A stretch of DNA of 64,000 nt, from assembly GCA_001972305.1 (NCBI GenBank), contig BDDD01001479.1:122872-186871 (forward strand), given 5' to 3'. Both the position numbers and the translations under genes were made by a program. Of this stretch, positions 1-64,000 are shown in pieces; within the stretch, counting starts at the first letter, position 1; each line of letters opens with the position of its first letter. This DNA comes from Cephalotus follicularis. Taxonomy: Eukaryota > Streptophyta > Magnoliopsida > Oxalidales > Cephalotaceae. A model generated the notes under the pieces. That model worked only from the letters and a program-made list of their open reading frames with translations, ran no database searches and had not been told where the DNA came from.

Positions 1-246
1 CAACTATACAAAAGTAACCCGGCCAGGGCTACATCAAACAGGCACAGTAGCGTCCGCATAGGACTAGTAAACAGTAAGTCCGCAAAGGGACCAACGAACT
101 AGTGGAAATATATATATATATATATATATATGAAAATATATATGCATCAACTATACAAAAGTAACCCGGCCAGGGCTACATCAAACAGGCACAGTAGCGT
201 CCGCATAGGACTAGTAAACAGTAAGTCCGCAAAGGGACCAACGAAC
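1..246. repeat. 99-bp direct duplication around an AT microsatellite
   Basis: A 99-base unit at 1-99 recurs, apparently identical, at 148-246. The two copies are separated by 48 bases that are mostly alternating A and T. The unit itself resembles nothing I recognise and is probably part of the old LTR that surrounds the first gypsy element. The arrangement suggests a recent local duplication, for example by slippage or unequal exchange at the AT tract. Confidence 0.9.
107..143. repeat. AT microsatellite
   Basis: Alternating A/T runs interrupted once by a short GAAA stretch, lying exactly between the two copies of the 99-base duplication. Likely length-variable. Confidence 0.85.
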
Positions 247-350
247 ATGCAGTCAATATGTACAATGCCGCCAACTCCTGGCCCCACGTTGCACTCTCAC
301 TTCGGTTCCATCTCCGGACAACCAAGCAAGTCAACAGTATAGTACAGTGA

Positions 351-355
351 GTTAC
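351..355. repeat. Target-site duplication GTTAC (left) of Ty3-A
   Basis: GTTAC directly precedes the TGTAAC end of the left LTR and recurs at 9477-9481 directly after the TTACA end of the right LTR. This fixes the element's borders to the base. Confidence 0.95.
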
Positions 356-3123
356 TGTAACACCCCCGGACGGCGAGAGTTGTCATAGGTCATAATACAG
401 AAACTATCATAACATAACATATCTGAACATAAACATAACTTATCAGCCAAAAACGTGGCAGTCATAGCATAACGGAAACTTAAAAAACTTAACAATTTCA
501 GAAAACTTAAACATATTCCAGTTCAAAACTAAAGCATATGTATCTTATTGTTCATGACCATTTAAATAGAAAACATAACGGGATCACACTCCTAGGGATC
601 CAAAATATAAGGTAATCATCTCTCGTTCACACATTCCCCCGCTGCTCCTGATAACCTGTCGCATGGAAAAACAAAAACGCGGCTGAGCAAACCTCAGTGC
701 GGATAAGGGAAATAAAACAGTAAACGATAAATTTTAAAAGCAGTAATATTTCAATAAATCTCGTAACAGAAATCTTAAGCAATTAAAAACAATTAAATAT
801 TCGTAAAGTCACATTTGTACTTTCATAAAATCCATATAACTTTTGAAACATTTCAAAACATCATATCACTATTCATAAGTCATACTGAGCCACATACATA
901 TCACATAACATATATTTGGCAAGGGAGGTGCTAATTCCACATGCCCACTAGAATTGAAGTGTACGGCACTACACAAGTCAATTCTCACATATCACATATC
1001 ATATGACATATCATAAACTAGAATTGATTCATACGCCTCTATCAAATAGCGGATCCATAAATCCACCTCTTGGGATTTATTCATAACATTTAGAGACGTC
1101 GTAGACTAATCACACCGCTATAGAAGTGTCATGTCCCCGTGCCAGGACTACGACATGCCTATGGTACGCCCCATAGGTGGGTACAATACTCAGTATTCAA
1201 TCATTTCAAAAATATTGATTTATAAAAATCAATTTAAAAACACATAAATATGCTTTCACAAAACATATTTAAATATTGTTCACAACGGTACCATAACATA
1301 CATTTCATAATCAAAACATCAAATCATTTATTTTTCACTATAAAGCGGTGATCATAACATATCGTAACGCATCGTATCATATGAATAAGGTCGGAAACAT
1401 TCATAAATGTCAAAAACCAGCTTCATTTTCGAAACATGTCAAAACCATAAAGCATTACCAAGTTCATAAACGAAGAAGCATAGCAATAAGTAAAACTGAT
1501 TTATTTTGATAAAATCATATGAGTGTATCAAGGAATGAAATATCCGTACCTTATGAGTTCACAAAAGCACTTACGGATAAATGATTTAAATCAAACTCCC
1601 TTTGAAGCGAAAAAATCTAAAAGACACCCAAAACCATTCATATAAGGGTCTAAGAAACATTAGAGACGTTAAACAGACTCATTACAGTGTTTAGAAAAGA
1701 CCCGGATTGATTCGAAAAACAAACGGAGCAAAACAGTTGAAAACACAAATTTTTCTGGGCAAAAAAGCTGACTGTGACAGAGCATCGGCCGACTGTGGAA
1801 GCTTGGCAGTCGACTAATCGCAAGGGCCAGTCGACTACACAAGACAGACTGCAGGCAGTCGACTGTCACATAGATCGAGTCGACTGTGCATAACAAGGCA
1901 GTCGACTTATTCATAGGGCAGTCGACTACACAATCCAATCCAGCAGACTGTCCACAAGAACAGCCGACTGTTCTGGACGACAGAATAGCAGAAATTCGAC
2001 ATATTAATGCAGAAACTAGTTTAAACGAAAATGACATTAAACCAGAGACACAAGAACATAAACATATGACCTTATATGACATTTAGATGACACAGAAACA
2101 CATAATTGACAAGGAAACAGTTAGACAGTGGCTTAACTTCCAAGGAAAGCAAGAACAACATTTAGCAAGTGCATACATATATGTCCAGATTTCTGTCCAT
2201 TATCATTTGCAGACTTTAAGGCCAGATTATGATATGTCTAGAGTGCATAAAACATGTTGACAGACTTACTAACACCATGGCCGAACATGTTTATATGCAG
2301 GAAATCAAAACTTAAAGAACACTAAGAACACTACAACAAAACCAAAAGACAAGTGAAACAAGTCATTACAGTGAGATTACTAACATGCAATGATTATCCA
2401 GAACACAGAAAACATAGCAAGAATACCACAAATTCACTGTTCATACGGCTATTTGCAGGAACAAAGAAAAGAAAAAAAGGGGACACATAAACATCCTTAA
2501 CAACTAAAGGAATTCAACCCATTAGAACAATCAAAGGATTGAAATTATCACTTTAAACTTGAGGAAACGATTTCACAGCAGATTACACAGGCTTCACAAA
2601 GCAGAATCGGCAGTGACACTTACAGAAAAGAGGAAGGCACATATAAAAGGCAATGTCTCTCACCATAAGGAAAAAGGGAGACAAAATCTGACCAAGAAGG
2701 AAGAAGAGAGGATTTCAGGAAATGATAAAGGAAAAAGGAGATTGCACCGTGTGAAGTTGATGAGGGGAGGGAGAGGATTACGGGAAAGAGAGGGAGAAAA
2801 GGAAAGAAAAGAAAAAGAAAGAAAAGAAAATAAGGAAAAAGAAAAGAATTAAAAGAAATGTAATAAAATAAAAGAAAAGAAAAGAAAAGAAAAGGTTTTA
2901 AAAATAATTGTTTTAGTAAAATAAAATTTTGAATTAGGTAAAATAAAAACCCAAACCCAACATTGCATTATCACAACCAAAATTTAGGCTGGTATCGGTC
3001 AGTCCAAATCACATAGGCCCAAAACATAGGGCAACCGGACTTTAAAATTAACAAAATTAAAAAGCTCGAAATCAAATACATAAAAAGTCCGTAAAAACAC
3101 TTACGAACAAGCAGGGTATTACA
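356..3123 (-). repeat. 3' LTR of Ty3-A
   Basis: About 2.77 kb, TGTAACACCCCCGG at the left edge and GGGTATTACA at the right. It matches 7892-9476 and the solo LTR 9648-12395. Notable contents: a conserved stem-loop block near 640-710, a run of AGTCGACT motifs at 1780-1960, and an extreme purine-rich stretch at 2540-2895 that is pyrimidine-rich on the element's own strand. Open frames here (for example around 1669-2086 and 2559-2852) are low-complexity by-products, not genes. Confidence 0.94.
1780..1960. promoter_or_regulatory. Phased AGTCGACT motif array in Ty3-A LTR
   Basis: GTCGAC occurs at 1809, 1830, 1858, 1879, 1901 and 1921, so most steps are 20-22 bases, close to two helical turns. GCCGACTGT variants lie on both sides. 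The palindromic core is perfect in most copies. A regulatory role is inferred from position and phasing only. Confidence 0.5.
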
Positions 3124-3142
3124 TCCACCCCCCCTTAAAAAG
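3124..3142 (-). other. Polypurine tract of Ty3-A
   Basis: On the minus strand the bases just inside the 3' LTR read as an A/G run containing seven consecutive G, the usual plus-strand primer of LTR elements. It abuts the LTR edge at 3123. Confidence 0.85.
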
Positions 3143-3176
3143 GATTTCGTCCCGAAATCACAAGCATAAACATACC

Positions 3177-6100
3177 TCAAGAAAACAAGTGCGGATAACG
3201 CTCCCGAATATGATCCTGCAACTCCCAAGTAGCCTCACGTTCGTGATAATTCTTCCACAGCACTTTTACAAAAGAAACGGTCTTGCTACGTGTCACCTGT
3301 TCCTGTCGATCAAGAATAGCCTCGGCCTCCTTGTCACGAGATAGATCTTCCCGAATACTGCCCAACGGATAGTGAACCACATGTAGGGGATGATACTGAT
3401 AACCTCTCAGCAAAGACACGTGGAACACGTTATGGACATGTGCGAACTGCGGAGGCAAAGGTAACCGATAAGCAACTGCGCCTACCTTCTCCAGAACTTC
3501 GAAAGGCTCGATAAACCGCGGACTCAACTTTCCCTTCAGCCCAAAATGTCGGACTCCTTTGCAAGGTGAAACTTTCAAGAACACATGTTCACCTACCTTG
3601 AACTCCAAGTCCCTTCGATGTCCGTCCGCATAACTTTTCTGTCGAGATTGAGCTGCTTTAAATCTCTCCCTTGCTATTGCCACTTTCTCTGTAGTGATCC
3701 GCACTAGCTCGAGTCCCTCGATAACTCGCTCTCCAACTTCATCCCAACATGTCGGAGCTCGACACTTTCTCCCATACAGAGCCTCAAACGCAGCTATACC
3801 GATACTAGCGTGCCAACTGTTATTGTAGGCAAACTCCACCAAGCTCAAATACTCATCCCAGTTTCCAGTCCACTCCAACGCACAAGACCTCAACATATCC
3901 TCTAAGGTCTGGATGGTCCTCTCAGTCTGCCCATCAGTCTGTGGATGGAAAGCTGTACTGTAACTGAGCCTAGTACCCCAAGCTTTCTGAAACCCTTTCC
4001 AAAACCGTGAAGTGAAACGAGGATCCCTATCCGAAACAACAGATACCGGAGTCCCATGTAGTCTCCCTATCTCCTGCTGAAACACCTCAGCCAAACGATT
4101 GACAGAGAAGTCTTCTCAGATAGCCAAGAAGTGAGCCGATTTCATCAATCGATCCACTACTACCCAGATAGCATCGTTCCTTCTGAAAGTTCTCGGTAAA
4201 CCCGTCACAAAGTCCATCGATATACTTTCCCATTTCCACACTGGAACTTCCAAGGGCTGTAACAAACCACTAGCACGTTGGTGCTCAATCTTTACCTGCT
4301 AACAGATCAAACACCTCCCAACATACTCTGCTACATCCCTTTTCATTCCATTCCACCAGAAGTTCTTCTTCAAGTCTCTATAAATTTTCGTAGAACCTGG
4401 ATGTATAGAAAATGGAGAACTGTGTGCCTCTGATAAAACAGCATCTCTGATAGAAGAATCTGCCGGAACACACAACCGATTACCCAGCCATATCACACCA
4501 TGCTCATCCATACGAAACTCTGATTGCTTACCCTTTTCAACATTTTGGACTAAGGCCCAAAGTTCACCATCGTCACTCTGAGCTGTCTTAATCTGAGATA
4601 TAAGAGTAGGCTCTACATTCATTGCAGCAATACAACCTTCAGAACCCCGAACATACAGATGTAAATCCATCCGCTCCATATCAGCTATCAACTGTGGCTG
4701 AGTAAGCAAAGCCGCTACACTCCCAGAACTCTTCCGACTAAGAGCATCAGCTACCACATTTGCTTTACCATGATGGTAGTGAATATTCAGATCATAGTCT
4801 TTCAGAAGTTCCAACCACCTTCTTTGACGCATGTTCAACTCCTTCTGCGTAAAGATGTACTTGAGACTCTTATGATCGGTAAAGACGGCACAAGTTTCTC
4901 CGTACAAGTAGTGCCTCCAGATCTTCAACGCAAAGTCTACTGCCGCCAACTCAAGATCATGTGTAGGATAGTTTACCTCATAAGGCTTCAACTGTCTTGA
5001 AGCATAAGCTATCACATGACCGTACTGCATCAAAACACACCCCAAACCCTTTTTAGAAGCATCGCTGTAAATCTGGTATCCACACGACACACATGGTAAA
5101 CGAACGATCGGTGCTGATACAAGACCACTCTTCAGTTTCTCGAAACTTGCTTCACGGTCTTCATTCCATTCAAACTTAGCTCCTTTCCTCATAAGCTGAG
5201 TTAGTGGTAAGGCTATAGAGGAAAAACCTTCCACAAACCGCCTATAGTATCCAGCCAAGCCCAAAAAGCTCCTAACCTCCGTCACTGTGGTAGGTCTCGG
5301 CCATTTAGTAATAGCCTCAACTTTGGCAGGATCCACACTAATCCCTTCAGCTGTAACCACATAACCCAAAAACGCCACCTGTTCCAACAAGAACTCACAC
5401 TTTGAAAACTTCGCGTATAACTGATTCTTCTTCAGAATACCCAGCACAATACGAAGCTGTTCTTCATGTTCTCCTTTCGACTTGGAATACACGAGGATGT
5501 CATCTATGAATACAATCAAAAACTGATCCAAGTACTCATGAAACACCCTATTCATCAGATCCATGGAAACTGCCGGTGCATTAGTGTGTCCGAAAGGCAT
5601 CACAAAAAACTCATAATGCCAATACCGAGTACGGAAAGCAGTTTTAGGCACATCTTCATCCTTTATCCGAAGCTGATGATATCCCGATCTCAAATCGATC
5701 TTAGAGAAATACCGAGCACCCTACATTTGATCAAACAAGTCATCAATCCTAGGTAGCGGGTATTTATTCCGAACAGTAATCCGATTCAACTCTCTGTAGT
5801 CTATGCATAGCCTCATAGACCTGTCTTTCTTCTTCACAAAAAGAACCGGAACACCCCACGGCGAAACACTAGGCCGAATGAAACCTCGATCCAACAGCTC
5901 TTGCAATTGTTCTTTGAATTCTTGTAGTTCCAATGGTCCCATCCTGTAAGGTGCCTTAGATAAAGGTGCCGCTCCAGGAATGAGTTCGATTGTAAACTCC
6001 ACTTCCCGTTGCGGTGGCAAACCCGGTAACTCCTCCGGAAACACATCAGAAAATTCTCTAACCACAGGATAGTCTTCAAGGTGAGGCTCAACCTTTGAGA

Positions 6101-6640
6101 CATCCTTTACAACAGCTAAGAAACCTTCAGCGCCCTTAGCCACCAATTTCTGAGCCTTCAGAGCAGATATAACCTTCACTTCTTTTCTTGGTCGTGAACC
6201 CTGATAAATAAAATCAGGTCTATTCACGTCCCCAAACAGAACCCTCTGAGCGTAGCAATCAATCGTAGCCCGATGACGATCCAACCAGTTCATACCCAGA
6301 ATCATATCGAAGTCATACATATCGATAGGAAGTAGATCCGCATCTCGAATATGATCATCGAAAACAAGAGGACAAGCATAAAAACACTCAGATATCACAA
6401 CAGAAGAACCCGTAGGGGTCGAAAGAACCAAAGCTGGATCAAGCAACTGTGACGACATCCCAAGATGCCGAACAAAAGACCTCGCTACAACCGAGTGGGT
6501 CAAACCAGTATCATACAAAACATAAGCCCTACGGTTACCAACAGAAATAAAACCCGAGATAGTACCTGGTGCATGAGCAGCCTGCTGAGTCGTGATAGCA
6601 AAGACACGACCTCCCACATTGCGTTGTCCATGATTTGCAT
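3177..6640 (-). pseudogene. pol region of Ty3-A (protease, RT, RNase H, integrase, chromodomain-like)
   Basis: Polyprotein region for replication and insertion of the element. Seen in order on the minus strand: an aspartic protease with D-T-G near 6510; reverse transcriptase from about 6020, with the [17 protein letters not shown] block and the catalytic F-I-D-D near 5505; RNase H starting at [10 protein letters not shown] near 5070; the integrase zinc-binding H-H-C-C region near 4400-4300; the integrase core with SDRDPRFTSRFW and HPQTDGQTERTIQTLED near 4040-3890; and a C-terminal WKNYHEREATWE stretch near 3240, the chromodomain-like end typical of plant chromoviruses. The region is interrupted several times and is treated as a fossil. 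Confidence 0.93.
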
Positions 6641-7721
6641 TGTTCCCCTTCCTTTCCTTCGCATGAGGGTCAGGACAATCCTTCACGAAATGCCCTTTTT
6701 GACCACATACAAAACAGGCCCCGATAGCCTTGTAGCACACTCCCACTGGATGTTGTCTACCGCAAACATCACACTTGGCAATCTGGACATTCGCAGCTCC
6801 CTGTGTCTGCCTTTGATCATTACCGGGCTTTTCCTGTCCCCGGTTATCAGTCCTCTCTCCCCACTTGCCATTTCTATTCTTATTATTCTGTCCAGAACAT
6901 TGCCCTTGAGAATCTCCTCTGTTTCTCTTCCTGTCACTTTCCTGACGAGCTGCTTGGAAATCTAACCTTTCAAGTTCTATGTTCTTTGCCGCATTTGCCA
7001 CTTCAGAAACATCAGAAAACCTGGTGTTGATCAGTTTACCCCGGAGCTGATAGTGTAACTTCCACTTGAACTTTTATGCCTGCTCCAGTGCTGTCTCCGC
7101 TGCGGACCCAGCAAAACCAGCAAGCCTAGTGAAACGGGTCAGAAACTCTGTGATCGACTCTCCATCCTTTTGTCTTGTATTGATGAACTCCCTGGCATAA
7201 GCCTCCTTATCAGCAGCGAGAAAGTACTGCTGATAAAAGACTTCGTAAAACTCAGACCAGGTCAAAGTCTCCGCATGGTTACCACCCTTAGCCAAATCAA
7301 CAGCCTTCCACCATTTCTGAGCATCACCCTCCAGCTTTTAAATAGCTAACTTAACCTTTTGCTCGTCACTACAACCAATAACATTGAAGATCTTGTCCAT
7401 ATGAGAAATCCAGTGCTTAGCCTCCACAGGAGTCACGGTTGAGCTGAAAGACTGCGGTCTCTGCTTCTGGAACCGCTCAAGCCAGATATAGGTAGGTGTG
7501 TCAGTCTTGTCCCCAGCTTATCTTCCCAAGTGAACATCAGCTGGAGCATCCTCCTCAGCAACCGGCTCCCTACGGCCTTGTTCCTGATTCTGCTGACTCA
7601 TCACGCGTCGTACCTCTTGAGCGACTGCCTGACGCACTAACTCCTCCAAAGACGGCTCATTTCTAGCTTTCTGAGCCTCAACGGGTGTAGTCCTCCGTGC
7701 AACGTTCCTTGTACGTGCCAT
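6640..7721 (-). pseudogene. gag region of Ty3-A
   Basis: Capsid/nucleocapsid region. The likely start at 7721 (MARTRNVARR) lies 155 bases inside the primer site. A retrotransposon-gag block with WSEFYEVFYQQYF and ESITEFLTRFTRLA lies near 7270-7150, followed by an R/N/Q-rich linker and a CCHC zinc knuckle ([14 protein letters not shown]) near 6715-6674, preceded by a second Cys-rich motif [13 protein letters not shown]. The family normally makes gag and pol as one long frame. It is broken here. No extra open frame lies between primer site and gag, unlike the Ty3-B family. Confidence 0.9.
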
Positions 7722-7875
7722 CTATGAAAAGGCACTCAAAACATAAAACATCACAAGGAACAAAAACCGAAGCAGAAAACATATCATAAAATAATAACTG
7801 AAACAGCCTAACCCAGTGTCTACCCAATCTCACAGGTCAAACCTAGTTAGGTCTTCTAAGGAAACAAAACCTATT

Positions 7876-7886
7876 CTCTGATACCA
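7876..7886 (-). other. Primer-binding site, initiator Met tRNA type (Ty3-A)
   Basis: Minus-strand TGGTATCAGAG, complementary to the 3' end of plant initiator methionine tRNA, lies five bases inside the 5' LTR. Confidence 0.9.
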
Positions 7887-7891
7887 CAATC

Positions 7892-9476
7892 TGTAACAAC
7901 CCCGGACGACGGGAGTCATCACAGGTCATAATACAGAAACTATCATATCATAACATATTTGAACATAAACATAACTTATTAGCCAAAAATGTGGCGGTCA
8001 TAGCATAACGGAAACTTAAAAAACTTAGCAATTTCAGAAAACTTAAACATATTCCTGTTCAAAGCTAAAACATATGCATCTTATTGTTCATGACCATTCA
8101 AATAGAAAACATAACGGGATCACACTCCTAGGGATCCAAAATATAAGGTAATCATCTCTCGTTCACACATTCCCCCGCTGCTCCTGATAACCTGCCACAT
8201 GGAAAAACAAAAACGCGGCTGAGCAAACCTCAGTACGGATAAGGGAAATAAAACAGTAAACGATAAATTTGAAAAGCAGTAAGATTTCAATAAATCTCGT
8301 AACAGAAATCCTAAGCAATTAAAAACAATTAAATATTTGTAAAGTCACATTTGTACTTTCATAAAATCCATATAACTTTCGAAACATTTCAAAACATCAT
8401 ATCACTATTAATAAGTCATACTGAGCCACATACATATCACATAACATATATTTGGTAAGGGAGGCGCTAATTCCACATGCGCACTAGAATTGAAGTGTAC
8501 GACACTACACAAGTCAATTCTCACATATCACATATCATATCACATATCATATACTAGAATCGATTCATACGCCTCTATCAAAAGGCGAATCCATAAATCC
8601 ACCTCATGGGATTTATTCATAACATTTAGAGACGCCGTAGACTAATCACACCGCTATGGAAGTGTCATGTCCCCGTGCCAGGCCTACGACATGCCTATGG
8701 TACGCTCCATAGGTGGGTACAATACTCAGTATTCAATCATTTCGAAAACATTGATTTATAAAAATCAATTTAAGAACACATAAATATGCTTTCACAAAAC
8801 ATATTTAAATATTGTTCACAACGGTATCATAACATACATTTCATAGTCAAAACATCAACTCGTTTATTTTTTACTATAAAGAGGTGATCATAACATATCG
8901 TAACGCATCGTATCATATGAAGAAGGTCGGAAACATTCATAAATGTCAAAAACCAACTTCATTTTTGAAACATGTCAAAACCATAAAGCATTACCAAGTT
9001 CATAAACGAAGAAGCATAGCAATAAGCAAAACTGATTTATTTTGATAAAATCATATGAGTGTATCAAGGAATGAAGTATCCGTACCTTATGAGTTCACAA
9101 AAGCACTTATGGATAGATGATTTAAATCAAACTCCCTTTGAAGCGAAACAATCTAAAAGACACCCAAAACCATTCATATAAGGGTCTAAGAAACATTAGA
9201 GACGTTAAACAGACTCATTACAGTGTTTAGAAAAGACCCGGATTGAGGTTTTAAAAATAATTGTTTTAGTAAAATAAAATTTTGAATTAGGTAAAATAAA
9301 AACCCAAACCCAACATTGCATTATCACAACCAAAATTTAGACTGGTATCGGTCAGCCCAAATCACATAGGCCCAAAACATAGGGAAACCGAACTTTAAAA
9401 TCAACAAAATTAAATAGCTCGAAATCAAATACATAAAAAGTCCGTAAAAACACTTACTAACTAGCAGGGTATTACA
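7892..9476 (-). repeat. 5' LTR of Ty3-A (shorter copy)
   Basis: About 1.59 kb with the same ends as 356-3123 but roughly 1.2 kb shorter. It retains the conserved stem-loop block (ctgag at 8219, ctcag at 8229) but not the AGTCGACT array or purine tract of its partner. GTTAC follows at 9477-9481. Confidence 0.93.
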
Positions 9477-9647
9477 GTTACCCAGCCAACTACTGGCCCC
9501 TGGGTCAACCCTGCCACTTGTCATCGCTGGCAGTCCCTGCCACGCAACTAGTACAACGTAAACACAACCACAACCTAGCACAAAGCAGCCACAGTAAACA
9601 GTGCAGTAACAGTTCAAGTCATTTTACAAAATGATCGCTTGATCAGT

Positions 9648-12395
9648 TGTAACACCCCCGGACGACGGGAGTCGTCACAGGTCAAAATACATAACCTAAC
9701 ATAACATATCTGAACATAAACATAACTTATCGGCCAAAAATATGGCGGTCATAGCATAACTGAAAACTTAAAAACTTAACAATTTTCGAAAACTTAAACT
9801 TATTCCAGTTCAAAACTAAAACATATGTGTCTTATTGCTCATGGCCATTTAGACAGAAAACATAATGGGATCACATTCCTAGGGATCCAAAATATAGGGT
9901 AGTCATCTCTCGTTCACACATTCCTCCGCTGCTCCTGATAACCTGCCGCATGGAAAACAAAAACACGGCTGAGCAAACCTCAGTACGGATAAGGAAAGAA
10001 AAAGCAATAAACGATAATTTTAAAAGCAGTAAGATTTCAATAAAATTCATAACAGAAATATTAAGCAATTAAAAACAATTACATATTTGTAAAGTCACAT
10101 TTGTACTTTCATAAAATCCATATAACTTTCGAAACATTTACGAAACATTTCAAAACATCTTATCACGATTCATAAGTCATACTGAGCCACATACGTATCA
10201 CATAACATATATTTTGGTAAGGGAGGCACTAATTCTACATCCCACTAGAATTGAAGTGTACAGCACTACACAAGTCAATTCTCACATATCACATATCATA
10301 TCATATATCATATACTAGAATCGATTCATACGCCTCTATCACATAGCGAATCCATAAATCCGCCTCATGGGATTTATTCATAACATTCAGAGACGCCGTA
10401 GACTAATCACATCGCTACGGAAGTGTCATGTCCCCATGCCAGGCGTACGACATGCCTATGGTACGCCCCATAGGTGGGTACAATACTCAGTATTCAATCA
10501 TTTAGAAAACATTGATTTATCAAAATCAATTTAAAAACACATAAATATGCTTTCACCAAACATATTTTCAAATCATTCACAAACGATATCATATCATACA
10601 TTTCATAGTCAAAACATGAACTCATTTATGTTTCTCTATAAAGAGGCGATCATTTCATAACATATCGTAACATATCGGATCATATAAATAAAGTCGGAAA
10701 CATTTAAATGCATAAAATGTCAAAAAGCAATTTTATTTTTTGAAACATACCATAAAACATAACCAAGTTTATAAAACGAGGAAACAAAACTGATTTTTAG
10801 TTCGATAAACCAGATAGCCAAAGAAACGATAGAAATCCGTACCTTTTTGCTTTCACAAAACTCTTACGAAAAGATTGTTCACTCAACTCCCTTTCAAGCA
10901 CAACAATCTAAAAGCCACCCATAACCATTCATATAAGGGCCTAAGAAACATCAAAGACATTAACAAACTTATAACAGTGTTTCGAAAAGACCTAGATTGA
11001 TTCAAGGAACAAACGAATCAAAACATAAATTTTTCTGGGCAAAACAGCCGACTGTTATAGAGCACCAGTCGACTGGGGAAGCTTGGCAGTCGACCAATCA
11101 CAAGGGCCATCCGACTACATAAGACAGACAGTAGGCAATTGACTAGTTCATAGATCCAGTCGACTACACAACCCAAGACAGTCGACTATTTTCATATGAC
11201 AGTCGACTACTCATCCAATCCAGTCGACTGTCCACGAGAACAGCCGACTGTTATGGACGACAGAGTAGCAGCAACATGACATTTTTATGCAGAAACCGGT
11301 TCAATTGATTACAACATTAACCCAGAGACACAACGACATAAACATATGACATAGTATGGCATTTAGATGATGCAGAAACACATAATTGACATAGGAATAT
11401 CTGGACAGTGGCTTAACTTCAAGAGAAAGGAAGAAAAGTATTTAACATGTGCATACATATATGTCTAGATTCTTGTCCGTTATCATTTGCAGACTTTTAA
11501 AACCAGTTTGTGACAAGTCTAGGTATACAAAACATGCTGACAAACTTACTAACATCATGACAGAACATATATACACAGGAAATCAAAACTTAAAGGACAT
11601 TAAGAACAAAACCAAAGACAAAGCGAAACAAATCATCACAGTGAATTTACTAACCTGCAATGATTGTCCAGAACACAAAAAACACAGCAAGAACACCACA
11701 ATTTTACTGGTTAAACAGCTGTGAAGAAGGGAAGCCAAAGAGAACCAAAAACAAGGAGATACATAACTATGCTTATCAAACTAGAAGAATTCAACCCAAT
11801 GGAACAACCAAAGGATTGAGATTACCTCTTCAAACTTGAGGAAACGATTTCACAACAAATTACACAAGCTTCACAGTGCAACTTTGGCAGTGGCACTTGA
11901 CAGAAAAGTGAGACACATTTAGTCACTCTCCAAAAGGAAAAGAGAAGACAAAATCTGCCCAAGAAGGAAGAAAAGAGGATTTCAGGGAAGGAGAAAGGAA
12001 ACAAAGATTGTTGCCGTGTGACATTGATGAAGGGAGGGAGAGATTACGGGAAAAGGGAGGAAGAAATAGGAAAGAAATAAGAAAAAGAAGGAGAAAAAAG
12101 AATAAAGGAATTAAATAATTAAAATAAAAGAAATAAAGGAATTAAGAAATTTTAAAATAAAATAAAAGTAATTTGTTTTAATAAAATAAGTTGGATTATA
12201 GTAAAATAAAATAAAAACCCAAACCCAACATTGCATTATCACATCCAAAATTCAGGCTGGTATCAGTCAGCCCAAATCACATAGGCCCAAAACAAAAAGG
12301 GCAACCGAACTTCAAAATTAAACAAAATTAAAAAGCCTGAAAACAAGCACAAAAAAAAGTCCGTAAAAAGACATACGAACCAGCAGGGTATTACA
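9648..12395 (-). mobile_element. Solo LTR of the Ty3-A family
   Basis: A 2.75-kb LTR closely matching 356-3123, flanked by the 5-base duplication TCAGT at 9643-9647 and 12396-12400, with no internal region. This is the product expected when two LTRs of one element recombine. It carries the stem-loop block near 9950-9990, the AGTCGACT array (GTCGAC at 11068, 11089, 11159, 11181, 11202, 11223) and a purine-rich tract at 12000-12190. Orientation is inferred from the match to the LTRs of Ty3-A. Confidence 0.95.
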
Positions 12396-12749
12396 TCAGT
12401 AAAAGGGAAGTTCATTTCAAGACATTTTTAAAAGTCATAAACACTTGAAATGTATATTTTCTAGTAAGTAGGAAATACTTTAAACAGTTAAGTAGTGGAA
12501 ATTGCTTTCCCAGTATGTTCAAAAATGTGCAATTATCCAATATATATTTTTGTACTCAAAACAGTGTTTTCCAAACTCATATATGTATTTCTAAATTAAT
12601 ATAATAATTTAGAAATCATCCACAGTTCATGACCAGTGAATAAACAGGCAGTAACAGTACATATGCGATGCATACAAATACTCTAATGCACCTTAACTGG
12701 AATCAGGATCGTTTCGTGTCATTGAAGTAAGAAAACCTCCAAATAGTAC

Positions 12750-13030
12750 AAGAAGGCATCGATGTCTATCCTTAGACGTTGATGTTTTTGTCCCTTAAGA
12801 GTCGACGCTCAACTCCTTAACGTCATCGCTTTCCACTATTCCGAAGACGTCGATATCCAACTTATACGCGTTGACGCTCAAGGTGTGGAACCTTAAACGC
12901 CAGCGTATTGCTTAAGGCGTCGACGCATTAAGGTAGGAACCTTAGGCGTCGACGTATAATACGTCAGTATCCATGTAGACAACCCAAAGGCATCAATGTT
13001 TCCCCAAAGGCGTCGATGTTTTCGAGCACA
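12750..13030. promoter_or_regulatory. GCGTCGACG-type motif array in the old LTR
   Basis: Repeated motifs with cores ATCGATG, GTTGAC and GTCGAC at about 12758, 12779, 12801, 12822, 12849 and 12870, again mostly 20-22 bases apart, with further copies to 13017. Several copies are CpG-decayed forms of one another. The function is unknown. Confidence 0.45.
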
Positions 13031-14091
13031 ATCATCTTATTCCTCACGACATGACAAAACAGTAACCTCTCCAACTCAACAACATGCAATCCAACATGCA
13101 TGAAGCCCGGAAAACTGACATGCAACATCATATTACACATCCAGTACAACATGGCATAAATTCAGTGACCAAAAACAGTTCAATTCACCATGAAAGCTAT
13201 GCACAAAAATCACTGTCCAGGCATGAATATTAAGCTCAAAATTACAATTATGGCTTCCCCTACCTCTGGCTTCAAGTTAGAAGCCGAAAGTCCACGACTT
13301 CTAGTACTCAATCAGTCCCTTTGAGCTCCTAGGTTCGACTTGAATGTTCCCAGGTTCGCTCCAGTAGTTGTTGTCTAGCCTTCAAGCTCTCCCTTGCTCA
13401 ACAATGGAGTTTGAGTTTTCTCTCTCTATCTTTTATACTTCCTTTCCCTCTCTGTGTCTCTCTCAACTATTTTGGCCTTCTCTTTCAGTAACAGATGAGA
13501 GGGATGAGAGGCGTCGACTTTATGTAGTTGTTATTTTGTTTTCTCTGCATGCTCTCACGATTTCTTCTCCTCTCTCTCTTGTACAACCTGGTGCAACAGG
13601 TGTCCCTTTATTCCTTCTCCCAGTTCATGCATGGTTAGAATGCCACTCCTATCTGCCTTTTTTTTGTTTCTGGCACTTCAGAGAATCTCGATGCATGATC
13701 AACACATCATAAAATGCATGTGAAGGTGCCTCAAGAGTGGCATGAAAAGGCCTCCATGCGACACGTAATTCTGTTAGCAGAAAACGTGTCTGATATTCGA
13801 CTCTAGGCGTCGACGTTTTGCAAAGGCGTCGAAATTTTTGGTCATTTCTTGTAATGGCGTCGACGCATTTCTTCCACGTCGACGTGCATGTGCATGGTTT
13901 ACGTGCGCGTCTTTAGCCCAAAATTTCAATACTTAAATCAAAGAACTCCTTTGAAATTCCTTTTTGAAATTTCAACCATTAAAAAGAGAAAACATCATCA
14001 AAATTAGGAATTTCATTATTCTCATTAATTTCGTGATAAGGTTACACCAAAAATTAAATTATTACAACGTGTGAAAATCTCGGGCGTTACA

Positions 14092-14348
14092 GCAGCCTAT
14101 GCTCAGCACCAAGAAGATTGGTAGGCTTAGCCATGCCTCCAAAAACATTCTCATTAGGGTAAAACATCCTAAGACAATATTCAAGCACTAATTCCAGATC
14201 CTCCGACCATTTCTTTGCCTCAAAAAACTTTGAACCAGCAGTAAGTATATATTACCTAACTTCTTATCATCAAACTTAATCACAGTCTTGTTAACCTTAG
14301 ATTTAAGCCCTAAAACATTATTGCAATCATCTCCAACATTACTCATAT
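14092..14348 (-). pseudogene. Unrecognised gene-like fragment between two LTR elements
   Basis: These 257 bases lie between the old LTR end at 14091 and the Ty3-B LTR start at 14349 and match no element part I know. The minus strand has codon-like, non-repetitive composition. One stretch encodes NNVLGLKSKVNKTVIKFDDK; another, in a different phase, encodes KKWSEDLELVLEY followed by ENVFGGMAKPTNLLGAEHR. The two coding-like stretches are separated by a short AT-rich segment, which could be decay or the relic of an exon junction. I do not recognise the family. It could be a host gene exon marooned by insertions, a gene piece captured by a transposon, or an unfamiliar transposon protein. Confidence 0.35.
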
Positions 14349-16249
14349 TGTAACGACCTGGATCCGAGCTCACTTTATGCTCAAAGCGAGCTACAGGGGT
14401 CGGGTACGTTACGTGGGGGTGAACCATTAATCATTAAATCATTTAGCTATTTAACGATCTGTTAACCTTCAACCATTTAAACCATCATTATGATTTATCA
14501 TATTCTATAACCTCAAAACATCAAAATATATTTACAACTTTAAACACTAAATTTCACAGGATCTATTTCATGATACTCCATAATCATTTAATCAATTACG
14601 ATCTAGCATGTTCAATAACTTCAGGGGATACATTTACATTTTTCAACATCATACTCATAATACTTTCATAATGACAATCCCTTCAGATACCTTACATTCG
14701 ATCATAACTTAACATATTACACAACGGAAATATAAACTTATAGCTTTGAAAGCAATGTACAAAACATCATAGCATAACATACTTCCTTTTCAACACTTCT
14801 TTTACGAACTTCCTCTAAAGCTCGTAATTCCACATTCGATCATTTCCTGGAAAATTTTAGTTGAAAATAAAAATAAACATTGACAGTAGTAAAAGAATTA
14901 TCGTACTAAAACAATATTGAAATTCATTTTCTGGTGTTTTTATAAAACCAGTACATTTCACATTCATTCATTTCTTTTCTGATCATATCTCACGAATCAG
15001 AAACATTTCATAAATAACTGAGGGGTTTTATAACCTTAAATAACCCAATAGAACCATTCTTCATCGGTGCATTATGCACTACCCGATTAATAACATTACG
15101 GCACATGCATGTCCAAGAGCACTCTCTTCTCTTTAATATTAATCTTTTACTAGATTAATCCACCCTGGATCGTAATCCAGTCGTTGTTCATCTCAGTTTG
15201 TTGCATTTTCTCATTTCGTAAAAATAATCATTTCTTGATACGTTGAGTGATCAGCTCAAAGTATTCAAAAAATAATTTTGTATAACATTTTCTAGAATTT
15301 ATATTTCAAATGGGAATATTATAAAATAGTAAAATAGAATTTCGTTAAGAAATTGGCAGCAATTCAACATAGAATTTAAGAAATTTACAGAAATTTAATA
15401 TAAACATTTACCACGAATATTGTTAGAAATTTAAAATACAGGAACATAACAATTGTAAAGATATATAAAATTAAATCATTTAAATATCGAGCATAAAATT
15501 GCTTAATTGAAATATTAAATAAAAATTAACTTCCTCCACTCTGTCAGACGGATATACCGATCATGTCGATGGGAAAGTTAAATTAAATTGAGTTGAATTT
15601 CCTTACTAAGAAAAATACTTTAAAAGAATGAGTAGGAATTCCTTACTGTAAAATATCACAATAAAACAGAATATTGGATACATTAGGAAATAAAATATTT
15701 TGGAAAAGTGGGTAAAAAATCCTTACCTTGCTTTAATCTTCTCCCCTTCTTTTCTACACTGAAGTAATTTCAACTGAACTTCCTCTCTCTTTTCTCCTCT
15801 TTCTCTCTTCCTCTTCCCTTTCTCTCCTCTTTCTCTCTTTCTCTCATGCTCTTCTTGCTGTCAATCTGCCGAAATTACCTCTCTATTTATAGGGAGAGCT
15901 TCAGCCGCCCAACGTCACTCTTCTTCGTTAAAAAAAAGACATGTGGCAATTTTTATTGAAGGCGGTTAAAATTTTTACCGCCTTCCACCTGTTACTTGCC
16001 ACGCGTCCGTTTTTAATATTATTAACGCGCTAATAGATAAAAGACACCTACATTTTTGAGGAATATTCCTTAAGCGTCGGAGGTTAAGCGCTAAGCGTCG
16101 CCACTTTAGCCTAAAGCGCTGCCGATTAGACCACGAAGCGCCGCCGGTTAGACGCATGAACAAAGAAAATGGGCTTTAACTGTCGACAAAAATGTTTAAA
16201 AGCGTCGGTGTTTTTTTGGCTAAAACGTTTATCTTGGAATTAGTCGACA

Positions 16250-17108
16250 TGTCACATCCCGTTTCCATAAAATGTAGACAACATATAAAGTGGTACGGCA
16301 ATCAACATAAAAGTCCGGCTTATGCAAAATTTCCATAAATTTAAAACTTTTCAAATCCATTAACAACTTGCGGAAGCATCAAATATAAGCCGAACACATC
16401 ACGCATCCCATACTACGTGATGCCCGATAAATCAAACGTAACTGTTGATCGCCCATGTAATATCCCGTTTTCTGTGTTAACATGTTTATATGTTTATTGT
16501 TTGGCATCGTACCATGTTTGACTTATGCTATGTTTTGTTGACCCATTTGATTTTTGGTTTGAATTCCTGTGAGTTTTGTTTTCTGGGCACAAGGCGCCGA
16601 CTCCTTCCTTTGAGACGTCGACTCCTTGGCGGCTGGATGAGAGGTCGACGCCTATATGTGTGTTTTGATGCGTCTTGTATTTAAAGGCTTGGCAGTCGAC
16701 GCCTTAAGCAACCTGTCGACGCCTTGATCGGGTTTCCATATTAGTTTGGTCGGTGACAACGTTTTTGGAAGGCTGATTTCTTGCCTTTTCTGGTTATTCG
16801 TTTTTCCTTAAGTGTTAAGACGCGTTTTGTTAATATAGTAATATCCTAATCTGTTGATTTTAGCCATTAAACACCGAATCTTGCAATTAAACCAGACTCA
16901 CAAAGGAGTCGACGTCTTTCCAAAAGACGTCGATGTCTTTTGGCCAAAACAGCGCCGTTTCAAGCTTTACATACACATTCCATTTCTTAGTCCATAGCTA
17001 GGGTTTGCAAGCATCTTTCAAGCCAAAACTCAACATTCTCATTAAATCAAGTTTAATGATTACATCATAAATGGAAATATTACATCCAAGAAAATACCGG
17101 GCGTTACA
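16250..17108. mobile_element. Small LTR-type insertion within the Ty3-B1 LTR
   Basis: An 859-base insertion starting TGTCACATCCCG and ending CGGGCGTTACA, flanked by the duplication CGACA at 16245-16249 and 17109-17113. The same LTR without this insertion is visible in reverse near 53030-53060. An internal TGTAATATCCCG at 16456 looks like a second LTR start, so the piece may be a recombinant of two related LTRs. Its right edge read backwards (TGTAACGCCCGG) resembles the old LTR ending at 14091, so both may belong to one gypsy family. There is no coding content. Confidence 0.82.
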
Positions 17109-17147
17109 CGACACTTAAGGAATTTCACCGCATAACCAAGGCAAACT

Positions 17148-17212
17148 GTCGATGCTTTAAAATAGGCTGTCGACGCTTTATAAACTGTCGACGCTTATTC
17201 TTGGCAGTCGAC
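17148..17212. promoter_or_regulatory. Phased TGTCGACGCTT motifs in Ty3-B LTR
   Basis: GTCGA(C/T)G occurs at 17148, 17169, 17187 and 17207, steps of 21, 18 and 20 bases, each followed by CTTT or CTTA. The homologous array in the relative's LTR is at 52928-52992. Confidence 0.45.
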
Positions 17213-17371
17213 GCTTTCAACGTTGCAAAACATACGCCAAACGTTTTCTCACACACATTACAAGCCATAGAACAACCATATAACAATGATTTCAACAAAA
17301 TTTCCGGTCCAAAACAAATAGCCAAATAAAATTTTCTTCCGGGGGCACCGCTGTTTGGGCAGTGGGACCCC

Positions 17372-17397
17372 CCGTTCGCTCACCGGGGAGCGAAACC
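17372..17397. other. GC-rich hairpin in Ty3-B1 LTR
   Basis: TTCGCTC (17375-17381) and GAGCGAA (17388-17394) form a perfect 7-base stem with a 6-base loop, within a strongly GC-rich block (17340-17412) that stands out from the AT-rich surroundings. A related block exists near 52740-52785, but there the stem is not maintained. It could affect transcript ends or reverse transcription; that is inference. Confidence 0.5.
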
Positions 17398-17510
17398 CCC
17401 GAACCCCCCGAGTGTTAGGGTCATATTACAGGCCCCATAAAATATTTTCCAATCTTAACAATGGCAATCGTATTTCCATATAACTTTAACAAAATTTTCC
17501 AGTCATTACA

Positions 17511-17525
17511 TTCTACCCTCCTTAT
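17511..17525 (-). other. Polypurine tract of Ty3-B1
   Basis: Minus strand AAGGAGGGTAGAA directly next to the LTR edge; the identical tract precedes the 3' LTR of the plus-strand relative at 59891-59904. Confidence 0.85.
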
Positions 17526-19702
17526 AAAATTTTGTCCTCAAAATTTGTTACACATCAGACTAAAAAAGGTGAGGGTATTCCCTTCTCAATGTTTCTTCCA
17601 ATTCCCAGGTAGCTTCTTCAACTCCATAATTTCTCCATGACACTTTTACTAAGGGAATTGTCTTGGTCCTTAGAATTTGCTCTTTATGATCCAGAATTTC
17701 CATTGGTTGTTCATCATATGACAAGTCTTCATGTACTTGAATCGGTTCAGTTCTTAGAACATGAGAAGGGTTGGCCATATACTTTCAGAGTAGTGATACA
17801 TGGAACACATTGTGAACGTGAGATAGACTTGGTGGCAAAGCAAGCCTATATGCAACTTCTCCTATCCTTTCCAAAATCTCATAGGGACCAATGTATCAAG
17901 GACTAACCTTTCCCTTCTTACCAAACCGCATCACTCCTTTTCATGGTGATACCTTGAGAAAAACGTGATCTGCCACCTCAAAATGTAGCTCTCTCCGCCT
18001 TTTATCTGCATAGCTCTTCTGTCTACTTTGGGCTGTTAAGAGGCATTTCTGAATTAGTTTCGCTTTCTCAGTAGTTATTTGTACCATTTCTGGTCCCGAT
18101 AACTTCCGTTCTCCTATCTCTTCCCAACAAATAGGTGTTTGACACCTTCGTCCGTAAAGTGCTTTGAAAGGTGCCATCTGTATGCTGGCTTGGAAGCTAT
18201 TGTTGTAAGCAAACTCAATCAGAGTGACATGATGTTCCCAGTTTCCTTGGAAATCTATAATACAAGCACGTAGCATGTCTTCCAATGTTTGAATGGTTTG
18301 TTCCGATTGTCCATCTGTCTGCGGGTGGTACGCCATACTAAAGTTCAACCTTGTACCCAAAGCATCTTGTAAACTCTTCCAAAAGCGTGATGTGAAGTGA
18401 GGGTCTCGATCAGAAATGATCGATACTAGTACACCATGTAATCTAATGATCTCCTGTTCATATACCCTTGCCAATTGACTCAATGAATGACTATCCTTGA
18501 TCGGTAGAAAATGAGCTGACTTTGTTGATCGATCCACAACTACCCATATTGCATTATTCCCTTTTACTGACCTTGGAAGTCCGGTTACAAAGTCCATGCT
18601 GATATGCTCCCACTTCCATTCAGGTATGGGAAGTGACTGTAGAGTGCCTTTTGGCACTTGATGCTCAGCTTTTACTCGTTGACATACAAGACATCTTGAC
18701 ACAAAGTCCGCAATTTCTCTTTTCATATTATTCCACAAAAATAGATCTCGCAGATCCCTATACATCTTTGTACTTCCAGGGTGGACTGAGAAATTTGAAC
18801 TATCTGCTTTCGTCATTAGTTCGTCTTTCAATTCTGCCTTAGCTGGAATGCATAATCTTGTTTTGTATCTCAATACGCCATCGACTCCTATGTTAAAACG
18901 TGATACTTTTCCATTCCGCACTTGGTCCACTATCTCTTTGAGTTCTAAGTCCTCCAGCTGACATTGTTTTATTCTTTCCACTAGAGAAGGTTGAGCTATG
19001 ACTTGAGATAAGGAAGCTCCTTCTCCTGGTCTTTTCCCTTCCAAATTCATCCTTTGGAAATCTCTTATCAATTCATTCTGCGAGGTGATCATAATTTCCA
19101 AGTTCCGCATGCTCTTCCGACTCAGGGCATCTTCCACGACATTTGCCTTTCCTGGATGGTACTGAATAGTACAATTGTAATCCTTGATAAGTTCTAACCA
19201 TCGGTGAAGATTTCACACTTCTCTCCATAAAGATAGTGCCTCCAAATCTTCAACGCAAAAATAACTGGAGCCAATTCTAAATTATGGGTAGGATAGTTCT
19301 GCTCATGTGCTTTAAGCTGTATGGAAGCATAGGCGATCACTTTTCCTTGTTGCATCAGCACGCAACCCAACCCTTTGTGAGATGCATCACTGTACACCAC
19401 AAAACTTTCTGATTCCATTGGCAAGGCTAATATTGGAGCATTCATCAATCTTTTCTTCAATTCTAAGAGACTCTTCTCGCATTGGTCAGACCACTCGAAC
19501 TTTACATTTTTCTGCGTCAATCTTGTGAGTGGGTTCGCAATGCGAGAGAAATTTTCAACAAACCTTCGATAATAGCCTGCCAGTCCAAGAAAACTCCTTA
19601 TCTCGGCTACAAAGGTCGGTCTCTGCCATTCTCTTATTGCCTCCATTTCTGCGGGATCTACCGATACACCTTCTCTTGTGATCACGTGTCCTAGAAAGGA
19701 TA

Positions 19703-22113
19703 TGTAACACCCCCGATTCGGAACCGGGATCACTCACGATTGGGGATCAGTGTGTCACACAAACTGAACTAAAAACATATCAAAGATATTAATCTTGATC
19801 ATCATCAATACGTGGTGGTTCTAAAAATCTGAAAACATGTATCATCATGGAACATAAACTGAATCTGAAACATAATCTGAAAACTCTATCATAAACCAAA
19901 ACGTCATAATCCAAAAATCACAATAACTGGCCTATACACGACCATAACACTAATAAGAACATAACCGGATCAAACTCCTAGATGATCCTCTGACATAGGG
20001 TAACTCTCTCATCACACTTGCCCATGCTGTACCTGAAAACCTGCCGCATGGAAAACAAAAGCGCTGCTGAGCAAACTTCAGTACGGATATAGAATCATAA
20101 AATAGTTTACGAACAGTTTATGAAACAAACCAATTACGAAACAACATAAATACGAATCAAAACAGATACGAATCAAAACAGAACAGTTTACGAATCATAA
20201 CAGAACGAAACAAAACTGTATCCGAAATAAACAGTTTACCAAAATGAAACAGTATCCGAAACAAAACAATCTCATGCTCGATACAGCATTTGAAACAAGC
20301 ACGATACAATACAAAATATTTTACAAAACGAAACGCTTTACGAAACAGAATAGAACATTTTGCGGACCAAAAGAAAATAGTTTCGGAACAGTACGTAACA
20401 AACAGATTACGGAAAAAAACAAAACATTAAACGATAAACGATAATTTGAAAGCAGTAAGATTTCAAATCAAAACCCGAAACGTAACAACGTTCATAAAAT
20501 CCAAAGGAACATACTTATAAAACTGGGTTTATTTCAAATAAGTTGGATAGCCCAAGAATGACAAGATCTGTACTTCCAAAACAAAACTGAATTTATTACG
20601 ATCAAATAAAAAAGATAGCCAAAGAAGAAAAGCATCCGTACTTTATTTCCGAAACATATCATAAAACATAACAAAGTCTATAAAACGAGAACATAACATA
20701 AAACTGATTTTAGTTCGATCATCAGATAGCCAAGGAACGATAGAAATCCGTACAATAGAAAACATATCCGACTTTATTTCAATAAAACCGGCAGAGAAAT
20801 CCAAAGCAAAGATAATCCGTACAATAACGGAAGATAAAAACTAAAATTTATTCTTTAACAAAGCAGTAGGAGGGTATCAAAGAAACGAAGATTCGTACCT
20901 CAATGCAATCACCAAAACAACCTCGAGAATATGTATCGAGACTTCTCTAAACCACTCATCGGTTGTTGCAAACATCTAACAGAAATAAAATCGTTCTCAT
21001 AAGGACTCGAAATAAAATCAAACCTCGAACACTGATCATAACCATATAACATAATGATAGGTTTATTAAGTCCAATTCTTAGAAGTCTCATCTAAACATC
21101 ATTTCGAATTTGCTAACGTAAATCCAATTTGTCTAATTCATCCAATTTCAAATCATAGTACTAGTTCAACTCATAATATCGTAAAACGATTACATAAATA
21201 CATAATTCAACTAAAAACAGAATGTAACGGAGCAGGGTTCAGAGTTTACCGAAAGCAGTCGAAACAGCGCACAGAGCCATAATTACATCACGGAACTAGA
21301 GCGGATCACACCTATGCGAAGAGCGGAGTCAGAAACTGTCCAAAAAAATTTCTCGTCGGAGGGTCGCCGGCGAGTGTCTGTCAGGCGTTGCCGGTCAGTA
21401 GCCGTGAGGGTCCGATCTGGACCGTTTGAGGCCGGTGATGTCATATCTGGGGCGCGTTTGCCGTGAAACCACTGCGTTTGGCCGGAACAGAAGCTTTTGA
21501 CCGCGGCTTGACTTGCGTCAATCTGGTTTTTCGACGTCGTCAAGGGTCGAGGCCGGTCGGGTTCGCTTCCTCTCATCGCCAGGATGCCGAATATGTGGTT
21601 GCCACTTCGTGCCGATCACCAGAATGGGAGAATCAACGCCAAACAGGTCCGAGAGAGAGAAGTCGTCGCGCACGCCGATGGAGACGTCGGCCGGTGCAGG
21701 GGTTGGGACCGGTGGACTCAGGGCGTCATGGGGGTTTGACCAGTGTCTTTGCTGGTACCATATCGGTACCGACGGTGACGACATCAGGTGAGAGGGGAGT
21801 GAGAACGAGAGAGATGGCCGGGAGAGAGAGAGAGAGAGAGTGGGAGAGAAACAATTTTGAACATAAAATTGGGTTTTTGATAATTAAAATGCTGAAAATG
21901 GGTTTTTAACACATAAGTAAAAAGCCAAAAATTATGTTTTATTCATACACATAATATCAAAACCCATTGGGCTAAGACCAAAACCCGCTTAGCCTAGCCA
22001 AAAGCAAAACAAACTGAAAAACGGGCAGTCCACAAACCGGAAAAAAAAATGACAGCCCATACGAAACATATCGAAAAGCCCAAAAATTCTATACGAAAAA
22101 ACGGGATATTACA
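19703..22113 (-). mobile_element. Solo LTR of a third gypsy family inside Ty3-B1
   Basis: A 2,411-base piece with TGTAACACCCCCG and GATATTACA edges and the 5-base duplication GGATA at 19698-19702 and 22114-22118. It is distantly related to the Ty3-A LTR: most sequence differs, but the block around 20000-20090, with the CTGA...TCAG stem-loop, is clearly shared. It contains a GC-rich, CpG-rich stretch at 21290-21790 and a GA microsatellite. Overlapping open frames on both strands in the GC-rich part look like composition effects; none resembles a known protein. Minus orientation is inferred from the Ty3-A match. Confidence 0.93.
21818..21844. repeat. GA microsatellite
   Basis: Eleven or so GA units at the downstream edge of the GC-rich stretch of the solo LTR. 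GAGA runs are common in plant 5' leader sequences; here the run would be CT on the element's strand. Confidence 0.85.
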
Positions 22114-23384
22114 GGATACCTCCTCTATCCAAAACTGACATTTGCTGAACTTAGCATAGAGCCGTTCCTTCCGTAGTGTTTGCGACACACAGGTTAAATG
22201 CTCCTCTCGACTCTTTGAGTATACTAGTATGTCATCGATGAAGACTATCACGAACTGATCCAAATATTCACTGAATACTTACTTAATCAAACTCATAAAT
22301 ACTGCTGGAGCATTCGTCAATCCAAATGACATTACCAAAAACTCATAGTGTCCATATCTTATTCGAAAGGCAGTTTTTGGTATATCATCTTTCTTGACCT
22401 TTACTTGATGATAACCCGATCGAATATCAATCTTTGAGAAGTATCGAGCGTTCTTGAGCTGGTCAAACAAGTCGTCAATCCTTGGTAGTGGGTACTTGTT
22501 CTTAATGGTGAGTTGATTCAGCTCTTGGTAATCTATGCAGAGTCTCATCGTTCCATCCTTCTTCTTTACGAACAGTACCGGTGCACCCCATGGTGATACA
22601 CTCGGTCTGATGAAACCCTTGTCAAGATAGTCTTGTAGTTGAGCCTTCAATTCTTTCAGCTCATCTGGGGCCATTCGGAAAGGACTCTTCGAGATAGGAG
22701 TTGTTCCCAGCGCCACATCAATGGTAAACTCCACTTCTCGGTCCGGTGGAATACCAGGTAGATCTTCAGGAAATACATCCATAAATTCTTTCACAATATG
22801 AACATCTTCAATTCTCATCTTTTCTTCCTTGGTGTCCACTACATATGCGAGATAACCTTCGCAACCGTTTTTCAAAAGTCGCTTGGCTTGCGTCGATGAT
22901 ATGATCCTTGGGGATTTACTAATTCTCGGGCTTTGAAAGATAAACTCGGGTTGGTCAGGTATAGCAAACCTCACTTCCTTCTTAAAACAGTCAACACTAG
23001 CATGATTTGCTGAGAGCCAATCCATGCCTAGTATTATGTCGAAGTTCAGGATTGCTAGAGGTATTAGGCCTACTAGCAACTTCCTATCATAAAGTTCTAG
23101 TTCACTAGACTTATATACTTTATCTGCCATCAAAGTGTTACCACTTGGTGTTTCAACAGCTAAACCTATCTCCAGTTCTTGTTATGGGGTACTTAAATAT
23201 CGTACAAATGATAAAGACACAAACGAATGCTTCACTCCCGTATCAAACCATATATGAGCAATTTTAGAGCATACGGGAAAAGTACCTATTACCATATCGT
23301 TGGGATTTTCTGTCTTATCAGCCGTCATAGCATATGTTCTGGCTGGCGCTTTCTGCTGCTGGGCTTCGCTTCCTCCTTGCCCTC

Positions 23385-24362
23385 TCATCTTTTGTTGGGT
23401 GCATTGTTTAGATATGTGCCCTTCCTGACCACAATTATAACATTTGATTGGTCGTTGAGCCTGATTCTGTCCTTGCCGACACTTCCAGATTTGATGTCCT
23501 TGCTTTCCACACTTATAACAAACTCCCTTTCCAAATAGGCATTCCCCACGATGGGTCTTTCCACACTACTGGCATGGTTTATGGTCTTTTCCCCCATCAT
23601 ACCTTCCTTTCTTGTTACTATTACCAGAGGATCTCCAGCCTTCCTCTTTCCTTGTCCCTGTTCTGACCTCTTCTGTTGATACTTTTGATTGTCTATTTCT
23701 ATTCTCAATGCACATATCAAAACAGCCTCATAGGTTTGCAAATCTTGTGCTATCAACAACCTTCGTATATGTGGTTTCAGACCCTGGAAAAATCGATTTG
23801 CCCTTCTCTCTTTAGTTACTACCATATGATCCACATATCGAGATAATCTCGCGAAGTTTGCCTCGTATTAGGCTACGGTTTCTGATTCGGCTTGCTCCAA
23901 ATGAAGGAAGTCTTCCTCCATCTTATCTTTCATTGTTTGCGGAAAATATTTGTCCATGAATAATTCCTTAAACCTTTCCCACGTCATCGCCTCTATTTCC
24001 CGACGTGTCTTCGTCCTTTCGATCATATCCCACCATTTATTTTCCTCTCCTTATAATTTGTATATTGAAAATTCCATCTTCTGATGGTCTGTACAATCCA
24101 CTACTCGGAAAATTTTCTCATTTCCTTGGATCCATGCTTTGAACTCGAAAGGATCTGTTGCTTCCGAAAAGGTTTTAGGATTATGTCTTGCAAATTGCTC
24201 CAGGGTTGGCCTTGTTGGCAAAGGCGCTCGATTATTATTACCATTGTTATTGGCAATAACCTGAGCCAATTGACTTAACACTGCGCTTAGCGAGTTATTT
24301 TCTCCATTCTCTTGTGCATTCTCGTTTCTCCTCTGATCGCGGCCTCTTCTTGCGTTAACCAT
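23385..24362 (-). pseudogene. gag region of Ty3-B1
   Basis: The start at 24362 (MVNARRGRDQRRN) matches the gag start of the plus-strand relative at 55398 (MANTRKGRGQRRN). It continues through NNGNNNRAPLPTRPTLEQFARHNP and FEFKAWIQGNEKIFRVVDCT, then a gag core with RRANRFFQGLKPHIRRLL near 23800, and Cys-rich zinc-knuckle sequence towards 23400. This is the usual order for plant chromovirus gag. It is broken in a few places. Confidence 0.88.
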
Positions 24363-24564
24363 CTAGTTAGCTTACAAAGTTAGTTCTTAATTTTTAGACA
24401 ATTCTACTTAGTTAAGCAAAACAATTAAATCCTAGTACTCAATATCTTACAAGAAACTAACATGTCTTATTTATTTCACATTTTATACATATCTTATCAT
24501 CTTATATTACTTTTATGCATATCTTACATTTCTACATATAATATATCAAGCTTTTTTTTTCTCT

Positions 24565-24936
24565 CTAATTTTCATCGTCAGAATCATCCATATCGGGTAA
24601 CTCCTCTCTTATGCGCCTTATCATCATCCTTAGATTTTCCCTAACTCCCCTCATGACTATTCCGTTCATTCCCCAAATATATCTTAACAGGACTTTCAAA
24701 CTTGATTTTGTTTCCCTAAGGATTCCATCTTTTCTTGCTATCACTAAATCGTACTCTTCGTTTATTTGATATAATTGCGTGTAAAACTCCTCTCTGTTAT
24801 TTTCTACCATATGTCTTAGTTCTTCTTTTTCTTCTTGCAATTCTTTGTTCTTAGCCATCAAGACGTGTATTTTCCATTTTACTGGTTCGGACGATCCGCA
24901 GCGAGAAGATTGCGTACTATCACTTGTCGTTGACAT
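24565..24936 (-). CDS. Extra coiled-coil ORF upstream of gag (Ty3-B1)
   Basis: A 123-residue open frame lying between the primer site (ending 25086) and gag (start 24362), in the element's own sense. Residues 1-20 are Ser/Thr-rich (MSTTSDSTQSSRCGSSE); about 28-60 form a charged helix with heptad character (KNKELQEEKEELRHMVENNR, then EEFYTQL); 70-105 carry RKDGILRETKSSL and RGVREN; the end is very acidic (DMDDSDDEN). A clear homologue occupies the same place in the relative at 54821-55210, sharing NNREEFYT, DGILRE, KSSL, VLLRYI, RGVREN and the acidic DEN end. I know no family for it. Ogre/Tat gypsy elements are known to have an extra ORF before gag, but this element is a chromovirus. A structural or regulatory accessory protein is possible; the function is unknown. 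Confidence 0.7.
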   Translation of the reverse strand: MSTTSDSTQSSRCGSSEPVKWKIHVLMAKNKELQEEKEELRHMVENNREEFYTQLYQINEEYDLVIARKDGILRETKSSLKVLLRYIWGMNGIVMRGVRENLRMMIRRIREELPDMDDSDDEN

Positions 24937-25075
24937 CTAAAAAATCAGGTTAGCAAATATACAATTTCTATCCTCAAATATTTCCATAAATCAACTGTCT
25001 GATAGTTTCTAATATAACAATATCAACTCCTCATATTCTTAAATATAATAATATAAAACTCCTTTGATAAAATCT

Positions 25076-25086
25076 CTCTGAAACCA
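25076..25086 (-). other. Primer-binding site of Ty3-B1 (initiator Met type)
   Basis: Minus-strand TGGTTTCAGAG, one base different from the usual initiator-Met site, four bases inside the 5' LTR edge. Confidence 0.75.
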
Positions 25087-25090
25087 ATCT

Positions 25091-25849
25091 TGTAATGACC
25101 TGGATCCGAGCTCACTTTATGCTCAAAGCGAGCTACGGGGGTCGGGTACGTTACGTGGGGGTGAACCATTAATCATTAAATCATTTAGCTATTTAACGAT
25201 CTGTTAACCTTCAACCATTTAAACCATCATTATGATTTATCATATTCTATAACCTCAAAACATCAAAATATATTTACAACTTTAAACACTAAACTTCACA
25301 GGATTTGTTTCATGATACTCCATAATCATTTAATCAATTACGATCTAGCATGTTCAATAACTTCACGGGATACATTTACATATTTTAACATCATACTCAT
25401 AATACTTTCATAATGACAGTCCCTTCTGATACCTTACATTCGATCATAACTTAACATATTACACAGCGGAAATATAAACTTGTAGCTTTGAAAGCAATGT
25501 ACAAAACATCATAGCATAACATACTTCCTTTTCAACACTTCTTTTGCGAACTTCCTCTAAAGCTCGCAATTCTGCCTTCGATCATTTCCTGGAAAATTTT
25601 AGTTGAAAACAAAAATAAACATTGACAGTAGTGAGCACCAAAATAGCTCAGTAAGAATTATCGTACTAAAACATTATTGAAATTCATTTTCTGGTGTTTT
25701 TATAAAACCAGTACATTTCACATTCATTCATTTCTTTTCTGATCATATCTCACGAATCAGAAACATTTCACAAATAACTGAGGGGTTTTATAAACTTAAA
25801 TAACCCAATAGAACCATTCTTCATCGGTGCATTATGCACTACCCGATTA
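25091..25849 (-). repeat. 5' LTR of Ty3-B1, incomplete
   Basis: TGTAATGACCTGGATCC start. It matches 14349 onward closely and stops matching at about 25849, where a different element's sequence follows. It contains a perfect TGAGC...GCTCA stem-loop at 25632-25650 that the partner LTR lacks. Confidence 0.9.
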
Positions 25850-26395
25850 GGAGTTGACGAAAACGCCCAAATCTCTATATATATCAGATGCGTAGGCGTC
25901 AACGTCTAATTTTTGCGTTGATGCACATCGTGATCTATTTAGAATAGAGAATAATGACGTGAACGTCATTATTGATGCGAAAACATGTCACTAACCCTAA
26001 TAGATAGCTTTGACAGACAAGATCTAAGCAAACTATATTTACGTTAATGCTTTGCTTTAGCGTTGACGCCAAAACAAAAAGAAAAGAATATTTTCGTTAA
26101 CACGCAAAAAACGAAGAACAAAATTTTTGTTCACGTGTATATTAGCGTTAACGCTAATATTGAACGTTGACGTGAAAATCTTGATATTAAAAAATTTTAC
26201 AAACTTTTTCTTCAAGAATAAATTTGAGAGAACTTTTTTATAAAATATAAAAAAATTTTTTTACAACAGCAAACTCAAAAACATCTTAAACAAGATCATT
26301 CTTAAGTAATCAATCAAACAAATAACACTTATATGAATAACTTAATCATATCAAACAATCAAGATAGAAAATAATAAGTACTTACTGTTGACGAT
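25850..26395 (-). mobile_element. Non-coding spacer remnant of an older Sirevirus-type copy
   Basis: An AT-rich 546-base piece between the cut Ty3-B1 LTR and the young Sirevirus. It is rich in GTTGACG/GTTAACG motifs, the spelling also found in the LTR at 38500-39800. Its minus strand (TTGATTGTTTGATATGATTA and onward) resembles in style the spacer after pol at 32842-33396. With the CTTAC duplication at 26391-26395 it joins directly to 36847 onward, so I take it as the far half of the copia copy at 36847-39800. No coding content. Confidence 0.5.
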
Positions 26396-26504
26396 TAAGT
26401 CTCAATCCTTGTTTTGATGATAACATATTTGCATTTAACAAGTCTACTTAATGTGCATGAAATTACAAGATCAATACCAAAGCAAAAATACCATCTGCAG
26501 AAGA

Positions 26505-27145
26505 AAACATCGACTTTCAAGGAATAACATCGACGTCCGTACAGAAAGACATCGACGCCTTCCAAGAAGACATCGACGCCTTTCATGCCATAAGTTACAG
26601 GTCAAATTCATAAGAAGACATCGACTTCTACAGGCAAAGACATCGACGTCCGTACAGAAAGACATCGACTCTCAAAGAAATGACATCGACGTCTTTAGTG
26701 CAAGATCAAATTACAATGAAGACATCGTCCTTCCAGTAATGACATCGTCGTCCGTACGGAAAGACATCGACTACTTCCAAGAAGACATCGACGTCTTTAG
26801 ATGCCAAAGTTACAGGACATTTTCATGCAATGACATCGACGCTTATCAGTAAAGACATCGACGTCCATACTAAAGACATCGACGCCTTTCCATGGACATC
26901 GACGCCTTTCTAGAGCAACATGGAATTCCTAGAAAACACATCGACTCTCACAAAAGAAGTCGACGAGATGTTCAAAGCGTCAATACCTGGAAATTTCCCA
27001 GAAAAGACATCGACGCCTTTTGGAAAGAAGTCGACGTCTTTTCAAATGAACAAGACCCGGGAAATCTGGAACGGGTAGTTCAAGCACTACAACGGCTATC
27101 AGCTACAAAGACATCGATGCCTTTTGAAAGAAGTCGACGTCTTTA
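26505..27145. promoter_or_regulatory. About 20-copy phased CATCGACG motif array in Sirevirus LTR
   Basis: Cores begin at 26508, 26528, 26550, 26571, 26619, 26641, 26663, 26684, 26723, 26743, 26765, 26786, 26834, 26856, 26877, 26897 and onward. Nearly all steps are 20-22 bases, or roughly double that. Consensus is about GACATCGACGYCTTT, with AAGTCGACGTCTTT in later copies. It ends about 95 bases upstream of the TATA box. A promoter-proximal protein-binding array is the natural reading, inferred from position. Confidence 0.6.
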
Positions 27146-27237
27146 TACCAGCAGAGACAAAAATCAAAGATTGCAACTATACATTTATTAATCAAAAGCT
27201 TCCACTAATCATGTAACGACTACAAACCTTTTATGGC

Positions 27238-27244
27238 TATAAAA
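27238..27244 (+). promoter_or_regulatory. TATA box of the Sirevirus 5' LTR
   Basis: TATAAAA in the context GGCTATAAAAGGA, conserved in the other LTR at 36282-36288 and, inverted, at 60497-60503. Transcription would start about 30 bases downstream. Confidence 0.75.
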
Positions 27245-27792
27245 GGAAGACTCAAAGAACAGAAAGAAGGAGTGAAGAAAATCATACATACAAAGATCAA
27301 GCAAAACAAACATACAAAAGATCAAATCAAATTCAAAGTTCCTTCGAAAAGCTTTCTCTTCACATTCTAAGCTATTTTCTTGTTCTCACTGAATTGAGCA
27401 ATTATATCTTGTAATATCCAACCTGTGAGAGGTTTAGCTACAAACACTACACTTTACACTTTGATTGTAATAGGGGAGTGAACCCTAGTGAATTTGGGGA
27501 GTGAACCCAAAGAGAGTTGTAAGTGATTGAGGTCAATCACAAAGGTGTACCGAATAGCACCGGCAATTTTATTCGGAGAACTAGTGGAAACTCAAGGAGA
27601 TCCTTGGGAAAAGTGGACGTAGGCAAGAGTTTGGCCGAACCACTCTAAACTAGTGTTTGCGAATCTCACTAACTCTATCTCTTTACATTATTGTTTATAT
27701 TGATATTGTTAATTATTATTGTTCATTGCGAAAAGTTTAGATTATTTCTAGAAACTACAATTCACCCCGCCCCCGCTCGTAGTTTATTCAAT

Positions 27793-27804
27793 TGGTATCA
27801 GAGC
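27793..27804 (+). other. Primer-binding site of the Sirevirus
   Basis: TGGTATCAGAGC two bases after the LTR end; complementary to initiator Met tRNA. Confidence 0.93.
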
Positions 27805-27892
27805 GGAAGGCTTATTATTCTTAATTGTTAGAGCCTTTAATGATCCTATACAACAATGAACTCAAACATGGGAGAAAGCCAAAACATCTCCA

Positions 27893-30164
27893 TGTTGGAG
27901 TAGGGGTGTCCCTGCATGCTACGATGTGGTATTCAGCTTGTACAAACACTTTCTATTTATATGATTTGTATTCACTTTATGTTTACGTGCATATTTAATT
28001 TACCAATGGCAAACCATACTATATGTATTATCCCAAACCACCTTAAATGGATCGGACGATCACCATGTCATCCGAGTACACATATAGTGCCCTGTCGCAA
28101 AAGGGTTGGATCTCATGCCTGAGAGGTTATGAGAATGAGATCCTTACGCCCTTATGAAAAAATGTTCCAAGTCATAGGTTCACTTTTAGGGCAATAGATG
28201 AACCGTAAAGACTTGTCGTATTATGCTTGCTCCCGGGTTTAGTGGAGGATGGATCATCTCGTTGCCATTTGGGTTTACCCTAAAGCTGATGCGGGGTGCA
28301 TGCAAGGAGCATGTCACTGAACAGACCCACCATAGGAAACCTATTTGGAAAGTCTTACATATGTCAATAGGATTCCTATAGTCTCGGTAGTGTATAGTCT
28401 ATGGTGACTAGTAGACCATTCGCGGAGCTACGTTGTGTCCTTAGACCTGAGCGGCTGGCATGCATTATGTTGCAACTGCTTGACTTTGATTTCCGCCTTC
28501 CCCAGCACTAGCCACGTGCTGGCAAAAGGGTTGTCTTTGGGTCTTGTGCAAACTTCATTGAGTTGTATGGGCGAGTTCGCAATAAGGAATCGTCACACCC
28601 GTAAGAGGGTGATCGACTCTATATTATTTATGTCCGTTGTAGACTTAAAATTCCTGGCCAGGTATAGGCAAACTAGAATAGGTTTTTCCGGGATAGTCTG
28701 CCGATAGTCTCAGTGCGTACATGAATTTATAGTTATCGCGACTTTACCTGGGGGTGACATTATTCCAAACCCTAGGTCGCGGTCGGAGCTAAGTATGACG
28801 TAGGATACATGACACATATGCCGTTGACTGGATAAAGTACTGGTTTACCGGATAATGACTTATAGACATGGGTAATACCATGGATCCAGGGGGTGATAAG
28901 GAATCACACCGGGGTCATTTTAATTGTCGGGGATTATTAAAGTGGTCGTACCAGAACTCCGGGATGTTCTGGGAAACTTATAGTCGTACCGGGGTCCAAC
29001 CGGGCTTTTGGGTCCCTAATGTTTTTGGATCATGTTAATATGTGTGGGGCACATGTCATTGAGTAAGAGGATAGCAGCCAGGAGGTGCTACTTGGCCCTA
29101 TGAATATTTATTTTGCAAGACTTTATTCATTTCTAAGGAAGTGAAATCGAGCTACACCATAAATAGGTCATTCCGGGCTGAGGGGTATTTTGATCATTTG
29201 TGAAAAGTTGACTTTTCATGGAGAGAGTGACTAATTGGGCCAAACCCTAGCTTTGTATTGTTAGGGTAGGGCCGGCCCAATTGGTGGCTTAGTCACTTTA
29301 AAGTGACTAATTAGTTACTTTGGTGTAACTAGATTTTCCTAGTTTGGTTATAAGGGTGGTTGACTAAGTCAATTACTTAGCCATGAAGCAAAGCATTCCT
29401 TGGCTTAAAATTAACCTTATGGCCAGCCATGTGGAGGGAGAATAAGTCTTGGTGTGTTGTCATCTTCTAAGTGGATTAGAGGATATGTATGTGAAGATAT
29501 TTCTTGCACAATACAAGTTGCACACGGCAACACATGCTAAAAAGGCTAAGTGCACTTTATCTCTTTTGTTCTCTCTTGCTCTCTCTCACGTAGCCATCTC
29601 TCTCTTTTCTTTTCTTCATATTCTTCTACTGGTTTGGAGAAGAAAGCACCACCATGGTTGCTTAGAACTTCATTGTTCAAGAAGAGAAAAGCTTAAATAC
29701 CTTCCTCTTACCATACCATAGCAATTGTAGGTGGAGATTTGCATAAAAACTCTTCCTCCAATTGTGTAGTTTTATAGAACCTTTGAACTAGCAAAAGTGG
29801 CTTCATAATACTTCTTAGCCGTGCCAAGGTAAGCATCATTTGTGAAGGTGAAAGTCTTGGAGCTCAAGGAAAGGAAATCTCAAAGTTGAAGGAGTAAAGA
29901 CTTGAGGTATTTTCTTACTTCCTTCTTCTTTACATGCTATATGGATGTGGTGTGTGAGTTATTCCTAGAGCTTTGCCAAGCTCTAGATGATTTGTTTTTA
30001 TGCAGGTTGTGTGTTCTTGCTAGGGTTATGCCGAACCCTAGCTCTCCTTTAGGGTGAGACATTGGTTGGGAATGGTTTAGGGTATGGTGTGCATTACCCT
30101 ATCCATTCACCATGTTCGTCGTTTTTGGGGTTGGAAAACCCTAGGCCAACCGAACCCTCATTAG
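27893..30164 (+). mobile_element. Angela-like LTR lodged in the Sirevirus interior
   Basis: It starts TGTTGGAGTAGGGGTGTCCCTG just after the Sirevirus gag start and resembles the 2.4-kb LTR of the copia element at 44178 through nearly its whole length, including the motifs around 28180-28260 and 28430-28800. The left edge is a clean LTR start. The right edge shows no LTR end or matching target duplication and runs straight into Sirevirus pol sequence. The small frames inside (27916-28122, 28435-28707, 29449-29721) have no protein character I recognise. Confidence 0.75.
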
Positions 30165-30171
30165 TTTCCAT

Positions 30172-32841
30172 GAATGATGATAGTTGGCTATGGCATAGAA
30201 GATTAGGTCATGTAGGAATGTCAACCATTTCAAAGCTTTTGAAACATGAACTAGTTAAAGGACTTCCTAAGATTAGCTTTGAAAAGGATAGAATTTGTGA
30301 TGCATGCCAATTTGGTAAACAAACTAGAGCCTCTTTTCAAAGTAAGAACATTGTATCCACAACTAGGCCTTTACAACTTTTACATCTAGATTTATTTGGA
30401 CCAATAGATATTAGAAGCCTAGGAGGAAAATCTTATGCCATGGTCATTGTGGAGGATTTTTCTAGATACTATTTTCTTAGCCCACAAAAGTGAAGCTTTT
30501 AAAGAATTTTCAAAATTTTGTAAAATCGTTCAAAATGAAAAATACACTTCAATTTCTAAAATTAGAAGTGATCATGGAAAAGAGTTTGAAAATCATTTAT
30601 TTGAAAAGTTTTGTAATGAAAACGGTTTTATTCATGAGTTCTCTACTCCTAGAACACCTCAACAAAATGGGGTTGTTGAAAGGAAAAATAGAACTCTACA
30701 AGAAATGTGTAGAACACTTTTGAGTGAAAATAGTTTACCAAAATACTTTTGGGCTGAAGTAATAAATACTTCATGTTATATTCTTAATCGTATATCAATT
30801 AGGCCTATTCTCAAAAAGACTCCATATGAGTTATGGAGGGGGAGAAAGCCTAACATTAGTTATTTTCATACCTTCGGATGCAAGTGCTTTATCCACAATA
30901 ATGGAAAAGGGCATCTTGGAAAATTCGACTCAAAAGTCGATGAAGGCATATTTCTTGGTTATTCTTCCACTAGTAGGGCTTATAGATGTTTTAACAAAAG
31001 AACTCTATTAGTTGAAGAATCAATGCATGTTATTTTTGATGAATCTAACCCTAAACTTCCAAAAGAAGTTAATGTTGATGATTGTGTAGATTTCATTGAA
31101 AATGGTGTTAGCAAGATTAATATAGATGAAGCTAAAAGGGAGGAATCTACCGAAGGAGATGCACCTCAAGAAGACTATCAAGAATCTATTCATGACCAAA
31201 CTTTGAAGGTGGTAAGAGGACATCCTCATGAAGCTATTATAGATAACCCTAGATTAGGTGTTTCCACTAGAAATAGCATTAATCATAATTATATTGCTTT
31301 TTTATCTCAAATCGAGCCTAAAAATATAAATGAGGCCGAAAAATATGTAAATTGGATCAATGCCATGCAAGAGGAATTGAACCAATTTGAAAGGAGTAAA
31401 GTATGGAACCTAGTTCCTAGACCTAGCAATCAAAATATAATAGGTACAAAATGGGTTTATAGTAATAAGGTAGATGATCAAGGAATTGTTATTAGAAACA
31501 AAGCTAGGTTGGTTGCTAAGGGTTACTCTCAAGAAGAGGGAATAGACTTTGATGAATCATTTGCACCCGTAGCAAGATTAGAATCAATTCGCATGTTGCT
31601 TTGCATATGCATCTTTTAAAGATTTTACTCTTTTTCAAATGGATGTCAAAAGTGTTTTTTTAAATGGGTTAATAAAGGAGGAAGTGTATGTGGAACAACC
31701 TCCCGAGTTTGAAAACCCTCATTATCCCAACCATGTTTTTAAGCTTACAAAGGCTTTGTATGGTTTAAAACAAGCTCCAAGAGCTTGGTATGAAAAGCTT
31801 AGTGGCTATTTAATTGAAAATGGTTTTAAAAGAGGCACTATTGACATTACCCTTTTTACAAAATCTGTCAGTGATGAAATTTTGATTGTTCAAATATATG
31901 TGGATGATATTATATTCAGTTCTACTAACAAAAACTTGTGCAAGAACTTTGCTAAGATTATGCAGGTGGAATTCGAGATGAGCATGATGGGCGAGCTCAA
32001 TTATTTCCTCGGACTTCAAGTCAAACAATTGGAGGAAGGCATCTTCATCAATCAATCAAAATATGTCAAGGACTTACTTAAGAAATTTGGGATGGAGAAT
32101 GCTAAAAAGAGCAAGACACCCATGAGCACAACAACAAAGCTTGACAAAGATGAGCAAGGTAAGTCAATTGATCAAAAACTATATAGGAGTATGATAGGAT
32201 CTTTGCTCTATTTAACGGCAAGTAGGCCGGATATTTTGTTTAGTGTTTGTTTGTGTGCTAGATTTCAAGCTTGTCCCAAGGAATCACATTTGCATGCGGT
32301 AAAACGCATTTTCAAATATTTAGCATATACACCGACCTTAGGATTATGGTATCCTAGACAATCATCATTTGACCTACACACTTACTCCGATGCCAATTTT
32401 GGAGGATATAAAGTGGATAGAAAGAGCACAAGTGGCACTTGTCAATTCTTAGGCAATATGCTCATTTCTTTGTTTAGCAAGAAACAAAATTCAGTAGCTC
32501 TTTCAACTACCGAAGCTGAATACATTGCCGCAGGCAGTTGTTGCGCACAAGTAATTTGGATGAAGCAACAACTCCTTGATTATGGGTTTACTTTTCAAAA
32601 AGTACCAATTAGGTGTGATAACACTAGTGCTATTTGCCTAGGGAAAAATCCCGTTCATCACTCAAGAACCAAGCACATAAAAATTAGATATCACTTCATT
32701 AAAGACCATATTGAAAAAGGTGACATAGAATTAATTTTCGTCCCGACCGAAGAACAAGTCGCGGACATTTTCACAAAACCATTAGATGAACAAACCTTCT
32801 TTAAGTTTAGAGGAGAATTAGGTTTATGTGAGATGGAATGA
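30172..32841 (+). pseudogene. pol region of the Sirevirus (integrase, RT, RNase H)
   Basis: It starts in the GAG-pre-integrase domain (WLWHRRLGHVGMSTISKLL, zinc-binding CDACQFGKQTRASF). The integrase core shows [17 protein letters not shown] and [18 protein letters not shown] between about 30380 and 30710. RT shows [17 protein letters not shown] and [16 protein letters not shown], then MDVKSVFLNG, LYGLKQAPRAWYEKL and the catalytic Y-V-D-D at 31897-31908. RNase H has YSDANFGGYKVDRKSTSG near 32380, LSTTEAEYIAA, and ends near DIFTKPLDEQTFFKFRGELG. The sequence is close to Sirevirus consensus and looks recently active, though broken at least once. Confidence 0.95.
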
Positions 32842-33396
32842 TGTTTATGATGTCTGAATGATATGTTCGATTGATGGCATATTTGATATGATGATTGTTT
32901 TTAGTCATTGTTCTGTTTTTGGTTTGATTTTTCTGCGATGTTTTACAAAAGAGTCGACTTTTTTTCTGGAAATTTTTAAGCTTTACTAAAAAGCGTCGAC
33001 TTCTTTTCTGGAAAAAAAATCTGACTTATGAAAATCACGTCGATCCTGTTTGAAAAACGCCGATCCCTTTGTGTTTCACTGAAACACGTCGACTACTTTT
33101 CAATCGCATCGATGCTTTTCAAAACGCACCGTTTTTGCTGATCCATTTTAAAGAACGCGTCGACTTCTTTTTGAATAACGTCGACGTCTTTTTCTCAGAA
33201 ATCGACTTCTTCATAAAAAGTCGACCTCATGTTCATTCCTTCACTTTACCTCCATTTCTGAGATTTCAAAATTTTTCTTCTCTCTCCGTTTTTCTTCAAA
33301 AATCATTCTATTAGGTTGTAAATCACTCCCTGATTACGTCTCCATCATCAAAAACTGTTTTCGTGTCGTCCAAATCATCCGTTTTTATCATTCTCT
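32842..33396 (+). other. Motif-rich spacer between Sirevirus pol and third ORF
   Basis: A non-coding stretch with about ten GTCGAC/ATCGAC motifs (32950-33230), each commonly followed by TTCTTTT or TCTTTTT, the same spelling as in this element's LTR. A short open frame here (33069-33314) just translates the repeats. The homologous spacer in the other Sirevirus is 63288-63639, reversed. It may hold a splice acceptor or internal promoter for the downstream ORF; this is inference. Confidence 0.55.
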
Positions 33397-33432
33397 GTGT
33401 ATTTCTCTTGTGCACACCATCTGTTTGACAAA

Positions 33433-34770
33433 ATGGTCAGATCAAAACAGGTTGGCAAAAAGAAGGGTGCTTCTTCATCTCAGCCTCCGAAATCTGCTAA
33501 AAAGCAGAAGCTTGAGATTAGAGAACCATCTCCCGACCCTGCTGCCCAATCGGATTCCGAATCCGAAGAGCAAGCCCCTATTCCTTTGAGAAGTGTAGCT
33601 TTTGTTGACAAAAGGGTTATGGGAGGGAGAAACATCGACTTAAACTTCTGTTCTTCTGAATTCTCTTTTGTGTCTTGGTTAGAGGACCTCAATCTCATTC
33701 CTCTTGTTCAAATTTCTGACCCTTTCTATATCAAATTGGTCAAGGAATTTTATTCTAACCTTAGGATGGTTTCTAACCAAAATGAGGAATTTGCCCTCTC
33801 TTCTTCTGTTAAAGGAGAAAGGATCTATCTAAATGCTAGGATTCTAGCTTCCATTTTACATATTCCACATACCGGTCTATATGTCTTTGAACACAAAAAA
33901 TGTCCGGAGGTTGAGGGTTTTCACCCTAACCAAATTTTGTCGGTTTTGTACCCTAACGATCCAAATGTACATCCAAATATGGCACTGACCACAAATCGAT
34001 TCCCAGTAGACCATAGACTTCTCCACCATCTCATTGTACATCAAATCTTACCCACCGGTGGAGGGTATGCTAAATTGTCTAGGATGCAAGTTTTTCTTAT
34101 GTGGTGCATCCTATCCAAAATTGAGTTTTGTTTTCCTCTCCTTATGCTTAAGACTATGGTTAGAGCATTTTCACAAAAGAAATCCGTACTCCCTTTTGGC
34201 TCTATCCTTACCAAAGTCTTCCAACACTTTCACATTTGACTTGAAGGAGAGGTTGCAACAAAGTTAAAGAAAGAAGACACTTACAATAAGAGCACGTTGA
34301 ATCGGATGGGGTGGAAGAAACAGGAAGGAATCTGGACATATTTCCCCAAAGTGGATCAAGCACCAAGGATTGCAAGGGAAGAGCAAGAAGACAACCCTCC
34401 TTGGGAAGCTCAAGAACAAGCTACCCCCGCTCAGCCCCAAGCTCAGAGCTCCTCATCCACCACAGATTATGACAGGATGATGGAGTTCATGCGATCTCAG
34501 TTTGCTTCCATGCAAGCCTCGCTTGATGGTAAATTTAAGCAAATCAACACGCGGCTCAGTAGATTGGAGCAAGATCATAAAATACTTCATTCCGAGTACG
34601 AAAATGTTGATGATGGCGTCTACTATGATCTAAGAGTCGTTAAGAGGCGTCTAAAAATAATGGAACGTAAGCTTGCCAACTCCAAGAGTATCGATCGTTG
34701 CGAAGAGACTTTGGGCGATGAAGGCGATGAATCCTCCGATTCCGATACCCCTGCTGCTGCTGCTGAATGA
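33433..34770 (+). pseudogene. Sirevirus third ORF (envelope-like / plant transposon protein)
   Basis: Starts MVRSKQVGKKKGASSSQ, basic, then an acidic Ser-rich linker (SDSESEEQ). A globular middle shows RNIDLNFCSSEFSFVSWLED, LDLNLIPLV-like and HRLLHHLIVHQILPTGGGYA, and a C-terminal coiled coil (FMRSQFASMQASLDGKFKQ onward) with an acidic end. Sireviruses are known for such an extra ORF after pol, called envelope-like. I see no signal peptide and no convincing membrane segment, so a true envelope role is doubtful; the middle resembles the putative plant transposon protein family. It is interrupted once. A second copy lies at 61914-63251, reversed, about 95 percent identical at the start. Confidence 0.85.
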
Positions 34771-35415
34771 TCTTGATTGTTTGTTACTGTTTTTGTTGTT
34801 GTTTTAGTGAACATTGATGTTCATTTGTATTTCCTTTATGAAATTCTTGTTTGTAAAAGACAATGTTGTCAATGCTTTTATGATATTAATGAAATGTTTA
34901 TGTGTTCATGGATTTGTGTTTAAGAAATGATGTTGTGAATTAATGCTTATGTTTTTGATTTATGATATAAATTGTATTGAATGAATGAGTTTATGATATG
35001 TTGCATAAATGTGGTTTCTTATATTCATTGCCGATACTTTGATATTTTTATGCAAAATGCCTATACTCACTCTTTTCACCCTTCCTTATATTAAGGGGGA
35101 GCTAACGTTTTCTGCCTTTTTGCAGTACTTTTTGATGCTTTACAAAAAACGGGGAGAATAAGCTCAAAATATATGTTAGTATCAAAGAAGGAGAACAAAT
35201 GGGGAGTTTAGGGCTTAAGCTCTCAAGTTAATGTTAACTTGGAGAAAAGTCTCACATTTTGGAGAAAATGTTCAAGGAAGCAAATCTAATGAGTTATTTA
35301 AATATTGCATACTCAATATGATCCCTGCAAAGATATCTCTATTTGATATTCACTTATATTTTTAAATTGGTATTTCCTTAATTTATGCCTTTTTGAGCAA
35401 ATTTTTGTCATCATC
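34771..35415 (+). other. AT-rich untranslated stretch of the Sirevirus
   Basis: Between the third ORF and the polypurine tract: T-rich, no open frame of note. It contains GGGGGAG-type purine islands near 35095 and 35150, similar to auxiliary polypurine tracts reported for Sireviruses. The reversed equivalent is 61271-61913. Confidence 0.6.
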
Positions 35416-35429
35416 AAAAAGGGGGAGAT
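35416..35429 (+). other. Polypurine tract of the Sirevirus
   Basis: AAAAAGGGGGAGAT immediately before the 3' LTR. Confidence 0.93.
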
Positions 35430-36841
35430 TGTTGACGATTAAGTCTCAATCCTTGTTTTGATGATAACATATTTGCATTTAACAAGTCTACTTAATGTGC
35501 ATGAAATTACAAGATCAATACCAAAGCAAAAATACCATCTGCAGAAGAAGACATCGACTTTCAAGGAATAACATCGACGTCCGTACAGAAAGACATCGAC
35601 GCCTTCCAAGAAGACATCGACGCCTTTCATGCCAGAAGTTACAGGTCAAATTCACAAGAAGACATCGACTTCTATAGGCAAAGACATCGATGTCCGTACA
35701 GAAAGACATCGACTCTCAAAGAAATGACATCGACGTCTTTAGTGCAAGATCAAATTACAATGAAGACATCGTCTTTCCAGTAATGACATCGACGTTCGTA
35801 CCGAAAGACATCGACTACTTCCAAGAAGACATCGACGTCTTTAGATGCCAAAGTTACAGGACATTTTCATGCAATGACATCGACGCTTATCAGTAAAGAC
35901 ATCGACGTCCGTACTAAAGACATCGACGCCTTTCCATGGACATCGACGCCTTTCTAGAGCAACCTAGATTTCCCAGAAAACACATCGACTCTCACAGAAG
36001 AAGTCGACGAGATGTTCAAAGCGTCAATACCTGGAGATTTCCCAGAAAAGACATCGACGCCTTTTGGAAAGAAGTCGACATCTTTTTAAATGAACAAGAC
36101 CCAGGAAATCTGGAACGGCTAGTTCAAGCACCACAACAGCTATCAGCTACAAAGACATCGACGCCTTTTGAAAGAAGTCGACGTCTTTATACCAGCAGAG
36201 ACAAAAATCAAAGATTGCAACTATACATTTATTAATCAAAAGCTTCCACAAATCATGCAACGACTACAAACCTTTTATGGCTATAAAAGGAAGACTCAGA
36301 GAACAGAAAGAAGGAGTGAAGAAAATCATACATACAAAGATCAAGCAAAACAAACATACAAAAGATCAAATCAAATTCAAAGTTCCTTCGAAAAGCTTTC
36401 TCTTCACATTCTAAGCTATTTTCTTGTTCTCACTGAATTGAGCAATTATATCTTGTAATATCCAACCTGTGAGAGGTTTAGCTACAAACACTACACTTTA
36501 CACTTTACACTTTGATTGTAATAGGGGAGTGAACCCTAGTGAATTTGGGGAGTGAACCCAAAGAGAGTTGTAAGTGATTGAGGTCAATCACAAAGGTGAA
36601 CCGAATAGCACCTGCAATTGTATTCGGAGAACTAGTGGAAACACAAGGAGATCCTTGGGAAAAGTGGACGTAGGCAAGAGTTTGGCCGAACCACTCTAAA
36701 CTAGTGTTTGCGAATCTCCCTAACTCTATCTCTTTACATTATTGTTTATATTGATATTGTTAATTATTATTGTTCATTGCGAAAAGTTTAGATTATTTCT
36801 AGAAACTACAATTCACCCCCCCTCCCCTTGTAGTTTATTCA
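35430..36841 (+). repeat. 3' LTR of the Sirevirus
   Basis: 1,412 bases, about 98 percent like the 5' LTR by eye, with the motif array at 35548-36190, TATAAAA at 36282-36288 and the C-rich stretch near 36811-36829. CTTAC follows at 36842-36846. Confidence 0.95.
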
Positions 36842-36846
36842 CTTAC

Positions 36847-38460
36847 TAAACATGTGCTTGGAGCATATCTTTGTCCATTTCTTCAAGCACACCTACAAAA
36901 CAGAAAGTTTATCGTTTTAGTACCCAAAAGGTTTTGGGTCCATTGGTGTTAGTTGGAAATGTTCCTTTCGGAACCCAGATTCTTTTAACCTTATTACCAA
37001 ATTTTCTATGCGAACAATTTGAAGAAATATGTCCGAACTTTCCACAATAGTTACAACTCATTATTTTCTTCTTTCTTTCTGATAATTTTTTGAAATGTTC
37101 TACTTTGTTCATCTCATCAAAGCCTAAACCGGCTCTATCGAATACACATCATTGCAATCATAGTAGTCTATCCAATTTACCATTACTACTAGAAAATTTT
37201 GAGAAAGTTTTTCTCAAGCCTTCTATTTCCAATTTTAATTCTGAATTCTCCTTTTCTAAAGATGAATTCTTTTCAATTATTCTTTCATCCTTTTTCATTT
37301 GTAAAATGCAATTCTTTAACTCTACATACTCTTTAGCTCTATCCTTTGAAAATTTCTTTAGCAAATGATATTCTGTATTTAACTCATTCAAAACATCTAG
37401 TAGCTCATTATATTCACTTTCCAATTCATTATAGCTAAGGGATGGCGGAGTTACCCCACAATCGTCTTCGATTGCCATAAATGCAATGTTTGCGATTTCT
37501 TCACTTTCTTCGTCATTGGAGCTCGACTCATCGCTGTCGCTCCAAGTAGCAATCATCGCCTTCTTTATTTTGTCCTTCCTTTTCTTCAATTTAGGACAGT
37601 CCGGCCTCATGTGACCCGGCTTGTCTCTCCTTTGTTGGATTGGAATTTCTTTAATTGCTTTTTGGAGAAGTTCTTCTTGTCCATTAGTATTTTTCTAATC
37701 CTTTTAGTTAACAAGGCCATATCCTCTTCAGCACTTTCATTATCTCTTGAAGCTTTCGAAGCTATCATTTTCTTCTTTGGCTCATTTATTGCTTGATCGC
37801 TCATTCGAAGATCATGTGTCATCAATGATCCCAGAAAATCTTCTAACGGAACAGTTGATAAATCCTTCGCTTCTTCTATAGCTGTGCGCTTAGGTTCCCA
37901 CGACTTCAGAAGGCACCTAGGAATCTTACTCACCAACTCATGATTAGTATATACTTTTCCAAGACCTTTCAAACCATTTATTATATCATTAAAACGAGCA
38001 TACATGCTAGAAATATTCTCATTCTCAAGCATAGTAAACAGTTCATAATCATGTACCTATATGTTTATCTTGGTGTCCTTTACCTGCTTGGTACCTTCAT
38101 AGGTAACCACGAGTCTATCCCACATCTCTTTGGCAGAATCAAGAGAAGAGACTCTATTAAACTCGCTAGGACTTAATGCACAAAAAATGACATGCTTAGC
38201 TTTAGCATTCAACTGAAGCAATTTAAAATCATGGCCATTATATTCATTGTTCAGTTTAAGCACTCTTTGACCATCAACTAATTTTGTTTGAATTTCAGTA
38301 CCATTGGTAATGATGTTCCATAGTTGATAATCCAAGGACTGAATAAAAATCGTCATTCTAGTTTTTCAATAACTGTAATTATTTCCATCAAAGCTAGGGG
38401 GCTTATTAATAGACTGACTAATGTTGTCATTGAAAAACGTTGCCATGGAATCAAATTATC
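36847..38460 (-). pseudogene. gag region of the older Sirevirus-type copy
   Basis: Minus strand. It begins near 38460 (MATFFNDN-like start); the capsid block LDYQLWNIITNGTEI, the NAKAKHVIFCALSPSEFNRV and AKEMWDRLVVTYEGTKQVKD region near 38350-38060; KSWEPKRTAIEEAKDL near 37900; zinc-binding MRPDCPKLKKRKDK near 37600; an acidic and coiled middle; and a CCHC knuckle CNYCGKFGHISSNCSH near 37050. This is the classic Sirevirus gag order. It ends near CSKHM, where the active-site region of protease would start. Broken in a few places. Confidence 0.85.
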
Positions 38461-38484
38461 TCAATAAAGATTAACAATAAAAAT

Positions 38485-38498
38485 TGCTCTGATACCAA
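38485..38498 (-). other. Primer-binding site of the older Sirevirus-type copy
   Basis: Minus-strand TGGTATCAGAGCAA, two bases inside the LTR edge at 38500. Confidence 0.9.
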
Positions 38499-38499
38499 A

Positions 38500-39800
38500 T
38501 GTAGGTCCACAACAAGCAACCTAGAGGGGGGGGGGGGGGGGGGTGGGTGAATAGGTTGTGCAGAAAATAACCCTCCTCCTTTTCAATTAAAAACAAATGG
38601 AAACAAACAATCAAGTTACTCTAAACAATTATAAGCAATAAAATAACTTGCAGTTGATTAAAAGAGTAAGGGAAATAAAGTTGCAAACAATGTATAGTGG
38701 TTCAGCCAACAATGCCTACGCCCACTCTCCCAAGCTGCAACTTGAGGTTCCACTAAGATTATAATCCCCCGATCACAATCCGAACTTCAGTACTTTTACA
38801 AGTTGAATCTTAAGTCAGATTTTTGCAAGTTCAATCCTAACTCAGATTTTTGTGAGCTAAATCCTAACTCCTAATGTAGGTACTAATGACCTGGTATTAC
38901 AATACACTCATATAGGTGTAGTGTTTGCAATAACCTCTACAAAGGTTGAATATAAAAGCAATTGCACAATATCAAAAGGTAATACTTGCAAAATATAACA
39001 AAGGCTCTTTGAGAATATGAAAGTGCAATTGAGAATTGCTTGATGTTCTTGTTGTTGATTTAGCCTCTATTTATGCCTTTGTGTTGAATATTATCGTTGC
39101 TATCATCAAAGGCGTGTTGGAGTTATGTATGGTAGGATCTCACAATTTCAGCACTTTCATTGTTTGGTAGATTTTGTGTCTGGCTGTCATTGGCACTGAC
39201 GTGTACGCATGGCATTGACGTCTATCCCCTTATGTGTTAACTCCATTAGCTCTTCACTTTGACACCACAAGCTTTTGTCTATTTTTATTCATATATACGT
39301 TGACGCGTATACATGGCGTCGACGTGAATGTCATCTGTGTTGACTCCAATTTCCTTGTGCGTTAACGTCCAAGTCTTTGTTCAGATTTGTGCACTCATTT
39401 ACGTTGACGTCTAAATATGACGTTGACATCTTCCGGTTTTGAGTTGACGCTAAAAAGGCTTCACGTTAACGTTCAAACCTACTGTCCGAAATTACACCTT
39501 TTGACGTTGACGTCTTCCGTATGGCATTGACACCAATAATCCAATCCCTGACACGTCGACGAGAATCATTCAAGGAATTGACGAAGATCATCCTCCAAAG
39601 CCTAGAACTCATACTCAAGTCCAGAACGTTGACGTCTAAGATATTGGCATTGACGTCAATATGACTGATCTGCACAATTTGCTTGTTTTGCACTTGTAAC
39701 TTTTCCTATTTGTTACTTTGAAACATATCCTTCACATCAACAAAGACATTAGGTGTTTTGTTATCATCAAAACCAAGATTGTGACACGTAAATGTCAACA
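38500..39800 (-). repeat. 5' LTR of the older Sirevirus-type copy
   Basis: 1,301 bases with TGTAGGTCCAC and AATGTCAACA edges. An 18-base G run at 38526-38543 lies near its inner end. The outer half (39200-39680) holds the GTTGACG array. ATTAC at 39801-39805 would be its target duplication, but the other side is not available to confirm. Confidence 0.85.
39195..39685. promoter_or_regulatory. Phased GTTGACG/GTTAACG motif array
   Basis: Cores at 39299, 39318, 39339, 39361, 39403, 39422, 39443, 39465, 39506 and 39526: steps of 19-22 bases or about twice that. TGACG and TTGAC are also the cores of known plant bZIP (TGA) and WRKY sites; whether those factors bind here is untested. Confidence 0.5.
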
Positions 39801-41486
39801 ATTACTTTGATGCACGAACAAAAACAAAAGAAGAAGAAGATGATGAAGATTGTAACTCTTACTCTTAGTTCTTTACTCCTTCAAAACCTTTGAAATCATT
39901 ATCAAATTCAAAGAACTTGAGTGTTAAAGGTGATGAAACCTCCAAGATGATCCACACTAAGAGCAGAAGAAGGGAGTGTATGGGAGAGAGCCTTGAATTT
40001 GGCCAAGGCAAGGTAGAGAGCAAGTGAGAGATACTAGTCTCTAATCCTTAGTTTCATAGTTGCCTTAGCGAAATGAAGTCCTAGCCTTTCATTCCAACGC
40101 TTTAGTTTATATAGTAAGTCATTAATGACTTACTAGCTTTGACTATACGGAGTCAAAGGTAAAAAAAAAAGTTAAGGTCGCATGTAATTGATCATATGAA
40201 TTATATTAACTTATCTCATAAGCTTACACAAATTATACTAATCACATTAGCATAATTAATTCCCTCTCCGATACTCTTACGTCCTCAAACTTGAATGTAA
40301 GTGACTCTATGGGTTTATGATTACGTTGGCCGTGTGATTAATCATGACACTTTACGATTCTCTAGTTAGTCTTTTCTAATCACATTAGAAACTTTTACTC
40401 GAGATAAAATAAGTAAATCCTAATTTTAATTCTTTGTTACACATGATTAATAATCCATTAATCTCGATTATCCTATTGATCAACATCAACATCTGGCAAC
40501 GCATATTGACCCCCAGGTAACATGAATATTACCTTCAACGTATAACTACAGTTACGAGTACGTATAATCCCTCTATCAACAATGCTCAAACTAAACCTAG
40601 GGCACGGTACATGCTAAGCCCTAATAGTTTATTCATTATAATGATATTATAGGTAATTAGATATCACGATCAAACTAGAAGCTCTTTCTAATTAACTCAA
40701 CTTTGATATTGGAATCATCATTGCAATACCTTTTCATCCTGGCTAGGAAATCTTACAGCTAACAACCCTAAGCATACACTCCCTTTACTAGGAGTGACAA
40801 ATCCCATATTGCTTACTCATATATCTCCATGCATAATTTACTATGCCTTACTTCCACCCTTACACTCCTCGTGATTAGAAGATGTACTTAAGTAATATCA
40901 AAGTATGATATCTTACACAAAAAATATTGAGTGGTGGCTCAGGTCTAAGGACCACTCACACTACTGCAATATAAGAAGTATGTCTGACATGTAAGTAAAA
41001 CTTCGTCCAAGACTTCTTATTTCTATCCACTTCGATAAATTCATAACTATTATGAGCACCCACGCGTATGCCATATAGTCACTATATGAATACTTGTGAG
41101 AACAGTCAGCTTCTTCAATGAGCTGGCATATAACGTGCTAATCTATCTAGATTACATTTGTCCTTGTATGTAATCCTACAACTAGGAAGGTTCTAGAATT
41201 AAGTTTACCGAAGTGCTAAGTCACAGTAGGATCTCATCATGGTCTTAGTCATCATATTTTATTCTGTGGGTATTCATAGATTATATATACAAACATATAT
41301 AACTAAACAATTGCCATTGATTAATATAAAGAACATCCTTGATTGAACATTAAAAGCTTATTACAAACTATTGTTATTACAAGATAATCTAGCTTGCAGG
41401 ACTTATCCCTAACAATCTCTTGCTAATACTAAAGTCAGTTCCCCATGTGTCTCACACCCATCCCAGGAAGATGTTTGTCGAATACT
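39801..41486 (-). mobile_element. Remnant of a third copia element (LTR plus end of pol)
   Basis: The right LTR edge at 41414 reads TGTTAGGGATAAGTCC on the minus strand, preceded on that strand by TTTAGTATTAGCAAGAGAT, a usual copia polypurine context, and by a short pol end (about 41486-41430) resembling HLPGMGVRHMGN. The LTR portion extends left to about 39806, where the Sirevirus-type copy interrupts it. Contents: AT-rich, TATA-like TTTATATAGTAAG near 40115, no coding. I could not locate its other end. Confidence 0.6.
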
Positions 41487-44177
41487 GCAACGACCCAAAC
41501 CTATCAATTTGTATTTGATTATATTCTCGGTAATTTACGTACCTTATTTGTATTTGATGCATCAGAGTGTTTTATACTCATCCTATTTGTATTTGTTATG
41601 CATACATATTATTATTATTTTATTCAGACTCGTTTCATTTGAACTTCGAGATATCAGACCGCTATTATTGTGGCTAGTTGAGCTACTTATAACCGGCCCC
41701 ATTCTATCACAAATCATATTGTATCCTAATAGCTAACACTCAGTAGTACACCACTCTTTTAGATTTCCTATCTCCCTTCTTCACCACACATCCTAACTAA
41801 CATGCCAGCTACTCCATATAGTCTACAGTACGTTATAACACTTGACAAAAATATCTCTGGCTACTCACTACTAATTTCTAAGACACAAACATAAAGGCGT
41901 AAACACTTCTCCTTCTTCCTTTTGCTAAGCCGACTCTGCCAGTCCCATTGAAGAAATCCTTGAACTTCCAACAAAATCTACAACACTTACTCAACACTTG
42001 TTCAAACTATCTTCAACTTGCTCAAACGACTGGATTTTAGACTTGAGTCTAACCTCCAATTTCTGCTGTCCAACACACTAGACGCTCCAAGCTTTTCTTG
42101 TAGAGTTTCTCTACCTAAAATTCTACTTATTATGCACTATATAACCTGTATATTAGTTTGATATGAACTGACTTTGTGATTGTTTGATTGAGAATGCTAG
42201 TTTTAGGTTTTATGTGTTTAATGACCTAGAATTGGAATTAGGGTTAACAATTGATTCAATGGATGGAAACATGTTTATTGGAGCATAACAAACTTATATG
42301 AACTACTAAAATATGCATAAAATGATTTGGTAAACGTAGGGATGGAAAATAGCTTGAAAAACTCACTTGGAAATGTCACAGTGTTGTCTAAGCGTCGATG
42401 CTTTACCCACGAGTGTCGCCGCTTAGCACAACTAATACATGAAAATCTGAGGAGCACGATCAAAGCACCAATGCTTTGATATTAAGCATTGACAGTTTGA
42501 TATTAAGTGCTGACGTTTAATATCAAGCATCACCGCTTAACATAGTTTCATTTTTGGTGCAAAGCACATGCAATAGTGCTAAGCGTCGACACTAGGCACT
42601 GACCTATAAGCATCACAGCTTAGTCTAACCATTGGCGCTTTGTACACCTTTTACATAACTTATTTTAGAGCCCAAAGCATCACCGCTTATTATGAAGGCA
42701 TTGCTGCTTAAGGCGTTGCCTTATAAAAACTAAGCCATTTTCAATCCTTTTCAAAACAACTGCTTGACCGAATCGATTTTTGAGATCGCTCGAGCCTTTT
42801 AAACTGTTTTCTCTCTGGTTAGGTAGGTTGCATTGATCTTTCTACAAATCAATTGATTTTGTACCATGATCGATTGACACAATGGGCTAACTGATTCGTT
42901 GACCACTAGATTGCTTGTCTAGTTGATTTAACCACAACATTATCGTTAACCAACATGTCATGATGAACAGTGGAATAATCGCATTGGGGATAGAGTGAGT
43001 GATTGAGACCATATGCACACTAGTGATTCCCTAGTCGTGTTTATGTTCTAACCACACCGATTAGATATCCGTTGCCTAGTGGTTAATGATATTGTCACTG
43101 ACTGTTATTAACATTGATTAACGAACTTCAACCATAGGAGATTAGCAATTGCTAACTGGGTCGGCCATAAGAGGACTTTATCTCTGTCTGTTCCACCTTA
43201 TAGATCTTCGTCACCTATTGACTTATACTATGGACATGTACTTGACTTGTATTGATTTGATTTGGTTATTCCTATTAGAGCTACCTCATGACCCCAGTCA
43301 TGATGCGAGATGATCAATTTACCATCTACTCTTCCTATTTGGATCATCACAAGCCTTCGGTAATATCACTTGACTTGATCACATCCGGTGGCACTTACCA
43401 CTATGAACACGGTTGATGGTACCTACCGTCGCGTACACGATGACTCCTAATCATTTGATGATGCACCTAGTGGCACTTAGCACCGCGTATGCACCCGAGT
43501 GGCACTTACCACCGCGTACGTGCTCAGATGAAACTTACCATTGAGTAGGCTCTTAGTTGGCACTTATCAATAAGCAAACCTAGTAGGTTTAATCCATTGA
43601 TCCAGACCTACTGGCCGGTCTAGCCTTCTACTCTATAGGACTACCCTCTGGGGGTTAGATTGCCATTATACTTGACTTGACTTGACTTATACATATATGA
43701 GGTCACACGCTATATAGGATTCACTTGCTTTAGTTGGATTTGATCAGAGTGTTTCCACACTCTGCTATTGAATACTATTGATTGTCTACTTGATGATTTG
43801 ATTTATAGAACATGCATGAGGTGGTTGTATACGACTTGTGGATCCCAACAGTCATTCATGAATTCGTATATGCCATGCATTGGTACTGTACACTTGATAC
43901 TAGTTAATGTTTACTTGCACATTTATATCACACTGTATGTATGTATATAGCATAATATGTGCATGGGGATATATCTACTTGGCCCTATGGCTGACCCCTC
44001 CTATGGGATGAGGGATCTACGTGTCTTCAGGAGACGTTGCAAGGACTAGTTCTCGAGGAGACTGCTAGTTCCTACTCTTTCACTCAAAGACTTGAATATC
44101 GTAAGGACCGAACCTTATTGTTTGATTAGGGGTGTCCCTGCAAACCAGTAGGTGGCTCTACACGTATGTATTATATG
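41487..44177 (+). mobile_element. Gypsy-like LTR remnant
   Basis: It starts TGCAACGACCCAAACC, close to a standard TGTAACGACCC gypsy LTR start. It holds decayed AAGCGTCGATGCTT / AAGCATCACCGCTT motifs at 42380-42720, a set of short degenerate repeats at 43385-43570 and a long unstructured stretch to about 44125. At 44126 a TGATTAGGGGTGTCCCTG sequence resembles an Angela-like LTR start, so the last 50 bases may belong to an older copy of that family. No open frame has recognisable protein character. Ends and orientation are uncertain. Confidence 0.5.
43385..43570. repeat. Degenerate GTGGCACTTACCACCGCGTA tandem repeats
   Basis: About five irregular copies of a unit of roughly 35-55 bases built around TGGCACTTA(C/G)CACCGCGTA(C/T)G. 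Such repeats are known from other plant gypsy LTRs. Confidence 0.65.
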
Positions 44178-46563
44178 TGCTAGGTTAGGGGTGTCAATGT
44201 ACGTCAGAATATGGCTTGTTGGTTGTACATATACACTTTTAATTAATACAATTCTGAATTCCATTCATATTTCATATGCATATTTATTTATTGGCAAGGC
44301 TATATGGCTCATCCCAAACAATCGAAAGGAACAAAATAATTATACGTAATGAACTGTATGTCATATAGCGCCCTATCACACCAAAGGGTTGGATCTTGTG
44401 CCGAGAGGGCTATGAGAATGAGATCCTTACTCTGTGTGACAAATGTTCCAACCATAGGTTCAGTTTCTTTGGGCCATTGATGAACCGTGAAGACTTGTCA
44501 CGTTAAGCTTGCTCCCGGGTTAGCAGTGGAGGATTGTTATCCTGTAGCCATTTGGGTTTACCCCTAAAGCTAAATGTGAGGTTTATGCTAGAGAGCGTGA
44601 CACTAAACTGACCCACCAATCAGAAACCTATTTGGATAGTCAATACCCAATGTAAATAGGATTCCTATGGTCTCGGTAGTGTATAGTTTATGGTGACTAG
44701 TAGGTATATAGCCCGCGTTGTCTCCTTTGACCTGAGTGGCTGGCATGTGTTGTGTGGTGACTGCTTGTCTTTGATTTTTGCCTTCCCCAACACTAGCCGA
44801 GTGCTGGCAAAAGGGTTGACTTTGGGTCTTGTGGTAGCTGCATTGAGATATGTGGGTGAGTGCGCAATAGGGGATCATTACAACTGAGCTGAGGGTGACC
44901 GGCTCTATTTATCTATGTACGTTGCAGACTTAAAAGTCCTGATCAGGCATAGGTGGACTGCGAATGAGAGGTTTCCGTGGGAGGTCTACCGATAGTCTCA
45001 GAGCGATCATAAATTCATAGTTATCGCACCAATACTAGGGGTGACATTCAACCAAACCCTAGGTTATGATCGGAGCCAAGTATGATGAGGGAACATGACA
45101 CATATACCGATGACTGGACAACACGACTGGCTATTAAGACAATGATTGATATACGTGGTAATACATGGATCCGAGGGGTGACTAGTGCTCACACCGTGGC
45201 TGCTCTGATAGTCAGTGTACTGTTAGAGTGGTTTTACAAAAAATCTGGATGCGCTGGGAATTTATCATCATACCGAAGAACGACAAGCTTCCGGGTCCTG
45301 CCTGACTTTGAACAAGTTGATATGTGGTGGGACACATATCATTTAGTGAAAGGACAACATCAAGGAAGATGTTACTTTGTTAGTGAGTATTTCATTTGAC
45401 GGATTTAGGTCCATGCAATACCACGATGGAATATTCCATGCAAAGTGTTTTGAAAATAGAAGAGATTGTCTCATCTTTGTCTTAGGCGTCGATGCCATGA
45501 AGAGCATGCGTCGGTGCCATGTCTAGTTGAGTTGCTGGGCATTAACGCGAATGGCTTCCATCAAAGCTGACAAAACCAGGAGCTTTAAACCTCGACGCCA
45601 TGGAGAGCATTTGTCAATGCCATAACTAGATTGAGCTGTTGGACGTTAATGCTATGGAATGCATGGTGTTGAGGCTTGAAAAACTAGTAGCTTTACGCAT
45701 CGACGTTGTGTTGTTTACATGTGTATGAGAAGACAAATGAGGCTAGGTGCGTGTTTCATCCCATCGTTGGCGTTGACGCCTACATAGGATGAGACACATG
45801 GTGTTGATGTCTTGACAGGTCGATGTGCGGGTTTGTAGGAGAGATAAAGTTAAAAAGTCAAAATATAAATACTTAATGACTAAAGAGCAAAAGCACTGAA
45901 GCTTCCATAACATACTTCCTCTTTCTCTCTTTTCCATGCGCCTCTCTTCTTCATGTTGCAATCTTACGCATCGATGCCTATCGCCTACGCGACGACGCCA
46001 ATAATGTCTGGTTTGTTTTTACAGCCATTTTCACCATCCTTTCACCACTCAAAGGTCATTATAGGTGGAGATAACTTGCACACTGCATTTTATCTACAAC
46101 TAGAGTGATTTAGTGTAGGGTAAACACTGGCCTTGAATCCTTGGATCTTGCCTTTCGTGGCTTGTGGAGGAGCTTGGAGCTTTTGGAGATAAAGCTAGAG
46201 GGAGCTTGTCTTGAAGGAAGGAGTCTTCACCTTCAGTAAGAATCTCTTCTTCTTCTCTCTTGTGGTAGTGGGTTGTAGTTCGGATTAGAGAACCCTTTTC
46301 TGAACCCCTTTTTCTTTTGGTTGTTTGTTTCTCATCCCTTAGGGTTAGGGATGATGTGGGTTTGGGTTGATTGGACTTTGTCTAGGGTTTTTTGTGTTTC
46401 GTTGTGAGACGTCTTTGGAGTCCATTTCTACGGTTTACTTAGATTAGGGCATCCGATTGCTTGGGGATTAATCTATTGGTGGAAAATTAAAGTTAATCGG
46501 CCATAAATCCTAATGTTCGAATTGATACATCTTCCGCTATGCATGGGCCATGCGTTCCCAACA
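44178..46563 (+). repeat. 5' LTR of the Angela-like element
   Basis: 2,386 bases from TGCTAGGTTAGGGG to CCCAACA. It carries decayed GCGTCGATGCC motifs at 45485-45980 (cores at 45488 and 45510, and at 45592 and 45614, 22 bases apart), and a CT-rich leader at 45910-46310. Small frames at 44152-44349, 44603-44887 and 45082-45399 recur in other copies only as part of the LTR and look non-coding. Confidence 0.88.
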
Positions 46564-47936
46564 AGTGGTATCATAGCCACCTAATTGAGTTCAATTAATC
46601 CTCAATTTAATGTTTAGTGGATTGGAGATTGCATATGTGTCTTGGCTGAGTTGTAGTAGCCCTACATTTAGTCGGTGTTGCTTATTGGTCACACTAATGA
46701 AATCGACAAACCATTGAATGTCAGATTGTTACGTGTTTATTCAATTATATATCGGTTATATTTTTGAATTTCTTATGCATGCTGGTAGGCTTGGGACTCG
46801 GCCTAGCTTTGTGTTTTCCTTATGTGGATGATTTAATTGCTTTGTTACATTCATGGAATTCAATCGGTCAGTAATAAGGCTGCCTGCATGCGCCATATTT
46901 ATTTTCTTGTTTCTTTTTTCTTATAGTAGAATTCTCTTCTCCCTCAATTGTATTTCTTTTCATTTAAATGTACTACGGTTGTAATTTGGAGAAAGGAGAT
47001 CAATGGAGATTGAATAGATGATAGAATATTGCTAGTCCAGTTGAAGGCCATGTATGCGTGGTAGCAAATGTAATAGAGTTAAATTAAATTAATACACCTA
47101 GGAGACTTGGTGGTCATGTTGGCTCACGTGATCACTTATAGCTTTAGTCCCAAGTTAGGCCATTTTTAGGGTGAATGAGATGGATGTTTTTCCTTTAACA
47201 ATCCAAACACGTCGAAGCATGATAAGCCGTCCATATTGATTGGAAGATTAAAATTAATCTAAAACGGCTTTTGGTAATATAATGAAATTTGATGAGACCA
47301 AATCCCTCCAATTTGCAAATAATAACTCCACAAGCAGTGGGGCATATGGTTGCCCTGTTGTTGGCCTTCCACAATCATCGTTGAATGTTGGAGACATATT
47401 GGGGATGGCACTATGACAACAGAGGTCCGCCGTATGACCATTCTTATTCAATTTCAGTGTGAGGTACACTGGAAGGAAATGACTTTGTTTTGGCATCAGG
47501 ACATCGACACGTGTGGGTGCTTCAAAACAAGTTAATTTCTTTGAGGATTATGGGTTTGACTTATACTGGGATCATATGGTTTGCACAGCGACATTTGGGA
47601 CCATATGGGCCGAGAAGCCGAATCTAGTATCGGATCTTACATATGGGCAAGAGCTCCTAATGTAAATTGGTATACATTCCTACCTATTCAATTATTATGG
47701 TTTGCACGGTGACAGTCGGGACTATAGTATTCTGGATTGATTCTGATCCCCGCTAGGAAGCAAGAGGCTTCCTGAATTCCACAAGGGGGGTGTGGGATAC
47801 GATTAGAATAGTGGGAGGAACCATAATTAAAAAAGACCAAGTGTTATGGTAATATTATAAATGGAATGATTTGCTAATTAATCTCTCTCTTGTTTCCTCT
47901 TTTATAGGTTGCTAGTTATCACCATATTCTGCAACC
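46564..47936 (+). other. Long untranslated leader of the Angela-like element
   Basis: It begins with the primer site TGGTATCATAG at 46566-46576 and runs 1.37 kb to the gag start with no protein-like frame. A leader of more than a kilobase is known for BARE-type elements. The stretch 47254-47496 has small open frames on both strands without recognisable content. Confidence 0.75.
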
Positions 47937-48590
47937 ATGTCAGTTGGCATAACATTATCACACGTTCTTGAAATGAACAAGCTTATGGGTCCAAATTTAT
48001 TAGATTGGCAGTGCAACTTGTGCTCAGCACTCACGAGCATGAAGCATGCTCATGTCATGACTGAGAGCCCGCCCCACCCCCCCAAACTGGGAGGCAACCC
48101 GTCGGAAGAGCAAAAGGTCAAGAGGGCCAAATGGTTATATGAGGACAAGTTGTCTCATTGCTTTGGAGCTATAGTTCTCCGAGTTCAGGAGTTGTATGGA
48201 TCTCGATCAAGGACCGAGGAGTATAACTTGTCCCATCAGCTCTTCTGTAACAAGATGGTCAAGGGATCTTCAGTCCACTCACATGGATTGAAGATGATTG
48301 ATCTTGTTTAGTTGCTAGCTCAGTTAGATCTCACCATGGACAATGATTTCTACATTGACATGGTGCTTTCATCTCTCCCTAGGTCATACTCCCAGTTCAT
48401 CACAAATTTCCACATGAACGAGGTGGATACTAATTTGCCTGAACTTGTAAAAATGCTTCGTACGACTGAAGCTGATATGGGCCATGGGAGGTCCAAATTT
48501 GATGTGATGTATATTCCTTCTACTTATTCCCGGATAGCTCCAAGAGGGAGCGGATCTAGAGGATCCAATCCAAGGGCAAGGCGCCCATGA
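47937..48590 (+). pseudogene. gag region of the Angela-like element
   Basis: It starts MSVGITLSHVLEMNKLMGPN, followed by LDWQCNLCSALTSMKHAHVM and the gag helix region with DNDFYIDMVLSSLPRSYSQF near 48340 and a short basic Gly/Arg-rich stretch. The LxGxNLxDWxxNL style start is typical of copia gag. Broken at least once. Confidence 0.85.
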
Positions 48591-51500
48591 AACCTAAAAG
48601 GAAGAAGAAGAACAAAGGGAAGAGACCAACTGTGCCGGCGGGGCCAGTGGTTGAGGGATAAGTCCTTGATACGATCCGGCAGCTACAGGATGATGATTGT
48701 TGCTTTTATTCTGGATAGCACGGACATTGGAGATCACAGTACAGTGAGTTCAAAAAGTCCAAGTTAGGAGGTGCCTCAGGGTCAGGTACTTTCATCATTG
48801 AGCTTTTTCTAGCTACTAATGTTAGTTCAACTTGGGTTTTGGATTCAGGTTATGGAATTAATATTTGTAACTCTTTGCAGGGGCTAAGAGGCGATAGACA
48901 GCTGAGAGAGGATGGAGCTTTGGACTTGCGTCTAGGTCATGGATCGAGGATTCACACCACGACAATAGGCATTTTTTAGTTGTTTTAGGGAAATGGACAT
49001 GTAATTAAGCTTGATCCTTGTTATTTTGTCAAGAACCTTGTAAGAAACGTTGTATCTATTTCATATTTGTATAAGATGGGCATGGAGCACACTTTTTCTG
49101 CATATGGCTATAGACTTATACATAACAATGTTCTTTTATGTGATTGACACACTGAGAATGGGATTTGTGTTTTAAATAAAAATTCATGAATGGCTTTAAC
49201 AGTTCAAACTGGAACAAGCAGGCATTATAGATTGGGTCAACCTAGAGAGGCTAGATTAACAGGTATGGTTAAGGATGGTCTTTTAGACATTCAGGACGTG
49301 GAGTCCTTTCCTACATCTGAGCCATGTCTTATTGGCAAGATAACCAAATCTCCCTTCTCCGGGGTAGGAGAAAGGGTAGTGGACATACTGGCTCTTGTCC
49401 ACACCGACGTCTGTGGACCTATGTTGGTCAATGCTAGTGGAGGTTTTCCCTACTTCATTAACTTCACTAATGACTTATCTCGGTATGGGTATGTGTTTTC
49501 GATGAAACACAAGTCTGAGGCCTTTGAGACGTTCAAGGAATTCAGACTAGAAGTAGAAAAGCAAATGGGTAAACCCATTATGATTCTCTGGTTGGATTGA
49601 GGTGGTGAATACCTATCTGCTGAATTCCAGGGTTATCTAAGGGATAACGGAATTCTCTCTCAGTGGACACCTCCAGGAACACCACAGCATAATGGTGTGT
49701 CAGAGCGGAGTAACCGGACTTTGATGAACATGGTCCAGTCCATGATGTCTTTTGCTAATCTTCCTATATCATTCTGGCGTTCTGCACTGCATGTGGCGAT
49801 GTACATCGTAAACCGGATTCCTTAAAAATCCGCCCCTTCCACTCCTTATGAGGTTTTCAAAGGGTGGAAACCTAGCCTAAACCATTTGAGGGTTCGGGGC
49901 TGTCCAGCTTATTTTAGGAGGAAGGAGCTTTCTAAGCTGGAGACAAGAGCAGATCGTTGCCGGTTTGTGGGATATCCTAATGAGAGCATAGGGTATTAGT
50001 TTTACGATCCCAGCGAACAAAAGACTTTTGTTTCGCTACCTACCAAATTCCTAGAGAAGGAATACCTACTTGTAGGGAGTAGTGGGAGCAAGGTGGAACT
50101 GAGAGAGTTATCACTTTGTGAAAGCCCACATGATGTGAAGGAATTAGAGGTTCAACCCTCTACAGACAAAGTTGGGGAAGGTTCCCAACCTGAGAGTGGA
50201 TCTCAGTTAGGCCCTCCTCTTGTGAAGAGATCAGGCAGAGTTCCAGTACCTCCTGAGTCATATGGCTTTCGGATTGAGGATACGGAGGAACTCAATGACA
50301 TCGATGATGGCGAGCCTGCAGCTATGAGGAGGCAGTGAAGAACACTGAATCTGGGGCATGGCTAGAGGCCATGAAATTCGAGACGGACTCCATGGACGCC
50401 AACCAAGTATGGAACTTGGTCGATGCTCCTGATGGTATTAACCCTATTGGTTGCAAATGGATCTTAAAGAGGAAGATTGTCGCTGATGGTAAGATAGAGA
50501 CTTATAAAGCGCGATTGGTCGCAAAAGGGTATAGGCAAAGACACAGAGTCGACTATACCTAAAGTTTCTCACCAGCCGCTATGCTTAAGTCCATCTGGAT
50601 ATTATTCACTATTGTAGATCATTACGATTATGTGATATGGCAAATGGATGTCAAGACAGTATTCTTGAATGGCTTTCTTGAAGAGGACATTTACCTGTCC
50701 CAACCCGAGGAGTTTGCATCCATGGAGCATCCACAGAGAGTGTGTAAGCTCCAAAGGTCTATGGCCTAAAGCAAGCGTCCCGTAGCTGGAACATCCATTT
50801 TGACGAGACTTTAAAGACTTTCGGTTTCATAAAAAATGTAGACGAGCTTTGTGTCTACCCGAAATGGGATGGCCTGAACATCACATTCTTGGTACTATAC
50901 ATGGATGACATACTAATCATAGGGAATGATGTGGATATGTTGCAGTCCATCAAAGTATGGTTATCTAAAACTTCTCCATGAAGGATTTGGGGGAGGCTTC
51001 CTTTATATTGGGTATAAAGATCTATAGAGATAGATCTACTAGGTTGCCGTGACTCTCCCAAAGCCAGTACACCAAGAAGGTGCTGAAATTGTATGGCCTT
51101 GAGAATTCCAAGTGGGGCCTTCTTCCGATAGGTAAGGGAATTCACCTATCCAAGAGGATGTCTCCACAGACAAATGAGGAGAGGGCTCGCATGAGCAGGC
51201 AGCCATATGCTTCGGCTGTTGGCTCCATCATGTATGCCATGCTGTGTACTAGACCTGATGTCCCCTATGCCTCGAGTATGCTAGTCGATTTCAGTTTGAT
51301 CCCGGGGAGAAACATTGTGAGGCAGTCAAGGGGGTTCTCAAATACCTGAGAAGGACTCAGGATACCTTCTTGGTCTAAGGAGGAGATATTGAGTCAAACT
51401 TAGAGGGTTTTATTGACTCTAGCTTCAATAGTGATTTGGATGATCACAAATCCGTTTCAGGATATGTTTTTCTCCTGAACGGAGGTGCTGTGAGCTGGAG

Positions 51501-51860
51501 GAGTTTTAAGGAGGAGACTACTACTAACTCCACCATGGAAACGTAATATGTTGCAGCCTCAGATGCCTTTAAGGAAGCTATTTGGATGCGAAGGTTCATT
51601 GCTGAACTTGATGTGGTTCCAACCATTGCCTGTCCAGTTGTTGTGTACTGTGACAATAATGGTGCTGTTGCACAAGCCAAAGAACCCCGATCTCATCATC
51701 GCTCCAAGCATATATAGCGACGGTATCACCTGCTTAGAGAGATCATTGATAAAGGGGACATTACCCTTGAGAGAGTTGCCATGGAGGCAAATTTAGCAGA
51801 CCGACTGACCAAGGCCTTGAGCAGTACTGTTCTAGAGAGACATCGGAGTGCTATGGGCTT
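48591..51860 (+). pseudogene. pol region of the Angela-like element
   Basis: A degenerate zinc knuckle near 48700 is followed by remnants of protease. Integrase follows: a pre-integrase part, LVHTDVCGPM near 49400, KHKSEAFETFKEFRLEVEKQ near 49510, and GTPQHNGVSERSNRTLMNMV near 49680. RT: WNLVDAPDGINPIGCKWIL near 50410, [30 protein letters not shown] near 50645, and YMDDILIIGND near 50900. RNase H-like sequence runs to about 51860. The wording follows BARE/Angela elements. It is heavily decayed; no part is functional. Confidence 0.9.
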
Positions 51861-51888
51861 AGAATATCGGTCGCTCTGGCTATTGGTC

Positions 51889-51900
51889 CATGTGGGAGAT
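51889..51900 (+). other. Polypurine tract of the Angela-like element
   Basis: ATGTGGGAGAT directly before the 3' LTR start TGTTAGG at 51901, the usual copia arrangement. Confidence 0.8.
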
Positions 51901-52642
51901 TGTTAGGTTAGGAGTGTCCCTGTATGCCACGATATGGCTTGTTGGTTTTAGATATACACTCTTAATTAACACAATTCTGAATTCCATTCGTATTTCATAT
52001 GCATATTTATTTATTGGCAAGGCTATGTGGCTCATCCCAACCAACCAAAAGGAACAGAATAATTATACGTAATTAACTGTATGTCATATAGCGCCCTGTC
52101 ACACCAAAGGGTTGGATCTCGTGCCAAGAGTGATATGAGAATGAGATCCTTACTTCCCATGACAAATGTTCCAAGTCATAGGTTCACTTTCTTTGGGCCA
52201 TTGATGAACCGTGAAGACTTGACATGTTAAGCTTGCTCCCGTGTTAGCAGTGGAGGATGGTTATCTTGTAGCCATTTGGGGTTATCCATAAATCTAAATG
52301 TGAGGTGTATGCTAGAGTGCATGACACTGAACTAACCCACCAATAGGAAACCTATTTGGATAGTCAATACCCAATGTCAATAGGATTCCTATGGTCTCGG
52401 TAGTGTGCAGTCTATTGTGACTAGAAGGTCCATAGCGTGCGCTGTCTCCTTTCACCAGAGCGGCTAGCCTGCATTGTGTGGTAACTGCTTGACTTTGATT
52501 TTCGCCTTCCCCAACACTATCCAGGTACTGGCAGGCTAAGGGTGACCGGCTCTATTTATCTATGTGCGTTGCAGACCTAAAAGTCCGTATCAGGTATAGG
52601 TGGACTGCGAACGAGAGGTTCCCATGGGATGTCTACCGATAG
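51901..52642 (+). repeat. 3' LTR of the Angela-like element, interrupted
   Basis: It matches the first part of 44178 onward through TCTACCGATAG, then stops where the gypsy LTR begins at 52643. GATAG at 52638-52642 would be the left target duplication of that insertion. Confidence 0.88.
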
Positions 52643-54754
52643 TGTAATGACCGAAATTTTTTGTTAAAGTTATATGGAAATTTGGTTGCTATTGTTGAGG
52701 TTAGGAAATATTTCAAAGGACCAGTACTATGACCATAACACTCGAGGGTTCGAGGGTTCTGCTCCCCGGTGATCAGACGGGGGATAATGTGTGTGTGAAC
52801 ACGTTTTGTTGAAGCCTCAGAAATTTTGTTGGACTAGAAATTTTGTTGAAGTCATTGTTATATGGCTGTTCTAGGTCTTGTAATGTGTGTGCGAACACAT
52901 TTTGCGCATGTTTTGAGATGTTGAAGCGCCGACTGCTAGGAATAAGCATCGATAGTTTATAAAGCGTCGACTGCCTATTTTAAAGTGCTGACAGTTTGCC
53001 TTGGTTATGCGGTGAAATGCCTTAAGTGTCGACTAATTTCAAGACAAGCGTTTTAGCCTAAAAGCGCTGACGGTTTTATGCGTTTTTGTCGACAGTTAAA
53101 GCCCATTTCCTTTGTTATTTTGTTTAACAGGCGATGCTTAGCGAGGAAAGCGGCAGCGCTTTGAGACTTAAGCGGCGACACTTTGCTCATAACCTCTGAC
53201 GCTTTGAGAAAAAATTGAAAATGACGGCGTCTTTTTGTCGTTTTACGTGTTAATAATTCTAAATAAGGAAGCGTGCCACCATATGAAAGGAAGGCGATAG
53301 ATTTTTGTAGCCGTTGTGGTAAGAAAACAACACTTGTCATTTTCCTGTGGCAAGAAAGAGAAGGGAGAGGGCAGCTGCATTCCCTATAAATACCAAGTGA
53401 AGGTAAGTCTGAGGACAGTAAAAATTTTACTGAGAGAAAGAAGAGAGAAAGAGAAGTGAGCGAAAATTTTGCTAAGATTACTTCAGTGTAGAAACAGAAA
53501 GAAGGAGATTAAAGCAAAGTAAGGATTCTTACTTTCTAAAGTATTTTATTTTAGTAAGGAATTTTACTCCCTTTTCCAAAGTATTCTATTCTATATTTTA
53601 TACTAAAGTAATTTATATTATTTCTGAAAATTATATAGTAAATTGTTATGTTTTACGTATTTCAAATTTCTGCTAAATTCTTGATAAAATTCTATGTTAA
53701 AATCATTGCTCATGTTTTATGAATTTATCATTGTTGAAATGACTACCATAATTTTACTGTTTTTATGTAAATTCAGTTTTACGAATGTTGTACGAAATTT
53801 GTTTTAAGGATACATTGAGCGGATCACTCAATGCATTAAGAAATGTTTTTACAAAATGTGAAAATGTAACTAACTGAGATGAACAACTACTGGATTGCGA
53901 TCCAGGGAGGATTAATCTAGTAAAGATTAATGTTATGATCGGAGAGTGCTCACGGGCATGCATGTGATGTAAGGATAGTAATCGAGGAGTGCACAATGCC
54001 CCGGTGAAGCAATGGTTCAATTGGGTTATTTAAGTTTATACAACCCCTCAGTTATTTATGAAATGTTCTGATTTATGAGATATGATCAGAAAAAGAAATG
54101 AAATGTTCTGTTTCATGAGTTATGAACAGAAAATAATGAATGTGATTTTTATAAGGAAATGAATGTGAAACGTGTTGGTTTTTATACCAGAAAAGAATTT
54201 TAATGATGTTTTATTTTCAAGTATGGCTATGTTATATGTCGAAAGAATATACGATTTAAAAAAAATAAAAAAACGTTTTGATATAAAGATTATCAAAAGG
54301 GAATTTCGATAACGTTTTTTTAACTATGATTCTTACTGGGCTATTTAAGCTCATTCCTTTCAATGTTTTGTTTTCAAATAAAATTTGCAAGAGATGATTG
54401 ACATGGAATTTGAATTTTAGAGGAAGCTCGGAAAGCATGTTTGGAAAGAAAATATGTTATGCATTAATTTTTATATAAACTGTTGTTGATATAATAAGTT
54501 AATATTTTCCGCAGTGAAATGCATCATGATGATTTCATCTATGAACGTTAAAGTTTATGATGATTTAAATGAGAGTATGATATTAGAAAATTTGGTATTG
54601 AAAGTTGTAAATTATATATGAGATTATGAGAAGTTAGATAAATATTAACAATTAGTAAGATTGTTAAAAGATTAAAGGATTTACCCCCATGTAACGCACA
54701 GATTCCTCGAGATTCGCTTTGAGCTTAAAGAGAACTCGGATCGGGGGCATTACA
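52643..54754 (+). repeat. 5' LTR of Ty3-B2
   Basis: 2,112 bases, TGTAATGACCGAAATTTT to GGGGCATTACA. Phased motifs GCCGAC, ATCGAT, GTCGAC and GCTGAC at 52928, 52948, 52966 and 52987; further GCGCTGACGG and GACGCTTTG variants to about 53210; GAGA-rich leader at 53430-53510. Confidence 0.92.
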
Positions 54755-54758
54755 GTAA

Positions 54759-54769
54759 TGGTATCAGAG
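54759..54769 (+). other. Primer-binding site of Ty3-B2
   Basis: TGGTATCAGAG four bases after the LTR end, perfect for initiator Met tRNA. Confidence 0.93.
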
Positions 54770-54820
54770 AGTTGATTTATTTGAGGATATAAATTATGTA
54801 TTTGCTAACCTAATTTTCAG

Positions 54821-55210
54821 ATGTCAACACCAAGCGAATCTTATAATTCCGAAGTCAGTACAAGATTCTCTCAATGCGGATCGTCTGAACAGGTAGAATA
54901 CCATGTACAAGTTCTGATTTATAAGAACCAGGAGCTGTGTGAGGAAAAAGAATCTTTGAGACAAATGATAGCAAATAATCGAGAAGAGTTCTATACACAC
55001 ATATAGCAAAGGGAGGAAGAATATACTCAAGAGTTAGCAAGAAATGATGGAATCCTAAGAGAAATAAAATCTAGTCTTAGGGTGCTTCTAAGATACATAC
55101 GGGGGATTAATGGCATAATAATAAGAGGTGTTAGAGAAAACCTACTAATGACGAAAATATGTATTCAGGAGGAAATACCCGATGATGATACCTCTAGCGA
55201 CGAAAACTAG
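54821..55210 (+). pseudogene. Second copy of the extra upstream ORF (Ty3-B2)
   Basis: It occupies the same place as 24565-24936: after the primer site, before gag at 55398. It shares the Ser/Thr-rich start (MSTPSESYNSE), CGSSE, a charged helix with EEKESLRQMI, NNREEFYT, NDGILRE, KSSLRVLLRYI, RGVREN and an acidic end with SSDEN. Substitutions between the two copies are mostly conservative, which suggests past selection on the protein. It is not whole here. Confidence 0.65.
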
Positions 55211-55397
55211 AGTGACTATAAAGAAACTTTGCAAGGTATGTGTAAATGTAGATATGTGTGAGATATGCATAAAGGAAATGTGGATAAATAAAATTGTTAG
55301 CTCATTGTATAATCCTGAGTATTAGAATTTAACTATTATGCCTAACAGATGAGTAGATTTGCCTAAGGTTAAGAACTAACTTGAGAATGCTAACTAG

Positions 55398-56430
55398 ATG
55401 GCTAACACGAGAAAAGGTCGTGGGCAAAGGAGAAACGGGAATGCACGAAACGACGGAGAAGATAACTCGCTAAATGCGATTCTAAACCGATTGGCTCAAG
55501 TTATTACCAAAAGCGATGGTAATAATCATCAAGCGCCTCCGCCAGCAAGGCGAACATTAGAGCAATTCACAAGACATAATCCGGAAGCCTTTTCAGGAGC
55601 GACGGATCTTTGGGAGGCCCAAGCATGGATCCAAGGAAATGAAAAGATTTTCAGAGCACTAGATTGTACAGATCGTCAAAAGGTGGAGTTTTCGATATAC
55701 AAATTAGACGGAGAGGCAAATCAATGGTGGGATATGATCGAGAGGACGAAGACATATCGAGAAATAGAAGCAATAACATGGGAGGAGTTTAAGAAAATAT
55801 TCATGGATAAATATTTTCCGCAAGCAATGAAGGATAATATGGAGGAGGACTTCCTTCATTTGGAACAAGGCGAATCGGAAAATGTAGCCCAGTATGAGGC
55901 AAACTTTGCATGATTATCTCGATACGTGACTCACATAGTATCGACAGAAGAGAGAAGGGCAAACAGGTTTTGCCAAGGTTTGAAGCCTCATATTCGAACA
56001 CTGTTGATAGCACAAGATCTACAAACCTATGAGGCAGTCTTGAGATGTGTGATGAGAATAGAGGTGGATAATCAAAAGTACCAACAACAACGAGTAGGTC
56101 AAGGGCAAGGAAAGAGGAAGGCTGGCGCATCCTCTAATAATAAAAAAAGAAAGGAAAATATGATGGGGGAGGAGACCATAAACCCTGCCAGCAATGCAGA
56201 AAGATTCATCGTGTGGAATGCTTGCTAGGAAAAGGAGTTTGTTATAAGTGTCGAAAACCAGGACATCAAATTAGAGAATGCAAGCAAGGACAAGGTCAGA
56301 TCCAGAATCGATGACCCATCAGATGTTACAATTGTGGTCAGGAAGGGCACATGTCCAACCAATGCACCTGACCAAGGACAGGAGGACAAGGAGGGAACGA
56401 AGCCCAGTAGCAAAGAGCGCTAGCCAGAAC
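55398..56430 (+). pseudogene. gag region of Ty3-B2
   Basis: MANTRKGRGQRRNGNARN start; EQFTRHNPEAFSGATD and WIQGNEKIFRALDCT capsid part; WWDMIERTK and EFKKIFMDKYFPQAMK near 55730-55830; RRANRFCQGLKPHIRTLL near 55955; then zinc-knuckle remnants CYNCGQEGHMSNQC near 56325. Typical chromovirus gag, broken a few times. Confidence 0.9.
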
Positions 56431-56437
56431 ATATGCT

Positions 56438-59400
56438 ATGCTGGCTGATGAGACAGAAAATCCTAACAATGTGGTAACAGGTACTTTTCCTGTATGCTCT
56501 AAAACTGCATATGTATTGTTTGATACAGGAGCGACGCATTTGTTTGTGTCTTTATCTTTTGCACAATGTTTAAGTACACCATCACAAGATTTGGAGATAG
56601 GTTTAGCAGTCGAAACACCAAGTGGTAATACCTTGGTAGTAGATAAAGTACATAAGTCGTGTGATCTAGGAATCTGTGATAGGAATATGCTAATAGACCT
56701 AGTACCTCTAACAATCATAAATTTTGATGTCATACTAGGCATGGATTGGGTTTCAGAAAATCATGCTAGTGTTGATTGTTTCAAGAAGGAAGTTAGGTTT
56801 GCTATACCCAGTAAACCTGAGTTTATATTTCAAAGTACGGGAGTTAGTAGACCTCTAAGGATTATATCATCAATGCAAGCTAAACGATTGTTGAAAGGCG
56901 GTTGCGAAGGTTACCTCACATATGTAATGGACACCAAGGAAGAGAAAATGAGAATCAAAGATGTTCATATTGTAAAAGAATTTATGGATGTATTTATTGA
57001 GGATCTACCTGGTATTCCACCGGATCGAGAAGTGGAGTTTACCATTGATGTGGTGCCTAGGACAACCCTTATCTCGAAGAGTCCTTACCAAATGTCCCTA
57101 GCTGAGTTGAAAGAGTTAAAGAATCAATTGCAAGAATTTCTGGATAAGGGATTTATCTGATTGAGTGTAACACCATGGGGTGCTCCGGTACTGTTCGTAA
57201 AGAAGAAATATGGCACGATGAGACTCTGCATATATTATCGAGAACTGAATCGAGTCACCATCAAGAACAAATACCCACTGCCAAGGATCGATGATTTATT
57301 TGATCAGCTTAAGAATGCTCGATACTTCTCAATGATTGATCTTCGATGGGGCTATCATCAAGTGAAAGTTAATAAAGATGATATACCAAAAACTGCTTTT
57401 CGAACAAGATATGGACATTATGAGTTTTTGGTAATGTCATTTGGACTGACGAATGCTCCAACCGTATTCATGGATCTCATAAATAGGATATTCAGAGAAT
57501 TTTTGGACCAATTCGTAATTGTTTTCATTGATGATATACTGGTGCATTCAAAAAGTCAAAAGGAGCATGAAAAACATTTGAGGGGTGTGTTGCAAATGCT
57601 AAGAAGGGAACAACTGTATGCTAAGTTTACCAAGTTCCAATTTTTGATAGAGGAAGTATCCTTTTTTGCTCACGTAATTACACGAGAAGGTATCTCAGTA
57701 GACCCCGCTAAAACAAAGGCAAGAAGAGAATGGTAGAGACCAACAATGGTAGCCGAGATACGAAGTTTTCTTGGTTTGGTAGGCTACTACAGAAGATTCG
57801 TTAAAAATTTCTCTCACATCGCGAACCCTCTAACAAGGTTGACACAAAAGAATCTCAAGTTCGAATGGTCTAACCAATGTGAGAAGAGTTTCTTGGAGTT
57901 GAAGGAGAGATTGATGAACGCACTGATATTAGCCTTACCATATGGATCAGAAGGCTTTGTAGTATATAGCGATGCATCTCGCAAAGGGCTAGGTTGTGTG
58001 TTGATGCAACAAGGGAAAGTGATCGCTTATGCTTCAAGACAACTTAAGGTGCATGAACAAAATTATCCTACCCATGATTTGCAGTTAGCTGCGGTTATTT
58101 TCGCACTAAATATTTGGCGACATTATCTTTATGGAGAAAAGTGCAAAATTTTCACAGATTATAAAAGCCTAAAGTATATCTTTACTCAAAAGGAGTTAAA
58201 CATGAGGCAAAGGAGATGGCTTGAACTCCTTAAGGATTATGACTGCACAATTCAGTAACAACCAGGAAAAGCGAACGTTGTAGCGGATGCTTTAAGTCGC
58301 AAGAGTACGGGAAATTTGGCAATGCTTACTGCACATGAGGAGTTAATAAAGGATTTTCAAGAGTTGAAGTTGAAAATTATAAGGCAAGGAGAAGAAGCTT
58401 CCATATCTCAAGTCATAACTCAACCATCTCTAGTTGAGAGAATAAAGCAAAATCAGTTTAATGATTTGGAACTTAAGGAGATAACGAAGGGAGTGAAAAA
58501 TGGAAAAGAGTCACGCTTTAACTTGGGAGTTGATCGAGTTTTAAGATTTGATTCAAGATTGTGTGCCCCATCAAATGCTGATTTGAAAAAGGAAGTATTG
58601 ACGAAAGCACATAGTTCGAATTTTTCAGTCAACCCTAGAAGTACAAAGATGTATAGGGATCTGTGAGACCTATATTGGTGGAATAATATGAAAAGAGAAA
58701 TTGTGACATTTGTGTCAAGATGTCTTGTGTGTCAACAGGTTAAGGTAGAGCATCAATTACCAAAAGGGACTCTACAATCTCTTCCCATACCTGAGTGGAA
58801 GTGGGAACACATCAGTATGGACTTTGTGACTGGACTTCCACGAACAGCAAAGGGTAATAACGCAATATTGGAGAATGTGGATCGCTTAACGAAATTCGCT
58901 CACTTTTTACCAATCAAGGACAGTCATTCGTTGTGTCAGTTGGCTAGGATTTATGAACAAGAGATTATTAGACTGCATAGTGTAGCGGTATCTATTGTTT
59001 CAGATCGAGATCCGCGTTTCACATCAAGATTTTGGAAGAGCCTACAAAATGCTTTGGGTACAAAGTTAAATTTTAGTACGACATATCACCCACAGACCGA
59101 TAGGCAATCAGAATGGACTATTCAAATGTTGGAAGACATGCTAAGAGATTGTGTGATAGATTTTCAAGGGAGTTGGGAACAACATGTCACTCTGATTGAA
59201 TTTTCCTACAATAATAGTTTCCAAGCTTGCATTCAAATGGCACCTTTCGAAGCACTATATTGAAGAAGATGTCGAACGCCTATTTGCTAGGAAGAAGTAG
59301 GAGAAACCAAGCTATTGGGACTAGAAATGTTACAAATAACAATAGAGAAAGTAAACATGATTCGGAAACGACTCTTAACATCCCAAAGTAGACAAAAGAG

Positions 59401-59860
59401 CTATGAGGATAAAAGACGAAGGGAATTACAGTTTGAAATGGGAGATTATGTTTTCTTAAAGATATCACCTAGGAAAGGAGTAATGAGGTTTGGCAAGAAA
59501 GGAAAACTTAGTCCAAGATACATTGGACCATTTGAGATTCTAGAAAGAATTGGAGAGGTTGCATATAAGCTTGCATTACCATCGAATCTCTCTCACGTTC
59601 ACAATGTGTTCCATGTATCGATTCTTCGAAAATATATGGCCAACCCATCCCATGTTTTAAGAGTTGAACCAGTACAAGTACATGAAGATTTGTCATACGA
59701 CGAGCAACCAGTGGAAGTCTTGGATTATAAAGAACAATTTCTACAGACCAAAACCATTCCCTTGGGAAAAGTGTTGTGGAGGAATCATGGAGAAGAAGAA
59801 GCTACTTAGGAATTGGAAGAGACAATGAGACAAGAGTACCCTCATATTTTTAGGTCTGCT
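56438..59860 (+). pseudogene. pol region of Ty3-B2
   Basis: Protease FDTGATHLFVS near 56519 and ILGMDW near 56735; RT from about 57020 ([20 protein letters not shown]), [20 protein letters not shown] near 57270, F-I-D-D near 57528; RNase [16 protein letters not shown] near 57965 to THDLQLAAV; linker and zinc-binding part of integrase near 58600-58740 (CLVCQQVKVEHQLPKGTL); core [21 protein letters not shown] near 59005 and the TIQMLEDML helix near 59120; [20 protein letters not shown] near 59600; chromodomain-like end with [13 protein letters not shown] near 59770. A Tekay-type layout; several breaks. Confidence 0.94.
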
Positions 59861-59890
59861 ACATAAGACAATTTTGAGGACAACATTTTG

Positions 59891-59951
59891 TAAGGAGGGT
59901 AGAATGTAATGACCGGAAAATTTTGTTAAAGTTATATGGAAATTTGGTTGC
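59891..59951 (+). other. Polypurine tract and cut 3' LTR start of Ty3-B2
   Basis: TAAGGAGGGTAGAA at 59891-59904, then TGTAATGACCGGAAAATTTT identical in style to the 5' LTR start, continuing to 59951 where a Sirevirus begins. GTTGC at 59947-59951 would be that insertion's target duplication. Confidence 0.88.
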
Positions 59952-61254
59952 TGAATAAACTACAGGGGGGGGGGGGGGTGAATTGTAGTTTCTAAAAATA
60001 ATCTAAACTTTTCGCAATGAACAAAAATAATTAACAATATCAATATAAACAATAATGTAAAGAGATACAGTCAGAGAGATTTCCAAACACTAGTTTAGAG
60101 TGGTTCGGCCAAACTCTTGCCTACGTCCACTTTTCCCAAGGATCTCCTTGAGTTTCCACTAGTTCTCCGAATACAATTGCGGGTGCTATTCGGTACACCT
60201 TTGTGATTGACCTCAATCACTTACAACTCTCTTTGGGTTCACTCCCCAAATTCACTAGGGTTCACTCCCCTATTACAATCAAAGTGTAAAGTGTAGTGTT
60301 TGTAGCTAAACCTCTCACAAGTTGGATATTACAAGATATAATTGCTCAATTCAGTGAGAACAAGAAAATAGCTTACAGTGTGAAGAGAAAGCTTTTCGAG
60401 GAACTTTTAATTTGATTTGATCTTTGTATGTTTGTTTTGCTTGATCTTTGTATGTATGATTTTCTTCACCACTTCTTTCTGTTCTCTGAGTCTTCCTTTT
60501 ATAGCCATAAAAGGTTTGTAGTCATTGCATGATTTGTGGAAGCTTTTGATTAATAAATGTATAGTTGCAATCTTTGATTTTTGTCTCTGCTGGTATAAAG
60601 ACGTCGACTTCTTTCAAAAAGGCGTCGATGTCTTTGTAGCTGATAGCCGTTGTAGTGCTTGAACTAGCCGTTCCAGATTTCCCGGGTCTTGTTCATTTAA
60701 AAAGACGTCGATGTCTTTTCTGGGAAATCTCTAGGTATTGACGCTTTGAACATCTCGTCGACTTCTTCTGTGAGAGTCGATGTGTTTTCTGGGAAATCCA
60801 GGTTGCTCTAGAAAGGCGTCGATGTCCATGGAAAGGCGTCGATGTCTTTAGTACGGACGTCGATGTCTTTACTGATAAGCGTCGATGTCATTGCATGAAA
60901 ATGTCCTGTAACTTTGGCATCTAAAGACGTCGATGTCTTCTTGGAAGTAGTCGATGTCTTTCGGTACGGACGTCGATGTCATTACTGGAAGGACGATGTC
61001 TTCATTGTAATTTGATCTTGCACTAAAGACGTCGATGTCATTTCTTTGAGAGTCGATGTCTTTCTGTAAGATGTTTTCTTTGCAGTTAATCCTGTACAAA
61101 AGGCGTCGATGCTATTTATAAAGGAGTCGACTTCTTTTTCTGCAGAATGGTTTTAGACTTTGATATTCAACTTGTAATTCCTTGCACATCAAGTAACTTA
61201 GTTAGATGCAAATATGTTATCATCAAAACAAGGATTGAGACGTAATCGTCAACA
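59952..61254 (-). repeat. 3' LTR of the second Sirevirus
   Basis: 1,303 bases, homologous to 35430-36841 reversed. A 14-base G run at 59965-59978, TATAAAA on the minus strand at 60497-60503, and a phased CGTCGATGTC array at 60600-61130. Confidence 0.92.
60600..61130. promoter_or_regulatory. Phased motif array in the second Sirevirus LTR
   Basis: The same CATCGACG/GTCGACTTC motifs as at 26505-27145, inverted, with similar 20-22 base steps. Upstream of the TATA box in the element's sense. Confidence 0.55.
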
Positions 61255-61270
61255 ATCTCCCACTTTTTGA

Positions 61271-61913
61271 TGATGACAAAAATTTGCTCAAAAAAGCATA
61301 AATTAAGGAAATACCAATTTAAAAATATAAGTGAATATCAAATAGAGATATCTTTGCAGGGATCATATTGAGTATGCAATATTTAAATAACTCATTAGAT
61401 TTGCTTCCTTGAACACTTTCTCCAAAATGTGAGACTTTTCTCCAAGTTAACATTAACTTGAGAGCTTAAGCCCTAAACTCCCCCTTTGTTCTCCTTCTTT
61501 GATACTAACATATATTTTGAGCTTATTCTCCCCCTTTTTTGTAAAGCATCAAAAAGTACTACAAAAAGGCAGAAAACGTTAGCTCCCCCTTAATATAAGG
61601 AAGGGTGAAAAGAGTGAGTATAGGCATTTTGCATAAAAATATCAAAGTATCGGCAATGAATATAAGAAACCACATTTATGCAAGATATCATAAACTCATT
61701 CATTCAACACAATTTATATCATAAATAAAAAACATAAGCATTAATTCACAACATCATTTCATAAACACAAATCCATGAACACATAAACATTTCATTAATA
61801 TCATAAAAGCATTGACAACATTGTCTTTTACAAACAAGAATTTCATAAAGGAAATACAAATGAACATCAAGGTTCATTAAAACAACAACAAAAACAGTAA
61901 CAAACAATCAAGA
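61271..61913 (-). other. Untranslated stretch of the second Sirevirus
   Basis: Reversed equivalent of 34771-35415: AT-rich with short C runs (purine islands on the minus strand) near 61480, 61530 and 61580. No coding signal. Confidence 0.6.
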
Positions 61914-63251
61914 TCATTCAGCAGCAGCAGCAGGGGTATCAGAATCGGAGGATTCATCGCCTTCATCGCCTGAAGTCTCTTCGCAACGATCGAAAGTCTT
62001 GGACTTGGCACGCTTACGTTCCATTCTTTTAAGACGCCTCTTAATGACTCTTAGATCGTAGTAGACGTCGTCATCAACATTTTCGTACTCGGAATGAAGT
62101 ATTTTATGATCTTCCTCCAGTCTACCGAGTCGCGTGTTGATTTGCTTGAATTTACCATCAAGCGAGACTTGCATGGAAGCAAACTGAGATCGCATGAACT
62201 CCATCATCCTGTCATAATCAGTGGTGGATGAGGAGCTTTGAGCTTGGGGCTGAGCAGGGGCAGCTTGTTCTTGAGCTTCCCAAGGAGGGTTGTCTTCTTG
62301 CTCTTCCCTTGCAATCCTTGGTGCTTGATCCACTTTGGGGTAATATGTCCAGATTCCTTCCTGTTCCTTCCACCCCATCCGATTCAACGTGCTCTTATTG
62401 TAAGTGTCTTCTTTCTTTAACTTTGTTGCAACCTCTCCTTCAAGTCGAATGTGAAAGTGTTGGAAGACTTTGGTAAGGATAGAGCCAAAAGGGAGTACGA
62501 ATTTCTTTTGTGAAAAAGCTCTAACCATAGTCTTAAGCATAAGGAGAGGGAAACAAAACTCAGTTTTGGAAAGAATGCACCACATAAGAAAGACTTGCAT
62601 TCTAGACAACTTAGCATACCCTCCACCGGTGGGTAAGATTTGATGAACAATGAGATGGTGGAGAAGTCTATGATCTACTTACAATCGATTTGTGGTCAGT
62701 GCCATATTTGGATGTATATTTGGATCGTTAGGGCACAAAACCGACAAAATTTGGTTAGGGTGAAAACCCTCAACCTCCGGCCATTTCTTGTGTTCAAAGA
62801 CATATAGACCGGTATGTGGAATATGTAAAATGGAAGGTAGAATCCTAGCATTTAGATAGATCCTTTCTCCTTTAACAAAAGAAGAGAGGGCAAATTGCTC
62901 ATTTTGGTTAGAAACCATCCTAAGGTTAGAATAAACTTCCTTGACCAATTTGATATAGAAAGGGTCAAAAATTTGAACAAGATGAATGAGATTGAGGTCC
63001 TCTAACCAAGACACAAAAGAGAATTCAGAAGAACATAAGTTTATGTCTATGTTTCTCCCTCCCATAACCCTTTTGTCAACAAAAGCTACACTTCTCAAAG
63101 GAATAGGGGCTTGCTCTTCGGATTCAGAATCCGAATGGAGAGCAGGGTCGGGAGATGGTTCTCTAATCTCAAGCCTCTGCTTTTTAGCAGATTTTGAAGG
63201 CTGAGATGAAGAAGCACCCTTCTTTTTGCCAACCTGTTTTGATCTGACCAT
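61914..63251 (-). pseudogene. Third ORF (envelope-like) of the second Sirevirus
   Basis: The start at 63251 (MVRSKQVGKKKGASSSQ) gives the same layout as 33433-34770: basic start, acidic Ser linker, globular middle, coiled-coil tail (FMRSQFASMQVSLDGKFKQ), acidic end. Most differences between the copies are conservative, so both descend from a recently functional gene. No membrane segment or signal peptide is evident. Interrupted once. Confidence 0.85.
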
Positions 63252-63287
63252 TTTGTTGAACAGGTTGTGTGCACAAGAGAAATACAC

Positions 63288-63639
63288 AGAGAATGATAAA
63301 AACGAATGATTTGGACAACACGAAAACAGTTTTTGAAGATGGAGAAGTAGTCAGGGAGTGATTTACGACCTAATAGAATGATTTTTGAAGAAAAACGGAG
63401 AGAGAAGAAAAATTTTGAAATCTCAGAAATGGAGGTAAAGTGAAGGAATGAACATGAGGTCGACTTTTTATGAAGAAGTCGATTTCTGAGAAAAAGACGC
63501 CGACGTTATTCAAAAAGAAGTCGACGTGTTCTTTAAAATGGAGCAGCAAAAATGGTGCGTTTTGAAAAGCATCGATGCGATTGAAAAGTAGTCGACGTGT
63601 TTCAGTGAAACACAAAGGGATCGATGTTTTTCAAACAGG
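63288..63639 (-). other. Motif-rich spacer of the second Sirevirus
   Basis: Reversed match to about 33050-33396, with GTCGAC/ATCGATG motifs at 63460-63630. The match ends at AAACAGG, after which unrelated LTR sequence starts. Confidence 0.75.
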
Positions 63640-64000
63640 GTGTGACAGCGGACTAAGGTTTGGATTAATGTCACCCCAAGTGAAATCTTGATAACTATAA
63701 TTCTATGGACGCATTGAGACTATCAGGAGACATCGTAGGAAACCTTGTCTCAAATCTCCCAAGTGCTCATCCAAGACATTAAGTCTTCAACGATCACAGA
63801 TGTTATAGAGCCTATAAACTATCAACACAGGTGTGATGATCCCATCTTCTGCACTGGCCCTTACGTCTCAATGCAGCTCCCACAAGGCCCAAAGACAACA
63901 TTTTTGCCAGTACGTGGCTAGTGCTGGGGAAGGCGGAAATCAAAGCCATGCGGTTACTACACAGCGCATGCCAGCAGGTCAGGTCTAATGATACAATGCA
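63640..64000 (-). mobile_element. Angela-like LTR fragment, reversed
   Basis: Matches the middle of the LTRs at 27893 and 44178 in reverse (compare 28430-28790 and 44720-45060): the block around GGGGTGACATTAATCCAAACC and the CCTTCCCCAGCACTAGCCACG stretch. It starts mid-LTR at 63640, so the junction is not a simple insertion end; it runs out of the window. Confidence 0.8.

What the first reader, a model, noticed from the sequence alone, without database searches (positions are those of the whole stretch)
1780..1960. The same phased GTCGAC code recurs in unrelated gypsy and copia LTR families
GTCGAC-type cores at 20-22 base steps occur in the Ty3-A LTR (1809, 1830, then 1858, 1879, 1901, 1921), its solo LTR (11068-11223), the old LTR (12758-12870), the small LTR insertion (16596, 16617), Ty3-B LTRs (17148-17207; 52928-52987), the 41487 LTR (42394, 42415), the Angela-like LTR (45488, 45510; 45592, 45614), and two spellings of Sirevirus LTR. 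Flanks differ (AGTCGACT, GCGTCGACGCC, GTTGACGTC), so these are not copies of one sequence. Convergence on a host factor, or exchange between families, would be a new type of shared LTR feature across both superfamilies. I know of no description.
Basis: partly seen in the sequence, partly recalled or inferred. Interest (0 to 1): 0.9.

Follow-up and report, generated by a model that had tools for sequence, protein, structure and literature searches.

The report
One phased box across retrotransposon superfamilies
In this genome (likely a plant), jumping genes of two unrelated groups carry the same short mirror-symmetric DNA word, repeated about every two turns of the helix in their end repeats, which likely are docking sites for one shared regulator made by the host.

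Summary
The observation largely holds and is genome-wide. In the 1.58 Gb host genome, exact GTCGAC pairs 20-22 bp apart number 166,339, against 373 at 15-17 bp, 5,964 at 25-27 bp, 964 at 35-37 bp, and 84 for CTCGAG at 20-22 bp. In a 200 kb sample, 105 of 442 adjacent core steps are 19-22 bp, against 1.3 in shuffles; six gene loci give 0 of 17. Arrays sit in LTRs of Ty3/gypsy and of at least three Ty1/copia lineages; both box dialects occur in both superfamilies. Linkers look unrelated between families in 103 of 110 tests. Exceptions: the 41487 and Angela-like LTRs of the window are not above chance alone, and one nested LTR lacks the box. Palindromic 'RM boxes' in Sirevirus LTRs were described in 2010 (PMC2829016); for the spread to gypsy and other copia, and for the two-turn rule, nine paper searches listed no description. 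Likely mechanism, untested: LTR promoters converging on a symmetric host DNA-binding factor.

The parts
1788..1968 (-). Phased array, CAGTCGACTG dialect, in the 3' LTR (about 356-3125) of E1, a minus-strand Ty3/gypsy chromovirus
   Evidence: 8 cores, 5 of 7 steps 19-22 bp; chromodomain, RVT_1, RNase H, RVP_2 in its ORFs; PBS at 7886
11047..11248 (-). Same array in the solo LTR (9648-12397) of the E1 family
   Evidence: 8 cores, 6 of 7 steps 19-22 bp; 82% identical to the E1 LTR
12758..13017 (-). Core cluster in the 'old' gypsy-type LTR stretch (about 12399-14100; type and strand read from its ends)
   Evidence: 7 cores, 1 of 6 steps 19-22 bp; phasing alone not significant
13513..13883 (-). Second core cluster of the 'old' LTR stretch, ahead of a TATA-like site at 13437 (-)
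   Evidence: 4 cores, 1 of 3 steps 19-22 bp
16596..16934 (-). Boxes of a separate gypsy-type solo LTR (C, 16250-17108) nested in the E2 3' LTR
   Evidence: 7 cores, 3 of 6 steps 19-22 bp; TGTAACGCC...GATGTGACA ends with TSD TGTCG on both sides
17148..17212 (-). Array of the E2 3' LTR (gypsy, LTR about 14349-17510)
   Evidence: 4 cores, steps 21, 18, 20
26509..27138 (+). 20-core array in the 5' LTR (26386-27792) of E4, a Sirevirus-type Ty1/copia element
   Evidence: 13 of 19 steps 19-22 bp; RVT_2; TSD CTTAC; TATA-like box at 27238
27238..27244 (+). TATA-like box about 105 bp past the last core of the E4 array
   Evidence: TATAAAAGGAAGA is also in the aligned relative L015
32953..33225 (+). Second array of E4, between the pol ORF and the env-position ORF at 33334
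   Evidence: 9 cores, 4 of 8 steps 19-22 bp; 9 vs 1.0 expected, max 4; counterpart in L015 at 3732-3978
35553..36079 (+). Array in the E4 3' LTR (35430-36841)
   Evidence: 97% identical LTR pair
39299..39633 (-). Array, 7 of 9 cores GTCAAC on the element strand, in the LTR (38498-39799) of E6, a second Sirevirus-like copia element
   Evidence: broad cores 10 vs 1.8; copia gag; PBS at 38497
42394..42720 (+). Degenerate AAGCGTCGATGCTT-type boxes of the 41487 LTR (E7), ending at a TATA-like box (42722)
   Evidence: not above chance by strict core
45488..45704 (+). Degenerate boxes in the 5' LTR (44178-46565) of E5, an Angela-like copia element
   Evidence: 2 cores only, not above chance alone; relatives L009, L013, L014 carry clusters of 4-5 cores
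52928..53093 (+). Array in the 5' LTR (52643-54757) of E3 (gypsy, relative of E2)
   Evidence: 5 cores, 1 of 4 steps 19-22 bp; RVP_2; TATA-like box at 53385
60707..61131 (-). Array in the LTR of a second, minus-strand E4 copy (59952-61254)
   Evidence: 16 RTCGAY vs 1.3 expected, max 6
63459..63525 (-). Env-upstream array of that second E4 copy
   Evidence: 4 cores, steps 19, 21, 21; 2 RTCGAY vs 0.2, max 2

Best explanation
The LTRs of unrelated gypsy and copia families in this genome carry arrays of one palindromic box centred on GTCGAC, set about two helical turns apart, which likely are docking sites for a symmetric host DNA-binding factor that would act on LTR transcription. Shown: the box, its genome-wide two-turn spacing, its presence in both superfamilies in two flank dialects, linkers between boxes that mostly differ between families, and position ahead of a TATA-like box in several LTRs. 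Inferred: that a protein binds; that it is dimeric; that it is a host factor, since elements with different coding genes share it; that it activates rather than silences; and that families acquired the array convergently by amplifying a half-made site inside their own LTR. AP2/ERF factors of the DREB/CBF type, whose recalled site RYCGAC fits the common core variants, are a lead only.
For: Genome-wide GTCGAC pairs: 166,339 at 20-22 bp against 373 at 15-17, 5,964 at 25-27, 964 at 35-37 and 84 for CTCGAG at 20-22. In the sample, with simple repeats left out, the 22 hexamers with most same-word pairs at 19-22 bp all belong to the box or its edge; of 23 periods tried, pair distances have most power at 10.2-10.4 bp (no null was run). 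Sample: 25 arrays in 13 of 20 stretches against a mean of 0.15 arrays in 60 shuffles; no array in 6 gene stretches. Same dialect in both superfamilies: 9 of 9 cores A..T in the copia LTR of L017, as in gypsy L025 (11 of 11), L026 (9 of 10), L027 (10 of 10), L023 (10 of 11); C..G cores in copia E4 (12 of 20), L015 LTR (7 of 15), L013 (5 of 5), L014 (4 of 4) and in gypsy L011 (4 of 6), L018 (8 of 10), L024 (4 of 4) (pol anchoring, Pfam). Linker similarity at chance in 103 of 110 tests. Core CpGs kept in 77 of 91 aligned places against 58 of 97 in box flanks and 89 of 234 in spacers, over nine comparisons that are not all independent. TATA-like box 20 bp past the last core in L017 and about 105 bp in E4.
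Against: No binding, expression or methylation data. Steps of 28, 48 and 70 bp also recur and fit 7 bp multiples (power at 7 bp too), so helical phase is not strict between sub-clusters; the 30-32 and 41-43 bp genome counts did not complete. No TATA-like box follows the arrays in gypsy L013, L018, L024, L026 and copia L014, nor in the solo LTR of family A and in C; in E6 the only one lies inside the array, and in E1 it is 564 bp away. Base identity is hardly higher in cores (568/647) than in spacers (6731/7844) when cores of either partner are counted. Core CpGs are poorly kept in the Angela-like comparisons (2 of 3 and 0 of 6). The full core-CpG retention between the two E4 LTRs (21/21 vs 28/40 outside) was not seen in the L011 pair (4/6 vs 12/16). 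In the window alone, flank symmetry beyond the core is weak. A family without the box exists (19703-22112).
Confidence: 0.55

Rival explanations
1. Exchange: the arrays descend from one module that moved between families by recombination or template switching, and only its boxes have been kept.
For: A 40 bp stretch of the C gypsy-type LTR matches the Sirevirus LTR at 36 of 40 in the same sense (p 0.02); 'old' LTR versus L011 is above all 60 shuffles in both senses (33 vs max 28 and 28 vs max 27); 7 of 110 tests have p of 0.03 or less, where about 3 are expected.
Against: 103 of 110 tests at chance. L017 (copia) carries the CAGTCGACTG dialect in its own LTR, although it was not among the arrays. 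Flank clustering gives 11-14 groups at 150-250 bp links (8 at 100 bp).
Confidence: 0.17
2. Silencing or RNA structure: palindromes are kept as hairpins or as small-RNA or methylation targets rather than as protein sites.
For: Palindromic structures in maize Sirevirus LTRs have been linked to siRNA (recalled; paper not held). Slight within-array covariation of flanks in the C dialect (position 3 p 0.001, sum p 0.018).
Against: No within-array covariation beyond permutation in the A dialect (sum p 0.16; position 3 p 0.039); symmetry is mostly a fixed consensus, not free pairing; arrays lie ahead of TATA-like boxes in several LTRs.
Confidence: 0.12
3. DNA-mechanical phasing: a TCGA step repeated at about 10 bp multiples places a nucleosome or bends the LTR.
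For: Power at 10.2-10.4 bp.
Against: The identity of six or more bases is kept, not only a dinucleotide; CTCGAG, with the same TCGA centre, has only 84 pairs at 20-22 bp.
Confidence: 0.08
4. Minisatellite slippage: LTRs amplify 21 bp units by replication, with no function.
For: Higher-order duplications exist in E4 (215 and 111 bp shifts) and L026 (450 bp).
Against: The most phased words are those of the box, the same core recurs with mostly unrelated linkers, and spacing varies while the box stays.
Confidence: 0.06

Closest known systems
Sirevirus repeated motif (RM) boxes, Bousios et al. 2010, PMC2829016 (read: abstract, sections 9, 10, 19, find passages)
   Same: Palindromic, high copy number, clustered in the upper half of the LTR upstream of TATA, extra cluster upstream of ENV; flanks differ by element; the Vitis box CGGTCGACCG contains GTCGAC. 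E4 matches this anatomy.
   Different: RM boxes have a CGG-CCG signature in all listed elements but Tnd-1 (12 of 13) and are reported as absent from classic Ty1/copia; gypsy elements and a spacing rule do not come up for RM boxes in the parts that I read. Here the core is RTCGAY, the spacing is about two turns, and gypsy and two other copia lineages carry it.
Palindromes in the cis-region of maize Sirevirus LTRs (Bousios 2016; recalled, not held)
   Same: Palindromic arrays in LTR regulatory regions
   Different: One lineage in maize, discussed with small RNA; recalled only
ONSEN heat-responsive element and EVADE W-boxes (PMC12786077, section 2.1 read)
   Same: LTR cis-elements that recruit host transcription factors
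   Different: Family-specific sites; no sharing between superfamilies or array phasing described in that section
VANDAL tandem motifs bound by VANC proteins; Su(Hw) sites of Drosophila gypsy (both recalled)
   Same: Arrays of a short site in mobile elements read by a specific protein
   Different: One element family each, and VANC is element-encoded

Membership tests
Sirevirus RM boxes | Palindromic box | tested here: met
   Sample, 89 GTCGAC: flank complementarity 0.74, 0.51, 0.42, 0.49 at distances 1-4 vs 0.40, 0.27, 0.31, 0.35 permuted. Window, 54: weaker, 0.44, 0.31, 0.37, 0.46 vs 0.38, 0.24, 0.32, 0.44
Sirevirus RM boxes | At least eight copies per element, clustered in the LTR | tested here: met
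   E4: 20 cores in the 5' LTR. E2 has 4 and E3 5
Sirevirus RM boxes | CGG-CCG core signature | tested here: not met
   E4 LTR cores are ATCGAC, GTCGAC and one ATCGAT. GCCGAC/GTCGGC variants occur in the A dialect
Sirevirus RM boxes | Extra copies just upstream of the ENV gene | tested here: met
   9 cores at 32953-33220 ahead of ORF 33334; also in L015
Sirevirus RM boxes | Absent from non-Sirevirus elements | tested here: not met
   Similar boxes in gypsy (E1, L011, L018, L025-L027) and in Tork-like (L017) and Angela-like (L009, L013, L014) copia; lineage names are my reading
One mobile satellite | Homologous linkers between arrays | tested here: not met
   103 of 110 tests at chance, 60 shuffles each; 7 at p of 0.03 or less
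DREB/CBF-type AP2/ERF site (RYCGAC, recalled) | Core fits RYCGAC on at least one strand | tested here: inconclusive
   GTCGAC, ATCGAC, GCCGAC fit; ATCGAT, GTTGAC, GTCAAC and AGCCGGCT (4 in the sample) do not
Host transcription-factor site | Bound by a host protein in vivo | not testable with these tools
   No binding data at hand

The most novel reading that the evidence does not exclude
A genome-wide, superfamily-crossing cis code: most big LTR retrotransposon lineages of this host, gypsy and copia alike, have independently rebuilt their promoters around one palindromic box at two-turn spacing, so that a single host regulator switches over a hundred thousand box pairs together.
Probability: 0.4. 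Interest if true: 0.92.

Novelty: new variant of a known kind. Interest (0 to 1): 0.78.

Why it matters
LTR promoters are thought to be family-specific. If unrelated superfamilies in one genome converge on one box with a fixed helical spacing, retrotransposon bursts in that lineage could hang on one host regulator. That makes the question of what drives genome expansion directly testable by identifying the protein.

Tried and rejected
Selection on cores by plain identity: first looked positive in most pairs (cores 0.80-0.94 vs spacers 0.77-0.84), but that counted only cores intact in one partner. With cores from either partner the gap shrank to 0.88 vs 0.86; only CpG retention stays clear, and not in the Angela-like pairs. 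Methylation footprint: 21/21 vs 28/40 in E4, not replicated in L011; dropped. Hairpin selection by covariation: weak. Rfam: no match at the gathering score in the window. Papers: nine searches listed no paper on this box in gypsy LTRs; apart from the papers named here I saw listings and abstract starts only. The four terms GTCGAC, LTR retrotransposon, motif and plant together gave 0 papers. The RYCGAC search was seen as a listing only. PMC11656987 was seen by find passages only. Host species was not identified; 'likely a plant' rests on the element types. Flank clustering first merged 23 of 38 arrays through nested neighbours and weak links; longer links gave 11-14 groups.

Full report
Observation. 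The coordinates given for exact GTCGAC are right for the first LTR and its solo copy. GTCGAC occurs 54 times in 64 kb against 5.9 expected, CGTCGA 85 against 9.3, and CATCGACG 24 against 0.33. Clusters show steps of 18-22 bp, with further steps near 28, 42-44, 48-51 and 59-64 bp. With the solo LTR, the E4 3' LTR and 59952-64000 left out, 34 of 60 neighbouring distances (7-60 bp) are 19-22 bp, against a jitter mean of 4.3 and maximum of 14.

What carries it in the window. E1 (minus strand, LTRs about 356-3125 and 7891-9476, PBS at 7886) is a Ty3/gypsy chromovirus. E2 (minus) and E3 (plus) are related gypsy elements. A separate gypsy-type solo LTR, 16250-17108 with TSD TGTCG, is nested in the E2 3' LTR and holds the boxes at 16596-16934. 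E4 (26386-36841, TSD CTTAC) and a minus-strand copy near 59952-63639 are Sirevirus-type copia with a Transposase_32 ORF in the env position. E6 (LTR 38498-39799) has a copia gag. E5 (44178-52642) is read as copia: Pfam gave only a sub-threshold gag_pre-integrase match and nothing for its RT piece, but that RT piece matches L014 at 79% inside a stretch that also matches the E4 RT over 422 residues. A nested solo LTR at 19703-22112 has no core. The lineage names Sirevirus, Angela-like, Tork-like and chromovirus are my reading from domains and anatomy.

Per-LTR statistics. Against 200 dinucleotide shuffles per region, enrichment is clear in E1 3'LTR, its solo LTR, 12399-14348, E2 3'LTR, the three E4-family LTRs and the E4 env-upstream stretch; marginal in E3; present in E6 only with GTTGAC/GTCAAC counted; not significant in E5 and E7; absent in the nested 19703-22112 LTR.

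Genome scale. The host assembly is 1.577 Gb. Exact GTCGAC pairs: 15-17 bp 373 (reversed-pattern control 273), 20-22 bp 166,339 (control 1,742), 25-27 bp 5,964 (control 241), 35-37 bp 964 (control 153). CTCGAG, same base composition and same TCGA centre, gives 84 at 20-22 bp, while its reversed control GAGCTC gives 4,380. Both reversed controls are themselves high at 20-22 bp, for reasons not examined. The 30-32 and 41-43 bp requests did not complete.

Sample. 20 stretches of 10 kb (positions 30001-40000 of contigs C100, C200 and every 200th up to C3800 of 9,746; so spread, not random; 186,667 bases without N) hold 89 GTCGAC against 17.7 expected. 461 broad cores give 105 of 442 adjacent steps of 19-22 bp and 25 arrays of at least four cores, against 1.3 (max 4) and 0.15 (max 1) in 60 block shuffles, and against 15.4 (max 26) for adjacent steps under position jitter. 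The arrays lie in 13 of 20 stretches. In a scan of hexamers without simple repeats, the 22 words with most same-word pairs at 19-22 bp all belong to the box or its edge. Six chaperonin-gene stretches (28.4 kb) hold 5 GTCGAC against 1.2 expected, 0 of 17 steps of 19-22 bp and no array. That control is small.

Both superfamilies, two dialects. Anchoring on pol matches and Pfam: L017 is a copia element with RVT_2; its 3' LTR, about 3161-3837 as I read it, holds 9 cores, all with A and T at the two sides, and a TATA-like box 20 bp past the last one. The same dialect fills gypsy LTRs in L023, L025, L026 and L027. The other dialect, AAGRCRTCGAYGYCTT, is in Sirevirus copia (E4, L015) and gypsy (L011, L018). 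Related forms are in Angela-like copia (L009, L013, L014) and gypsy L024. Pfam was run on L017, L018 and L011 only; the other sample elements rest on tblastn.

One sequence or many. Between eleven arrays, the best 40 bp match was compared with matches after shuffling only the linker letters, 60 times: 103 of 110 tests were at chance; the seven at p of 0.03 or less (about 3 expected) are E1 versus the env-upstream array, C versus the E4 LTR, 'old' LTR versus L011 in both senses, 'old' versus L018 in both senses, and E4 versus L018. L017 was not in that set. Clustering of 38 arrays by masked flanks gives 8 groups at the loosest setting and 11-14 at stricter ones; nested neighbours make that number approximate. 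This argues against one satellite and for convergence, or for very old divergence with only boxes kept.

Site character. Symmetry reaches at least four bases beyond the core over the sample GTCGAC boxes and is weaker in the window; pooling dialects helps that figure. Within arrays it is mostly consensus, with only slight covariation, as expected for a protein site rather than for hairpins. Of 23 periods tried, distances have most power at 10.2-10.4 bp, but also at 7 bp; no null was run for this. Core CpGs are kept in 77 of 91 aligned places against 89 of 234 in spacers, over nine comparisons, four of them on the E4-family LTR; the Angela-like pairs go the other way or nowhere (2 of 3, 0 of 6). 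The E4 LTR pair kept all 21 core CpGs but the L011 pair did not (4 of 6).

Position. TATA-like boxes follow the arrays in E4, E7, E2, E3, the old LTR and E5 and in L015, L017, L011, L025, L027 and two of three L023 arrays, at 20 to nearly 800 bp. None follows in L013 (gypsy), L014, L018, L024 or L026, nor in the family A solo LTR and C; E6 has one only inside the array and E1 one 564 bp away. The TATA pattern is loose, so only the closest ones (L017, E4, L015, E7) weigh much. Sirevirus E4 and L015 have a second array before the env-position ORF.

Comparison. Bousios et al. 2010 (PMC2829016) describe this anatomy for Sireviruses, with a CGG-CCG signature, and say that it is absent from the classic Ty1/copia elements examined. 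E4 works like an RM-bearing Sirevirus. The signature and the Sirevirus-only rule are not met here, so the gypsy and other copia arrays are not filed as RM boxes. Nine paper searches of an open-licence library listed no account of the two-turn rule or of gypsy arrays; subscription papers are missing from it, and I saw most entries as listings.

Verdict. Real, genome-wide, shared by both superfamilies, and best read as convergence of LTR promoters on a host DNA-binding factor, which is untested.

Noticed in passing
16245-17113: The nested solo LTR C went into a TGTCGAC site of the host LTR array (TSD TGTCG), so insertion split one of the boxes.
   Followed up: partly
7891-9476 versus 356-3125: The E1 5' LTR lacks the stretch matching about 1711-2892, which contains the whole phased array, while the 3' LTR keeps it.
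   Followed up: partly
19703-22112: A gypsy-type solo LTR, distantly similar to the E1 LTR, has CpG o/e 1.28 but no core; CCGGCC and ACCGGC are somewhat enriched instead.
   Followed up: partly
26386-27790 and 35430-36841: Between the two LTRs of E4 all 21 core CpGs are unchanged while 12 of 40 other CpGs differ; L011 does not repeat this.
   Followed up: partly
25850-26385: Fragment beside E2 with boxes of the type GCGTTGACGC, GCGTTAACGC, ACGTTGACGT; its element was not settled.
   Followed up: no
genome-wide: The reversed controls CAGCTG (1,742) and GAGCTC (4,380) are also frequent at 20-22 bp; the cause was not examined.
   Followed up: no
L026:5265-6860: A 450 bp block holding an array is duplicated at 88% identity within one stretch.
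   Followed up: no
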